A stretch of 64,000 nucleotides of DNA from Chrysophaeum taylorii (taxonomy: Eukaryota > Sar > Pelagophyceae > Pelagomonadales > Pelagomonadaceae), in NCBI GenBank assembly GCA_029834535.1, contig JAQMWT010000050.1, positions 1 to 64,000 on the forward strand, in the 5' to 3' direction. The notes under the pieces are model-generated. The model did no database searches. It was not told the origin of the DNA and was given only the letters and a program-made list of their open reading frames with translations. Each line of letters begins with the position of its first letter. The stretch's first letter is position 1. Both the position numbers and the translations under genes were made by a program. Shown piece after piece: positions 1 to 64,000 of the stretch.

Positions 1-820
1 CAGACGAAGGAACAGCATATAAGGTTTCAAGCTCAGTCACAGTTGAGCGCACGGATCCTGTACGACTGAAAATATTGTAGGTTTTAGTGGACACAAATGG
101 TATGTCAGGAAAGACCTGCGTCCAAGGTTCGTCGACTATTAACTTGCGACTGATGGAATTAGCGTGGTCTGCAATATCCAGAAAGGAAGTGACTCGTTTA
201 TTAGGCCATGAAAGCAGATCAAGAGGGCCGGTGTTATATTTGCGTGCGACGAGGATCCATCTTTCTCTGGCTTGATAATCTCCACATAAATAGCATGGAA
301 ATCGGTCACATATGTCCACCGTATAGTGCATCGTTGAGAAGATGAGATTAGCAACTCGTATATGATCTTCGTACGATGCGGAGTGTGGTGGAGTCATTTC
401 CATGAAGAGAACAAGCGGCTTTAAAAGCTCAAGTACACTTAGAGCACTTGGGAAACAAGGAATCATCCATATCGCGCTCGAAGGTGGAAATGGATCTCCC
501 ATTGATTATGTTGCGATTTGTGCATGGTGATGTCAATTCCACTATGTCAGTGTAATATCGTGCACGTTCAACGTCCGATGCTCGATGGAGATATGTCAAA
601 AACTTAGGTAAGGATGGGAAAACTTCGATGGAATTACCAAAACGTCTTCGTAGCATGTGCGTGATATTGTCGTCGCTCTCAACAAGAACTTTAACGTTGA
701 TGTTGATTTGCAAGTCATTAGAAGCGCAAGCCAAGAATGCAGGAGTGGACATCCCAGAGCAAAGTAAAGTTACTGTAGGTATTCGTGGGCTAGGAGATGA
801 AGTTACTGTATGGAGCAAAC
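1..820 (-). pseudogene. C5-cytosine DNA methyltransferase domain of retroelement E (frameshifted, cut by window edge)
   Basis: Reading leftward from about 820, the protein shows the ordered DNMT motifs: motif I-like VTLLCSGMSTPAFLA, an acidic motif II region (VLVESDD), motif IV ELTSPCTNRN with the candidate catalytic Cys, then after a frameshift near 430-440 motif VI KPLVLFMEMTP (Glu of ENV kept) and motif VIII YQARERWILVA (the QxRxR pattern). Downstream residues run to the window edge and would be the target-recognition part. The enzyme class methylates cytosine C5 using S-adenosylmethionine. A linker (about 821-1014) joins it to the protease region upstream. It is strongly diverged from the DNMTs of A, BC and D but has the same place in the element. 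One frameshift makes this copy inactive as it stands. DNMT identity fairly sure; subfamily unknown. Confidence 0.72.
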
Positions 821-1002
821 GTGTTGTAACCTTGCGTCATACAGGAGGTGGGAAATGCTTGCGTATGTAAGGCAGCTGCGAATGCATTGACTCCAGGATG
901 GTTTTAAGCCATGGGACGTAAATTACTCGTTCCATGAGGGTGGAATATAGTTTGAGCATTTCGCGTTGTTCATTAAAAGCACATAGTCTGAACTGTAGTG
1001 AG

Positions 1003-1872
1003 CGAAGTTCCATTTTACGCGCTTTTGCTTGTTGTAGCGAAGTAAATTGGTAGAGTTGGCAACAGGTTACTGAGTCTAAACAAAGTAATCTTGACATTAT
1101 CATCAATTTTACTCTGGATAGATGATTGTCCTTTAAATTCAACTCCATAAAGGTGTATACCAAGTTTATCTTCTCCCCATTGAGTCATACTGATGATGTG
1201 CAGATCGGGATCGTTATGGTCGTTTTGCTTGGGTAGAAAAAGCGCAACGTCTAGCTTTACATATCCCACATTTGGATGCTTTGGGAGAGCGGGAATGACG
1301 GTCCTTATAATCATAGCATGTGTGATTCTCTGCGTATCCGTAGCAGTCTGGATAGCAGGTGATAAAGACTCGGGTAGCTTTACGATGTGGATAGGATCAG
1401 CATAACGTTTAAAGTTAATTACATGTTGAGAAGCACATGTGTCAGCATATCCTGGCGTCGTCATTAGCGGCAAATTGTACTCGTTGTACGAATTGTTGCA
1501 TAACAGGCACCGGCTACTGCCGGCCCAGCCTGGCTCCCATGCCCGGGAGAGGTCCGAAGTTAGTTAGTTAGTTATTGTTGCATAACAGGCATGTGTTGAG
1601 CTTTGACCAAACACGTACTGTGTCATGAAACTTTGCGTTTGTTCGGAAGGCACAACGACGAGTGTAAAACCAGTATTTAGTTTTGGTAGCAACACAGGGG
1701 GATCTGTACCATCTTCGTTGGTTAAATTACTGGGGAGCTCAGAGTGCGAAGAAGTTTCCCGAGCTTGACGACGAACAATAGCATTCTGAGCTTTAGCATT
1801 TATGTGCTGCAGTAGCGGCTGAGGGATGTTATCGATTTCATCATCTTTAATTGACAGGAAAGTGTGGAACAT
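1003..1872 (-). pseudogene. Retropepsin-like region of retroelement E, interrupted by a SINE
   Basis: On the minus strand, downstream of an acidic spacer, the motif GYADTCASQHVI aligns with the retropepsin active site (D-T/S-G-A-S), with Cys in place of Gly. About 75 residues later, DLHIISMTQWGEDKLGI resembles the protease C-terminal ILG block. A CLLCNN pair lies just before the active site and could bind metal. The SINE at 1510-1573 splits the frame; its 18-bp target duplication shows that the two halves were once joined. Position between gag-like sequence and the DNMT matches the other elements here. Assignment rests on motif order, not overall similarity. Confidence 0.55.
1510..1573 (+). 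mobile_element. 5'-truncated SINE-TTAG copy in element E
   Basis: A 64-bp piece of the SINE 3' end (ggctcccatgcccgggagag, then gaag and a TTAG tail). The perfect 18-bp target duplication attgttgcataacaggca lies at 1492-1509 and 1574-1591. The truncated 5' end, short tandem tail and variable-length duplication are those of target-primed reverse transcription. Confidence 0.93.
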
Positions 1873-3697
1873 TTTCTCTGTATCAGCAGTCCCCCTCTGC
1901 TCCGCATCACTGGGGACGCTTCAGGAGCAGATGTTTCAGTTTGATACTTTTCTTCTGAAACAAGAGATTCCTTATCGGCTTCCAAGAGGTTTGATATAGT
2001 ATTGGACATAGCATCAACTCGAGATAAGTAGAGATGAACTTGGGTAGCTTCATCAGGATCTAAGGACTGTGTTGAAGCTAGAGAAGCGGTTGTCCAGAGG
2101 GTACTCAATAAACTTTTCATTTCCTCCTGTACCATTTTAGAGTCGGTGGAAGGATTGGGATTCGCTTCCTGCAATTTACCAAACAGGTGGCGAAGACGAT
2201 CAACTTGATAAGTAGCCCGGTCCATAAGAGACATATTAGAGCGTGCATTACGGTTAGAGGAAGATGAGTAGACAGGACGATCGAAGCTGGTACCTTTGAC
2301 GTTATAATTTGAAGGTGGACGATAGTACGACGTGTCACGGGGTGAGATTGTCGATGCTTTATCTTTTGCATTACGAAGCTTACGAGCGTTGAAGCCAGAC
2401 TGTCCAGCTACAGTAGCTAACAACGAGTAAGCGTTGTTTAGAGAATCGTGGGATTGATGAATAGTGTCCATCAATAATACCTTAGGTGGCTTGGTAGCGG
2501 TAGTATCAGGGATGTAAGGGATCCAAGAAGCGGGTTTATCCAAGCGTCGGTTAGAAGAAAACTTTGTCTCATTATATATATCTTTAACAAGAACTCCAAT
2601 AGTGGACGAACGTCGCTGGGATCAACTAGCTTTAACAATTCGGGATCATGACTTGAGTTGTTACTAGAGCGTGTCTCGTAGAGTTTACACCATTCCAATA
2701 AAGATTGAGCATAGCGCTCGTGATCCGATGGATTAGCATATAGACGGTAGATCTCCTCGTGAGCTTTAAGAGTGATTATGGAGTTATTAAATTGGATTGA
2801 TGCTTCATCATTATTTAATTGCTTTGCCTGAGATTGAAAGGAAAGGAGTTGTTCGACAAATACATGGGCATACCAATTAACATTAATAGACATTCGATGA
2901 AACTGAGATTTAAGCTCAGTTACATCTGTACAAGACACTGTCTCATAGTAATAATAGGCTAAAAGCATTACAGCACGTAATTTATTGGGATGTGCAGGGA
3001 TTGCATAAATTTTCTTTAGTTGAGGCCACATAGCGAGAGCGGGCTTTTCCTGGGACTCGAGGTTAAAGAATATGTACAAAAAACCAGCATAAGTTTCGCA
3101 GTGTTTGATCCAATCGGCATTAGAGAGACCTGTAAAGGATATGTTAGTTAAAGATGAATCATACACAGCTGATCTAGGAAATCGGGTATCTAATAAAGCA
3201 AGGACATTTTTAACATCCTCATTTAATTTAGGACGGACAAGGTTGTACGACTCTTGGTAGTAAAGTCGTTCAAGGCTATTACGGGCATCGACCGTTAGTT
3301 GGTGAAAAGAGTCGACGTGCCAAGTTTTTTAATGTTCGGGCAGGGCATCTTCATCAGGTAAGTTTAAATCGTCAACTTGTTCAGCTTTCCATTGAGCGAA
3401 GATGATATCAACTTCTTGTTCAAGGATTTGATTATATACCGGAGCATTCCGGGTTTAAGCTTCATATGAATCGAAGCAGAATAACGCGTCCACATATGGA
3501 CTTGTCATATGCCTGCGAAGCACCTCAATTTGCAAGCTCACCTTGGTTGAATTGTCTTGGAAACGCAATCCTGCGCTAATCTTATCAACGAGGATTTGTT
3601 CTTGTTTGTAGATATCCGTGGTGGATATTGTTTTTGTTTTGACATGACTGTGACCTATTAAGAAATAGGTTATAGGATTGATAGACATATTCGACAC
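1873..3697 (-). pseudogene. Gag-like region of retroelement E
   Basis: Several minus-strand frames in series (3455-3697, 2471-3166, 1800-2543) read as one protein broken by stops and frameshifts: a start near 3697 (MSNMSINPITYF), a helical aromatic-rich central part (about residues 80-300, e.g. LLAYYYYETV), and a Ser/Asn/Tyr-rich part ending in a predicted helix and coiled coil (VDRLRHLFGKLQEANPN). No gag family or zinc knuckle is recognised in this part; the call rests on its position 5' of the protease and DNMT. Codon use is AT-richer than in neighbouring elements, which suggests a separate lineage. It could instead be a structural protein of another element class. Confidence 0.45.
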
Positions 3698-4529
3698 ATA
3701 AGAATGAGGGGTTTCTCAAGTGCGGGTTCTATGTACAGTACGCTATTTTAAACGTGGGCTTATTGACAAGACCAAACAAATCAACATGCTATTTAAAACA
3801 GGGTGACTTGAGACTGAAGAATGGATTAGTTCTCGAGCAGTCAGTCTTTTGTTGGGGAATGGAAGGAAAAACCCGTACAAGTTTCCGCGGCTTGTATAGG
3901 AAAATTTTTAATTTTATTGGTTATGCGAGTGCATATGACCAGTGACCGACCCAACTCGGTCACAAACCAAATTAACTGGTGGGCACATACCGCCACACAA
4001 CAAATATGTACAGTAGACCACCGCCAAACACATTGTCGCATTGTACTCGTGATCAGGCGCAAATTGATCATTTGATTTAGACGTACAACACAGTTGGGCT
4101 GACACACCTACGCATCTGGGCCCATAACCTGGAGAGATTTGACCCTCTCCGGGTACATGGTAGAGACTGCGTGCAGTCTTAGGCGTGTACAGACCATTCC
4201 GCTTGTCACATGCTAGTACACGAGGTAGGGATTTAGGCCCTAACTCCTTAAGGACATTAGGTCCCATTGAAGCGTTTACACTGACAACGGGGAACGAAGT
4301 CTCTGTTAATAAAACAGAAAACCCCGTACCCGACGGTACGCACCTGGAGGCCTACTCCATGTTGGAAAAGAGCTTCAGACTGGGTTCTTCATAGTCGTGA
4401 AAGAAAAGGGGCGGAAGGGTAAGGGAAGAGGAAGAACGATGGAAAGCCGTATTACGGAGAGAAAACCCTCGTGTAGAGATAGGTGTGAAAATGTTCCAGT
4501 GTCGCACACATAATAGTGTAGCTCTCTGG
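3698..4529. other. Junction between elements E and A; no gene found
   Basis: No convincing coding frame. It should hold the 5' end of E and the site where A lost its 3' part; no LTR could be matched. A purine-rich stretch at about 4395-4440 (aaaaggggcggaagggtaag) resembles stretches at 10,855-10,885 and 11,185-11,215, to the right of A, so A may lie within an older repeat family. Confidence 0.4.
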
Positions 4530-5640
4530 AAGCGGAAGCAAAGGTACTTCTGGCGGTTTCCATTTGGTGCGATCCTGGAGATCTTCTTTTGACACCCACT
4601 TAACGACACGGGTACGCGTATTCAACAGCGGAACCTGTACGTGACGAAGGGTGGTGTCGGTAATTCGCAGATATTGCTCAGAGGGTCGATCTGTAGGGCT
4701 CAACGCGGTAGGCAGGACCTCGCCACTTTAGCGGAAACCTCGGGTCACGAAGTTGTGCAGATCGAGTGCTAAAATCGCACGAGTGTCTGGGGGCACGACG
4801 GACGCCAAGTGCCTGAACGAATCTGTCTTAGACAAGCCAGCTCAATCATAATCCAGCGACATCGTGAGCAACTCTGCGGTCATTTTGAGAGTCAAAAGCT
4901 GAGTGTCCGAACGGTGCGGTCCTAGTTGAAGAGGAACTCGCGTAACGGTGTAAGCCGTATCCGTTGCTTCTCGGGACGAGCCTAAATTGTTCAGCTGGAG
5001 CAGGTTTCGTTCGTCTTCGTAACCTAAAGCAGCAGCGAATTTTTGTTGCATATTTGCACAAGCTTTTGGAGCCTCTTGCAGGCGCAGCGGGTGACTGGGG
5101 ACCAACAACCGCACGCGACAGCTCATCAAATCGGGCGTAATGTCGTGAAAATTGACTACGTACACATAGGTGTGTAAGCGCGCAATGTAAGAAATATTCG
5201 AAGCTCCTTGTTCAATCAGCCACATCATGAAGCCAGCCATTTTGCACAGCTTCATCGTCCAGTGAGTGGCCGAAACTCCTTTGCCGACATCTCTGGAAGT
5301 CAAATTGCAGAGTGCTGAATGAACGCAAGGCGGGGACGCGATGCACATCGACGATGACCATTCCGCTTCGGGCAAATAGGCCTTTATCAATCGAAGGGTC
5401 GTTATGTAGCGTCCGCAGAGCGTGTGCTGAATCACGGGCACCTTCGGAAAGTTCTTCTGATGGATCTTGTTGGCAGCTGCTGAAGAGTCAAGAGCAAGGA
5501 CGACTCGAAACGACGTCCCGCACAACTCGTTCGCTCGTTGCAGCCCTAACGCGCTGCCTCCGACGCCGCTGAATAGCATCACAACTTTGCGACACGTGAT
5601 CGGCAGCCATTGGACATTTTCAAATCTTCGGTGAATCTCG
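4530..5640 (-). pseudogene. DNMT domain of element A
   Basis: The longest intact DNMT stretch (4842-5582, 246 aa) begins at motif I, MLFSGVGGSALGLQRA, and continues through motif II (VVLALDSS, then HQKNFP), motif IV CIASPPCVHSALC (Cys about residue 86), motif VI WLIEQGAS (Glu about 124, IEQ in place of ENV) and motif VIII LMSCRVRLLV (about 152-161). After a stop near 4842 the homologous tail goes on (HLASVVPPDT, then the 4452-4703 frame with TRVVKWVSKEDLQDRTKW), matching element D. The N-terminal motif I to motif VIII order is the normal, unpermuted DNMT order. I see no clear motif X. Predicted function is SAM-dependent cytosine methylation; this copy is interrupted. Confidence 0.82.
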
Positions 5641-6813
5641 CCTTCTGTGGCCTCTCGGCACTTCTTTTCTTCTTCGTCGGATCATCGGTCGAAATCGTCA
5701 TTGCCGTGCGATCTTTGACGGCAAGTCACGTCCTTTTCGGAGTGGGCCTTATTTTGTACCGAGCTCAAAAGCATCGGCGAGGGGGTTGCGTCGCATTGCG
5801 TCATATGCCGAAACAGTGAACGACAGGCTTGCCTTGTCGTAGGTTGCTTCATTGTCCTTCGTTAATTCTTCGACAGTAGAGGTGCTCAACTCGTCCTCGT
5901 TACGAATAATATCACTAAGGGCGAGCACCTCGCCTTGAGTAATCACGGTCCGCACATCTTGGGTGGATGAAATCGCCACGCGAGCGGCGGACTTGTCGTG
6001 ATCCTCGGAAGAGGAACACATTCCATCGACTACCCCGAGTTGCTCGTATCCAGCGGATGTAGCAACGAAAACTTGCCCGTCTTCCAAGGGCTCTGAAAGG
6101 GTGACTGGTATGCTGTAAGTGCGTCCAGGTTCGACCTTCATCGTGCGCACAGCGTAGGCAGCCACTTCATGGGCAGCGCTGCTCGAAACTTGAGAAGGCG
6201 TACCGGTCGAGACTCCCCAAGTCGTCGAAGCTACCGCTCGTTCCGGCGGTGGACGCTGGAGGTCTCTAATCGTGCACAAGCGAGCGAAAACTCGATCCTC
6301 GACCGTGTTCATGCTCTGCCTCATCGCGGGGTGCAGGTGACGGTAAATCGGCACTACCACGGGATTGCGCTCATAAGTTGATCTGAACGTCAGGATGGGG
6401 AAATCGACTCGTCGATCCTGCACCTTTAACCACTTGCGCCCATATGCGACTTGCGTGCGGTGAAACGCAATGCGATCTTGCGGGTAATCCACCACGGCCC
6501 CCAGCACTCGAATGTCGCGCGCTCCCAATAAAAATAAATGACTCATATCAGCCACGATGGCAACCACCGGGACTGCAACGTCGTCCGCAAGAGCAATTCG
6601 CAACGCGACACAATTGTGGATGGTCGTCTTGTTCAATCCCGACCCATACAGGGTGCGCTCGACTGGGAGTTCGCCTTGGTCGAAGATTATCTTGTCCGTC
6701 GCCAGCTTGGGGACCATCTCGCGGCAAATATAGGAGACATCAGCCATCCCATCAATACCAATGGTCTTTGCGTACTTCGGCCCGTCTCGTCTTTCATAAA
6801 TATGTCCAACCAT
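5641..6813 (-). pseudogene. Protease-like and dUTPase-like region of element A
   Basis: A 354-aa frame (5749-6813). Residues about 18-35 (GIDGMADVSYICREMVPKL) align with the retropepsin active-site strand, but DSG/DTG reads DGM. Residues about 90-115 (FLLGARDIRVLGAVVDYPQ) match the protease C-terminal 'LLG..LR..g..idy' block. Residues about 225-320 (VEPGRTYSIPVTL, then GEVLALSDII) look like the beta-rich, dUTPase-fold-like domain that follows protease in many gypsy elements. The DNMT is next, after a frameshift. The domain is conserved in D and BC, so it is probably functional in the family despite the altered active site. The dUTPase-like call is inference. Confidence 0.6.
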
Positions 6814-6818
6814 GAACG

Positions 6819-7949
6819 TCAGCGTGCCAGTGTCCAGAAAACCGATGGTGACGAGGTCTTCCTCGATCGTTTTTGCATCGCGCGGCGACTAGCGGTATGA
6901 TGGCATCGCCCCTTCGGATTCGCGTCGCCCGGCATCTGCATCGTCACAGTTGCCATCTCGTGCATCGCGTCTCTCGCCTCTGAATCTTCAGCGGCGCCCG
7001 CAGCAGCATCTTTGTCTGGTGGCTCTTTCTCTTTTTCGGTCGCGAACTCGGGTGGGCTCGGCACTTCGGCGGCTTCCTCATATCCAAGTTTCGCTGATGC
7101 CTCGGGGTTCTCCCATATGGCGTTCATTTCATCTTCCCACGACTCTTCCATCTACTCGTCCTTGGATCGTCGATCTCCACTTCCGATTCCAATTTGGTCT
7201 AGGCTTTTAGCGGTATCTTCGCTGCAGCTCAGCGATCGACTCCTTCTTCTTCTGGGCGGTTTCTTCAGCAGGAAGCTTTGAGCCTTCGTCCATCATTGCT
7301 GAAAGCTCCGCGTCGTCTTACTTCCGCGAACACTGTCTGACTTCATCCAGCTCGCGTATCCATCATTCGTGCCCTTCTCAGCTTCATCGACGGTTCGACT
7401 GTTCTCATCGGTCACCGGTATTGAGCTCTGACACTTCTCAATCGGAGGCGCATTCATTTCCTCCTTCGTTCCATCGGACGTTTCTTGCAATCGCTCGTCC
7501 GTCAATCGATCGTCCGTCAATTTCGGCGTTTCCGCCTTCTTCTCTTCCATCGGAGCACCTGTGGTCTGATCTGTCGTCTGATCTGTCGTGACCAAAACCG
7601 TTTCGGGGGGTGTCGCAGGAAAAGCCGACGTCGTCCCCGACGTCAACTCGGTTGGCATGACGTCGTCAACGTGATCGTCCCTGAACGACGCACACTTTGG
7701 CAAAATAGATGACACTGAATCACGACGCGCTGGTTCATCATCTTCCGAGTCTGAGTCTTCCCAGTAGCGCGGAGATTCCAAAGCCTCGATTGACCTTGCT
7801 TCCACATCATTTGCGGAAGGCCACCGAACCATCCGAGCGTTGGTGGTCGTTTCCTCCGGTTGCAAACGATGGCTGCTCGTCGCTGCGGCATCGGCAACAT
7901 CATCGGAGGGTTGGGCGGAGCGTGCCTTCGGGTATATTGCAACTCCCAA
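6819..7949 (-). pseudogene. Acidic spacer between gag and protease, element A
   Basis: Two frames (7293-7949 and 6819-7151) rich in Asp, Glu, Ser and Thr, with no recognised domain. They align with the D spacer: YPKARSAQPSDDVADAA, then SPRYWEDSDSEDD, then ELTSGTTSAFPATPPETV, then ESWEDEMNAIWE. Conservation of these short blocks between A and D shows that the frame was once continuous. The stops and frameshifts mark decay. Confidence 0.6.
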
Positions 7950-8015
7950 TGGTAACTGCGCTTCGCACGGGGTTTGGAACGCAAACGTAGCGCTCGAATA
8001 ACCCGAATTATCTTG

Positions 8016-8545
8016 TTATCGGCCTCCGTCGTATTCGTCGTTGCGCGATCGGCGTCGTCTGCGCCGGCGCGAACTTCGACTAGGGCTCCGGCTATCCTTG
8101 CGACGGCGAGGGCTCGGACTGGGTGTTCGACTGTTGAGCCGACGGACGGGGCTCTGACTTCGGCGTCGGTGCGACGATCGAGTAGAAGACGATCGACCGT
8201 CTCTCGACCTTGTAGACGACGACTTGCCGTCTCTCATACTTTTGAACTCATCCATCATCGTCGCCATCGTGGTTCCGATCTCGGAGAGCGCTACTTGGAT
8301 GTCTTGGGTGGATCTTGATCCGCGCGTAGCGTTCGCACTGGCTGCATCTTCCTTTTTCAGCCAATCTGTGCGGGTCGTCGGACGCTTCCCTTTCTTGATG
8401 CGCTTGAACATGGCACAATAATAGGGCACCGGGTCGCGATTGCAAATCACGCGATTACGGTGTTCGTCCTTGTCGTGTGTGGACCAGAAGAATCCACAGT
8501 CTCCACACGCAAGCTGGTACTACGTCGCAGGATCTCGTTCGATTC
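8016..8545 (-). pseudogene. Nucleocapsid-like region of element A: zinc finger plus Arg/Ser tail
   Basis: A finger CGDCGFFWSTHDKDEHRN...VIC (CX2C-X6-H-X10-C) is read at about 8450-8520 after an in-frame stop (TAG) just upstream. It is followed by an Arg/Ser-dipeptide-rich tail (8016-8290, runs of SRSPSRSSRRRRRRRSR) expected to bind nucleic acid. Retroviral and Ty3 zinc knuckles are CX2CX4HX4C; the spacing here is longer but is shared with D and BC. Confidence 0.6.
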
Positions 8546-9262
8546 GTACATTGTGTCCTGGCGTCTTGACCGTATGCTTTTTATCCTTTTGAGCCGAGGC
8601 CATAGCTCGAGCTCCCCGCCCTCGAGGCGGTTTATTGGGTTTCGGGTTTGAGGGCGGCCGTGGTCGTTTTCCTCTTCCATCATTCTTCGAAAATCGTTCT
8701 CTAAACGCGTAATGAGCGCCATCGTCGAAGTAAAAGAAAGATAGTGGTCTGGATGGCCGCTCCGCATAGTCCGGACTCGGGTCCGCAAGTCCTGCGATTC
8801 GAGTCCACTGATAATATACTGGTCGACGATATCCACGTCGTCCATCGTGCGTCCGGATGCGGTACAAAATGCGAGCGCCTCCGTCTGAAACTTTGTGCAA
8901 TACGTCTGCACATGTCCTTCTCCGCTTTTCTAGGGAACTGAACGTTGGGTGACCTTGCGCAGCAGGTCGAGGAGCTCTTGCGGCGTACTCGGCGGCCGGC
9001 AGGTCGATCTGAAATAATCTAGGACCTTATTGCATTGCGGCTTGTTCAGACGTCGGAGTCGACGAACCTCGGATCCGTGGTCCTTGTCGTCCGCGTCGAA
9101 CCGTAAATAAAACGACGGAGGGTGCGTCAAATCATCGCAGAGCTCCTCGTACTTCTTCAAATGCTCCTCGAAAATGGGAGCTACCGTATCATGAAGATGA
9201 ACCGGTAATAAAAAACGTCGATTTTCGACCGAATAGTGATCATCCGCTAACGTGTTCATCAC
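8447..9262 (-). pseudogene. Gag capsid region of element A
   Basis: Begins MMNTLADDHYSVENRRFLLP (8930-9262) and continues after a frameshift in 8447-8911 (LESQDLRTRVRTMRSGHPDH, then TRLENDF). The helical protein aligns block by block with the D capsid. Family assignment as a Ty3/gypsy capsid rests on position between the coiled-coil N-terminus and the zinc finger and on the helical pattern. One frameshift at about 8910-8930. Confidence 0.6.
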
Positions 9263-9283
9263 TGCGGCAGAGTCGAGATTGAA

Positions 9284-10043
9284 TTATAGCTGATCGCGAC
9301 CGTCTATCACCAATTTAAAGTTGTCGGCCTTCAGGCCGGAACTCGGGCGGCGGGTTCGATTTCGATCGATCTTTTCGAAGGCGTTCGTAAAGGTTTCCGA
9401 TAGTCCCTCAAAAAATTCCGCACCTCGGTCTTCGGGTTCCGCCTTATCGTCCTTTCTCGTTTCGGTCCTGGAACGGGGTTCATCCCTTGGTTCCGTGTTC
9501 TTATCCGGTTCGGACCGCCTCGCGGGAGATCGACTCTCCCGCTCCGTACTACGTGATCGTCTCGCGGACCGTTCGTTGCTGCTCGATCGTCGAGCGGCTC
9601 GTTTCGCTTCTCGCTCAGCTTTCAGCGCTTCCTGAATGCGTCGGAACTGGTCGACCTGCTCGCGCAAGGCCTAGGAGTTGGCGCGTTCCAGACGTAGCGC
9701 CTTCTAACTCTTCAAATTCTTCTTTGCGTTCTCGTTCTTATTTCTCTTCTGCTTCTGCTCTTTCATGCGCGAATTGGAAGGCTAGGCGTTCATTCTCGCG
9801 CCGGATACGCTCGAGGTCCTCTCGAATCCTTCCTCTGCGGGCCGTCTCCCTCTCGGTGGTAGCGCACTCACCGCGGTCGGGGGTTGCCGTACTTATCGGC
9901 GAAAAAATTGGGGGCTCTGCAAATACTTCATTCGCGTCGACGTCTTCGTCGTCGCTAACGCCTCTCTCCACGCGGCTTGCTTCTGCTGCTGCGGGAGGCA
10001 CTGGAGGTTGTTCTTCTTCATGCTCGTCAACTTTCTCCATCAT
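9284..10043 (-). pseudogene. Gag N-terminal coiled-coil region of element A
   Basis: Starts at MMEKVDEHEEEQ (Met at 10043). An acidic, Pro-containing N-terminus is followed by a charged coiled coil (RIREDLERIRRENERLAFQ; MREQVDQFRRIQEALKAERE), then Arg/Ser-rich and Glu-rich sequence. A stop near 9738 separates two frames. Element D has the same plan: acidic head, coiled coil, Arg/Ser segment. The coiled coil probably serves Gag assembly (inference). Confidence 0.6.
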
Positions 10044-10449
10044 GTCGATGATGATGAATCTTAGGTCCAGCTAGGATTCGTTCACTCGTCGTAGCACACG
10101 TCGTAGATATTGACGTGATCTTCCACTGCCCAATCCAAATCTGGGACCAGCGGTTGCAGAACTCTTGTCCGCTCGGTACTCTTTTAATACTGTGTGGGTA
10201 GCTAGCCTACGCGCTCGACAGCTTCCGCCGTCCTTACGACTTCCCGGGTTGCGCGTCGGTCTTCCGAAACGCGCGTTCGTCGTCCTCGCGACGTACGAAC
10301 CAAAAGCAATATGTACGCGGAATTTTCCAAGGTAGCTCGCCCTTCTGGAGCTCGGCACACTTGATCAGGGTGTGCACGCGGCTCTGGACCGTGTAGTAGT
10401 AGTTCAAGGCGGGAATTTGCTCGTCGGCGACAGATATAGTCGCAACGAA

Positions 10450-10584
10450 CTCATACCCTCCACCACTTGTGGCGGTTCAAAAACGTTCCCGACCCTGGGG
10501 ACACTGGGGGTACTCACCATCACGCCGGAGACCTCTACACTCAAGGTAGGCCCGGGGCTTGGGGGTCGGCTTCACGTCGCCACA
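10450..10584 (-). repeat. Candidate 5' LTR end and primer-binding site of element A
   Basis: On the minus strand a 117-bp segment (10468-10584) starts TGTGGCG and ends CGCCACA, the same termini as the LTRs of D. It is followed directly by AGTGGTGGAGGGTATGAG (10450-10467), which aligns with the primer-binding sites of D and BC (GGTGGTGGAG core). The 3' LTR is lost, so LTR length is not confirmed. Confidence 0.55.
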
Positions 10585-11413
10585 ACACTTGTGCACGCTC
10601 ACCAAGCCTCTCAACTTGAGGCTGGCTAGTTGCTTTATGATTACAACATACTCTTGACAGAGGAAACAGAGAGACGTAGTGTCACGGAAATATAATAACA
10701 TCACTGTCACGGAAATATAATAACATCACTTGACATCATAAGGAAGATGGGGAAAGGCGTCCCGTTGAACGGGGGCAAAAAAGCCTTGAGAAGAGGGGTA
10801 AGCCCTAGGGAGCAGGAGTTGCCGCCACAGGACTATTGATTTGGTGAAAAGGGGGAGAATAAGGGTAAGGAAGAGACATCCTTCTCGACGGACGGCATAA
10901 GAGCTGGGGTCTGCAGATTTCTCTGCACCCCCTCGAGGAATCAAGGATACCTGCAGAGTATTCCGCGAGGCAGTGGTGTAAAGTCACTGAAGAACCAGAA
11001 CCACTCCGTCTCAACGTGTGAGTCTGGCACAGGTAAAGTTCAGGGTACAGGTTAGTTCCCCTAGCCTCAGCACACGACAGACGACACATAGGACTACACC
11101 TAGTTTAACATGTAATCCTATGTACCTACGGGACCTGCTAATCGATGATGATGAGCGTGAGCACAAATCAGTGGACTAACTGATTGTGTAAAAGGGAAGA
11201 AGAAGGGTAAGGGAGATATCGCGCTCTCAACGGGCGGAATAGGGGTAAGAGTCAGCAGATTTCTTTGCACCCCCTCGAGATGTCTAGAATGCAAGGCACT
11301 CTAATATCTCAAGAGAAATGTGGTGAGGATAAGAAACGTCGACATGAGGATCATGCTTCATGGAGCGTCGTTGTTTCATTTGAATGCGACGTCGAAGAAA
11401 TGAAGCTTGTAAG
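10585..11413. repeat. AT-richer intergenic DNA with diverged direct repeats
   Basis: No gene seen. A 24-25 bp unit (gtcacggaaatataataaca then tcac) is duplicated in tandem at 10680-10728. A longer diverged direct repeat pairs about 10850-10990 with 11180-11300; both contain a purine-rich stretch with agggtaag, then gcagatttctctgcaccccc or gcagatttctttgcaccccc and tcgag. They may be old LTR or terminal-repeat remains, but no partner gene was found. Confidence 0.5.
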
Positions 11414-11905
11414 TTAGGTCGGGGTTGCAGTCTTCTTAGTAAGAGCGGTCAAACGATGAGAGTTATAAGCTGTTGATGAACAGCAAGAAAGGAGTGAAAC
11501 TACAGAGGTCACATGAGGCAACACACACTCTCTTTGCTCATGTTCAGACGTAGGATCATCAGCCGCATTGACATTGTCTTCATTGGTAGGTGTCTCCAGG
11601 GTTGTAATCAGAAGACAGTTGTTAATATGGGTAGAAGATAAGTCCGGAATGATACTGTGCGTGATGATACAAAAGAAGATGAAGGCCATTGTGTTGGATA
11701 TAGTCTCCATGGATTCAAGAAGGGTGCTGTTAGAATCCAATCTGAGATCATGAAGGGAACAAAGAAGCTTGACAACATCTAACATAGTCGGGTATTGTCT
11801 GATATATGTAGCGAGATGAGGTGGAATCGCGCGACAGTAAGGAACTCGGGCCTTATGCCCATAGATGCCCATAGTAGACGACGGTCGTGGACGATACGGT
11901 ACCAT
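11414..11905 (-). CDS. Hypothetical protein, 163 aa, probably a transposon remnant
   Basis: Open from Met 11905. It has a hydrophobic central stretch (TMAFIFFCIITHSIIPDL) and no recognised domain. Base composition is AT-richer than the SINE and gypsy DNA around it and resembles element E. The SINE copy at 11965 lies about 60 bp upstream of the Met. The frame could be chance; confidence is low. Confidence 0.25.
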   Translation of the reverse strand: MVPYRPRPSSTMGIYGHKARVPYCRAIPPHLATYIRQYPTMLDVVKLLCSLHDLRLDSNSTLLESMETISNTMAFIFFCIITHSIIPDLSSTHINNCLLITTLETPTNEDNVNAADDPTSEHEQRECVLPHVTSVVSLLSCCSSTAYNSHRLTALTKKTATPT

Positions 11906-11964
11906 TAGAGGTGGTGTCCGTGAGCCATAAGCATTAAAGTAGTCCGTCTCTAGGAGGGTGCAAT

Positions 11965-12189
11965 AACTAACTAACTAACTTCAGACCTCTCCCGAGCATG
12001 GGAGCCAGGCCGGACCGACAGGAGCCAGTCCGGAATCACGGGCCTGTAGACGAGGAGCGCCGAAAGGTCGGTCGGCGGAGAGTGACCATCAAGCTTGTCG
12101 CAATGCGACGAGGAGACCGCGATGTGACTGACAACCAACTCGCCGATAACCTTCCGTCTTCGCCCCCCGGCCATACCCCGTCCCACTGC
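11965..12189 (-). mobile_element. SINE-TTAG copy, 5'-truncated
   Basis: The tail taactaactaac is at the left and the body follows on the minus strand. The perfect 12-bp target duplication ggagggtgcaat is at 11953-11964 and 12190-12201. Confidence 0.92.
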
Positions 12190-12535
12190 GGAGGGTGCAA
12201 TGCAATGCCGGGCGATAAAGTTGCCCACCGAGAAGTGCGTCCTTCGAAATCGTAAGTGTCCAGTGAGCGCCGAGCAAATGCAGTGGTGTTGCAATGCTTA
12301 GTAATAGCATCACCAGAGATGTGTGCGTGTGACGTTTCCGGCCTCTGGCGGCAGCATTCTCGTTTTCGTGATGTTGATTTGGACTTGACGACCGTTAAGA
12401 CAGTCATACTGGAAGTAGAGTTTGACGTGACCTAGATCCGACCACTGTCTCCGTGACGTCAAAGTCAAGAACTTTGATGTGACCCAAATTACGAGTCAAG
12501 GTGCAGCCCTGTTTCTTTTTATTTTATTGGTTACT
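12190..12535. other. Intergenic, no gene seen
   Basis: Between two oppositely oriented SINE copies. No convincing ORF, repeat or RNA gene; it ends in a T-rich run (about 12511-12547). Confidence 0.4.
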
Positions 12536-12896
12536 TTTTCTTTTTAACCCTTACCCTGATCGCCGACCGCATGGTTGCGATGAATCCTGAGCCTTGCGAG
12601 GGCATCCGCCCTCCCAGCGTAGGTTGGCACCTGTTCGCCTCCCGGGCGGGCCGGTTGGCAGCCGGAACGTTCGCAGTGGGACGGGGCATGGTCGGGGGGC
12701 GCAGACGAAATGTTATCGGCGAGTTGGTTGTCAGTCACATCGCGGTCTCCGCGACGCATGGCGACAAGCCTGATGATCACTCTCCGCCGACTCACCTTTC
12801 CGCCCCCCTCGTCTACAGAACCCCCGTGATTCTGGACCGGCGCTCGTCGGTCCAGCCTGGCTCCAATGCTCGGGAGAGGCCTGAAGTTAGTTAGTC
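12536..12896 (+). mobile_element. SINE-TTAG copy, near full length
   Basis: Starts cttaccctgatcgccgaccg, runs through the body (gtaggttggcacctgttcgc; cgtctacagaacccccgtga) and ends gaagttagttagt. Length is close to the complete copy at 52331-52695. No clear target duplication was found. Confidence 0.85.
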
Positions 12897-13318
12897 AGCT
12901 TGTTATTTCTCGTGGGGCTACGCCCCCCAAGCTCGCTCCCCACCGCCCCCAGGATGGGGGCTTCCACCCCCAAACCCCCTGCGCGTTCTCAGACCGCGCT
13001 GCGCGGCACCGACCGTGCTGCGCCGCTAATTTTCGGGGGGGGCTCCACGGCGCTTATTTTCGGGAAGGCCCCGCCTCCCCACGAACCGTTTTGCAGTCTC
13101 TGGCCGCAAAAAGGCGACCGGAGCAGCGCGCCTTTGGGAAAGCGTGGCCTAAGGGCCGCGCGTCCGTTGGTCGCCGTACCGCGCATACATGCCGAAAGTT
13201 GTGAAAGCAATTGCCGTTGAACAATTGTAGCTTCCAACGCGGCGCATGCAGTTGGATGTTTGTACCAAAGCATTGTAAAACCTCGTCGATCGTGAGTTCC
13301 GGCCGAAAAGACAATACT
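12897..13318. other. GC-rich intergenic stretch next to the mitochondrial fragment
   Basis: Begins with a G/C-rich, partly self-complementary run (ggggctacgccccccaagct). No supported gene. A minus-strand frame (13054-13329) stays open but shows no recognisable domain. Confidence 0.35.
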
Positions 13319-13453
13319 TGGAAATGCAAAAAGTCGCAGTAGAACTGTTACAAACACTAAACGACCATCTATGCTAAAATCAAAAATTCCAAGATTTAGA
13401 CTTAAAACAGGTAATATTTGGAATTGTTCTAAAGGGCTTATAATTAATAACAT
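13319..13453 (-). pseudogene. atp6: Nuclear mitochondrial fragment: N-terminus of atp6
   Basis: From Met 13453 the reading MLLIISPLEQFQILPVLSLN then LGIFDFS matches the conserved start of mitochondrial ATP synthase subunit a (SPLEQFEI.PL...FDFSFTN). Similarity fades by about 13320, so only about 45 residues remain. The DNA is AT-rich and lies 69 bp downstream of the cox3 stop on the same strand, so both came in as one mitochondrial piece. A mitochondrial contig mis-assembly is unlikely, because SINE and GC-rich nuclear sequence flank it closely. Confidence 0.8.
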
Positions 13454-13522
13454 GATTACTTAATTGTTAAAAAAAAAAGAAAAGATCTACTAGAAATGTC
13501 ATTACTATTTATGTTAAAAGAA

Positions 13523-13725
13523 CTAACTTCCCCACCAATAAACCGTAACAAAAAGAAACAGCCATACAACATCAACAAAATGCCAATACCAAGCTGCGGC
13601 CTCAAATCCAAAATGGTGTTCCAAAGTGGTGTTCTCGTGGCAAGTGATGAAAAACTAATCGAACAATAAACAGTGCAAGAAACAGGTAACAATATAAGCG
13701 TGATATCTTGAAAATCAGATATCAT
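13523..13725 (-). pseudogene. cox3: Nuclear mitochondrial fragment: C-terminus of cox3
   Basis: The minus strand encodes the classic cytochrome c oxidase subunit III ending: [20 protein letters not shown], then [11 protein letters not shown] and TAG (13523-13525). Just upstream a 13-bp tandem duplication (13608-13620 and 13621-13633) shifts the frame within HHFG, so this is a disrupted copy. Further upstream the similarity is weak; the right edge is near 13,700-13,735. Confidence 0.9.
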
Positions 13726-13760
13726 TCAGATGGAGCCTTTGCAGCGTTAAAATCAGCGGA

Positions 13761-13870
13761 CACCCAGCGTGGGGCTCGAACCCACGGCCACAAGATATCG
13801 GAATTAGGTGCCGTAAAAGTCTTGCGCTCTACCAAAGCCTCGTCGATTTACGACTCTGAGCTAGCTGGGT
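13761..13870 (-). tRNA. trnK-UUU: tRNA-Lys(UUU) with a D-loop insertion and an anticodon-loop intron
   Basis: A cloverleaf can be drawn on the minus strand: acceptor ACCCAGC/GCTGGGT, D stem GCTC/GAGC, anticodon stem CAAGA/TCTTG with loop CTTTTA-A (anticodon UUU, 13815-13817), variable loop TGGCC, T stem GTGGG/CCCAC with loop TTCGAGC, discriminator G. Two extra segments interrupt it: 20 nt in the D loop (13836-13855, with hairpin GTCG-TAAAT-CGAC) and 17 nt after base 37 (13797-13813), the canonical nuclear intron place. Removing both leaves 73 nt and a standard D loop, AGTTGGTA. A TTTT pol III terminator lies 9-12 nt past the 3' end. Confidence 0.85.
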
Positions 13871-14148
13871 TTGGTTCTTATGCTCCTCGAGCACGAAAGT
13901 ATTCAGGCGCTGAGACACACACCCTCACTCCACCACTGCCAACTGTGCGACGTGTGCAAAAAAACATTTTATAAACTAAAATTTCGCACACGAGACTCGT
14001 CTCGTCGCTTCACTGCTCAGCAACCCAACAACCTCACGCCCCAAAACGCACCAAAACCTTCGAGCATCCACGCCCCTTAAGCAGTCGGCCTTTGAAAACC
14101 CTGCCGACCTCTCGCTCAACAACCTTGGTCTTTATTGGTTTAACCTAC
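13871..14148. other. Intergenic between tRNA-Lys and a SINE
   Basis: No supported gene. At about 14109-14135 the plus strand reads DLSLNNLGLYW, like a fragment of a kinesin-light-chain-type TPR repeat; a similar fragment occurs at the other flank of element BC (37.7-38.1 kb). Too short for a firm call. Confidence 0.3.
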
Positions 14149-14510
14149 CTTACTAACTTCAGACCTTTCCCAAGCGGGGAGCCATTCTGGACCGACAGAA
14201 CCCGGTCTAGAATCACGGGGTTTGTAGACCAAGACGAGGGGCGCCGAAAGGTGGGTCGTCGGAGAGTGATCATCAGGCTTGCCGCCATGCGACGTGGCGA
14301 CCGCGATGTGACTGACAACCAACTCGTCGAATACGTTCCGTCTGCGCCCCCCCCCCCCGTCCCACTGCGAACGTTCCGGCTACCAACCGGCCCGCCCGGG
14401 AGCCGAACAGGTACCAACCTACGCAGGGAGGGTATCCGCACTCGCAAGGCCCAGGATTCATAAGACACCGTCCTCCATCGCAACCATGCGGTCGGCGATC
14501 AGGGTAAGTC
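14149..14510 (-). mobile_element. SINE-TTAG copy abutting the 3' LTR of element BC
   Basis: Full-length body on the minus strand; the tail is only ttactaacttc at the left, and the 5' end (cagggtaag on the plus strand) meets LTR sequence at about 14511. The rest of the LTR was not found on the other side, so LTR sequence was lost at or after insertion. A run of ten C lies at 14347-14356. Confidence 0.85.
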
Positions 14511-14711
14511 TCGGAGAACACGGGGATGCCGGACAGGCAGCGGCTTCTCTCTCTCTGCCTCGCAGAAATCACCACTGGATCGCCACCTCGAGTGCGATAG
14601 GGTTGGGACGACAGCTCAGATAGGATGCTGACGTAGGCTTGGAAACTTGTGAGTACAGGGAAATGCTGCGGTGAATGAAGGGTTAGACTGAAAGCAGATG
14701 TTGCTGTTACA
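14511..14711 (-). repeat. 3' LTR of element BC (partial)
   Basis: On the minus strand begins TGTAACAGCAACATCTGC (14711 leftward), directly after the last pol codons and a purine-containing stretch (GGGAGG). It matches 37440-37693 over most of its length, with small indels. The distal part is replaced by the SINE at 14149-14510. Confidence 0.8.
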
Positions 14712-14741
14712 GGCCTCCCAGGGTTTGTTTGCGCGCTGCCC

Positions 14742-16393
14742 TCAGCGATTGACCTTGAAGGACTTGCGGAGATTCTCACGGCAAAGTTTCTCACGAGAAG
14801 CAAGAATGTCGTGCGCGTGGGCGGCGACTCGGTCGGGGATTCTACCACCGCTGTGGAGCGTGAAGCCGTGATGGATGACATCGATCTCGTGAGGGTCAAA
14901 GTCTGTGACGCAAGGAGTGCAGTGCGTATTGATGTTTTTCTTGAGAGTGACGCTGCGGCCTTCGGGCTTTGTATTCAGGCTTGGGTTGTCGGGTGAGCAG
15001 GTGTGACCGTGGTTTATAATGGCTGAGGTCGTCTTTTTCGCCAAGATCAACCTAGAAGTGGAGGGCGAGACGGTCGGTTTCCAAGTCGTAAGACTCGTAA
15101 ATTTCGGCGACGTGGAGCTTGGTACGCCAGGTACGATCAGAGGAATCAGGGATGCAGAAGATGACGAACTTGCCGCGCTCGTAGCCGAGGCGAGGGACGT
15201 GAGATGGCTTCGTAACGGCAGTGTCGACGATGGGAGGTACCGAAACTGGGGTGATCTCTTTGACGTGAACGACACGCTCCTCGGCACGGTCATCGAGCGT
15301 CTTGATTTTGTAAGTGACTGGCGAGATTTGCTTGGTGATCAGGAAGTGCCCGCGCCATTCAGGGCGTAACTTGTTTTGTAGCTTCGGGATGTAAAGGAGG
15401 ACTTGCGATCCTTCGGCGTACTCGACATCGACGTGGTCGGCGTCATAGAGCAGCTTCTGCGTTTGCTCGGCCTTCTGATGAGCCTCAGCTACCACGTGGG
15501 TATAAAATCGAAGGGCATTGCCTTTTTCGGCCAGAGCACCCCTGCGGGTCTTCGGCAGGATCCAATGTGGAGTGCGCGACAAGGTGCAATCCGTCGGAAG
15601 CATCGGCCGGCGGTTCATCCTGAGCATGAAAGGCGAAATCTGGGTGCCGGGGATGAACTTGCGGTTGTAGCAGAAGGACACATACCTCGCGAAAGCAGGC
15701 CAGTCGGTAATGCTGTGGCTCTGGGGGCAAGGTCGAAGGAAAGCTTTGAGGAAACGGTTGACGCGTTCAGCCGGATTAGCCTGAGCGTGATAAGGCGTCG
15801 TCGTGCTGTACCGAACGGAAAATGCTTCTAGATATTCGCGCGTCATCCCATTACAAAACTCGCTGCCGTTGTCAGTGATGACTTTGATCGGAAGATAACC
15901 TTGCAGAAGGATGTTGGTTACAAAGGACTGCAGGATCGTCTCAGCGGTCTTGTTTGGAAGGACGTCCAGTATCAGAAAATGGCTTAACGGATCGAACATA
16001 ACGAAGATGTAAGAGTGCGGTCCGAGATTGGGCAGGGGACCGAAAAGATCCATGCAGAGAGTCACAAAATCATCATCATGGTTCGGCTGCTGAAGAAGGC
16101 TATTGCGCTTAGGCTCGGGTGTCCGAGCTTTCTGACACGCGAGGCATCGGTGTATAAGTTTCGTTCGACATGTGCGGCCATCAGAAGCGCTCCATGATGG
16201 TACGGCAGGTGCTGTCGCGACCCATATGACCACCATTTACTGGGCTGTCATGATAGAGTCGAATGATCTTCTCGCGTAAAGACATCGGGGCTACGATCGT
16301 TGGAGTCTTGTCGGCGGTGACCCGAAAGAGCACACCATTGATGACTTCAATGCGACAGTTTCCATGCTTGCGGAAGGAGTGACTTTCGGTCAT
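14742..16393 (-). pseudogene. Integrase and C-terminal region of element BC
   Basis: The HHCC finger (LYHDSPVNGGHMGRDST, then CLACQKART) spans a frameshift at about 16,190. The DDE core is complete in 15052-16236: CMDLFGPLPN (first Asp), VITDNGSEF (second Asp), HAQANPAERVNRFLKA (Glu). A GPF-type region follows (LLYIPKLQNKLRPEWRG). The C-terminal extension (KFVIFCIPDSSDRTW, then 14742-15293 with CVTDFDPHEIDV) is shared with element D; it is not a clear chromodomain. Integrase inserts the cDNA copy into the genome. Stop at 14742 lies about 30 bp from the LTR. At least two frameshifts. Confidence 0.85.
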
Positions 16394-18698
16394 GCGGCGG
16401 CGAAACGACTCGCAGGTCTCATCTGTGGCTCGGCGATCTCACTCACATTCAGGTTTTGAGGGATAGCGTCGATGTAGGCTTGTCTGACGGCGGCGTCGTG
16501 GAGAGGGTGCTTCTGAGTATGCAACCGAGCCCTCTGGCGTTGTCGCGTGGCGCTCGCGACATGCAAAGTAATGGGATCGTCTGGGAGATCTTCCTCTTCT
16601 TCGGGAATGTCCGTGGTGATGAAGGACAGGGTCACGTGACAACCGGAGATCGGCATGCCATCGTCGTCATCTGTCTTGGGCAGCTCTTGCACGACCAAGT
16701 ACGTGTGGTTGAGAGACTTTCCAAACTCATCCGTCTCGATCATATGGTCGATCTGATTACGAGAGAGCCAGTCTGGGATGCTCATGCCAGGGGACTTGCC
16801 TGGTTTGTAGCCAAGCTCAGGATCGAGGTTGGCGAGGCGCATCGCCCAGCGGGCGAGCTGTCCAGACGAGAGGGTCGTGTTGCGCAGGAAAGTCAGATTG
16901 CGATGATCCGTCTCGAGAATCGAACGATGACCTTCGATGTACTGTCGGAAATGCTCCAGGGACAGGATGACCGCGAGCAGCTCGAGGCGGCGAGGCTCGT
17001 ACTGGCGCATCTCTTTAGGAACGGCTCGGCTCCAGTACTCGATGAAGCGTTCTTTTCGCGACTTGACTCCGCGCTCGTCCTCGACTTCCACCACTTGGAA
17101 AAGGTAAGCGCCTAGCCCATCCTTGGAAGCGCCAGAACGAATCTGGAATGGCAGGTCGTAGTCGTGGTGGCAAACTCCGCGAGACTCGACCAGTGCTTCT
17201 ATAATCTTGTCCCTAGCTTTCTGGCATCCGGGCGTCCACTTAAAGGGACATCATTGAGACAGAGTCGGCGCAGCGGCTCGGCGATCTTCGAGTAGTCGTT
17301 GACATATCGTCGGCAGTAGTTGGACATGCCTATGAAGAATCGGATTTGGGCGAAGTGACAGGGATAGTGCCCGGAATGGGCACCTTCCGCAAAGCGTCGA
17401 GCGTCTTGGGATTCGGCTTCGAGCCTCAAGGAGTCGGGATGTGTCCGTGGAACTCGTTCTCATCCTGGAGAAGGTGGAACTTGGCGGTGCGACCACTGTA
17501 GCCTTTCTGCACTAGGTGACACAGGACTTCAATCAAGGTCTGCAGGTGGCTGCGGATGTCGTCAAATCGCATCATGATGTCGTCGATGATGGCGATCAAA
17601 TCTCGATACGTCCAATGCGAAATGTCGTTAGCCATCTGTTTGCAAAATAGGGCCCCTGCGGTCTTTACTCCGAGTGGCAATCGCAGAAAGCTGTGCGCGC
17701 CGAGAGCGCTGATCATAGTGACAGTGTCCTGAGTGTCGGGGTCCAGGCGGAGGTTGTGATAGGCCCATCGATCGAGGTACGCCATTTCCGACCGGCGAGG
17801 AAAGCTAAAGCGTCGTCCTGTCGCATTGGGCCAGCTCTCGTCGACAAGCTGATCGTTGCGCTGTCGGAGCTCGACGGCGGCACGGAAGGCGTTGGACTTC
17901 GCTATCTCGGCTCCTTTCTTCGGCAGTATGAGGACTGGAAATCCCCAAGGCGAGTTGGCTGGGCGAATCACTCGATCTCGGCACCATTCCTCAATTTGCT
18001 TGCGTAGGCACTCGAGCTTGGTAGGCGTCAACCTGTAGGGCGTCATCTTAATCGGCTTTGGATTGAACTTTTTGAAGCGCAGCGAGACCGGAGGCGAATC
18101 AACAGGTCTCATGATGGGGTCGAAGAAGGCCCAAGCGTAACTGACGCAGTAGGTCAACATCAGCTTTGCTAGCTAACTAACTAACTTCAGACCTCTCCCG
18201 AGCATGGGAGCCAGGCCGGACCGACAGGTGCCAGTCCGGAATCACGGGCCTGTAGACGAGGGGCGCCGAAAGGTGGGTCGGCGGAGAGTGATCATCAAGC
18301 TTGTCGCCCATGCGACGAGGAGACCGCGATGTAACTGACAACCAACTCGTCGATAACCTTCCGTCTGCGCCCCCCGGCCATACCCCATCAGCTTTGCATC
18401 GTCGTCTAAGTGCGGATGGTTCGGAATTCCCAGTTCTTCGACGACTTTGTCGACCTCTTCTTTGGTCGGGATCTTAACCTTCATCGTCTCATCGTCCTTC
18501 AAGTGCTCGGGGGTCAGCGGCAGCGGTGCCCCGTCTTCGTCGCAAGGCGCATTCATCCATGGCACCGTGAATTTCTCCTCGTATTGAAGCGGACCTCGGG
18601 CTTGTTCTCGTTTTTCGGCTCCGTGATCCTTGCGTGATGAAGGGCCTTGATGAACGACGTGGTTTCGGGGGGCTCCCCTGGACAAGAGTAGTGCGACG
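16390..18698 (-). pseudogene. Reverse transcriptase and RNase H of element BC
   Basis: After a linker (KVKIPTKEEVDKVVEELGIP), RT starts with RFKKFNPKPIKMTPYRLTPT. It contains WGFPVLILPKKG and the catalytic IIDDIMM box (about 17,575-17,600), then FIGMSNYCRRYVNDYSKIAE, FIEYWSRAVPKEMRQYEPRR and ETDHRNLTFL of the RNase H domain (16390-17094). The SINE at 18170-18385 cuts between AKLM and the following RT lead. Two or more frameshifts at about 17,200-17,500. Domain order RT-RNase H-integrase defines Ty3/gypsy. The right end (18698) is the insertion point of element D. Confidence 0.87.
18170..18385 (-). mobile_element. SINE-TTAG copy inside the RT gene of element BC
   Basis: 5'-truncated copy with perfect 12-bp target duplication catcagctttgc at 18158-18169 and 18386-18397. 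Removing it and one duplication restores the local reading frame. Confidence 0.93.
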
Positions 18699-19015
18699 TG
18701 TGGCGGAAACCCCTCCTCTAGGCCCGCCCACCCCTTATCAGGGGCACCCTGCTTCGTTCTGATGATGTCAGTCTTCTCTATGACATCATCTCCTTTTCCG
18801 TGACATACGTCACCCTGATTTCTGTGATTCGAGAGTATCTTAATCATAGAGCAACAGCCGATCCTCAAGTTGTGAGGACCAGGCACGGAATTTGTTTGTG
18901 GTTGTGTGGCGAGCGAACGGCCTTCCACGTCCAGTGACTCGATCAAGGGCACGGGCGTGAGAAGCGAGACTAGATTTGAATGTGAGCCAGGTAGGCATAA
19001 TTTCCTTGCGCCACA
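18699..19015 (+). repeat. 5' LTR of element D
   Basis: 317 bp, TGTGGCGG...GCGCCACA, matching the 3' LTR at 29596-31045 once its nested insertions are removed. Differences between the two LTRs are a few percent in the right half and more in the left 90 bp, so the insertion is not recent. Minus-strand ORFs here (ending LEDRLLLYD) are shadows of LTR sequence. Confidence 0.92.
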
Positions 19016-19461
19016 GGTGGTGGAGGAATACGAGATTTGAGCGACCATATCGGTCGCAGCGGACGAGTGCATCTTGCATTCTCTACACGGTCCGGACAAG
19101 CCGTGCGCGCCCTTATCAAGCGCGCCGACGAATAGTTCGAGAGGGACCAACGCCGTGGGAAAGATCCCCGGCCGGATACGTTGGTCGTCGGAGGTGGCGA
19201 CGCGCGGATCGGTTCGAGCCGACGCGCAACCCGGGTACCGCTGCCGCAGGCGAGCGGAGTGAGATCGCAGCTCACTGCAGAGACGGATTCTGCCGCCCAC
19301 CGGAACTGATAGATCGGTCGGTGGAAGACGCACGCGGCGACGATATTACGCGTGACGTGGACGAGTGGAAGTCCCAGAGTCGTAGGAGCACGAGAACGAC
19401 GACGACTCAACCTTTTTGGACCCGTTCCGACTTTGGCCGATTGGAGCGAGCCGGAGCCGAC
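19016..19461 (+). promoter_or_regulatory. Primer-binding site and leader of element D
   Basis: GGTGGTGGAGGAATACGAG (19016-19034) directly follows the 5' LTR and aligns with the same place in A and BC. It would pair with a tRNA whose 3' end is ...CTCCACCA; the tRNA is not identified. The remaining leader up to the gag Met at 19462 has no supported gene. Confidence 0.65.
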
Positions 19462-20142
19462 ATGGAGGACGATGATGCTGCTGACGAGCAGATACGAGAA
19501 CCCGAACCTTCAAGCCGCCCTGAAGGTACGGACGAACGGAACGATGATGACGAAGACGATGTTGATGATGATGATGATGATGATGAATATGTTACCGAGG
19601 ATGATGACAATGAAGAGGAGCTGAGCTACAACGGCGACGAACCGTTGGAAGCGCCGCCGGCGAGTCGATCGGCAGCCCAGCCAGCACGTGCGCGAGACAC
19701 CGAAACACCGATCATATCATCAGCGAGATTTATGAAGCTCATTTACGCGAGTTGCCGAGAAAACGAACGCGCGCAAGAGAACATCCTCGAGCAGATAGCA
19801 GAAGAAAACCAGCGGCGTGAACGACTACGCCAGAAGGAGTTGGAAGAGATGCGAGAGCAAATGCGGCACGCGAACGCCCGGTCAGAGGAACTATACGAGC
19901 AAGTGCGGCTACTTACCCGCGAGAGGGACGAATTGCGTACGCCGAGTCGCTCGAGGCGAGCGAGCAGTCCAGGGTCCCGACCCGAGGAAGAGCCGCCGCC
20001 AACGCGAACACGCGCGACAGTTAGGAAACCGCGCGACCACAACGATGATTATGAGACTAAGGAGGAGACGCGCGAAACGGGAAGGTCAACGATAAGAAGT
20101 TCCTCATGGACTTCACTGACCGGTTCGCAGTGCGTTAGCTAA
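19462..20142 (+). pseudogene. Gag N-terminal region of element D
   Basis: Start chosen at MEDDDAADEQIREPE (19462), which matches the acidic start in A. A long Asp/Glu run includes the GAT microsatellite at about 19557-19590 (DVDDDDDDDEY). It is followed by a coiled coil (NILEQIAEENQRRERLRQKE, then LEEMREQMRHANARSEEL) and an Arg/Ser segment. A TAA stop at 20140-20142 breaks it from the capsid frame. Confidence 0.65.
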
Positions 20143-20229
20143 GCACGATCGCAGTAGAGATCAGCGATCAACCTCCGGATTGAAGACTGAAGCGTTTTAA
20201 TGGGCTCTTGATGGTCGCGACCAGGACCA

Positions 20230-20970
20230 GTTCGATTTAGATGCGGATGCCGTGATGAGCACGCTGGCCGACGACCATTACAGCATAGAAAAGCTGCGGT
20301 ATTTACTGCCGGTCAGTTTACGCGACACGGTCGCACCGATTTTCCGAGAGCACTTGAAGAAATACAATGAAGGGTGCAAGAATCTCGACCATCCGGCGTC
20401 TTTTTATTTACGTCGGGACGTCGACAATGAGGAGTACGGTTCAGTGGTACGACGCCTACGCCGACCGAACAGAGAGTACTGCCTCAAAATTTTAAATTAC
20501 CTCCGATCGAGTTGCCCTTTGCCTATGACGACAGAGGAGTTACTACGAAAACTTCAGAGTACGACCCAGGCGTCCGTTCCGAAAAGGCCTGGGGAACGCC
20601 ATGTGCACACTTATTGCGCCGAATTCCAGAGCGAGGCGATGGCCTGCTGTTCTGTGGCACATCGAGACCTTGATGATGTTGAGATCATCTCTTATTTGAT
20701 ACGTGGACTGGAGTCCAGCGACTTACGATCCCGCGTGCGGACCATGCGCAGCGGGCACCCGACGACGTACGATACATTTACGTCGACGTTGTCACTGATT
20801 ACGCGGCTCGAGAACGATTACGCGACCGCGTTGGAAGAGCGGAACGACCGCAACTCGAAGAACCCGTCGAACGGGAAAACGCAGAAACCGCCGCAGGGAC
20901 GCGGAGGCCGAGCGTTGGCCTCGGGGCCGAAAGACAAGAAAACGAAATATGAATCGCTGCGATTAGACGA
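20230..20970 (+). pseudogene. Gag capsid region of element D
   Basis: MMSTLADDHYSIEKLRYLLP (Met 20252) through LESSDLRSRVRTMRSGHP and TRLENDYATALEERND. All-helical and colinear with the A capsid. Expected role is assembly of the virus-like particle in the cytoplasm (family knowledge). The frame is open across this part, then shifts at about 20,950 before the zinc finger. Confidence 0.65.
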
Positions 20971-21567
20971 GAACCCGAAAAGTGGTACGAGCTCACATGC
21001 AAGAATTGTGGATTTTCCCTCTCGACCCACGACAAGGATGAACATGGGAGCCGCGTTATTTGCAACCGCGAACCCGATGATTATTATGTTGCGATGTGCA
21101 AGTTCATCGAAAACGATAAGAAACCTCCCTCTCGAGGCAGATGGGAGAGTCGACAGAAGAATGATTCCCAGTCGCGCGATGATGGCAGTTCGAATGCCAC
21201 CCTCGGTTCGAGCGCCGCTCAGGATATTCAGAGTAGGCTCAACGACATAGGCACGCAGCTGACCACGGTCATGGATTCAATGAAGCACAGGAAAGATGGA
21301 CACGGCCGATCGTCTTCTACACGACCAGGCCGTCGAGACAGCCGGAGTCCCCGACGCCGCGACAGGAGCCGCAGTCACAGCTCACGTTCGCGCCGACGGA
21401 AAGAAAGCCGGAGCCCTAGCAGACATTCGCGCCGACGCCGGCGACGAAGATCTCGCGACCGCGATTCGGAAGGTGGACGGTACCGAGAAGATTCAGGACA
21501 TTCGTCTGCCACGTTCGCGTCTACGACCCCCTGCGGGCAACAGTTACCATTAGGAGTGATGATGTAC
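20955..21567 (+). pseudogene. Nucleocapsid-like region of element D
   Basis: The finger TCKNCGFSLSTHDKDEHGSR then VIC (CX2C-X6-H-X10-C) at about 20,990-21,065 is followed by a Ser/Asp linker with a helix (AQDIQSRLNDIGTQLTTVMD) and an Arg/Ser-rich tail (SRSPRRRDRSRSHSSRSRRR). The frame runs into the SINE at VMMY and resumes after it. Confidence 0.65.
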
Positions 21568-21858
21568 TCCCGGCGTAGGTTGGCACCTATTCGCCTCCCG
21601 GGCGGGCCGGTTGGCAGCCGGAACGCTCGCAGTGGGACGGGGTATGGCCGGGGGGCGCAGACGGAAGGTCATCGACGAGTTGGTTGTCAGTCACATCGCG
21701 CTCTCCTCGTCGCATGTCGACAAGCTTGATGATCACTCTCCGCCGACCCACCTTTCGGCGCCCCTCGTCTACAGGCCCGTGATTCCGGACTGGCTCCTGT
21801 CGGTCCGGCCTGGCTCCCATGCTCGGGAGAGGTCTGAAGTTAGTTAGTTAGTTAGTTG
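21568..21858 (+). mobile_element. SINE-TTAG copy inside gag of element D
   Basis: 5'-truncated copy starting tcccggcgtaggttggcacc, with TTAG tail. The perfect 12-bp duplication gtgatgatgtac is at 21556-21567 and 21859-21870, encoding VMMY on both sides in the same frame. Confidence 0.95.
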
Positions 21859-22701
21859 GTGATGATGTACCCGGACACGGACACCCGCTCCGACGACGCA
21901 GCCGACGCTTCTGCCGCGGCCGCACTCGAAGATCTTGCTCGTCCGCCGCTGGACGAGCCACCCAACGAAGTGCTGACCGATCGTCGGTCTTTGGCACGGA
22001 TTTACGAGGAGATGTCGGGCGATGAACCCGAAGAGTCGAGCGATGAACTCGACGCTCCACGATACTGGGAAGGCGATTTGGACTTGGAAGACGAAGAAGC
22101 CGTACCTTGTGCCCCAGTGTCCTCGATTAGGTTACTTGACGAGTCGTCCAAGGACGACCCATCGTCTGTTGTTGACGAGGAAGCCCTCGACGCTATCGGC
22201 TTATCTTTGGATCCCCCCAATGACATTTGGCGACCGGACTGGCAGTGAGCCAGACATGGATTCTGCAGCGATAGCACGGATGATCATTCAACCGTTGAGA
22301 CGATGACCATTGCGAGCGATGCAGACGATGATCTTACGATAGAGTTGACGTCGGGGACGACGCCATCTTTTCCTGCGGACCCCCCCGAAACGGTTTCGGT
22401 TACGACGGATCGAGCCACGGATACGCCGCCGGAAGAAAAGGATACGAAATCGCATAATGCGTCGGACGAGAAGCTACGTGCACGGTCCGAAGACGAAAGG
22501 GTCGCTTCTCCAATTGAGCAATGCCCGGATTTATCTCCGCCAGGAGAAGAGAGCCGTGACGACATTGCGGGAGTCGAGCCGAACCCAACCGAAGAAGTTG
22601 GATTTAAGAAGAAGATTAGCAGCGTTCTCGATTTGGACGAAGATGAGCCGACGTGGAACCTGCAGGATTGGTGGACGAGAACTCGGAACTTCTTGCTATA
22701 G
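21859..22701 (+). pseudogene. Acidic spacer of element D
   Basis: Frames 21856-22248 and 22303-22701: Asp/Glu/Ser-rich, colinear with the A spacer (APRYWEGDLDLEDEE; ELTSGTTPSFPADPPETV). Ends WTRTRNFLL. No recognised domain. The frame is broken twice by indels. A short tail (ESTDAFWEDEMNELWE) leads to the protease-like part. Confidence 0.6.
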
Positions 22702-22785
22702 AAGCCACCAGAACGACCGCTCAGCTACGGAATCGAAGCTGCAGCCGACACGGAACCGATCGGCACCGACCGTGACGATCAACAG

Positions 22786-24667
22786 ATGACGAACGAATCT
22801 ACGGATGCATTCTGGGAAGACGAAATGAACGAGTTATGGGAGAGGTCCTTTGCTTCAGAGAACGCCGAAGATCGGGACCCCCTACCAGCATTGATTCCCT
22901 CCGAGATTGTCATGGAGGAAGAGCGGGGGGCACCAGATAAAGAGGCTGCCGCGAGTGTTGCGTCGATGCCGACGACGACGATTGATACGAGAGCCCAAGC
23001 CGCGGTGTCGATGCCCAACCCCGGCGACGAGCGAGTCAGAGCCCAATGTTCTCACGCTTCGTTAACGCCGCGGGATGGCAAGACTATCGAGGAAGATTTG
23101 GTTACCCTCGTCGGTGTTGATGGAATCGCAGATGTTTCCTATATCTGCCGCGAAAAGGTCCGAAAATTGGCCAAAGATAAGTTGATTTTCGATGAAGGCG
23201 AGCTTCCGATTAAGCGCGAGCTGTACGGATCGGGGTTGAATACGAAAACGATCTATCGTTGGATCGCAATCCGGGTTGCCCTCGCCGACGACGTCGCTGC
23301 CCCCATTGTCGCTATTGTGGCCGACAACTAACTAACTTCAGACCTCTCCCGAGCATGGGAGCCAGGCCGGACCGACAGGAGCCAGTCCGGAATCACGGGC
23401 CTGTAGACGAGGGGCGCCGAAAGGTGGGTCGGCGGAGAGTGATCATCAAGCTTGTCGACATGCGACGAGGAGAGCGCGATGTGACTGACAACCAACTCGT
23501 CGATAACCTTCCGTCTGCGCCCCCCGGCCATACCCCGTCCCACTGCGAACGTTCCGGCTGCCAACCGGCCCGCCAGAGAGGCGAATAGGTGCCAACCTAC
23601 GCCGGGAGGGCGTATGCCCTCGCAAGGCTCATCAGGATTCATGAGGCACCATCCTCAATCGCAACCGTGCGGTCAGCGGTCAGGGTAAGGGCGACACCAA
23701 TTATCTTTTCCTGTTGGGAGGGCGCGATATCCGAGTTTTAGGCGCCGTCGTGGACTACCCCCACGATCGGATCTGTTTCTATCGAACCCAAGTCGTCTAC
23801 GGGCGCAAGAAGATTAAAGTCAAGGGTGAACGAGTCGATGCACCCATTGTGACATTTCGATCTGTTTGCGATCGAGATCCGATAACCGTGCCGATATACA
23901 ATCATCAGCACGACGCCTTTCGGTAGAGTCTCGACCTGGTCAAGACTCGAGTTTACGCTCGTCTGAGCACGATTAAAGATCTCCACAGCCCGCCGCCGGA
24001 ACGAGCGGTAGCCTTGACGACGCGGGGACATTCTACGACCGAACTCTCCCCAGCTCCGGGAAAGCAGGAAGTCGTTGCTTACGCTGCGCGCGCGCTGCAA
24101 ATCGAGCCCGGTCGGACTTACAATTTACCGGTTATTTTGTCGAAGCCTATGGAAAAAGGACAGGTCTTCGTCGCTACGTTTGCTGAAAACGAGCAGTTGG
24201 GAATTGTCGAAGGGATGTGTTCTTCTTGCGAAGAGCACGACAAGTCATCTGCTCGCGTGGCTGTTACGTCCACACAAGAAGTGCCGACGGCCGTCACTCA
24301 AGGCGAGGTTCTCGCAATTGGCGATATCGTTCGGTACGAAGATGAGTTGAACGTTTCTACGATCAACGAACTTACGAAAGAATGTGAAGAAGGTTACGAC
24401 AAGGGGAGCCTTTCCTTCACCGTTTCCGTCGCTAGAAACTTGACGCGCTGCGACGAATCCCCCCCGCCGATGTTGCTGAGCACGGCGCAGAAAGACGCTC
24501 CAACTGCTGCTTTGGACGCGTCTTCCCCCAAACGACCGAAGCGAGACGACGATTTCGCTCGACGGTCTGAAGAAGATGAGAAAAAGTGCCGCGAGATCAC
24601 CGAGCGGAAATCTGCCGCCGATACGAAAAGGTTCATTGGCTACCGATCACTTATCGCAAGGTGGTGA
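22786..24667 (+). pseudogene. Protease-like and dUTPase-like region of element D, split by a SINE
   Basis: GVDGIADVSYICREKVRKLA is the active-site strand with DGI in place of DSG. The SINE at 23328-23690 interrupts at VAIVAD; the frame resumes at NYLFLLGGRDIRVLGAVVDY (LLG block). A TAG stop lies at about 23,925. The following 24014-24667 frame carries the beta region (IEPGRTYNLPVIL, then GEVLAIGDIV) and a charged linker (KRPKRDDDFARRSEEDEKK) that leads, after a frameshift, into the DNMT. The beta region resembles the dUTPase-like fold of other gypsy pol proteins (inference). Confidence 0.6.
23328..23690 (-). mobile_element. SINE-TTAG copy, full length, in the protease region of D
   Basis: Tail ctaactaacttcag at the left; 5' end (cttaccctgaccgctgaccg on the minus strand) at the right. 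An imperfect target duplication (gccgacaac / gcgacacc, at 23320-23327 and 23691-23698) fits the rejoined codons GCC GAC ACC AAT. Confidence 0.88.
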
Positions 24668-25880
24668 TGCTGTTCAGTGGAGCCGGAGGCAGCACTTTCG
24701 GTCTCCAACGAGCCAACGAGATGTGTGGGACGTCGTTTCGAGTCGTTTTAGCACTCGATTCGTCGGACACCGCCAACAAGATCCACCGCAAGAATTTCCC
24801 GAACATTCCTGTGGTGCAGCACGCGCTTTGTGGTCGCTATGTTACAAGCTTACGGTTGATCGAATCTTATTTACCTTACGCGGAATGGTCGTCGTCGATG
24901 TGCATCGCGTCGCCGCCCTGCGTACACTCCGCTCTGTGCAACTTGACTTCCAGAGATGTTGGCAAGGGTGTCACCGCCACCCACTGGACGATGAAATTAT
25001 GCAAGATGGCTGGTTTCTTCACGTGGCTGATAGAGCAGGAGGCTTCGATTATTTCTTATGTTGCACGTTTACACCCTTACGTGTACGCCGTCAACTTTTG
25101 CGACGTAACGCCCAGTTTGATGAGCTGTCGCGTGCGGTTGTTGGTCTCCAGCCACCTGCTCCATTTGCGCGCAGTTCCCAAGACTTGCAAGAATATGCAA
25201 CAAGAGTTCGCCGCTGCGCTTGGCTACGCAGACGAACGGCATTTACTTCAGATGAAGAACTTAGGGTCATCACGAGCCGCGACGGACGCAGCTTATACCG
25301 TTACGCGAGTCCCGCTTCGCGTAGGACCGCGACGTTCCGATTACCGATCTTTGAATTTGAAAATGACTTCGGAGTTGCTGACGATGCCCCTTGATTTTGA
25401 TTGGGCCGGCTTCTCCAGGACGACTTCGTTGAAACACTTGGCGTCTGTCGTGCCACCAGACACGATGGCTTTATTCGTACTCGATCTGTACAACTCTGTG
25501 ACCAAGGATTTTCACTTGAGCGGCGAGGCTTTGCGTCCGCGTTGAGTCCTGCAGACAGACCGCTTGATTATTATTTGCAACTCGACGAAACCACCCTTCG
25601 TCACGTACAAGTTCCGCTGTTAAACACGCGCACACGTGTCGTAAGATGGGTGTCGACTGATGATCTCCAAGATCGCACCAAATGGAAACCTCCAGAAGTG
25701 CCTTTGCTTCCGCCTGCAACAGATGAGCCGGGGACGTCGCATGCTTCTTCTGCTGCCCCCCCCCCCCAACAACCAAATTTGGACGTTCCGCCAGATCCTG
25801 AGCGAGATCGGGAACCAAAGATTAAGAGCGAGCCGAGCGTTCGTGTCAATGGCGAGAAGATCAACAAAAGCCGGAAGTGA
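24586..25880 (+). pseudogene. DNMT domain of element D (most complete copy in the window)
   Basis: The 319-aa frame 24586-25545 contains ITYRKVVMLFSGAGGSTFGL (motif I, about residues 28-38), VVLALDSSDTANKIHRKNFP (motif II-III), CIASPPCVHSALCN (motif IV, Cys about 112), FTWLIEQEAS (motif VI, Glu about 150), SLMSCRVRLLVSS (motif VIII, about 177-189) and a roughly 130-residue tail (LGYADERHLLQMKN; VTRVPLRVGPRRSD; PPDTMALFVLDL). After one frameshift the protein continues to 25880 (TTLRHVQVPLLNTRTRVVRW). It is fused in the gag-protease polyprotein and followed by ORF2 about 15 bp later. Predicted to methylate cytosine C5 with SAM; a role in methylating the element's own cDNA or host DNA is inference. 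Confidence 0.87.
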
Positions 25881-25884
25881 GACT

Positions 25885-27480
25885 AAAATACGAGTAAAAG
25901 TTCGATGTGCCATGGAAAGATGCGCCGCGCGATGCTGATGGTGCACCGCTGCCGCAAACTCCCGAGCATGTCAAGGATAATGAGGCTATGAAAGTGAAAA
26001 TTCCTACGAAGGAAGAAGTTGACAAGGTTGTTCAGGAGCTTGGAATTCCTGACAATCCGCACTTAGATGACGATGCGAAGCTGATGCTCCGTCACTGTGT
26101 GCAATATTTTTGAGCCTTTTTCGACCCGATTATGAGACCTGTGGACTCGCCACCTGTGTCTCTACGATTCAAAGACGCAAATCCGCGACCGATTAAGATG
26201 ACGCCCTATCGATTGACGCCTGCGAAGCTCGATTGTCTCCGCAAGCAGATCACTGAGTGGTGTCGGGATGGAGTCATTCGCCCGGCCAACTCACCTTGGG
26301 GCTTTCCTGTGTTGATGCTTCCCAAGAAAGGAGCTGAGATTGGAACGTCAAATGCGCTCCGCGCTGAAGTTGACTTACGTCAGCTCAACGATCAATTGGA
26401 CAAAGACAGTTGGCCGAACATTTGACAAGACGATGCTTTAGATTTTCTCGCCATGCGACGCTGGCGGACATGCATTGATATTAGATGAGGATATCACAAC
26501 CTTCGTCTGGACCCGGCAGTGCAAGACGCTGTCACGATGGTTAGCCCACTTGGCGCTCATAGTTTCTTGCGATTACCTCTGGATGTGAAGACGGCCGGAG
26601 CTCTTTTCTGCAAGCAGATGGCGAGCGACCTTTCGAAGTGGATGTATCGAGACTTGGTTGCGTTTGTTGACGATATCATGATGGGATACGACGATCTTCA
26701 TCGTCATTTACAAGTTTTGATCGAAGTTATGTGTCATTTGGCACAGAGAGGGTACAGCGGTCGAACCGCGAAGTTCCACCTTCTCAAGGATGATCTAGAA
26801 TTTCTGGGACACATTTCTACCCCAGAGGGCTTGAAGCCGAATCCGAAGATTCTGGAAGCACAGCAGAAGATGCCGATTCCAGGTACTTTACCGAATACTT
26901 CCCCGAAGACCCAGATACGCTCTTTCATCGGCATGAGTAATTATTGCCGGCGATATGTGAAAGGCTACTCGAAGATCGCGGAACCGCTAAGACGATTATG
27001 CCTCGAAGGCGTAAAGTTCGAATGGACGCCCGAGTATCAAAAGGCTTGGGATACGATTATTGAAGCTTTGGTTGATTCCCGAGGAATCTACCACCCCGAT
27101 TATTATCTGCCTTTTCAGATCCGATCCGACGCTTCCAAGGATGGACTTGGAGCATATCTCTCTCAGATTGTCGGAGTCAAGGACAAGGCAGGAATAGTGA
27201 CTCGAGAAGAACGAGTTATTGAATACTGGAGCCGAGCCGTGCCGAAGGAGATGCGCAATTACGAACCCCGTCGGCTAGAGCTGCTGGCAGTTGTCCTTTC
27301 TCTGGAGCATTTTTGAGCCTATATCGAAGGGCACCGGACTGTTTTGGAGACCGATCACCGAAATTTGACGTTTTTACGTAAAACGACGCACTCGCCTGGA
27401 CAGCTTGCTCGTTGGGCGATGCGCCTCGCCAACTTTGATCCCGAACTTGGTTACAAGCCGAGAAAGTCACCGGGAATGAG
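25885..27480 (+). pseudogene. Reverse transcriptase and RNase H of element D
   Basis: Begins KFDVPWKDAPRDADG, with the helical linker KVKIPTKEEVDKVVQELGIP, then RT: RPIKMTPYRLTPAKLDCLRK, WGFPVLMLPKKG, and the catalytic AFVDDIMMGYDD box (about 26,655-26,695). Then come FIGMSNYCRRYVKGYSKIAE and RNase H (RSDASKDGLGAYLS, IEYWSRAVPKEM, ETDHRNLTFLRK). In-frame stops occur at about 26,111, 26,422, 26,485 and 27,314; comparison with BC suggests that some arose from TGG or CGA codons changing to TGA. Copies element RNA into DNA in the particle. Confidence 0.88.
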
Positions 27481-29595
27481 TATCCCTGACTGTCTCTCCC
27501 GCAATCCGATAGATCACGTCATTCAGACTGACGAGTTTGGAGAACCTTTGAACCACGCTTATTTGGTGTTCCAAGAGCTTCCCCGACCTGTTGAGGACCA
27601 AGGAATTCTTACCTCCGGCTGTCACTTCATATTGTCGTTTGTCACGACCGAGCTGCCGGAAGACGAGGAAGAAGACCCCGAAAAAGATCCGATGAAATTG
27701 GCTACGTCTCACGCTACGAGACAACGTCGGAAGCACCGCGTGCGCGATGAGCCGCAGGTCTTCAAGGACGCAGCCGCCTACAAGGATTACATTGATAAAA
27801 TTCCCGATAATATGACGCTCGATGAGATCGCGCGTGAGCAAGAAGCTGATGCTACTTGCGAGGATATTCGCTATCGGATGGCCCAAGGTCATACGTCGCG
27901 ACGTTACAGAGCTAACGAACGATATGAAGTTGTGAAAGACATTCTTTACCGCATTTCTGCTGATTTGCACCCGATGATTGTGGCCCCTGCCACGTTGCGC
28001 AGGCGAATCATTCGACTTCACCATGACACTGCGGTTAACGATGGTCATATGGGACGTCACAGTACCGTCCAGGCTATCCAGGAACGATTTTGGTGGCCCC
28101 ACATGTCGAACGAAGTCGGAGTCTTCATTGCTGAATGTTTAGTCTGTCAGAAAGCTCGTACGCCTGAGCCGAAACGAGCTGGACTCTTGCAGCAGCCTGT
28201 CTACGATGGTGATGGCGCTGTTCTATGCATGGATTTATTTGGACCTTTGCCCAGTGCTGGTCCCGAGACGTATCTTCTAGTGTTTTCCGATCCGTTCTCG
28301 TACTTCTTAATTTTGGATGTTTTGAACGATAAGACTGCTGAATCCATTCTCGAGTCTTTTGTCGTTAACATCTTCCTCGAGGGCTACTTGCCCCAGATGA
28401 TTCGTACCGACAACGGTAAAGAGTTCGTGAACAAGTTGATGCGCGAGTTTTGCCATCTCTTCAACACACGATACCAAACCACGATTCCTTATCATGCCCA
28501 GTCGAACCCGGCTGAGCGTGTAAACCGATATATCAAGGCCTTCCGTCGTGCTTGCCTTCAGGGCCGGAACATCACGGATTGGCCCGACTCTGCCCATTAT
28601 ATTGCGATTTGTTATAACCGCAAGTTTATTCCAGGCACGCAGATTTCTCCCTTTATGCTGCGCCTGAACCGTCAGCCGATGCTGCCTACTGACTGCACGC
28701 TTATGGATTTCGAGGTCTGAAGTTAGTTAGTTAGGATTTCGATACCCGACTGTTGCCGAAGACTCGCTCTGATGCAGTCGCTGAAACTCGTGAACGATTG
28801 AAGTATTATACGAAGATCGTCCACGAAGCTCGTGATAAGGCTTTGAAGAAACAACGATTGGCTTATAACGCCGATCATGTCGATGTCGAATACAAGGAAG
28901 GATCGCATGTTTTGCTTTACATTCCTTTCCTTCAGAACAAGCTTCGACCGGAATGGCGAGGACCGTTTATTATCAAGGAACGCCTTTCCCCGGTCACCTA
29001 TAGGATTGAGTTTCTCGACCCTCCGCCCGAAGAACGACGTGCTCATGTTAGTCAGATCACGCCTGTGATGGTTCCTCCGATCGTTGATCAAGCCATCCGT
29101 AAACCCGAAGAAACCTTCCGTGATGATTATCAGCACGGTAAGTTTGTTGTTTTCCGGGTTCCTGACCGGAAGCGCTCTGATTGGCGCAAGAAGATCTATG
29201 TTGCTGAAGTTTACTAGCCTTACGATTACCAGAATGATCGTGTTGCTCTGCATTTCTATTCCGATTTGGGTCCGAACGATGATGTCGCTTATTTCAAGCC
29301 GACCTATCACCTTTCAAACCGCAAGCTCAAGCCTGAGTACAAGGACGTTGACGGTCGCAGTTTCACCGACAAGTCCAAGATCTCATCCAGCATAACTCCT
29401 TGTGTCACGGATTTCGCTCCGCACGAGATTGATGTGTTGGTCCCCAAGTTTATTTTGCGCAGTGGTCGCGTTCCCCCTAGCCGATCGTCACCCGCGTTTA
29501 CAAGAAGATTCATGCTCGAGATGCTCGTAAGGCGAAGCCGCGCTCCTCGCGTTAGCCGCTCGCTGGGGCAGCTCGTATTCTCACCAAGTAAGTCC
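27481..29595 (+). pseudogene. Integrase and C-terminal extension of element D
   Basis: HHCC finger: LHHDTAVNDGHMGRHST, then CLVCQKART. DDE core: CMDLFGPLPS, MIRTDNGKEF, HAQSNPAERVNRYIKA. The frame is interrupted at TLMDF by a 20-bp SINE scrap (28714-28733) and resumes with TRLLPKTRSDAVAETRER. Next are LLYIPFLQNKLRPEWRGPFI (GPF-type region) and a C-terminal extension (FVVFRVPDRKRSDW; CVTDFAPHEIDVL) ending just before the 3' LTR. A TAG at about 29,215 replaces Glu of BC (VAEIYES). All catalytic residues are present, but the frame is broken. Confidence 0.88.
28714..28733 (+). mobile_element. Minimal SINE insertion: 20 bp of 3' tail only
   Basis: The insert ggtctgaagttagttagtta lies between 9-bp duplications ggatttcga (28705-28713 and 28734-28742). 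The insert is exactly the SINE 3' end. Removing it restores the integrase frame. Confidence 0.9.
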
Positions 29596-29692
29596 TGTGG
29601 CGGAAACTCCCGCCTCCTGAGGCTTACCCCTCCTCTAGGGCCCCTTATCAGGTGCACCCCTACTCCGTTCTGATGATGTCCGTTTTCTCCAT

Positions 29693-29887
29693 GACTAACT
29701 AACCAACTGAAACTAACTTCAGACCTCTCCCAAGCATGGGAGCCAGGCCGGACCGACAGGAGACAGTCCGGAATCACGGGCCTGTAGACGAGGAGCGCCG
29801 AAAGGTCGGTCGGCGGAGAGTGACCATCAAGCTTGTCGCCATGCGACGAGGAGACCGCGATGTGACTGACAACCAGCTCGTCGATAA
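29693..29887 (-). mobile_element. SINE-TTAG copy in the 3' LTR of D
   Basis: The tail is imperfect (taactaaccaactgaaactaa). The 5' end is truncated at cgataa on the plus strand. Target duplication ccatgac (29686-29692) versus ccatg (29888-29892), the second copy being cut by the Helitron-like insertion. This gives the order LTR, then SINE, then Helitron-like unit. Confidence 0.82.
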
Positions 29888-29892
29888 CCATG

Positions 29893-30809
29893 GCAAGTGC
29901 AGGCCAGTAAGTTCACCTAGTCCCAATCTCTAACGCTAGTAAGTTCACCTGGTCCCAGTAAGTTCACATGGTCAGTTAGTTCACTTAGTCCCAATCTCTA
30001 ACCCGGCGCAAACCCACTCGCGCTCACATCCACTCTCCTTCGAGCTCGTCGCTCTCACCCCCGCCAATCTAAGCTGCTTTGATCCGCACACGCCGCTAAC
30101 CTTCGCGTTTACTCTTAAAACCCCAGTAAGTTCACCTGGTCCCAGTAAGTTCACCTGGTCACTAAGTTCACCTAGTCCGAATCTCAAACCGCGGTAAGTT
30201 CACCTGGTCCCAGTAAGTTCACCTACAGTGCGCGTGTAGACGCCGGGAGGGGGCTTATCGGTATTGCGCAGCACGTGTGGGGTAGGGTGGAGTCGCCGAC
30301 CCACAGGAGGATATCCTCGGGGTTGCCGACTCGCCGACTCGACAGAGAGCCACTTAGAGCTGGACGTGGCAGAAGACGGGCTTGGGCAAGAGGACACCAA
30401 CTTTGCGGGGCGTCTGCCCCTGGCTCTTGTTGATCGTTTGGCGTAGGCGGGGCTTAAGGGATACAAATTTGGTGGGAGGAGCCTCGGTGACACGACACGA
30501 TTGATGATGTATCGGGTACCGTTGCAGTGGCCGTGCGACGGGTCGAGGTTGCGAAGACCTTAAGCTCGCGCTCAAAGTCAGCATGCTGTTGGTTGTCAGG
30601 GAGTTGACAACTCGACTGTAAAGAGCGAGGCGCCGTCTTCCGACCCAACCTAGTCGGCCGAAAAGAACTCCGAAGCCTCGTCTTTGGGAAAGGCCGCGGT
30701 CATGCGCGCGTTGTCAGCATCGACAACATTGTTTCGACGGGGCGTGAGAATGGCGCGCTGAAAGTGCCGCCGCGGGTCGTGGAAATAGTCTGCATCGATT
30801 AGTAGTAAG
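29893..30809 (-). mobile_element. Single Helitron-like unit with helicase remnant
   Basis: Shares both ends (gcaagtgcaggccagtaag at the left, cgattagtagtaag at the right) and most of its body with the tandem units at 60,301-64,000. The left part has repeated aagttcacctggtcccagt motifs. The minus strand encodes helicase pieces: [15 protein letters not shown] and [20 protein letters not shown], then FCHVQL. Presence at an unrelated site shows that the unit moves as a discrete element. Confidence 0.75.
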
Positions 30810-31045
30810 GACATCATCTTCCTTTTCCATGACATACGTCACCCTGATTTCTGTGATTCGAGAGTATCTTAATCATAAAGCAACAGCCGATCCTCAAGTT
30901 GTGAGGACCAGGCACGGAAGTTGTTTGTGGTTGTGTGGCGAGCGAACGGCCTTCCACGTCCAGTGACTCGATCAAGAGCACGGGCGTGAGCGGCGAGCCT
31001 AGATTTGAAGGTGAGCCAGGTAGGCATAATTTCCCTCACGCCACA

Positions 31046-32422
31046 CGACGTACCCGGCGCGGGCTTGTCCGGTGGAAGGCGAGGTTTGGGCCATGGCCAT
31101 TTGGTTGGGTCGGAGAGTTCGGAGGTCGAAATGAACGAGACGACGTATGTGTCGACATGGATGGCGGGTTGCTCCGGGTCCAGATCGTCTGAAGGGAACG
31201 TGAGGATGACATCCACCGGTATGTCGACGCGGCAGAGGGCGTTGTCGCGGACCGGACCCCTGTTCCGCCGAGATGGTGGCGCGTGGTTATGGAATTGACA
31301 CGCGAGCATGGCGAGCGTGTCAGGCGGGATCACGGATGCGAGGTGCTTGAAGCGATCCGTGGTTGTCAGTGAGCCAACTCACGTCCGCGGGCATGGTCAG
31401 GAGAGCTGCAGTCCTTTCCACGTTGAGCGGCTTGGTGTCGGAGCGATGCGGTCCGACGCGTAATGGCTGACGCGTCTGCGTGCACACGGGGTCTGTGGGG
31501 AAACGACTATTCCCATAGTGATTGATCTGGAGAAGATCTTTTTCATCCTGGAACCCGAGCTGAGCGCCGAAGGCTTCTTGCAGGTTGGGGCAGGTCTTGT
31601 CGACTTCGGGAACCGGAGAGGATGGCTAGAGATCGACATCCGTCTGCGGTCGCTCATTAGCGTTGAGGTAATTGCGTAGAAGTTGGTGACGTACACGTAG
31701 GGATACAGCTGGGCTACTTCAGGCATGAGCGAGGGCTCTTGCTCGACGAGCCAGCGTCGGACTCCACACAACATGAAGAATTTGACGGTCCAGTTGGTCG
31801 CGGCGGCGCCTTTACTAACGTCGCGTCGGGTCAGATTGGCGTGGGACGAGTGGACGCACGGCGGCTTGCCCACGAAGAACGCACCTTTCCATCTGTAGCG
31901 GTCCAGGTAGCTCTCGACTAGCCCCATCGTGGCCTTGTAGTTTCCACAAAGCGTTTGTTGAACGGCCTATATGTCGGGGAAGTTTGCGCGATGGACTTGG
32001 AGTGCAATATCCGAAGAGTCGATGACGAGAGCGACGCGGAAGGACGTGCCACACTGCTCGTTGCAGCGCTGGATGCCGAGAGTGCCGCCACCGACGCCGC
32101 CAAATAACAAAACTACTTCGGTGTAGGCGATCGGGATCCGTTCGAATAGGCTGTGGCGGCGCAGGATGTCCGCGCGGGTTTCTTCTCGAGAGGGGCGACG
32201 GCAGATCGTCGAGCCGTCATCCGCGTGCGTGGACGCGTCGCCGCTTGGCGCTTCTTCGTCGGGCTCGCCATCAGCTGAGGTCTTGGCGAGCAGCAGCGGT
32301 CGCTCGCTGCCGGCGCGTGCTGCGTTGCTGGCGATCGATACGGAAAATGATGCGGAGCCGGGGGTCTCGGTCGATTCACCAGAAGGGTCGTCGACGAGTG
32401 CTCGTGCTCGTGCTACTGTCAA
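31046..32422 (-). pseudogene. DNMT domain of element BC
   Basis: In 31967-32422: IAYTEVVLLFGGVGGGTLGI (motif I), VALVIDSSDIALQVHRANFP (motif II-III). A TAG stop near 31,967 is followed by 31397-31927: GKPPCVHSSHANLTRRD (motif IV Cys present), RRWLVEQEPS (motif VI Glu), TLMSDRRRMSISS (motif VIII). Later frames (to 31046) carry the tail: MIPPDTLAMLACQ, DTYVVSFISTSELSDPTKW. Clearly homologous to the A and D DNMTs but diverged, so it represents a second subfamily. The left edge at 31046 is where D is inserted. Confidence 0.82.
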
Positions 32423-33400
32423 TTATTCGTCGCACTTGACGATATCACCCTGTGCAATGTGGTGGACGCGAACCAGGGTCGTAGGAATTCCGTGTCGGTG
32501 GACGAAAGGGCGACGATAGCGGACTGCGGATCGGCGTGATCGAGGGTGGAGCAGGCGCCAGCCACGACGCCGACGTGTTCGGTGCACGACGCGTTGGAGA
32601 TAAATGCGAGTCCCGGTTCAGTCGGGTGCGACAGAGTCACAGGCATGTTGCAGGTCCGGCCGGGTTGCACTAGCACCGTTTGCTTCGTGTATGCGCACAC
32701 GGGTTCTGTGGAGACCCGCTTCATGTGGTCTGGTAGGTCGGGAACTTCGCCGATCGTCACGCTCGCGAGCGCGCGGACGGGCGGCGGGTGGTGCAGATCT
32801 TGGATTGACCATTCCGGCTGCAGGATACGCTTATGTCCATTGGCTTCGGCCTCGGCGATCGCAGGGTGGTGGCGGGCGTAAATCGGTGCTATGATGGGCC
32901 CATCCTCGTAAAGTGCACGGTGAGCAATCGTGGGGGGGGGGGACTCGACGCCCGCGGTACGTGATCGTGCGTCGCTGATACACCGCAGTGGAAGAGGATG
33001 CGGTCTTTGGGATAGTCCACGACGGCTCCGAGGGCTTCGATGTCGCGGCAGCCCAACAGAAAGAGATTGTTCGTGTCTGCGACGATGCATCGATGGGCAC
33101 CGTCATGTCGTCGGAGATTGGCTGGCGCATCACCAACATTTGGATATGTGGGTGGTGTTCTTGCCAGAACCGTAGAGCTTTCGGCTGAACGGCAGTTCGC
33201 CGCGGTCTAGGACCATCTGCTCCCTGTCGAAGGCGGCGCCTAGATCTCGACATACGTAGGTCACGTCAGCCATGCCGCCCATGCCAACAGCTGTGCTGGA
33301 CGATCGTCCGCTGACCGGGGAGAAGACATGAGTTGGCATGAAGGTCAGCCGCGCAGGGTCGAGGCAGCATATCGTTTTAAGTCCCCTTTCGACTAGGGCT
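32419..33400 (-). pseudogene. Protease-like and beta region of element BC
   Basis: VGMGGMADVTYVCRD (about 33,240-33,290) aligns with GIDGMADVSYICRE of A; here the presumed catalytic Asp is Gly. Then ELPFSRKLYGSGKNTTHI is shared with A and D. After frameshifts, 32419-33090 contains APIYARHHPAIAEAE and the beta region VLVQPGRTCNMPVTL. Order and spacing match A and D. Broken by at least two frameshifts. Confidence 0.55.
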
Positions 33401-35229
33401 TCGTCGTCGGGCGAGATCGTGGTGTGGAAACACGACGGCTCATGCATCGAGTCTCCGGCGACCGGCATCGTGACCTGTGCGCAGCTGCTGCTGGGTTCCA
33501 CCAATTTTTGCCAGAAGGTCGCATCGGCAATCATCCAAGTCTCTTCCGGCGGCCGGGATGAGGTTCGGTCGTAGGACCACATAAATTCTGGAGTAGAGAG
33601 AGGGTCGATCATTGCGGGATCGTCTCTCGGTTGCAACTCTTGCGAGTTCGGCGTCTTGGTGGGCCACTCGTGGGGCTCCTCCGTCGGGTTGACCGAGGCT
33701 CTGGAGCGGCGGCCTCGATCCGGAGGGAGGCCGGGCCAGAGGGCTCGAGCGATCGTTCGAACTCCTCCCCAGTATGCCCTCAAGGCTCTGTAGCACCGGT
33801 CGCTCTTCGGCGACGAGGGATCTTCGTCGTCTCGGGCGGCCTTTCCGCGCGTCCTTTCTTCCAGCATGGGTGGCGGCTTCGGCGTTTGTACCTGTTCATG
33901 GACCTGTGTCTGCACCTGTTTCTGGCTTCATCCTTGCGATGCTGTATAAGAGGGTCCGTCTTTTCGGCCGCTTCCTCGTGTTCGTTGCTGGATAGTTTGA
34001 CGACGGGGGATCGGATATCGTCCCGTTCCGAGCTGCACTGCTCAAAGATTGGTGCGACTGGTCGCGCGCCGGTTCGCTGAGAGTCGCTGCGTCCGCTGGC
34101 GGCGGGTCGGTTGTCGAGGGATCTGCCGAACCATCGGCCGCTGTTCCCGTCTCGGACGTTTCTTGGGTGTCGTCCTGTCCACTCGGCGTAAGAAAGTCAG
34201 CATCGTATTCCGTCTCCGCTTCGCCCGGCTCGGCCTCGTTGTAGTTGCCGCCTGCGCCTTCGCTTTCGGGGGGCTAGGAAGAGGGTGCGCCGTCCCCAGC
34301 GCGCTGGTGAGATGAAGAGTGCCGTCGGGAGCCACGGCGAAGAGGACGATGCTCGGCCCAGTAAGGAATGCGTACGACCAGTCGCGGTCGAATGCGGAGG
34401 CGGTGTCCTCGTAGGTGTCGTTGTCGGAGTCGCTGACGAGGCCTGGGACTTCATCATCATCGGCTGCGGGCTGAGCGTGCTGAGCGGCGGTTGCGGGGCT
34501 GGCGTCGACGAGCGAGAGTTGCAACTCGTCGTCCGAGACGTCGCTTTCGGAATCGTCATCGACGAGGTCGGGCAATTCCTTCTCATCGCTGTCGACCGAA
34601 CGCGCGCGCGCGGGTCGAGGGTGCGCGTCGGCCGCGGAGTCGTCCTAGTCACAAATGAGACTTGGAATGTCGTCGTCGGAGTCGTACACCGAACGATGGA
34701 CTTCTCGTTGGCCGTCAGCGTCCGGCGTCGACGCGGGAACCAGGATCTCGAAGCAATCGCCCGAGTCAGCCTGGGGATAGCGTTCTTCCGCGATGCGTAG
34801 CTCATCGGCGGCAGCGGGGAGGATATCTTCCAGCTCGGCTTCGGGAATCTCGTCGATCACGTGAAGGGCGCTGGCTGCGGGGACGTGCTCTGTCCCATAG
34901 TTTAACGACGTGTCGGTCGATGCCGTGGTCCCATAGTTTAACGACGTTTCGGTCGATGCCGTGCGGTCTGCGTTGCCCGGCGGGGTCCAGTCGTGGAAAA
35001 TACCGTGAAAGCATGCCTCGTCGGAGCCAGTCGTAAAGGTGCAGCCGGTGCTTCCGCGCGCGCTGTAGCGGTCGTCGTCAAGCCCGTCAAAGAACGACCC
35101 GGCACAATCTACTGGTGGGGCGTCGCGGTCTCGGTCGCGGTCGCGGCGCCGATCGGGATCGCGGTTGCGCGGGCGCTGTCGGCTTGCGGATGAAGTAGTG
35201 CTGGCGGCGCTCTGGCAAGCCGGGCGCAT
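33401..35229 (-). pseudogene. Acidic spacer region of element BC
   Basis: Frames 34645-35229 and 34042-34575 are Asp/Glu/Ser-rich (DDDSESDVSDDELQLSL; VYDSDDDIPSLI), followed by a basic stretch (SRAKRRRNTMLTFLRR). A short tandem duplication gives SLNYGT twice (34,905-34,970; unit with catagtttaacgacgt). 33401-33915 continues with Pro/Arg-rich sequence. No domain recognised; it is the place of the acidic spacer of A and D, with little sequence similarity. Confidence 0.5.
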
Positions 35230-35403
35230 CTTACTAAGATTTTGTCGAAGGCGGTGAGCTCGTCTTCGGTTGGCGGGGCGTCGACGGCGGCCGCGGTGGC
35301 GTTAGCGTGGCCGGCGGGTTCAGCCAGGTGCGGCGCTTGTTGGCGGGTCTGCTGCTGGTTCTTCCAGACGCGGAACGACACGGAGCCACGATTGTTGTCG
35401 ACG

Positions 35404-36330
35404 CTATGCTTTTTGGTCGATCCGATATGGATCGGGCGGCTGCATGCATGTGTACGTCCCGTCAGCGTTCTTCCGGTGGGTGTGCCAGGGGCTGCCACAG
35501 CCTCCGCACGTGTTCCTGGCCCAGCCGAACGGGCCCCACAGCATGTTGTAGTGCTTGCGCTTGGGCTGCTCTTGGCCGTTGGTGAGGTGGACGTTACCTC
35601 GAAGGTTCCGCTTGCCCTTGCCCTTGCCCTTGTCCTTGTCTTTGTCTTTGTCCCTGCGTGCGTCGGAACGACGATGTTCGGCGCCACGCCCGAGCGCTAG
35701 CGACTTGAGTGCGCTGAAGGTGTTGTACGTGTCCGGCTGAGTGAGGATGGCTCGCCGCAACTCCTTGCGAAGTCCAGGAGCCTGGCAGCCCTCGATGACC
35801 ATCTCTAGATGTCGGGCTCGTCGAGCGAGCGCTTCGTGGACGTGCAGTAGCGCGTCGCCACGCGAAGGAATTCGTGAGGTAGGTGAGCAAATGCTCTTCT
35901 CCTGTCTTAGTGGGGACCTTGGCCTGGCTGAGGTCGCGAAGTTCCTGCCAGAGATGCCCTACGGTCTTGGGCGGTTGGCATTAGAGCCTCGGCGTCGCCA
36001 GCATTTCCTTGACAGTCTTTAGGTTGAGCTCGCGGCAGCGTCCGACGACTTTGCCATATTTGGGGTCGTCGGCACTCTTCGATGCGCAGAGCCTTTCGTC
36101 GTAGGGCAAATACTAAAAAAAGGCGGCGCGCTCCTCGGTATAATGGTGGACGGCCGGCAGGATGCGGTCGCGGGCGGTGGCTTGAAGCATCATCTGGAAC
36201 AAGTGCGGCGAATAATGGTGGTGGGCGAGCTCGTTCAGCACCATATCCGCATCGATGTCGAACTGGTCTTGGGCTCCATTATCGACTTGGAGCTTGATGG
36301 CCTCGAGCTTGACTGCGCTACGGCCTTCCC
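35404..36330 (-). pseudogene. Gag capsid and zinc finger of element BC
   Basis: Capsid pieces in two or more frames: HHHYSPHLFQMMLQATARDR, YLPYDERLCASKSADDPKYG, then 35404-35802: MVIEGCQAPGLRKELRRAIL and a Lys-rich stretch (KDKDKDKGKGKGKRN). The finger is TCGGCGSPWHTHRKNADGTY then TC (CX2C-X6-H-X9-C). The same unusual finger spacing occurs in A and D, but here a Lys-rich run precedes it in place of the Arg/Ser tail. Confidence 0.6.
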
Positions 36331-36888
36331 CATCAGCGTGCTAATCACCGTGGGATTTTGGTCGAGGGCTGCAGCGCGTTCCTCGGATGGGCTACGCGCG
36401 TGCGGCGAGCGCGGGGACCGAGCAGACTCGGCGTTCCGGCACCGCCATTCTTCTTCGTCGGCTCGCCTGCTGCGTCGCCGCTCTTCTTCTTCTTCTTCTT
36501 GTTGGGGTTGGTCGTGCTCACGCGGACGGGCGTCACGTTCGCGTCGTGGGGAATCGTTGGCATCGCGTCGAAAATACTCTTCGCGCTCCTTCTCTCGCGC
36601 TAGAAACTGATCGCGCTCTTCAAGTAGTTGCTCGATCTTGGCCTGCGCGATTTGCTCTTGGTGGTGCCGCTCCTCATCTCGGCGGCGCATCTCGCTTCGC
36701 ATTGCGCGAAGTTCGGCTCGTAAATCGTCGTTGTCCTCCTTTCGTTCATCATCAGAACGGGGCGGCGTGGTTGCGAGTCGCGAAGTTCAGCTGTCCTCGG
36801 GTGCGTCAGCAGACGGCGACTCGCGCCTTGGGTCGGGCTCGCGCGGCTCGGCGCGGCCAGTCGGTGGTTCGTCACTTTGCGTACTCAT
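36235..36888 (-). pseudogene. Gag N-terminal coiled-coil region of element BC
   Basis: Start chosen at MSTQSDEPPTGRAEPREPD (Met 36888). After a stop at about 36,787 the coiled coil reads MRSEMRRRDEERHHQEQIAQ, then KIEQLLEERDQFLAREKERE, followed by an Arg/Glu-rich segment. Same plan as A and D. Confidence 0.6.
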
Positions 36889-37397
36889 GTTGTGTCGCAC
36901 GAGTCGTCGGTTCTTCCGGGTCCACGTCTCCTCGCGGCAGTTGCGGATACTTCTGCTTGCGGGCGTCGTCAAGCAGCGGTTTCTGGCTCACGGATCTCGT
37001 CGAGCTCGAGTGCTTCGTCGGCGGATCTTCTGTCCGGCCGCGCTTGGTCTGAGCGAGTGCGCTTCGCTCTCGCTGGCGTCTCGGCTGCGGTCCTCGTCCT
37101 CGGTTGTCGGGATGCGATGGCTGAGCGGGTCTCGCTCGCTTCGGCAGATGCCGGTGGTGTTGAGCTGCTAGGTGTTCTAGGGCTGTCGCTCTCGGCGGCG
37201 ATGTCGTGGACAACTCGTTAGCTGTCCGCGAAGGGAAGGATGTCGCGTCGATCTCCCTGGACGATGAGTGCTTCTTCTCCGGCTTTGGCGCGTCTCGCGG
37301 TTGATCAGGCCGCGGGTAGCGCTTCGGCAATTTAAATAAATGCCTGGCGGCGCTTGTGCGTGTCGGCTGGAGTCTCGTGCCCGATATAGGCCCGAAT

Positions 37398-37693
37398 CTC
37401 CTGTTCTCCACCACCTGCGACGGCAAGAAAGAAAAGGGGGCAGTCCGCTTACCCTGACTCGGCTGATGTCCTCGCAGAACACGAGGGTGCCGGGCAGGTA
37501 GCGGCTTCTCTGTCTCTGCCTCGCAGAGATCACCACTGGATCGCCATCTCGAGCGCGAGATTATGGTAAGAACAAGGGTTGGGACGACAGCTGTCTTCAA
37601 GATAGGATGCTGACGTAGGCTTGGAAACTTGTGAGTACAGGAATATGGTGCCGTGAATGAAGGAAAAGGCTGACAGCAGATGTTGCTGTTACA
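37398..37693 (-). repeat. 5' LTR and primer-binding site of element BC
   Basis: The 278-bp LTR begins TGTAACAG (37693) and ends TCGCA (37416) on the minus strand. It is followed by GGTGGTGGAGAACAGGAG (37398-37415), the primer-binding site aligned with those of D and A. Matches 14511-14711. No target duplication was found, because the left end of BC is damaged. Confidence 0.8.
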
Positions 37694-38103
37694 TTGGGGA
37701 GTCTGGATCCAGCGCTACGTCGAAGATGTGGTGGCACGCTGAAATGCCCTTAAGACTCGCGGTGTATTCCGCGCGCGTTCTCCGCAGGGGCATGGCTTCG
37801 TCGTACTTGTGCGCCAGGTTGCCGCGCCAGAAAAGCACGAATGTCTCAAACCTCACCTGAGCGCTCAACAACCTCGCTGAGGAGTTCTACAACTCACTTA
37901 TTAGCGAGGTTGTTGAGCGACTCGGCGACAGCAGAGTGGCTGTTTCCAAGCGCACTTTCTCGGTCGAGCGAATGATCGTAGAGCGACTTAGTATAGAGGA
38001 GCGTGGCGGCCTGGCATTTGCGATGCTCGTAACCCCCGAAACGAATCGGCACAATGGCGTCCAACGCCGAAAACACATGCCGTGAAAATCGAACGGCATT
38101 CAA
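37694..38103 (-). pseudogene. Fragment of a TPR-repeat protein at the flank of element BC
   Basis: Minus-strand frames 37894-38103 (ATLLYTKSLYDHSLD, then GNSHSAVAESLNNLANK) and 37689-37871 (NLAHKYDEAMPLRR) match kinesin-light-chain-type tetratricopeptide units (LY..AL.i.e..lG..H..va.sLNNLA). The reading is broken, and an inverted duplication lies inside it (37862-37919). BC inserted right at its left edge. Probably a decayed host gene or gene fragment. Confidence 0.5.
37862..37919. repeat. 17-bp perfect inverted repeat with 24-nt loop
   Basis: Arms cgctcaacaacctcgct (37862-37878) and agcgaggttgttgagcg (37903-37919). Both arms encode the TPR motif SLNNLA on opposite strands, so the palindrome is an inverted duplication of TPR coding DNA. 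Confidence 0.9.
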
Positions 38104-38460
38104 GATCCATATGACATCATCGTGGTTCTCAGAACTTCGGCATGTCGACCGTCACGCCGATCATCCAGGCGCTTTGCCACTATAGCAGGATGCCCAATAT
38201 CGATCAATAGCCTCCCGAATAATGGGATCGAGCACAGTCGCACAGTCAGTCTCGTCGGCATTTGATAGGCTCTTCATATGTTTGAGGACAGGTTCGAACT
38301 TCCGAGGCCCGGCTTCGATTTCGAAGGCCGCACCATGATTGCTCGGCAATGCACTGACGAAGCTCGTGGACATTCGCGGCGTTCTGATAATGATACCGTG
38401 TGTCATCGTCTCAAAATGTCGATCGCCGCGCGCTATCCATCGCTGGAACTTAGAGACTAA
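38104..38460 (-). CDS. Hypothetical frame upstream of the TPR fragment
   Basis: 81 aa (38161-38406, MTHGIIIRTPRMSTSFVSAL), upstream of and possibly once joined to the TPR fragment (same strand, different frame). Hydrophilic, with no recognised domain. Could be the N-terminal effector part of a TPR protein or chance. Confidence 0.25.
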
Positions 38461-39842
38461 TACGCGGGCCGCCGTTCGGGGTCAGAGTGGACAATAGGCC
38501 GAGCGCGAACACCTTAGGTCCCCGTGAAGATCGATGCGCGTTTGCCAGAGCCGGTGCCTTCCTTCCTTTGCAGGTGATCGTATATACCAACCAAGTCGCG
38601 AGTGCGAAGGCGCCCGCATTCATCGGTCCGTTCGCCCATTGTTGTCAAATCCACCCGTCCCCGCCTTCTCCAGGGCCACGGATCATGCTCTCGAACGAGA
38701 GCATCAAGGTGCAGCTTCCTCGCTGCGAGATCTTGGTTGCGGTCGGCCTTGGCATGCTGTCGCGAGAAACGGCGAGGGCCAAGCGGAGCGTTACGGTGAA
38801 GGTCTCGCGCGTCAGGCGACTCACCTCGACCAAATCGATGCCAAGAACAGTGAATACTACACTATCCTCCCGACTCTGACGGGTAGTGACTTGTCATGGC
38901 GCCTTCTCAGTGACGAGAAGCTACTCACGTAAGATGCCGCTGCGCCTTGCGTGCCGTTGTTGCGTTATGCGCGTTTGCTTTTCGCGTTTGTACTCGTATA
39001 TGCTCGAAAGCGCTCGCCGGAACCGTTCATCACCCACATCCGGACTAGCTGTTGTGATGCATGTCTTTACATCTAGATAGAGCAAATTCGCGAATCTGTG
39101 TGGGCATCGACGTCTAACGTCAAAGCACGCTCGTCGATGAGTGGACACCGTCGACAGATTTACCTGCGAAAAATATTATTTGAGCTTTTGTTGTGTATAT
39201 ACGCCGCGAACGCAGTCGGGTCCACGCATGAGAGCCGCCGTCAGTATCCGCGACTAGACTTAAATAGTGTTTGAGTCGGGCAGGGGCCCATGTGAGCCCA
39301 GCCGCTTTAGCGGTAAGGCCCGATTCCAACCCCGCGTGGTTGCGACGAGGATAACCCTGCTCTTATAATACTTTGGCGTGAAGGTGCTTGGTTTCCGCTA
39401 TTACAGGCACCTAGGGCGCTATCGAAGACCACAACATGGTTCCTGTGTGGTAAGTCACATCCTACGAAGAACAAGGTAACTAATATCTAACCAACTAACT
39501 AAGACGCGGTCTATATGCCTATCGTCTCCATATGCATTAGTGACCTTGACTTGCGGGTGGCGAAAGGGCGCGTGGAAGAGCGGTTGGAAATCCTGGTTCG
39601 TGGAGGTCGAAGCGGTCGACGAAGATGTCGAACTCGCGACGATAGAAAGTCGGAGACACAAGGCTCACAGCCTCCTATATTCTTGAGTTCCATGGTGAAA
39701 CTGCGACAGTTGGATCATTGAATTCGGGCCTGAGGCGGCGTAAGCCAAGATGTTGTCGACAGGTAAACGCGCATGCCCACACGTGTGACATAGTTTGATC
39801 TAAATCTGGGTTATTATAGAGCGCAATCGTGTCGGCGTCTTA
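38461..39842. other. No supported gene
   Basis: Short ORFs on both strands without recognisable domains (38487-38932 plus; 38921-39148 minus, FANLLYLDVKTCITT). A TTAG-type stretch (ctaaccaactaacta at about 39,488) may be another scrap of SINE tail, but no body or duplication is visible. Confidence 0.3.
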
Positions 39843-39850
39843 GTATTAAT

Positions 39851-42752
39851 CAGCGTTGGGAATTCACTGGGCTCACTTCACTAGGTTCACTGAATTTGGT
39901 TCACTTTACTTCACTTCCAAACACCGAAATTTTCCGTCCGAAGTCCAATGTTCACTTCACGTTCATTCACTTCGGCTGACGGCCTGACCCTGACCCCGTC
40001 TGATGAGCGAAGTCGAGCCGCGCCACCTGGAGGTGGAGGATAATGTTGATGATGAGGAGGAATTTAAACGCGGAACAGAAGGAGGAAGTTCACAAGAACG
40101 AGCCGATTGCGACGTCGATGTTGTGACGTGGAACACACCCGGCGAAAGTGGACGATCAACCAGTTTTTTCCAAGGTGTGGGACTGCGTGCGTCGACCGAA
40201 GGAAAATCATCCTGACCGCGTTGACCAGTGGGAAGGCGACGACGCATGTGTGTATCCGGTGCTGGGAGCGCCTGAAGGTGACGAGAGACTTCAAGAATGG
40301 CACATGGCAGACGACCAAGCCTCATGCCCACTTCAAGGCTGCACATCCGGAGGACGAGCTGGGACATCGACAGCTCACCAAGAAACAGAAGACAGACCAA
40401 GAAAAGGAGGGCGTTATGACGGCCGTCGGCGTTGTGGCAGCCTCGAACAGTAAATCGGATATTACGAGTTACTTCATGGCCATGCCCAGCCAGGCAAAGC
40501 ACTCTTCCCTGGTGGCGTTCTCTGCTCGGCACTGCGTGTACACGTCGCAGCGGATTTCCAAGCGCACCTTTGACGACGAAGATCATCGCAGCCTAATTGA
40601 GGCGTATTACCGCGGCGGTGGCGGGAAAGGCAAGTGCCCGTTCATGACTCGAAAGGCGCTGTTTGAATGGGTGGACGCTGAATATCGTTGCTTTGTTCGA
40701 ATCTTGAAGCACGTCGTTACGGAGTGTTATGAAGCAGCTTTCGGCAATCCATTCGCCCAGGTGCTGCATGACGGCGGGAAACTCAAGGATAAGTTCAAGC
40801 GACAGGCCATTGGCCTATCCTTCATCTGGCCCGATTGGAGTGGCGTTGAGACGGTGTGCGTGGGCCTCGTTCCAGCTGACGACGGAACCGATTCCGGCAC
40901 GGCTTTTCTGCTCTGTTCTGTTGGCGCGGAGCGTGCGGGAATCGATATCGATTTGGCGGCCGCAACCATTGTTCAAGAGACCGGGCTGCAATTGGCGTCG
41001 CCGAAGATTTTTTTGTTGAGGTCGAAGCGTGTGACATGCATGATATCTCAAAAATCTCGGCAGCGGCGTGTGGCGACTTGACACGATCCAGAGGCAAGCA
41101 GGTCGTCAATCCATTCCCAGCTGGCCAGGAGCTGCTGAACATTGCCCACGATGGAGCCAAGTTCTTTTCTTACGGCACACGTTTGAAGGATCTGCATGCG
41201 CTTTTGCCATTACGGCCGGGGAAATCGCCGAAGCTCAAGCTCAAGCTCGACCTCAGTAAGACGAGGTTCCGGGCGCGATACCAACTTATTCGTTCCTTGC
41301 TGCGTATGCACCGCGTGCTCAAACTGTACGCGGCTACCAACATTGGACTCCCCTGGACAATCAGTGATGAGAAGGGTGGCGTTGGCTGAATTCGAGGCGA
41401 TGTTTGCTATAACAGATGCGGCCGTTGTTTTCGTGCAACATGAACACTTATACTTGGGGGCGTGCGCCGCATTGATCAAGCACAACATGATCGAGTCTCT
41501 GCGAGCTGGGACGCTAGAAGTCATTGATCTCCCGAACATGACTGCGAAATCCATGCCACGTAAGACTGTCGATGTTGACGACCTCAGCGAGACCGGCAAA
41601 ATCTGTCTTGAGCGGGCTGTTCTCGAATGTGAGCGTCGGTTTTGCGGGAATAATGAAAGCTACGTGCGTCACTTCGACTACGAATTCAACGATCGCGAGC
41701 TGATTGCCTTCCTTCTTGACTTTCGGACTATCAACTGCCGGCGCCTGTCGTCCAATCAGAGAGCTCAGGCCAGGAAGTTGCTCAAGGGAGAATATGTGAT
41801 TTACGCACGGACTGCATTCCACGACGAAAAGGCAAAGACTTCCTCCGAATCTGCGCCGCTCTCCGAGCCTGCGCCTGCCCGCAGTCTCTTGGCGGCACTC
41901 GACGCACCCGACGCTTGGGACGACATTAGTGGCGACGTGCCTTCTTTTGCTATGCCTGAGAACCAGATGCCCGATTTCAATGTGGAGTTTGAACAGGTCT
42001 TCACTCAATGGATCAGGCTCTTGAGATCGCTCAACTGGAAAGAGCACTATCCTGAGCTTGAGAGGAAGGATGAAGTCGGCTTCACAGATTTGTCTGTTCT
42101 CGACGGTGGAAAGCTGTATCGACCGTTCACCAAGGAGCAGTATGGGTTCCTTCCTTCCGGACATGGCGAGAGCCTCTAAGGGTTCAATTGGTACACATGG
42201 CGCGCAGAGCTACTGTGAGCGCTGCCTGAGCATTGGAAATCTTGTCCTGACTGAAGGAAACACGTCGCTCAGCGCGGACGAGACAGACAAAGCTGCCCTA
42301 CTGCGCATGAACAAGAATTTCATTGCGGCGGCCCGGATTAAGTGCTGGGACCTCGCCGAGACCGAGTTCAAAAACGCCGAGAGCACCATCCCCGAAGACT
42401 CTTCGGAGATGGAGGTTGATGAGGAAGAACCAGACGAAGATACCGAGGTCGTTCACATCGCCTAAAGTAAGAAACACTGAACCTCATTCACGGTAACTCC
42501 TCCTTCGCCCCGAAACGCGAAAGAATCTAAGAGCACCAGACCTAGGCAATAGCGCGCGGGGGGCACGGAACTGACGGGGCGCGGCAGGGACCGGCGCTGG
42601 CGTTAAAAAAAAAAAAAAAAAAAGTGGCGTTCACTTCACAAAGGTTCACAATGGCCACGTTGGGTGACGTGTTCACTTCAAATCACTTCACCAATATTGC
42701 GTGGCTGGTGAAGTGGTTCACGTTCACTTGCTGAAGTGAATTCCCAACGCTG
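39851..42752 (+). mobile_element. hAT DNA transposon, intact ends
   Basis: 2,902 bp with perfect 18-bp terminal inverted repeats (cagcgttgggaattcact) and the perfect 8-bp target duplication gtattaat at 39843-39850 and 42753-42760. The hAT superfamily makes 8-bp duplications. Subterminal regions hold many ttcactt / aagtgaa repeats on both sides, the usual transposase-binding arrangement. The transposase inside is frameshifted. An A19 run lies at about 42,605-42,623. Confidence 0.95.
40003..42465 (+). pseudogene. hAT transposase, frameshifted
   Basis: Starts MSEVEPRHLEVEDNVDDEEE (40003). A BED-type zinc finger follows: CIRCWERLKVTRDF, then KPHAHFKAAHP. Then come a catalytic-region frame to 41080, HDGAKFFSYGTRLKDLHALL (41040-41390), LAEFEAMFAITDAAVVFVQH (41391-42179), and the hAT C-terminal dimerisation motif AQSYCERCLSIGNLVLTEGN, then SADETDKAALLRMNKNF (to 42465, ending in an acidic tail). 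Frames change at about 40,130, in the T7 run at about 41,010, at about 41,380, and in the ttccttcctt slip at about 42,150. Cut-and-paste transposase; this copy needs help in trans. Confidence 0.85.
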
Positions 42753-43023
42753 GTATTAATCCTCGTAGACCCCGGCCACAATATTTATGCACTACCACGA
42801 CTTGCCACTCGCCCAAATTCGAATGATGACTAAACTTGCCACGCGAAGCGTGGTCTCGTTGGGATGGAGTAATTAGCGTTGCAGATGGTACATCAACGAT
42901 GGTAGGCACTCGGAGCGGAACGACATGTTGGGCAGGGACGACTCGGATGGAGACTTCTGATCGCGAACATCCTGGAAGTCATATTACGATGGTGACCACG
43001 CAGGGGTATGGCCAGACTGGGTT
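42753..43023. other. Short intergenic, no gene
   Basis: Between the hAT and the integrase fossil. A tttagttagttg stretch at 43,023-43,035 resembles a SINE tail, but nothing else supports it. Confidence 0.3.
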
Positions 43024-43960
43024 TAGTTAGTTGCGAGTCTTGGGCACAACACGAAGAGCGTCATCACCAGCGTTGAATTCGACGTCGATCTGGCTCTCGT
43101 CATACCGAAGTTTCATGTCTGCTGTCTGATGGGTCTCGGTAGCAATCTTGGTGTGCATCTCGAAGTTGCCGAATTTCATCTAGGCTATGGCGTCGAGATT
43201 GAGGCAGAGATATGCCTGGTTCCGCACATTCAGACCGTAGCACGTTTTGGCGTCAGATATGTAGCACGAAAATGGTGAGATCTTCGTTCCTGGAACGAAG
43301 GTGCGGTTGTAGGACAATTTCACATAGATCTCGAATTATACCCAATCACCAGAGCCAAGTTTTAACCAATCACCAGAGCCAAGTTGGTCAAGACTACATT
43401 GGAGGAGGGCCTCCATGAATAGGTGTTGACACGTTCGTTGTGATTGCTTTGAGGATGACACGGCAGAGGCATATAATATCGAACGTTGAAGTGTCAATGG
43501 ATCATTCCGAATAGTCGGTTGGCAAACTTCGATCGGTTGTCGGTGACACCGCACCGCGGAATATGATGGCGCAACATAACACAATCTTCTTTACAAGAGC
43601 ATACAATATCGCGTCGTCGTGCCTGAACAAATTATACACTCGGAAAGGAGCGACAAGATACACGCGAGGAGCGTGGCAGTCTCCGCTTCTCTTTAGCTCA
43701 AACAATAGTCGATGACGTCTGGGCTTGGTGGATCTGGTCTTTGGGCGTATGGTGCATTCTGCCACACAGTTATTGACCGAGGATGCGTCACACGGCCTTT
43801 TATGCACTTTTTTCGATAGTTTGAATAGTTGGGTCGAGTTGAAGAACGACATCGTACGACCTTGACCACAAATAAGCAATGTTGGGGTGACGGAGGGCGA
43901 TTCGTCGTCTGTATCGACGTCATATTGTTTCATACTGTTTAACATCAGAATCATGGGATC
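43024..43960 (-). pseudogene. Fossil gypsy integrase, related to the BC/D family
   Basis: The minus strand, in shifting frames, reads YLVAPFRVYNLFRHDDAIL, then TTDRSKFANRLFGMIH, then CHPQSNHNERVNTYS (aligned to HAQSNPAERVNRY of D), YVKLSYNRTFVPGTKISPF (aligned to FCYNRKFIPGTQISPF), and YDESQIDVEFNAGDDAL (aligned to YDADHVDVEYAEGSQVL). A tandem 21-bp duplication lies at about 43,344-43,386. Old and heavily decayed; no LTRs found. Confidence 0.7.
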
Positions 43961-44851
43961 GTTCGTGCCGAGAACGAGTTCATTGACCGACTGGTTGGAG
44001 CTGTTCGGTTACGAACAGGAATGGAGACGCGGGTAACGCCCCCGCCAAATATGGCGGTTGGTTACCCAGGCTGATGAACTCGCCCCATAGTCACCCAAAG
44101 TCCACGTCCCAAGTTATACAGCCCACTCTTGAGGGTCGAGGTGTTGTGAGCGTTGTTTTTGGTTATGGCTGTAGTCCACGGAGACACTCATGCTGCTCGT
44201 CGAAGATCCACAAAGACGCACAAGGTTCGGCGGTGCCGTTGCGTTTGCATGTGCAAACATAACAACCGCGCGAGTGATGCTCATCACGTCGCTCGAATCG
44301 AAAAGGGCGCTTGTGTTTGGATCGGTGGAATAGTGGTCGTATTTAAGGAGATTGGTTGGTTCGTTGGTTTGCGCTCGGTGATCCTCGACGACGTTTTCGG
44401 AGAATTCGTCGCTGAAAAGGTCTAGCTACGACCATCTGGTAACATACGCATGCTACTTTCCTCGATGTTAGCTTCGGGAGGACGGACCATGCCTTTATCT
44501 TTGCGGTGCGTGTTTTTTGAGCGCCCCACCGAAGGTCTTTGTCATGTTGATGTGCTTGGGTTTCGAGCACAAATCTGGCTCGTTGCTTTCCAAACTGGTT
44601 CTTGTGTAATTCAACGAGCTCATTGTTTTCGGTTTTGCTTACGGAGCTTGTCCTTGTGCTCCCGGCGTGTCTCGGCTATCAGCTCGAATTCATTTCAATT
44701 TCTCTTCCAAGCGTTGCGCATGTCGTGAAAACGCCTCGTGTCGTCGTCCAATTGAAATTGTCGTAGGGGCTTGCGCAGTTGTGGGAGACGCCATCCTGTT
44801 TCGCTCCACATGCGGAGTTGGTGGTGCTGTAGTTTTATACATTTAACCTAC
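43961..44851. other. No supported gene; possible gag remnant
   Basis: The minus strand at about 44,600-44,780 gives a broken charged coiled coil (NEFELIAETRREHKDKLRKQ), which could be the gag end of the fossil element to the left. Other ORFs look like chance. Confidence 0.3.
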
Positions 44852-44998
44852 TTGACCTCACACTCACACTAACAACCCCAAAATCGCTGTGTCGAACACC
44901 GTGCTGCTCTTTGTGTCGTTAGAGGACAGGACGAAAGGCAGCACTACCACTGCCACCATTATCTACCAGAGGCACAGTGATTTTTGCTGTTCTCTAGG
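44852..44998 (+). repeat. Left direct repeat of element G
   Basis: 147 bp, matching 52850-52998 with a few substitutions and a 2-bp indel. Followed by ttatgggcccagtccgg, which could be a primer-binding site if this is an LTR. Confidence 0.8.
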
Positions 44999-45220
44999 TT
45001 ATGGGCCCAGTCCGGTACTGGTAGAGAAACGTCCTCCGAAAGACATCGATCTCGATCGACGTCTCGGACAAAGACTCAGGATTTCCAGAAAAGAGCAATC
45101 TCCTGAAGTTCCTGAAAGTTTTAAGACCGTAGTCAAGTCTCATCGCTTGCTACTGGTGAACAAGTGTGAACAAAGTGTGAAAGGCAAACAACAACGCGCA
45201 AAACGCAACCCGAAAACGAT

Positions 45221-45701
45221 GGCGACTCACGACCCACAAGTCCCGAGTCTGGACGTAGCGACGCAATTCGCTACACAACAAGCTCTCTGGCACCAGCTCA
45301 AAGCTGATTTGCAACAGCTCAAAGCTAATTTCCTTGATCAACTCGCCGCTGATCACGCTGCCTTAAGAGCCAAACACGCTGCCGAAAGAGCTGCGCTCGC
45401 CGCAAAAATCGCAGCTCAATACGAGCAACTCGCTCAAGACGTGCAACTCGATCAAGACGAACAATTTGAAGAAGCTCCCCAACAAGCTGTTCTTCCGGCA
45501 ACTCCTCTCAAGCACAAGCAAACTTCTCACGAAGTCGCGACCGAAGTCCCGATCATCTCGATGGTCACCCCCCCTCCTACACTGTTCAAAGCGTTCTCGA
45601 ACATGAACAGAACCCACCTCCTGCCGACAACCCCACCGGATGTCAAACACCCCACGGCAAAGTCTCAGACCTCACTGCCTTCCCTCCGGACCCAGGCATA
45701 G
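45221..45701 (+). CDS. Element G N-terminal ORF with coiled coil
   Basis: The longer frame opens at 44,889 inside the repeat, but a natural start is MATHDPQVPSLDVATQFATQ (Met 45,219-45,221). Residues about 20-85 form an Ala/Gln/Lys-rich coiled coil (LKADLQQLKANFLDQLAADH, then LRAKHAAERAALAAKIAAQY), followed by a Pro/Thr-rich tail. Gag-like in character (assembly coiled coil), but no capsid or zinc finger is visible. Confidence 0.4.
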
Positions 45702-45775
45702 CCAAGGTTACTCCACAACCTGGCACACCCCACATTCACGAGGACACTCCACCTTGTTCGAATATCGCACCAGCA

Positions 45776-47589
45776 ATGTTGAACACTCCACCACCACCAC
45801 CACTAAACATTACTCCCTTCACTCCACCAACCCCACCGGAGCCTCCACCTCCTTCACTGGAGCCTAACTCCCCACTATCGGCGACTCCCGCTACACCATC
45901 TATTCAAGTTCCCCAACATCCTGGTCAAACCCCTCGCCGCACCACTCATCTCGTTGATGATCATGCCACATACGGCCATGACGGCCCCGGCACCGTCATC
46001 CCTGACCAAGCCCCCACCGCGGCTCAAGCTCCTGCCGCCCCACCGTCGGATTCCCTTGTCCGATATCCATCATCTTCCGCAAGTCGCTCTCCTCAGGACT
46101 TTCCTCTCCATCCACAAGACCATGCCACCTACGGCCACGACGGCCCCGGCACTTCCATTTCTACCACAGCTCCTTCCGCGACTCAAGCTACTGCCGCCCA
46201 ACCATCGGACCCTCCTAACAGACCTTCATCACCTTTCGAAAGTCGCTGTTCCTACGATTTGCCCCTCCACCCGCGTGAATATGCATTCCACGACTACGAC
46301 CATTCCTCCGTCCCCATTCACGCAACACTCCACCTACTTTCTCAAAATTCCTATGCACCTCCGTCTGAGCTCCAACGCGAGTTGGCCACAACTAAGGCTG
46401 CACTCGGCTCCCAAACCGCTGAATTGGCCGCAACCAAGGCCATGCTCATTCGCAAGGATGACGCTTTGTCCTCCACAGCCAACAAACTCAACATCACCGA
46501 CGCCGCCCTGGCTTTCGTCACTGCCCAGCTCGCCATCCAAGCCGACGAACTGGTCTCCACCCAAGACGAACTTCATCTCACCCACACACAGCTCAAGGCA
46601 CTCGAAACTGCCCACGCTGACATCCGCAGCTCCCACCTTGACATCAACGCCGCGCTCCAAACCATTCTTACCTCATTGGATGCCGCCCACCCCACCCAAG
46701 ATGCTGCATCGCATCTTTCACCTCCTTTCCCCATCCACAACCAACCCTCATCCCCTTCCGAACCAACCTCCAATGCCTCTCCCCCGATTCCCCCCGAGTA
46801 TCATCACCACCTCCACGGATGCCCTGGACCCGGTTCTCCTGGTTCACCACCCACTCCGCCTCTCTGTTCTCAACCCCCCACCATCTCTGGCCCCTCCTCC
46901 TCTGCCAAATCACTCTTCGCCTCTCTGGCACCCCCGAACCCCTTTGCACCCGCTCGTCTTATCAGCCACATGGTTCATTCCAAGTCGACCACGTCCCCGC
47001 GTCCGAGTTGCGAGGGCGTACATTCAACATCGGCGACCGTACCCCTACCACCAGCGACGATCACCACGTGCAAAGTCCCACCAAGAAACAAGACCACCAA
47101 CATCAAGAGTCGACAAGTTCCGAATTATCAAAAGACAGCTCTTTCCCTGATGGTCATGCTCGCCATCATGCTGCCAAGACAAGGGCTTCTTCTCTCTTCG
47201 GGCACAACGGCCCAGGAAGCAGTCTTGTCGAAGGAACACCAAGCCACCTCGTTCCCACTTTCGACGAGTCAAAGAACAAGACACCTCGAGATGTTCCCGA
47301 GTATTATGCCTACATCGACTATGGCAACCACACCCAAGAACCTAAGGCTCCGCCGTATTCTATGCCCCGGGCACAAGAGCCGCAGGCCACTGACAACATC
47401 CCCTCTGATTCAGCCCCCTGGTATGATGCATACAGCGAAGAAGCAAGACCCACTTCACTAGTCTCGAAGATGGTCTCCTCGACCATTCCAGATCAGCCGC
47501 CTGATCCAAGCACCACCAATGACCCCGCAATGCCGAATCCACAAGGACAAGACACACTGTCAACGGTCCCACGGTCACCATACTCGTAG
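45776..47589 (+). CDS. Element G Pro/Ser/Thr-rich ORFs
   Basis: A 561-aa frame (45776-47461) overlaps a second frame (46819-47589). Contains a near-duplicate block: DHATYGHDGPGT occurs at about 45,960 and again at about 46,122. Then a helical, heptad-like part (LATTKAALGSQTAELAATKA, then DALSSTANKLNITDAALAFV) and HMVHSKSTTSPRPSC. No family recognised. Strong C bias on this strand lowers stop-codon frequency, so ORF length alone is weak evidence. Confidence 0.35.
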
Positions 47590-49223
47590 GCACTCACCGC
47601 ACCTGCAGGTATCATCTCAGATTCACCAGGCACTCCCGCCTAATTCAATATCTCTCGATCAGCAGCTCCCGATCGCTTCGAAGCTGGTTCCGCCTCGCCG
47701 CCTCCCCTCCTCAAAGACAGGCGCGCACTGCCGCCCATCGGCGCTTGCTGCTGCACCCACCATCCACCTTCTCGGTTGGGTGCACTGGATGACACTGCTC
47801 AGTAGGTTGCATGGACCCATCTGCGACCACCATATGTCTTCGCACGAGCACCAGCCGCAGCACCTGATCACCTGCTCCAAAACTTTCAGTCAGAGGACGC
47901 AATCCTTTCGGCTGCCGATCCCCATGTCTCACCGCGACCAAGCTTCTGGAAAGCTTTCCCCACGGCTGCAGTAACAGACACAGATTTCGAGAGTTCTGAA
48001 CGACCCGAATCAGCCGCTAACCATGCACGATTCCATTGCGACCACTTCGGTCCTTTATGTCCCCTTGCATAGCTCTCGTCCGGACGCCACACGCTTGCGC
48101 TGCCTCCGGAACATCGATGTTGCGCTCTCAGGAAACATTCTCCGCGCACTATGCGCAGACTCGCTCCAACTGAACCACTTCTGTAAGCATTTTCGCATCA
48201 CTGGAATGCACGACAAACGTTCCACGCCAGCTGCCGGCTCCACCACATATCGCTCAGCACGTCACTCCTCATTTGAGGACGCATGTCACATGCCCGCACC
48301 TTCGAATGCTCAACACGCCTAAGGGCAACCCTGGTCACTACGGCACTCACCGCTCTGGTCCCAGCATCTCCGCTATTGAGGATGCACCCAGCAGGACTGA
48401 CCCTTTCATCGCCTTTGGTTCAACTGCACTCTCCTTCGGCGACCCCTCTGTTCGAATTCCCGCACTGGACCAAAAGCATTCCAGGCCGGATACTCTCCAC
48501 CACGGGTTCTCAGCTCACGCGCCCATCTGCCCTACCTTGCAGACAGGTCAGCCGCGAGCCACACTCCTTTTGGCACTGACTTCGGACCACCCGCATCACG
48601 CGCTTTTGCTCTTGGAGCACGACACGCTTTTCGATGCTCTCCGCGTCACCGCCTCTAACACCACGACACTCGTCATTTCCACCGACACTCCGCGTCGCAA
48701 CGTATCTCACGACCTTCAGATCACCAACATAAGTCGCTCGCGCCCGCACCACGTCGCGCACGCCTTACGAGGGCGCATTTCAATTGGTGACCTCACAGGT
48801 CTATCGATGCATTTTCCGACGTCCGACTTTGAACTTACGAGTAACGTTAGAGCAATCCCCGATGCCAAGACGTCTGAAGCTGCGCAATCATGTCTCTGAA
48901 CTCCAAATCACAGAAACTGCCAGACAAGAAAGCACTCAACTCTCAACAGCTGCTCAACAGCTACTCATAATCTCGCACATAGCAACCAGTACTATCTCGC
49001 AGTCTCTATTGGACGACAAGACGAAAGATAAGACCACAACAGCCAGCTACACCAGCCAGCTCATTGATGTAGCAGACGAGACAACGCAAACCAACTGCAC
49101 AACACGGTTCCAGACTATGCAGACGATGCTCAGGTCCAACGCTCAATCACTCGACCACGCACACGTTCTGTCACCTGACCTTGCACTGCTACCGTCTCAT
49201 TCATAACTGATGCACCCCATCCG
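47590..49223 (+). pseudogene. Element G middle region, broken frames
   Basis: Short plus-strand frames (47519-47974, 48023-48322, 48273-48899, 48784-49206) of the same Ser/Thr/His/Pro-rich character. One contains HALRGRISIGDLTG, similar to SELRGRTFNIGD in the preceding ORF and FELRGRISFPP in the next, so the protein may hold a diverged internal repeat. Probably one former coding region broken by indels. Confidence 0.3.
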
Positions 49224-51626
49224 ATGGACCCATCCTTAAGATATGTCCCGCTCGCAGAAGCACCACCACAGGACACAAAGGTACATCATGGAGACACAGG
49301 TAAGCGCACCACGATCATGCGCACGAGCTCATTGCGCCTATCCGATCACGACGAGACGAAGCTACAGCTTTGCTTGTCCCCTTCGCCTCTGGAAGACACA
49401 GGCCGCCTCTCAGCCCCCCAGGCACCTGGCCCTTCCCTGTCGCTGCAATCCGTATTAGCACAGACGATCTCGCCGCCCTGCACGACTGCAGATCAGGCAC
49501 AAGCCAATATCCGCACTCTGCAGAGTTATGCGCACCCGCTGGAATCTTACCAGCACGGCTACCTCAGCCAGTCAGGTCACTGCACCACCTCGGTCTCCCC
49601 TGACACCAGGTCGACGTATCGCTCATTCGCGACCACCTCAAGTCATATAATGCACGACTATGATCTCGAGCATGAACTCACTGAAACGCTTGAGTCATAC
49701 CCAAGAAGGAATCCTACTTTGGAGTCACCTCAACCACTCCCACATGAACTTTGGCCACCAGACGCCACCCATGTGCTCATGGTTTCTCCATTGGTTTCCT
49801 CCAAAGAATTTGACTGCAGCAGAGACAAAATGCAACCTTCCCATGCGACTATAACCGCGTTCTCGTTTGAGACACAGGCATTTACTTCATGTCATTTGTT
49901 TACGCCCATAGTACCGCGACACGCGGCAACCAAGATAGAAGTGGTCTGCGTTCCACCCTCATCTCTGAGCGCCACCCCCGACATGCTGCTCCCGGCACTA
50001 CTAGCCAGTCACATCACGTCTGATTCAGCTCCCATCGTTTTATATGGCGTCATATGTCATATTCCGATTAAAGCCCAGACACCGCACAGGCTACAATGCA
50101 CTCGCGACGGCACGCTCACCGCCCCTCTCGGTTTAGACTACAAACCTTGCGCCATACCCATGGTACACTCACAGTCAACTGAGACGCACGCTCGCTTGTC
50201 GCGCAGTACGATGCCCGAACACCTTTTGATTCAAGATACGCAGAACACTGTCGTCTCAGCCACCGCTGAAGCGCCTCCTCCGACCGCCGCCCGGCTCTGC
50301 GCTCGTTTCGCAATCATGGTCTCTCGCTCTCACCGACAATTCGAAGATTTCACCCAGTTCGAATTACGAGGGCGCATTAGTTTTCCACCGACGACAAGAT
50401 TCGTTTCGATTCGTATCAGTCATGCCTCCTATGGCTACTCTGGCTACATCGGAACACAATTCACGGCACGTACCGAAGTCCCTCTTTCTAAGGACCACTG
50501 TCACACGCCAAGACCTGATGAGCATTCGTCGTTCCTCCCCGCTTCAACGCGACTCCCGACGAACAAATCCCCGACGATTTGTGATGACACTAAATTACGT
50601 CATCAATGCAATTCAGAGCCTCCCACGCTCTTCCGTCAGTCTCTTGCAGGTCACACCTATCACGTTTCAGCTCACTCGATTTTATCCAGCATGCTGCCAT
50701 ATGCAAACGAAGTTCAGTCACGCCAACGCCACACGTCGCAGTTATCGCTAGTCTCGCGCAATAAATGCCCGCCGCCAAATGATAGCCGCACGCTGAGTCC
50801 TTTACTCACCTCTTTTCACGTCCCTCCCAGCACCATGCTTGACGTTGAAGCTCTGCACCACTATGGTTCGGTTACAACGCAACTTCACGCGAAATCCTTG
50901 TCCAGTTCTGATCATATCTCGCATCTGTCGACATTGTTATCAGAATCATGCTTCGCACACAGCTCAGACTACACTCGCGTATTACGCTCCTATGACGCAC
51001 TCGGTTCGCTCCTCTCCGTTCGCACTGCAGGTTCCATCTTGCAGAACTCTGAGCCCAACAGCCGCCATTGCGATTCGCACCCAGTCGACACTTTCCGTAG
51101 CACCCGCGAGGATAAACCCCAATCTCCACAGGGCGGACACGCGCTCTGCTCTCAGCATTCCACCGAATCTCACTGCCGCACACCGCAAGCCCCACCCAGT
51201 TGTGTTACGAATCAAGGGAAGTTAACTGCCATGCCTATCTACTTCTTCATTCCAACACACTCGCTGCTAGTCACAGTATCGCATGACTCATTATCGGACA
51301 GTTCTCGCATTATGGACAGGACCTCACATCATGTTCATTCTTCGGACATCCCCCGTCCACAGACTAATCCTCTCTTAAAGCATACGCTTCCTACACTTTG
51401 TATACTGCACAGCTCTCGCATATCGACAACACCCTTCTGTCGAATGTCTCCCCTTTCAGTCACTGCACGATTCACCAGGGATGCACCACGCTCCCTCGCG
51501 CTTGTACATCAAGGGAAGTTTGATTCTGGTGAAAACGCTTCGTTTGATTCTGATGAAAACGACTCCGGACATGAAATACACACTGGATCAGTCGATACTG
51601 GGTCAGTCGATCGTCACAGTTCATGA
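49224..51626 (+). CDS. Element G 800-aa ORF of unknown function
   Basis: The longest intact ORF of the element, MDPSLRYVPLAEAPPQDTK to VDRHSS. Ser (roughly one residue in seven), Thr, His, Pro and Leu rich; no transmembrane segments, zinc finger or catalytic motif seen. Repeated SDSENDS-like and DTGSVD turns occur at the C-terminus (FDSGENASFDSDENDSG). It holds one FELRGRISFPPTTRF block. Coding status is uncertain because of composition. Confidence 0.35.
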   Translation: MDPSLRYVPLAEAPPQDTKVHHGDTGKRTTIMRTSSLRLSDHDETKLQLCLSPSPLEDTGRLSAPQAPGPSLSLQSVLAQTISPPCTTADQAQANIRTLQSYAHPLESYQHGYLSQSGHCTTSVSPDTRSTYRSFATTSSHIMHDYDLEHELTETLESYPRRNPTLESPQPLPHELWPPDATHVLMVSPLVSSKEFDCSRDKMQPSHATITAFSFETQAFTSCHLFTPIVPRHAATKIEVVCVPPSSLSATPDMLLPALLASHITSDSAPIVLYGVICHIPIKAQTPHRLQCTRDGTLTAPLGLDYKPCAIPMVHSQSTETHARLSRSTMPEHLLIQDTQNTVVSATAEAPPPTAARLCARFAIMVSRSHRQFEDFTQFELRGRISFPPTTRFVSIRISHASYGYSGYIGTQFTARTEVPLSKDHCHTPRPDEHSSFLPASTRLPTNKSPTICDDTKLRHQCNSEPPTLFRQSLAGHTYHVSAHSILSSMLPYANEVQSRQRHTSQLSLVSRNKCPPPNDSRTLSPLLTSFHVPPSTMLDVEALHHYGSVTTQLHAKSLSSSDHISHLSTLLSESCFAHSSDYTRVLRSYDALGSLLSVRTAGSILQNSEPNSRHCDSHPVDTFRSTREDKPQSPQGGHALCSQHSTESHCRTPQAPPSCVTNQGKLTAMPIYFFIPTHSLLVTVSHDSLSDSSRIMDRTSHHVHSSDIPRPQTNPLLKHTLPTLCILHSSRISTTPFCRMSPLSVTARFTRDAPRSLALVHQGKFDSGENASFDSDENDSGHEIHTGSVDTGSVDRHSS

Positions 51627-51725
51627 TTACTTTATCGAACAGAACACGAAAGATGCGACTTTGACCATATCTTCGAAGTCAACTCCCCCCCTGGCACGGA
51701 CACTAGCTTCAAGCAGTCTATCGCC

Positions 51726-52205
51726 TTGAGGCATTTTCTTCTGTTGCCCGACTCTTCTACATTTTCTGCACAGGGCACCGACTCTTCAGCAGAAGACACG
51801 CGCCTGTATCCACCATCATACGTGATACACTCGCAAACCTCAGTCTCCGCCCAATCATCTTTCGATGATAGCCACTGGCGACTTACACGAGACTACGAAC
51901 CCAAGTCTACAACAAATTTAGAGTTTTCAAGTTTATGGCCAACCCCAGACAACTTTGTCACGATATCGTCATCGCACTACGATTATCCGCACATTACTTT
52001 ACACGCTCATAGCCTAGCTTCAGCTGTCCCACGCTACACTCAGGACGACAGCTTCGACACGTATGTGACAGACAATTCTGGTTCTCTCATCTTCCAGGAA
52101 CAGCTCCGCCGTACTCGCTCTCATTACGACGATCACCTTACCATGTCGAAACCGATTTGGTTAAATGGTCATATCTCTTCATGGGATCACGCTGGCGCTC
52201 CGTAA
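51726..52205 (+). CDS. Element G last ORF
   Basis: 159 aa (MRHFLLLPDSSTFSAQGTDS to WDHAGAP), same composition as the 800-aa ORF and probably its former C-terminus after a frameshift at about 51,620. Unknown function. Confidence 0.3.
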   Translation: MRHFLLLPDSSTFSAQGTDSSAEDTRLYPPSYVIHSQTSVSAQSSFDDSHWRLTRDYEPKSTTNLEFSSLWPTPDNFVTISSSHYDYPHITLHAHSLASAVPRYTQDDSFDTYVTDNSGSLIFQEQLRRTRSHYDDHLTMSKPIWLNGHISSWDHAGAP

Positions 52206-52330
52206 CATCGTCAAACCTTTACTAGCAAAGCTTAAGTCACAATAGCATCTCATCCCTACGGCCACTTTCACTATTCGCCTTTCGATCAACCATTGGTCTG
52301 CTGCACAATTCCCGACTACTTGACCCATGA

Positions 52331-52695
52331 CCCTGATCGCCGACTGCGGTTGCGATGGAGGACGGTGCCTCATGAATCCTGCGCCTTGCGAGGGCATCCG
52401 CCCTCCCGGCGTAGGTTGGCACCTATTCGCCTCCCGGGCGGGCCGGTTGGCAGCCGGAACGTTCGCAGTGGGACGGGGTATGGCCGGGGGGCGAATACGG
52501 AAGGTTATCGACGAGTTGGTTGTCAGTCACATGGCGGTCTCCTCGTCGCATGGCGACAAGCTTGATGGTCACTCTCCGCCGACCGACCTTTCGGCGCTCC
52601 TCGTCTACAGGCCCGTGATTCCGGGCTGGCTCCTGTCGGTCCGGCCTGGCTCCCATGCTCGGGAGAGGTCTGAAGTTAGTTAGTTAGTTAGTTAG
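52331..52695 (+). mobile_element. SINE-TTAG copy, full length (365 bp)
   Basis: Best reference copy. Starts ccctgatcgccgactgcggt, ends gaag(ttag)n. Perfect 11-bp target duplication ttgacccatga at 52320-52330 and 52696-52706. I see no convincing pol III A/B box pair and no tRNA, 5S or 7SL head; class (SINE or LINE 3' end) is left open. Confidence 0.93.
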
Positions 52696-52849
52696 TTGAC
52701 CCATGATCCCTCCTGTTATTATTCGTTAGACCACCCGCTCTACTCAGATGATCCCCCAGCCACTTAGGATTTATCCACCGGCACGCATTCAATCTGCCGA
52801 GGGCGTAGAGATAGAAAATTCCATTTAGGGTTAGGACCCCCCCCCCCCC

Positions 52850-52998
52850 TTGACCTCACACACTCACACTAACAACCCCAAAATCGCTGTGTCGAACACT
52901 GTGCTGCTCTTTGTGTCGTTAGAGGACAGGACGAAAGGCAGCACTACCACTGCCACCATTCTCTACCAGAGGCACAGTGATTTTTACTATTCTCTAGG
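52850..52998 (+). repeat. Right direct repeat of element G
   Basis: 149 bp. Preceded by a run of 14 C (52,836-52,849), with no clear polypurine tract before it. Flanking DNA to its right differs from that left of 44852. Confidence 0.8.
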
Positions 52999-53116
52999 GC
53001 ATGTGACTCGGAGCCCATCACCGGAGCGCCGACCATAGAGCAGATCCATAGTAAACCTGCTTTTCGCACGTGCGCGTCATGATGCACCCACCGGGCAAAT
53101 CGCGAGAGGGGGGGCA

Positions 53117-53900
53117 TTGGTAAATGTCTGCGGTGGGACGCATGGCAAGGAGGGCACGTGCGCGTCCGCGGAGAATGGTGATGGTGATGGTTCGCAAAAG
53201 GCGCGTAACAATTTCAGAGTGACTTTCTGCAACATTGCGGGCGTCCATCCATCGCCAATTATGATCAACCCTGTGCTGCGTTATGAGAGGGACGAGGTCA
53301 AGAAAAGCGTCGCTACATTCACCAAAACAGCCCACAGCGAAGCTTTGGCAGCTTCCGTATTCCTGGAGTCGCTGTTGTATGGGCCAAAGGGGGGGATTAC
53401 TTCCAGGGAGGAGGCCAGCACGGTTCGTGCGGGCATTGAAGGCGCGGCGTCCGTTGGGATAGTCTGAGTCCTCAGAGATTCAAAAGGGCGACTGCTAAAA
53501 GGGGGGCGGGGACAGCACGAGATAGAGACCGCAAAGTAGCTGTGCGGGGACCACCACGCGCGCGAATGTCTAGAGGTCTGCAATTAAGTGCACGTTTGCG
53601 ACTGGGGTGAGTGCCGAGGAAGTTTTGTTGCCCCCAGCGACCGACGTGATGCACTCAGGGGGACCTCAGAACACTCTCCGTCAGGTCAAGTACCCCCGAC
53701 GCGCCATTGCGAGTGCGAAGGGCTACAGTCGAGGGCTACAGGATGGGTTACACGAAGATACAAAACGCAACGCCAGCATTGTGGTCCAGACTGTGTGTGC
53801 CTCCAAAATCGGTAAGCAATTAGGGCTCAACCATGCGCCTTCCGACGCGGCCGTAGGCGGGCAGGGCCTTTCGCCACGCGCGGGCCGGAATTCGTGCTAA
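53117..53900 (+). CDS. Hypothetical ORFs, possibly exons
   Basis: Two plus-strand frames: 53117-53467 (116 aa; SVATFTKTAHSEALAASVFL) and 53607-53900 (97 aa; YPRRAIASAKGYSRGLQDGL). Composition is protein-like and GC content is closer to host genes than to element G. They could be parts of one spliced gene converging on the small gene at 53897, but no splice sites were established and no domain is recognised. Confidence 0.25.
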
Positions 53901-54280
53901 AATCTTTTGTTTTTGGCGATGTATTCTTCACTGCCGTATAGCTCAAGCAGAAGCTCGTCTTTTTCGTCGATTTCCTCGACTTTGCACTCGGCATTCTCGT
54001 GAATCTTGGCACACAGCTTTTTCTTAGGCCGGCACAGTCTGGCACATCTTCGGTTTGCAGACGGAACAACGCGCATCGGGCCAGAACACGCGCAGTCGTC
54101 CTTGTAACGCTCCCAAGCTTCGCGGAGCGCTGTAAAGACCGCGTCTTTCTCGACCTTCTTCTTGGCGACTTGGCTCGCTGGCGCTTCGAATTCGTGTCGG
54201 CATAGTCGTGCTTCCTCCGGCGCTCTTCGCTTCGCGAGGATCCAACACTGCGATCAAAAAACGTGGCCGTCGCGCGACAT
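53897..54280 (-). CDS. Small Cys-containing protein, probably the last exon of a host gene
   Basis: The minus-strand frame ends in NKRF and TAG (53897-53899). It encodes ILAKRRAPEEARLCRHEFEA, then LREAWERYKDDCACSGPM, RRCARLCRPKKKLCAKIHEN and AECKVEEIDEKDELLLELYG, with 8 Cys, a helical centre and an acidic C-terminus. An ATG at 54280 is in frame (MSRDGHVF) but is followed by TGA at 54254-54256. A likely 3' splice site (TTTTTTGATCGCAG, ending near 54,246) suggests that the stop lies in an intron. Function unknown. It faces away from the proline-rich gene, so 54,281-54,507 may hold a divergent promoter or upstream exons. Confidence 0.5.
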
Positions 54281-54507
54281 TTCGCTCAACACTCCGCTGC
54301 CAAGGCCGAACTTCTAAGATGCCGGACTCCTCGCGGGCCCAGATTCTGCGACCTTCCGACGGTCACCGCGGCCCATCATGACCTTGTGGAGGTATCCCTT
54401 CCTAATTTGCTATCGGCAAAGATATTATACCCTGGCGACAAGCTCTTGTTCTCACTTGGGGGAGAGCTCCAATTTTGGAGGCCACGTGGTATATAGCAAA
54501 GGACGTG

Positions 54508-56520
54508 ATGGACGAGAACCATCAAACGCAGACTCAAATGCAAGAGCCCGTGTTTTCCGCGGGGGGAATGGTCGCACCTGCGTTCTCGGCTCGCGCGGCG
54601 CAACATCTATCGTTGGAGTCGGCCTCGCCAACGCCCCAGCCGTCCTCGAGCTACGGCCAGCTGGCCGACGAGTACCCAACACGCTCTGTGCCTCCGCCGC
54701 CCCCTCCACGTATGGCTGCGCCGGCATTGGCGGCCACTGCGCCAGAGGCGCCGCCGCGACCCGTACCCACGGACGAGCTCGGGCCGCAGGTAGGCTTTCG
54801 CGCGGCTCCGGCAACCGACGCGCGCGGGTCGTCTGAAGAAAACGGTTCTGTCGACGTGCCGCCCGCCCGCCGGCCACCTCCTCCCCCTCCGCGCCGACCC
54901 GCAGTGGAAACAGCCGCGGTGTCACAGTTGTCGGAGGCACCAGAGCACGACTCGAAGCCCCCCCCGCCGCCACCTCGCAAGTCGCCTCCGCTTTCCGCCG
55001 CGCGGTCCGAACCCGCGAGGGTGCCTCAGCCCCCGGTGGTCGCGCAGCCGTCCGAGTCGGAGCCGCCGTCTGCGCCGCCGCCACCTCCACCGCCGCCGCC
55101 CGCCGTCCAGCAGTCGGAGCCCGCGTCGCCGCCGCCGCGCCAGCCACCTCAGCCTCCCCCGCGTCCTCATCAGCCAAAGTCCGCGTCGCCGCCGCCGCGC
55201 CAGTCACCTCAGCCTCCCCCGCGTCCTCATCAGCCAAAGTCCGCGTCGCCGCCGCCGCGCCAGTCACCACATCCACCTGCTCTTCCGGTTTTCCAGCAGC
55301 CAAGGGCCGCATCGCCGCCGCCTGGTCAGCCTCCCGCACCTCCGCAACCAATGGCCGCGTCGCCGCCGCCAAACAGGCCTTCGGCGCGTCCTCAGCCAAG
55401 GGCTGCCTCACCGCCGCCGCCGCGCCAGCCACCACAGCCTCCTTCTCCTCCTCCGATGTTTCAGCAAATTGCCACGTCGCCACCGCCCCCCCGCCACCAG
55501 CCTCCTCCGGTGTTCCAGCAAAAGGCCGCGTCGCCGCCGCCGCCGCAGCCGCCGCGACAGCCGGGCGGCGGGCTGGATACGGCGTTCGGCGACGTCGTGG
55601 AGCCGACGGTCGCGAGCGGCGAGGACTCGGAGTACAACGCCAAGAATCACATCGGGAGCGTCTCTATGTGGAAAAAGGGCTTCCGCCAGGGCATCCGTGG
55701 CAGCAAGTCTGCGGGCGGCGCCCCGCAGTACGGCATGGCGCTCCCCGGCATGCACGACGACGTCATAGAGGAAGACGTCTTCCCGGTTCACCCGACGAAA
55801 CCTCCTGTCAAGACCGACAACGTTTTCTCGCCCGTAGCGACTGCGGGCTTCGGTGGATTTCCCAGTTCCGTACCGACCACCAAGTCCCAGCCGACGTTGG
55901 CCCCTCGCGTTTCGGCGTCGGCGGCGACTCCTCCCCAGCCCGCGCAGGCGACGAAAGCGCGGCCCGCGCCAAAGCAACATCCGGTCATGGCGAGCCGTGC
56001 CGCGGGGTCGCGGTCGGCTCCCGCGGCTCCCCCGCATAAGAAGAAAGCTGGTGTCGACTGGAACGACGCGGACTACAAACTCGTGGACTTTGACAATATG
56101 ATGATCTCGCGGCCTGCCGGACCCCAACACCCGAGCACCAAAGTCCCTGTCAAGACACTCAACGACATCGCCAGGCTCCAGCCCGCCAGAGGCCCGGAGA
56201 TTTCGGCCTTTGCTTCGCCGCCTCCGAACGTTGTCTACCAGCCATCGCCGCAGCAACCGTACCCGCACCCGCAGGCGCACCCGCAGGCGCAGACGCACCC
56301 GCACCCGCAGGCGCAGGCTGGCGGCGTGATGATGCCTCCAGCGGGTATGGTGCCAGGCCAGCAGTACGTCGTGCAGCAGCCGGGTATGCAGCCGCAGGTC
56401 GTGATGGTCCCCCCCGGGGCCGTGCCCCCAGGGAGGGGTGTCGTGTACGCGCCGAGCCCGCAGTACGCCGCCTACGGCCAGCTTCCGCCCCAGCATTATC
56501 AACAAGGCCCTCGTCCTTGA
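54508..56520 (+). CDS. Proline-rich, probably disordered protein (670 aa)
   Basis: Start taken as MDENHQTQTQMQEPVFSAGG (54508); an upstream in-frame Met at 54475 is possible. Residues about 60-370 are Pro-rich with many PPPPPP and SPPPRQP motifs, typical ligands of SH3, WW and profilin-type domains. A 60-bp tandem repeat encodes PPPRPHQPKSASPPPRQSPQ. A less repetitive centre (SEYNAKNHIGSVSMWKKGFR; WNDADYKLVDFDNMMISRPA) and a Gln/Pro/His/Tyr-rich tail (YPHPQAHPQAQTHPHPQ) follow. No WH2, EVH1 or other folded domain is recognised. May be a cytoskeletal or endocytic adaptor (inference). Ends convergent with POLE3. Confidence 0.75.
   Translation: MDENHQTQTQMQEPVFSAGGMVAPAFSARAAQHLSLESASPTPQPSSSYGQLADEYPTRSVPPPPPPRMAAPALAATAPEAPPRPVPTDELGPQVGFRAAPATDARGSSEENGSVDVPPARRPPPPPPRRPAVETAAVSQLSEAPEHDSKPPPPPPRKSPPLSAARSEPARVPQPPVVAQPSESEPPSAPPPPPPPPPAVQQSEPASPPPRQPPQPPPRPHQPKSASPPPRQSPQPPPRPHQPKSASPPPRQSPHPPALPVFQQPRAASPPPGQPPAPPQPMAASPPPNRPSARPQPRAASPPPPRQPPQPPSPPPMFQQIATSPPPPRHQPPPVFQQKAASPPPPQPPRQPGGGLDTAFGDVVEPTVASGEDSEYNAKNHIGSVSMWKKGFRQGIRGSKSAGGAPQYGMALPGMHDDVIEEDVFPVHPTKPPVKTDNVFSPVATAGFGGFPSSVPTTKSQPTLAPRVSASAATPPQPAQATKARPAPKQHPVMASRAAGSRSAPAAPPHKKKAGVDWNDADYKLVDFDNMMISRPAGPQHPSTKVPVKTLNDIARLQPARGPEISAFASPPPNVVYQPSPQQPYPHPQAHPQAQTHPHPQAQAGGVMMPPAGMVPGQQYVVQQPGMQPQVVMVPPGAVPPGRGVVYAPSPQYAAYGQLPPQHYQQGPRP
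55141..55260 (+). repeat. 60-bp tandem repeat, two near-identical units
   Basis: 55141-55200 and 55201-55260 differ at one base (cagccacctc versus cagtcacctc). In frame, coding for a 20-residue Pro-rich unit; a third, diverged unit follows. Confidence 0.95.
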
Positions 56521-56909
56521 TACGGAACAAAAGCACGAAGGAAGTCTCACTCAAACTCCCCGGTCTCCTATGGCCCGAAGAAGAAACAAACAAGATGAAA
56601 AAAATGCCGTCATCATCGCAACCGCCGCCGCCATCCCTGCTGCTATGTTGCGTGTGTGCTTGAGGGATGAAGAATTTTCTGGTCTCGTTCTTCTTTATTC
56701 CCACCAGGTCATCACCCGCGGCTCGCCGCACCCACTCCAGGAGTACGCACTCCTCCACTCTCTCGTGATGCCACCCATCCCCCAAGAACGGAGGCGTCTT
56801 ACTTTGAAGCCCACCGCTTTTTGAACAAACGTCGTTCCTCAAATTTTGACTCATTCGATGATATAGAAACGACTAGAGCGAGCGATCGGAGGGGAGAAAG
56901 AAGGTTGAC
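56521..56909. other. 3' UTR region between convergent genes
   Basis: Between the stops of the proline-rich gene (plus) and POLE3 (minus). Short ORFs here show no domain. No SINE or repeat. Confidence 0.5.
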
Positions 56910-57443
56910 CTATGCGGCGGCGGCGGCGGCGGCAGCATCGGGGGGGGCGTCGTCGTCTTCGTCGTCGACGACCGGCTCGTCGTCCTCCTCGTCGTCCTGC
57001 TCGACGACCGCGGCCGCATCGTCATCGGGCGGTGCTCCTTCTTCGTCGCCCTCGTTGTTGGGCGCTGGGGCTGCGTCGACGGCCTTGGGCGCGGCCGACT
57101 CCTTTCCTTTGGAGGAGGAAGAGGCCTTGCGCTTGGAGCCCTCGTTCGCGCGGAAGCTCGCCAGGAAGGCCTGGAGCTGCGCCTTGAACTCGTCGAACTC
57201 GAGCTCGGTGATGGCCTGCATGACGTCGGCCGCAGACACCGTCTGTCGCTTCTTGTCCTTGCAAAAGTCGTTCGCGCACGTTGTGAGATACAAGATGAAG
57301 ATACCCGCCGACTTTGCGAAGGCTGACTTGGCCTCCTTCGTCACCTGCACTTGCTCCGGTAACGCGGCCTTGACGATCCGATTGATGCACGCCGCGGGCG
57401 GCTCCCAATCCATAGCGCCCTTCTTGTCACTGCTGCTTTCCAT
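56910..57443 (-). CDS. POLE3: DNA polymerase epsilon subunit 3 / CHRAC17-like histone-fold protein
   Basis: 177 aa from Met 57443. Residues about 20-105 form an H2B/NF-YB-type histone fold: INRIVKAALPEQVQVTKEAK, then SAGIFILYLTTCANDFCKDK, KRQTVSAADVMQAITELEFD, EFKAQLQAFL. This matches POLE3/Dpb4 closely (I.RI.KEALP..V.ISKEA; FVLY.TSCAN; LN..DVL.AMEEMEF). A Lys-rich linker, an acidic tail and a polyalanine end follow, as in the family. The known partner is POLE4, or CHRAC15 in the CHRAC remodeller; role in replication and chromatin, nucleus. Single exon here. A SINE sits 54 bp upstream of the start codon. Confidence 0.9.
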   Translation of the reverse strand: MESSSDKKGAMDWEPPAACINRIVKAALPEQVQVTKEAKSAFAKSAGIFILYLTTCANDFCKDKKRQTVSAADVMQAITELEFDEFKAQLQAFLASFRANEGSKRKASSSSKGKESAAPKAVDAAPAPNNEGDEEGAPPDDDAAAVVEQDDEEDDEPVVDDEDDDAPPDAAAAAAAA

Positions 57444-57496
57444 TTCAAAACAGCACCAGGAGGTCGACTTTTTATCGAGAGGGTTATTAGTTGTTC

Positions 57497-57696
57497 TAAC
57501 TAACTAAACTAACTTCAGACCTCTCTCGAGCATGGGAGCCAGGCCGGACCGACAGGAGCGAGTCCGGAATCACGGGCCTGTAGACGAGAAGCGCCGAGAG
57601 GTCGGTCGGCGGAAAGTGACCATCAAGCTTGTCGCCATGCGACGAGGAGACCGCGATGTGACTGACAACCAACTCGTCGATAACCTTCCGTCTTCG
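57497..57696 (-). mobile_element. SINE-TTAG copy between POLE3 and the channel gene
   Basis: 5'-truncated; tail taactaactaaactaac at left. Perfect 11-bp duplication attagttgttc at 57486-57496 and 57697-57707. It lies 54 bp upstream of the POLE3 ATG and about 95 bp beyond the stop of the channel gene. Confidence 0.93.
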
Positions 57697-57790
57697 ATTA
57701 GTTGTTCACAAAGCAACAATGTAAGGGTTTGGGAACCACCCATCCACCCACCCACCCACGAATGAATTGAATGAAATTTACCACAAATTC

Positions 57791-60190
57791 CTATGTTAAA
57801 GCATCTTTCTCCTCGTCGTCGTCCACGGGGAGCACCGAAAGGGGGCGCTCGAAACGGCTGGCCGCCCTGAAGACTGCCCGGACAAGAGACCAGCGGCGCG
57901 CGGCCGGGCGAGTCCGGGTGTTGTCGCTATGGTCTCTCGCCGCAGAGAGGATCTGCGTGGCAACGATGTCGCGGGTGCGGTGGACCTTTGAGCGGAGCGC
58001 GTCGAGGGCCTGCGCCGAGAGGGGAATGTTTTCGTCGTCGTCTTGGTCGTCGTCGTCTTGGTCGTCTTGATCGTCGTCGTTTTCCTCGACAGCGGTGGCG
58101 GCGGTGCTGTCCCGCGGCCGCTCAGAAACCCCAAAGAGGTCTCCGACTAACTCGTCGCCGGGAAGACGATCATCGTTTGACGACGGGTCGGCGGCGGGCT
58201 CGTCCGGACGGCGGTCTTGGTCGGCACCAGCGTGTGTCGTGGAGAGAAGGGCGTCGATGACGAGGGCGACCATGATATTCGTGCCGAACCAGACGACGAG
58301 AACGTAGAAGGAGACGAGGAAGAGGCCGACGAGCGTGCGCCTCAAGGATGATGCGTTTTCGCGGCTGGCTCTGGTAAAGACGTAGGCGTTGATGAGGTCC
58401 TGGAAGTTGTTGGTGACGGCGAGGCGGAGGAGGTTCTCCCAGGCCTGCGGAAGCGAGTTGAAGGCGACGCGGTCGTCGAGGGTTCGGCGGTCGCGGCGGT
58501 GCGCGTCCGGGTCGCCGTCGTCGTCGTCGAGGTCGTAGACCCAGCGGCGGCGCCCGGGGAGGACGCCGGCGCAGAGGTCGACGGCGAGGGCGGCGTAGAC
58601 GTAGATGGCGAGGGCGAAGACGGCCGCGAACAATCCCAACGCTCTCCAGACCCGGAGGATCGCGCGGACGAGCGCTCTGGTTTTGGGCGAAAGCGCGAGG
58701 AATCGGAGGGCGACGCAGGCGCCCGCGAAGCGACGGGCCGAATCGTCGAAGAAGGCGCCGAGGCGGCACGCGATCGCCGCGACGACGAGCGCCGCGTCGA
58801 GCGGGAATAAGCGGCGCGCGGAGCGGCGATCGATCTGTTCGAACGCGAAGAAAACGAGAATGGCGGCCGTCGCGGCGTCGAGGGCGTCGCGCGTCGCGCG
58901 GGCCCTCGCGTCCTCCCGCGCCGCCTCGCAGGTCACGTAGAGCGCGACGAGGGCGTGGAGCGCGGCGCTCGTCGCGGCCGCGTCGAACACGCCTCCTCCT
59001 CCTCCTCGAAGAACCGGAGGCTGTTGTTGTTGTTGTTGTTGTTGTTGTTCGGAGAAAGAAAAACTGGTCGTAGTCGGACGTCGCGACCAGCCGAGGTGGG
59101 CGCGGAAGGCCGGACGGCACCGGAGGACGAAGTTCTGTTTGGTGATTTCGTGGCCGTCTCGGACGATAAAGTCGAACGCGTCGTCGCGCGCCCGTCTCGT
59201 CGACCCCGGCCTCAAAATCGCTGCGAGCGAATCGAAGTCGTCCCGCGAGACGCCCGAGCCGAGGGCCTCGAAGGCCGCCAGAAGCGCGTGGATGCGGCCC
59301 ACGCGCTCGGCTTCCCCGAGGGCCCTGTGCTCGGCGCGCCAGGCGTCGTAGCACGCCGCGAGGAGCATCGCGACGAGCACGTAGACGACGGCCAAGACGA
59401 AGCTGACGAAGTACACGATCGCCGCGGGGATGGCGAAGGGGGTCCCGCACTCGAGGGCCGGGTACATCACGAACGGGTAGTTCTCGGTGGTCGAGAGGAC
59501 GAAGAGGGTCCACGCGGCCCTCGCGACGCCGTCGAAGCCGCCTCGAAATTCGACGTCCAGGTCGTCGTCGTCCGCGACGTCATCGTGCGCGTGGGACCAG
59601 CCGTGGCGGTAGCAGTCGCGCCACAGCACCACTCCGACGTGCGCGTACACGAGGACGACCCCTGCGAAAATCGCGACTACCGGCGCGACCGTCGGCACCG
59701 TTCGCGCCATCGAAGCTATCGCGCGCCGCAGCGCACCGAGCTCGGCGACGGCCAGCGCCGCCGGCGCGCCCGTCAGACACGCCAGCTGGGGCCCGGTCGC
59801 GTTCGCGAGCGTCACCAGAATCGCAGCGATGCGTATCTGATGCCAACCGCGCCGCGCCCACTCGATTCGGAATACCCAAGCTTGAGCCGCGCAGTCCAGG
59901 AGCAGCGCGCAGCAGCACGCCGAGCACCCGGCCCGCGCGAGTCCCCTCGGCCCCTGCGTGTGCGCGGTCCAGGGCGCAAGCCCGACGGTCGCCATCACGA
60001 GAAAGGTCACGCCCCACCTGTAGTACCCCCCCCGCACGAGCACCTTGACCACGCGGGCCTCGGCGGCGGAATGCGCCTCCAGCCGGAGCGGCGTCCCCTC
60101 CAGCGCCGCTCCGACATACTGCGCCGCGAGGGCAATGCGCGCTTCGCGCTCGAGCACGCACTCCTCACCTTCCATCAACGGCGCTTCCAT
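57791..60190 (-). CDS. Two-pore-type voltage-gated cation channel (TPC-like), 799 aa
   Basis: Start chosen at MEAPLMEGEECVLEREARIA (60190), because upstream in-frame codons are a GTT microsatellite and repeat DNA. Two homologous six-helix domains. The first pore is WTLFVLSTTENYPFVMYPAL followed by S6 (IYFVSFVLAVVYVLVAMLL), close to the TPC signature LFVLLTTANNPDVMMPA. The second pore is AWENLLRLAVTNNFQDLINA with S6 VSFYVLVVWFGTNIMVALVI. The inter-domain loop has a polyQ run (nine Gln, GTT repeat at about 59,020-59,050). The C-terminus is very acidic (DDDQDDQDDDDQDDDEN). TPCs act on endolysosomal or vacuolar membranes. Length fits the family (700-900 aa). Assignment rests on both pores. Confidence 0.85.
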   Translation of the reverse strand: MEAPLMEGEECVLEREARIALAAQYVGAALEGTPLRLEAHSAAEARVVKVLVRGGYYRWGVTFLVMATVGLAPWTAHTQGPRGLARAGCSACCCALLLDCAAQAWVFRIEWARRGWHQIRIAAILVTLANATGPQLACLTGAPAALAVAELGALRRAIASMARTVPTVAPVVAIFAGVVLVYAHVGVVLWRDCYRHGWSHAHDDVADDDDLDVEFRGGFDGVARAAWTLFVLSTTENYPFVMYPALECGTPFAIPAAIVYFVSFVLAVVYVLVAMLLAACYDAWRAEHRALGEAERVGRIHALLAAFEALGSGVSRDDFDSLAAILRPGSTRRARDDAFDFIVRDGHEITKQNFVLRCRPAFRAHLGWSRRPTTTSFSFSEQQQQQQQQQPPVLRGGGGGVFDAAATSAALHALVALYVTCEAAREDARARATRDALDAATAAILVFFAFEQIDRRSARRLFPLDAALVVAAIACRLGAFFDDSARRFAGACVALRFLALSPKTRALVRAILRVWRALGLFAAVFALAIYVYAALAVDLCAGVLPGRRRWVYDLDDDDGDPDAHRRDRRTLDDRVAFNSLPQAWENLLRLAVTNNFQDLINAYVFTRASRENASSLRRTLVGLFLVSFYVLVVWFGTNIMVALVIDALLSTTHAGADQDRRPDEPAADPSSNDDRLPGDELVGDLFGVSERPRDSTAATAVEENDDDQDDQDDDDQDDDENIPLSAQALDALRSKVHRTRDIVATQILSAARDHSDNTRTRPAARRWSLVRAVFRAASRFERPLSVLPVDDDEEKDALT

Positions 60191-60249
60191 CGTTCGTTCG
60201 TTCCTTCCTTCGTCCCTTGGAACTTTTTCAAACAAACAAAAGGGTCCAG

Positions 60250-60300
60250 GAGGAAGGAGGGAGGGTTTGTTGTTGTTGTTGTTGTTGTTATCAATTATTA
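60250..60300. repeat. GTT microsatellite upstream of the channel gene
   Basis: About eight (gtt) units at 60,266-60,290, just outside the channel start codon and directly before the Helitron-like array. Confidence 0.8.
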
Positions 60301-60635
60301 GACAAGTGCAGGCCAGTAAGTTCACCTACTCCCAATCTCTAACCCCAGTAAGTTCACCTGGTCCCAGTAAGCTTCGTATAAGTTCACCTGGTCAGTAAGT
60401 TCACCTAGCTCACACCAACTCCTTTGAGCTCGTCGCTCTCGCCTCCGCGAATCTAAGCTGCTTTGATCCGCACGCGCCTCCAACCTTTGAGTTTACTCTA
60501 AAAACCCCAGTATGTTCACCTGGTCCCAGTTTCACCTGGTCACTCAGCTCACCTAGTCCCAATCTCCAACCCCAGTAAGTTCACCTGGTCCCAGTAAGTT
60601 CACCTACAGTGCGAGTGTAGACGCCGTGAGGGGGC

Positions 60636-61195
60636 TTATCGGTATTGCGCAGCACGTGTGGGGTAGGGTGGAGTCGTCGACTCAGAAGAGCATATCCTCG
60701 GGGTTGCCGATCGACAGAGAGCCACGTAGAGCTGGACGTGACAGAAGACGGGCCTGGGCAAGAGGACGCCGACCTCGCGGGGCGTCTGGCCCTGGCTCTT
60801 GTTGATCGTTTGGCGTCGGCGGACCTTAAGGGATACAGGTTGGAGGAGCCTCGGTGACACGACACGATCGATCATGTATCTGGTACCGTTGCAGTGGCCG
60901 TGCGACGGGTCGAGGTTGCGAAGACTTTAAGCTCGCGATCAAAGTCAGCATCCCGTTGGTTGTCAGGGAGTCGAAAACTCGACTGTAAAGAGCGAGGCGT
61001 CGTCTTCCGACCCAACCTAGTCAGCCGAAAAGAACTCCGACGCCTCGTCTCCGGGAAAAAAAGGCCGCGGTCATGCGCGCGTTGTCAGCATCGACAACAT
61101 CGTTTCGACGGGGCGTGAGAATGGCGCGCTGAAAGAGCCGCCGCGGCTCGTGGAAATAGTCTGCGAGGTCGCCGTAGACGGCTTGGAGGATCACT
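60636..61195 (-). pseudogene. Helitron-type helicase C-terminus, unit 1
   Basis: Minus-strand pieces: [20 protein letters not shown], then [20 protein letters not shown], then [12 protein letters not shown]. These are the late motifs of the SF1 Pif1-like helicase of Helitrons (LLRNLDP..GLCNGTR; TINK.QGQT; GQLYVALSR). Upstream codons are in another frame, so it is degenerate. Confidence 0.75.
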
Positions 61196-61742
61196 GTCTG
61201 GCTCTTGCGCCTACCTGATCCTTACTCTCGCGCCTACCTGTTCCTTACCCTAAATCGAGGGACATCCTTCATGCTCCCCACACACACCCCCCCCCTCTTA
61301 GCAGTCGACATTTAAAGACAGACAGACAGACAAACAAACAAACAAACAAACATCTGTCGATTAGTAGTTAAGACAAGTGCAGGCCAGTAAGTTCACCTAG
61401 TCCCAATCTCTAACCCCAGTAAGTTCACCTTGTCCCAGTAAGTTCACCTGGTCAGTTAGTTCACCTAGTCCAAATCTCTAACCCCAGTAAGTTCGGCGTA
61501 AACCCACTCGTGCTCACGCCCACTCCTTTGAGCTCGTCGCTCTCACCCCCGCCAATCCAAGCTGCTTTGATCCGCACGCGCCGCCAAGCCTTGAGTTTAC
61601 TCTAAAAACCCCAGTAAGTTCACCTGGTCCCAGTAAGTTCACCTGGTCACTCAGTTCACCTAGTCCCAATCTCAAACCCCAGTAAGTTCACCTGGTCCCA
61701 GTAAGTTCACTTACAGTGCGCGTGTAGACGCCGGGAGGGGGC

Positions 61743-62302
61743 TTATCGGTATTGCGCAGCACGTGTGGGGTAGGGTGGAGTCGTCGACTCAGAAGAGCAT
61801 ATCCTCGGGGTTGCCGATCGACAGAGAGCCACGTAGAGCTGGACGTGACAGAAGACGGGCTTGGGCAAGAGGACGCCGACCTCGCGGGGCGTCTGGCCCT
61901 GGCTCTTGTTGATCGTTTGGCGTCGGCGGGCCTTAAGGGATACAGGTTGGAGGAGCCTCGGTGACACGACACGATCGATCATGTATCTGGTACCGTTGCA
62001 GTGGCCGTGCGACGGGTCGAGGTTGCGAAGACTTTAAGCTCGCGATCAAAGTCAGCATGCCGTTGGTTGTCAGGGAGTCGAAAACTCGACTGTAAAGAGC
62101 GAGGCGTCGTCTTCCGACCCAACCTAGTCAGCCGAAAAGAACTCCGACGCCTCGTCTCCGGGAAAAAAAAGGCCGCGGTCATGCGCGCGTTGTCAGCATC
62201 GACAACATCGTTTCGACGGGGCGTGAGAATGGCGCGCTGAAAGAGCCGCCGCGGGTCGTGGAAATAGTCTGCGAGGTCGCCGTAGACGGCTTGGAGGATC
62301 AC
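61743..62302 (-). pseudogene. Helitron-type helicase C-terminus, unit 2
   Basis: Best preserved unit. ILQAVYGDLADYFHDPRRLF then QRAILTPRRNDVVDADNARM matches the helicase block before motif V (L...VYGDL; ERAILAP.N..V..IN). After frameshifts come [16 protein letters not shown] and INKSQGQT, then QLYVALCR. No Rep (HUH) domain is present in the unit. Confidence 0.8.
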
Positions 62303-62850
62303 TGTCTGGCTCTCGCGCCTACCTGATCCTTACTCTCGCGCCTACCTGATCCTTACCCTAAATCGACAGGGACATCCTTCATGCTCCCCACACACACCCC
62401 CCCCTCTTAGCAGTCGACATTTAAAGACAGACAGACAGACAAACAAACAAACAAACAAACATCTGTCGATTAGTAGTTAAGACAAGTGCAGGCCAGTAAG
62501 TTCACCTAGTCCCAATCTCTAACCCCAGTAAGTTCACCTTGTCCCAGTAAGTTCACCTGGTCAGTTAGTTCACCTAGTCCAAATCTCTAACCCCAGTAAG
62601 TTCGGCGTAAACCCACTCGTGCTCACGCCCACTCCTTTGAGCTCGTCGCTCTCACCCCCGCCAATCCAAGCTGCTTTGATCCGCACGCGCCGCCAACCCT
62701 TGAGTTTACTCTAAAACCCCAGTAAGTTCACCTGGTCCCAGTAAGTTCACCTGGTCACTCAGTTCACCTAGTCCCAATCTCCAACCCCAGTAAGTTCACC
62801 TGGTCCCAGTAAGTTCACCTACAGTGCGCGTGTAGACGCCGGGAGGGGGC

Positions 62851-63412
62851 TTATCGGTATTGCGCAGCACGTGTGGGGTAGGGTGGAGTCGTCGACTCAG
62901 AAGAGCATATCCTCGGGGTTGCCGATCGACAGAGAGCCACGTAGAGCTGGACGTGACAGAAGACGGGCTTGGGCAAGAGGACGCCGACCTCGCGGGGCGT
63001 CTGGCCCTGGCTCTTGTTGATCGTTTGGCGTCGGCGGGCCTTAAGGGATACAGGTTGGAGGAGCCTCGGTGACACGACACGATCGATCATGTATCTGGTA
63101 CCGTTGCAGTGGCCGTGCGACGGGTCAAGGTTGCGAAGACTTTAAGCTCGCGATCAAAGTCAGCATCCCGTTGGTTGTCAGGGAGTCGAAAACTCGACTG
63201 TAAAGAGCGAGGCGTCGTCTTCCGACCCAACCTAGTCAGCCGAAAAGAACTCCGACGCCTCGTCTCCGGGAAAAAAAGGCCGCGGTCATGCGCGCGTTGT
63301 CAGCATCGACAACATCGTTTCGACGGGGCGTGAGAATGGCGCGCTGAAAGAGCCGCCGCGGCTCGTGGAAATAGTCTGCGAGGTCGCCGTAGACGGCTTG
63401 GAGGATCACTGT
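62851..63412 (-). pseudogene. Helitron-type helicase C-terminus, unit 3
   Basis: Same pieces as units 1 and 2 with a few substitutions (for example gggtcaaggttgcg at about 63,122 in place of gggtcgaggttgcg). Confidence 0.75.
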
Positions 63413-63479
63413 CTGGCTCTCGCGCCTACCTGATCCTTACTCTCGCGCCTACCTGATCCTTACCCTAAATCGAGGGACA

Positions 63480-63869
63480 GTCAGACACTACGGCACCGTC
63501 GACGGCCTCGTCTTTGGTGCCTTCGGTGAGGCCAGCGCGGCGTGCCACGCTCTCGCCCAAACATGCGCAGAGCGCATCGCTGCGCGAACCTGGGTGACAA
63601 GCGGCTGCGCCAACTTCACAGAGGCAAAGGCGGCCCAAACTCGCCGCATCTACCGTGAGTGGGGGATCGCCAACGCATTAGGCCGGGCTCGCTGTGCCCT
63701 CACCGCCCTCACCCATGTCGCCGCCTCGGGGAACCCCGCCCAGGCCGCCCGATCCCAGCAGGACGTCGCCCTTCGTCGCACATACGTCCGGCGGCAGCAT
63801 GCGTACGACCTACGGGCGGGGCCCGTCCTCTCTTCGCCTGCCCCACGCCTCGGCGATGACCCCGACTAG
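63480..63869 (+). CDS. C-terminal part of an unassigned mobile-element protein
   Basis: A plus-strand frame without its own start, running from about 63,490: HYGTVDGLVFGAFGEASAAC, then HALAQTCAERIAARTW, TSGCANFTEAKAAQTRRIYR, EWGIANALGRARCALTALTH, ending RLGDDPD and TAG. Ala/Arg-rich, helical and protein-like. It sits in 437 bp that are absent from the other two units. It resembles C-terminal extensions of element-encoded proteins in protists in style, but I cannot name the family. Confidence 0.4.
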   Translation, partial: VRHYGTVDGLVFGAFGEASAACHALAQTCAERIAARTWVTSGCANFTEAKAAQTRRIYREWGIANALGRARCALTALTHVAASGNPAQAARSQQDVALRRTYVRRQHAYDLRAGPVLSSPAPRLGDDPD

Positions 63870-64000
63870 GTCCCGCGTACTTATCTCCGCCCGTCAGGCA
63901 CATCCCTCCTACCCCACAAACCCACCCACATCCTTCATGCTCCCCACACACACCCCCCCCTCTTAGCAGTCGACATTTAAAGACAGACAGACAGACAAAC

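What the first reader, a model, noticed from the sequence alone, without database searches (positions are those of the whole stretch)
24586..25880. Ty3/gypsy retrotransposons that carry their own cytosine DNA methyltransferase
Element D has a DNMT domain with motifs I (LFSGAGGS), IV (PPC), VI (IEQ) and VIII (CRVR) in the polyprotein between protease and reverse transcriptase. Established: retrotransposons with captured DNMTs have been reported in dinoflagellates and charophyte algae. Inference: this is a similar capture, perhaps in another lineage, letting the element methylate its own cDNA or alter host silencing. The full LTR-to-LTR context with target duplication makes the association certain for this copy.
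Basis: partly seen in the sequence, partly recalled or inferred. Interest (0 to 1): 0.95.

Follow-up and report, generated by a model that had tools for sequence, protein, structure and literature searches.

The report
Algal retrotransposons carrying DNA-methylation enzyme domain
A family of jumping genes in a golden-brown marine alga carries, inside its own machinery, a domain related to the enzymes that put methyl marks on DNA; this extends a rare phenomenon, so far described mainly in dinoflagellates and a relative of land plants, to a third lineage.

Summary
ORF 24580-25545 encodes a C5-cytosine-methyltransferase-like domain in the pol region of a Ty3/gypsy element. Its N-terminal half (motif I to PPC, up to motif VI) is securely homologous to cytosine methyltransferases: PF00145 22.1 bits against a cut-off of 22, PHROG 116 E 1.7e-7, profile score 116.8 against at most 25.5 in 50 shuffled controls. 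The C-terminal half is not proven by sequence, and structure prediction failed (pLDDT 32.6). The true LTRs are 18699-19015 and 29596-31045, target duplication CGACG; the repeat pair nearest the domain is an interspersed repeat. The host is the pelagophyte Chrysophaeum taylorii. Of 124 scored genomic matches, 101 lack stops; dN/dS between subfamilies is 0.062. Element D sits inside a second DNMT-bearing gypsy element; a third copy lies at 4.5-6.9 kb. A Ty1/copia family carries another DNMT domain. DNMT-bearing retrotransposons are a known kind (PMC5890265); the lineage, the divergent domain and the Copia counterpart look new in my searches. Self-methylation of cDNA is inferred; there is no CpG-deamination footprint.

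The parts
18694..18698 (+). target-site duplication CGACG, left copy of element D
18699..19015 (+). 5' LTR of element D (TGTGGCG...CGCCACA, 317 bp)
19504..23324 (+). upstream coding part of element D, collinear with sister copies; interrupted by an inserted repeat at about 21568-21858
   Evidence: 65-88% nucleotide identity
23107..23324 (+). protease-like region, first part (VGVDGIADVSYIC), by eye; start approximate
   Evidence: no Pfam match
23325..23691 (-). interspersed repeat inserted in element D, absent from sister copies; not an LTR (orientation relative to other copies only)
24580..25545 (+). open frame of the DNMT-like domain of element D: motif I about 24670-24691, PPC 24913-24921, EQE 25033-25041, CRVR 25126-25137, SVVPP about 25444-25458
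   Evidence: positions computed from residue numbers
25546..26113 (+). linker between DNMT and RT
26114..27316 (+). reverse transcriptase and start of RNase H, in two frames (broken)
27317..28720 (+). RNase H end, H2C2 zinc finger, integrase core
28735..29217 (+). integrase C-terminal part (sub-threshold Integrase_p58_C and SH3_Tf2-1 matches)
29596..31045 (+). 3' LTR of element D, split by an insertion of about 1.1 kb (about 29696-30809)
31046..31050 (+). target-site duplication CGACG, right copy
31051..32422 (-). DNMT pieces of element E, the gypsy element into which D is inserted (PPC, VEQE kept; frames broken)
32889..33927 (-). protease-like pieces of element E (GMGGMADVTYVC), by eye
   Evidence: no Pfam match
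15052..18693 (-). RT, RNase H and integrase of element E, on the other side of the D insertion
4532..6887 (-). third gypsy copy (F) with DNMT (open piece 4842-5681) and protease-like region, truncated

Best explanation
Element D is an old, broken copy of a Ty3/gypsy family of Chrysophaeum taylorii whose pol polyprotein carries a captured C5-cytosine methyltransferase domain between a protease-like region and RT. Shown: homology of the SAM-binding and catalytic half, position next to RT/RNase H/integrase, LTRs with target duplication, many stop-free copies, and low dN/dS of the domain. Inferred: the domain is made within Gag-Pol, packaged with RT and integrase, and methylates cytosines in the element's double-stranded cDNA before or at integration, so that a new copy resembles host DNA already handled by the host's DNMT5-like and SRA proteins.
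For: PF00145, PHROG and profile evidence; nearest annotated tblastn matches are three DNA (cytosine) methyltransferases (E 2e-3 to 1e-2). Domain order with RT, RNase H, integrase. Of 124 scored matches 101 have no stop (counted from its table; 23 with stops). In 22 distinct copies FSG[AV]GG, PPC and RVR are in 22, EQE in 21. Median dN/dS 0.062 over 62 pairs with dS >= 0.3 (RT 0.029 over 35 pairs); close pairs 0.164 over 168 (RT 0.165 over 119). Two gypsy lineages, D and E, share the arrangement. Host has a DNMT5-like gene and an SRA protein. Published retrotransposon DNMTs can methylate CG de novo (PMC5890265, abstract and discussion).
Against: C-terminal half (motifs VIII-X, target recognition) not recognisable above controls; motif VI is EQE, not ENV; motif X lacks GN (by eye). 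Structure model without confidence. CpG observed/expected is 1.33 in D and singleton C-to-T changes are not enriched at CpG (DNMT 10 of 146 against 22 of 300 sites; RT 7 of 65 against 16 of 189; linker 2 of 33 against 6 of 75). Thirteen of the 22 copies were chosen by me mostly for long open frames and seven are top-scoring hits, which biases conservation upward. In PMC5890265 the LINE-borne DNMT did not methylate DNA in yeast.
Confidence: 0.55

Rival explanations
1. The domain descends from a methyltransferase but no longer methylates; it serves as a structural or nucleic-acid-binding module of the polyprotein.
For: Divergent C-terminal half, EQE for ENV, no recognisable target-recognition domain; no CpG footprint.
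Against: PPC and RVR in 22 of 22, FSG[AV]GG in 22 of 22 and EQE in 21 of 22 sampled copies; E keeps PPC and VEQE at 49.4% identity.
Confidence: 0.2
2. It is an RNA cytosine methyltransferase acting on the element's RNA or its tRNA primer.
For: The best PDB sequence matches are DNMT2 enzymes, not significant (E 0.08); the N-terminal half matches a DNMT2 profile (score 77.2); no CpG footprint.
Against: The bacterial DNA-methyltransferase profile scores higher over more columns (100.2 over 103 against 77.2 over 75); the tree does not place the domain.
Confidence: 0.15
3. It acts in trans on host chromatin, at insertion sites or genome-wide, rather than on the element's cDNA.
For: Many copies; a host DNMT5-like gene and SRA protein that could maintain marks.
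Against: No direct evidence; no CpG-deamination sign in the DNA examined (CpG observed/expected 1.00-1.53).
Confidence: 0.08
4. Chance or assembly adjacency of a host methyltransferase piece and a retrotransposon.
For: Borderline Pfam score for this one copy; 54 of 108 RT matches had no listed DNMT match upstream.
Against: 54 of 108 RT matches do have one at the expected place; 4 of 4 unpaired loci that I read also hold DNMT sequence, two of them truncated; copies exist in which DNMT, RT and integrase share one open frame.
Confidence: 0.02

Closest known systems
KnitGypsy-Dnmt3, Klebsormidium nitens (PMC5890265; abstract, passages, sections 9 and 11 seen)
   Same: Gypsy element with a C5-DNMT in the Pol polyprotein; purifying selection (Ka/Ks < 0.2 there)
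   Different: There the repeats are arranged as in DIRS elements (figure legend); here ordinary LTRs with a 5-bp target duplication. There Dnmt3-related; here the class is unresolved.
SymbioDIRS-Dnmt3 and SymbioLINE-Dnmt, Symbiodinium (PMC5890265)
   Same: Retrotransposon DNMTs in hundreds of copies; DIRS version active on CG
   Different: DIRS (tyrosine recombinase) and LINE backbones; here a rve integrase and LTRs
Bacterial cytosine methyltransferases of the P0003 group
   Same: Motif I to PPC, including PPC..HS.L.N...RD; 33% identity over 104 columns
   Different: Stand-alone enzymes with full motifs VIII-X; the C-terminal half here is not alignable above controls
DIRS elements with Dam-like adenine methyltransferases (mentioned in PMC5890265 and PMC6338049, passages)
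   Same: DNA methyltransferase in a retrotransposon polyprotein
   Different: Adenine enzymes, structurally unrelated to cytosine DNMTs according to PMC5890265

Membership tests
C5-cytosine methyltransferase (PF00145) | PF00145 match at or over the curated cut-off | tested here: met
   22.1 bits against 22 for the window copy, L030 22.2, L031 22.8; but L022 19.2 inside its long frame
C5-cytosine methyltransferase (PF00145) | motif I (FxGxGG) and catalytic PPC | tested here: met
   22 of 22 sampled copies; profile alignment with controls. Motif names recalled.
C5-cytosine methyltransferase (PF00145) | motif VI ENV | tested here: inconclusive
   EQE aligned on I-E-N; Glu kept, Asn and Val not
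C5-cytosine methyltransferase (PF00145) | motifs VIII, IX, X and target recognition domain | tested here: inconclusive
   C-terminal half 21.4 against controls with top five 19.7-35.0; best alignment collinear with IX-X
C5-cytosine methyltransferase (PF00145) | class I methyltransferase fold | tested here: inconclusive
   pLDDT 32.6, pTM 0.23
C5-cytosine methyltransferase (PF00145) | methylation activity | not testable with these tools
   needs an assay
Ty3/gypsy LTR retrotransposon | RT - RNase H - integrase order with RVT_1-type RT | tested here: met
   (RVT_1 over cut-off in L022; 24.9 bits against 29.6 in the window copy)
Ty3/gypsy LTR retrotransposon | paired LTRs TG...CA and short target duplication | tested here: met
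   18699-19015 and 29596-31045, TSD CGACG
Ty3/gypsy LTR retrotransposon | aspartic protease | tested here: inconclusive
   no Pfam match; DGMADVSYIC in 12 loci where DTGA would be expected, by eye
KnitGypsy-Dnmt3 | DNMT in the Pol ORF of a Gypsy element | tested here: met
   (L022)
KnitGypsy-Dnmt3 | DIRS-like repeat arrangement | tested here: not met
   ordinary LTR pair
KnitGypsy-Dnmt3 | DNMT of the Dnmt3 class | not tested
   no DNMT3 reference in hand; tree held only bacterial, phage, DNMT2 and one DNMT5-like sequence and did not place the domain
SymbioDIRS-Dnmt3 | tyrosine recombinase | tested here: not met
   rve integrase instead; no PF00589 match listed for the frames scanned

The most novel reading that the evidence does not exclude
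In this alga the searches showed only DNMT2-like and DNMT5-like host enzymes, and DNMT5 is known in a yeast as maintenance-only (recalled, no call). The retrotransposon-borne DNMTs, present in two LTR superfamilies, could be the cell's source of new 5mC: they write marks on cDNA and insertion sites, and the host DNMT5/SRA machinery keeps them. Host DNMTs split by introns could have been missed, so the premise itself is open.
Probability: 0.1. Interest if true: 0.9.

Novelty: new variant of a known kind. Interest (0 to 1): 0.62.

Why it matters
Retrotransposons with cytosine methyltransferases were described in two lineages. A third, with over a hundred matches, a very divergent domain under purifying selection, and a second DNMT domain in Ty1/copia elements of the same genome, suggests that carrying a DNMT is a repeated strategy rather than an accident. 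The alga has been grown and sequenced (PMC10366177), so whether new copies are methylated, and where new 5mC comes from in a host with a DNMT5-type enzyme, could be tested directly.

Tried and rejected
Nearest repeats as LTRs: rejected, sister copies run through both places without them. Gypsy and Copia DNMTs as one family: no detectable profile similarity (probability 0.45 of 100), but both profiles are shallow, so an old common origin is not excluded. Origin from the host DNMT5-like gene: no similarity with the same shallow profile. Tree (33 sequences): gypsy and copia domains on very long branches, not placed. Homologous proteins: none of 4679 candidates for the single sequence, one of 8000 for the alignment at E 0.028 (P0003); that search admits only proteins 0.55-1.75 times the query length, so polyproteins could not appear and absence elsewhere is not shown. 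PDB by sequence: DNMT2 at E 0.08 beside unrelated GGA1 chains at E 0.23-1.6. Viral contigs: 15 stretches matched a pattern, none a relative. DNMT-less sister elements: 54 of 108 RT matches lacked a listed DNMT match, but 4 of 4 such loci read (of 54) hold DNMT sequence; the lists score only part of the candidates. Linker as neutral control for dN/dS (medians 1.00 and 0.77) is weak, since ungapped placement may misalign it. The first dN/dS run counted four copies twice; one search replaces it. LTR identity of the C5 copies as an age: dropped, they lack target duplications at their own ends. DNMT1 by its RFD domain: no match, but no control genome rang either. My first guess of the host, Perkinsus, was wrong.

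Full report
OBSERVATION. The open frame 24580-25545 reads VVMLFSGAGGS ... SPPCVHSALCNLTSRD ... WLIEQE ... SCRVRLLV ... SLKHLASVVPPD. Pfam gives PF00145 just over its cut-off, on the motif I part alone (22.1 against 22 bits, E 1.2e-4). All 16 members of the family alignment A1 match PF00145 at E <= 0.01, best 4.4e-6; L022, scanned within its long frame, scores 19.2, under the cut-off. PHROG 116 carries the match to PPC at E 1.7e-7. tblastn finds one phage and two plasmid records at E 0.1 or better, all annotated as DNA (cytosine) methyltransferases (E 4e-3, 2e-3, 1e-2). One database protein matched the A1 profile weakly (P0003, E 0.028); its 80 kept bacterial and archaeal relatives, of which 75 passed my filter for canonical motifs, gave with it a profile of 76. 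With the pieces of element E added, the gypsy profile aligns to it over 132 columns, motif I to VI, score 116.8; 50 column-shuffled controls reach at most 25.5. Without E the score is 102.3, 30 controls at most 24.9. The part after motif VI scores 21.4, inside the controls (60, top five 19.7 to 35.0), though its best alignment is collinear with motifs IX and X. AlphaFold2 gave pLDDT 32.6. So the catalytic half is a cytosine-methyltransferase homologue and the rest is unproven.

ANATOMY. Sister copies L021, L022, L026 and L027 are collinear with the window on both sides of 23325-23691 and lack that stretch; L026 and L027 also run through the 29.7-30.8 kb stretch without it. The repeats nearest the DNMT are thus insertions of a repeat found several times in the window in both orientations. 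The LTRs are 18699-19015 and 29596-31045, the latter split by about 1.1 kb, with ends TGTGGCG and CGCCACA and the target duplication CGACG. RT, RNase H and integrase follow the DNMT. Upstream lies a protease-like region by eye, with DGMADVSYIC in 12 loci where DTGA would be expected; Pfam finds nothing there. Element D is broken: its frames are in pieces and its RT stretch has two stops. Its LTRs are 94.9% identical over 236 bases and 80.5% over 77. D lies inside a second gypsy element, E, on the minus strand, in the linker between E's DNMT and E's RT. E's DNMT pieces are 49.4% identical to D over 308 residues; its RT is 74% identical to L022. A third, truncated copy with DNMT lies at 4532-6887, minus strand. 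The shared order in D and E suggests that the capture is older than their split (inference).

GENOME. A protein on contig C634 (102313 bases) is 100% identical over 360 aa to CTAYLR_008533 of Chrysophaeum taylorii, whose longest contig is listed with the same length. That genome is reported as 71 Mbp on 702 contigs (PMC10366177, passages); here 70.8 Mb on 697. The species is a pelagophyte stramenopile; 84 light-harvesting matches fit an alga. The window's DNMT has 124 scored matches (of 1023 candidates), 77-94% identical apart from itself; 101 have no stop in the match and 23 do (counted from the table). Some contigs look like duplicates of each other, so counts may be inflated. In 22 distinct copies (2 from the window, 7 top hits, 13 chosen mostly for long frames) FSG[AV]GG, PPC and RVR are in 22 and EQE in 21. 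Median dN/dS of the DNMT is 0.062 over 62 pairs with dS >= 0.3 and 0.164 over 168 closer pairs; RT 0.029 over 35 and 0.165 over 119. Copies exist in which DNMT, RT and integrase share one open frame of about 3060 aa. Of 108 scored RT matches 54 have a listed DNMT match at the expected place upstream. I read 4 of the other 54: each holds DNMT sequence, two truncated at the front.

SECOND FAMILY. Of 57 PF00145 matches in the genome, 2 are host-type genes: C634 (DNMT2-like) and C621 (DNMT plus SNF2, as in DNMT5). Of the rest, 47 coincide with matches of a Ty1/copia-borne DNMT (118 matches, 111 of 668 candidates scored; overlap), one more (C64, L005) aligns with it, and 7 were not checked. In L036 the order is DNMT, rve (below its cut-off), RVT_2 in one frame. 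This domain keeps the Cys and ENV but has LPC for PPC and a degenerate motif I. Gypsy and Copia domains show no detectable direct similarity.

MECHANISM. The most likely working is that the domain is made within Gag-Pol, travels with RT and integrase and methylates the cDNA before or at integration. Presence, position, conservation and selection are shown; activity, substrate and benefit are inferred by analogy with PMC5890265 (abstract, sections 9 and 11 seen), where the DIRS-borne DNMT methylated CG de novo but the LINE-borne one did not methylate DNA in yeast. Against strong inherited CpG methylation here: CpG observed/expected is 1.33 in D, and singleton C-to-T changes are not enriched at CpG: DNMT 10 of 146 against 22 of 300 sites, RT 7 of 65 against 16 of 189, linker 2 of 33 against 6 of 75. 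The host has one DNMT5-like gene, plus a weak 53-residue match elsewhere, and one SRA match. DNMT1-RFD was not found, but no control genome rang either. A passage of PMC9998398 links DNMT5 with linker methylation in the pelagophyte Aureococcus.

KNOWN OR NEW. PMC5890265 reports LINE, DIRS and a Klebsormidium Gypsy with DNMT. PMC12344493 (section 5 and passages) repeats this and calls the LTR element Copia. PMC6338049 (passages) speaks of DAM- and DCM-encoding Ty3/Gypsy and DIRS elements in lineages that include stramenopiles; pelagophytes are not named in its text (0 occurrences). Paper searches in the open-licence library showed no report of such elements in a pelagophyte; subscription papers and preprints were not searched, and I read listings, not all papers. 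I rate it a new variant of a known kind.

Noticed in passing
L034-L037, L039 and 118 matches in G000: Ty1/copia elements of the same genome carry another C5-methyltransferase-like domain upstream of integrase, with ENV and the catalytic Cys but LPC for PPC and a degenerate motif I.
   Followed up: partly
window 23107-23324, 33130-33927; L021-L023, L025-L033: The protease-like region upstream of the DNMT reads DGMADVSYIC (12 loci; DGIA in D, GGMA in E) where a retroviral protease would have DTGA or DSGA; Pfam recognises nothing. A protease with an unusual active-site motif, or a misjudged region.
   Followed up: partly
window 11964-12190, 12548-12908, 14145-14508, 18169-18389, 21567-21857, 23325-23691, 29699-29889: A repeat of about 185-370 bp occurs at least seven times in both orientations, inserted inside the gypsy elements; its class is unknown.
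   Followed up: partly
G000:C5, two long gypsy copies: LTR pairs are 100% and 98.2% identical, but neither copy has a target duplication at its own ends; AGGAG stands at the two outer sides of the pair, as if the copies had recombined or been duplicated together.
   Followed up: partly
G000 contigs C10/C297 and C25/C521: Same-identity matches at nearly the same coordinates on two contigs suggest duplicated or haplotype contigs, which inflates copy counts.
   Followed up: no
window 22445-22600: 156 bases of element D that four sister copies lack at the same place.
   Followed up: no
window 57791-60325 (-): Intron-free host-like gene with an ion-transport domain (PF00520), GC 0.67, unlike the retroelement region.
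   Followed up: no
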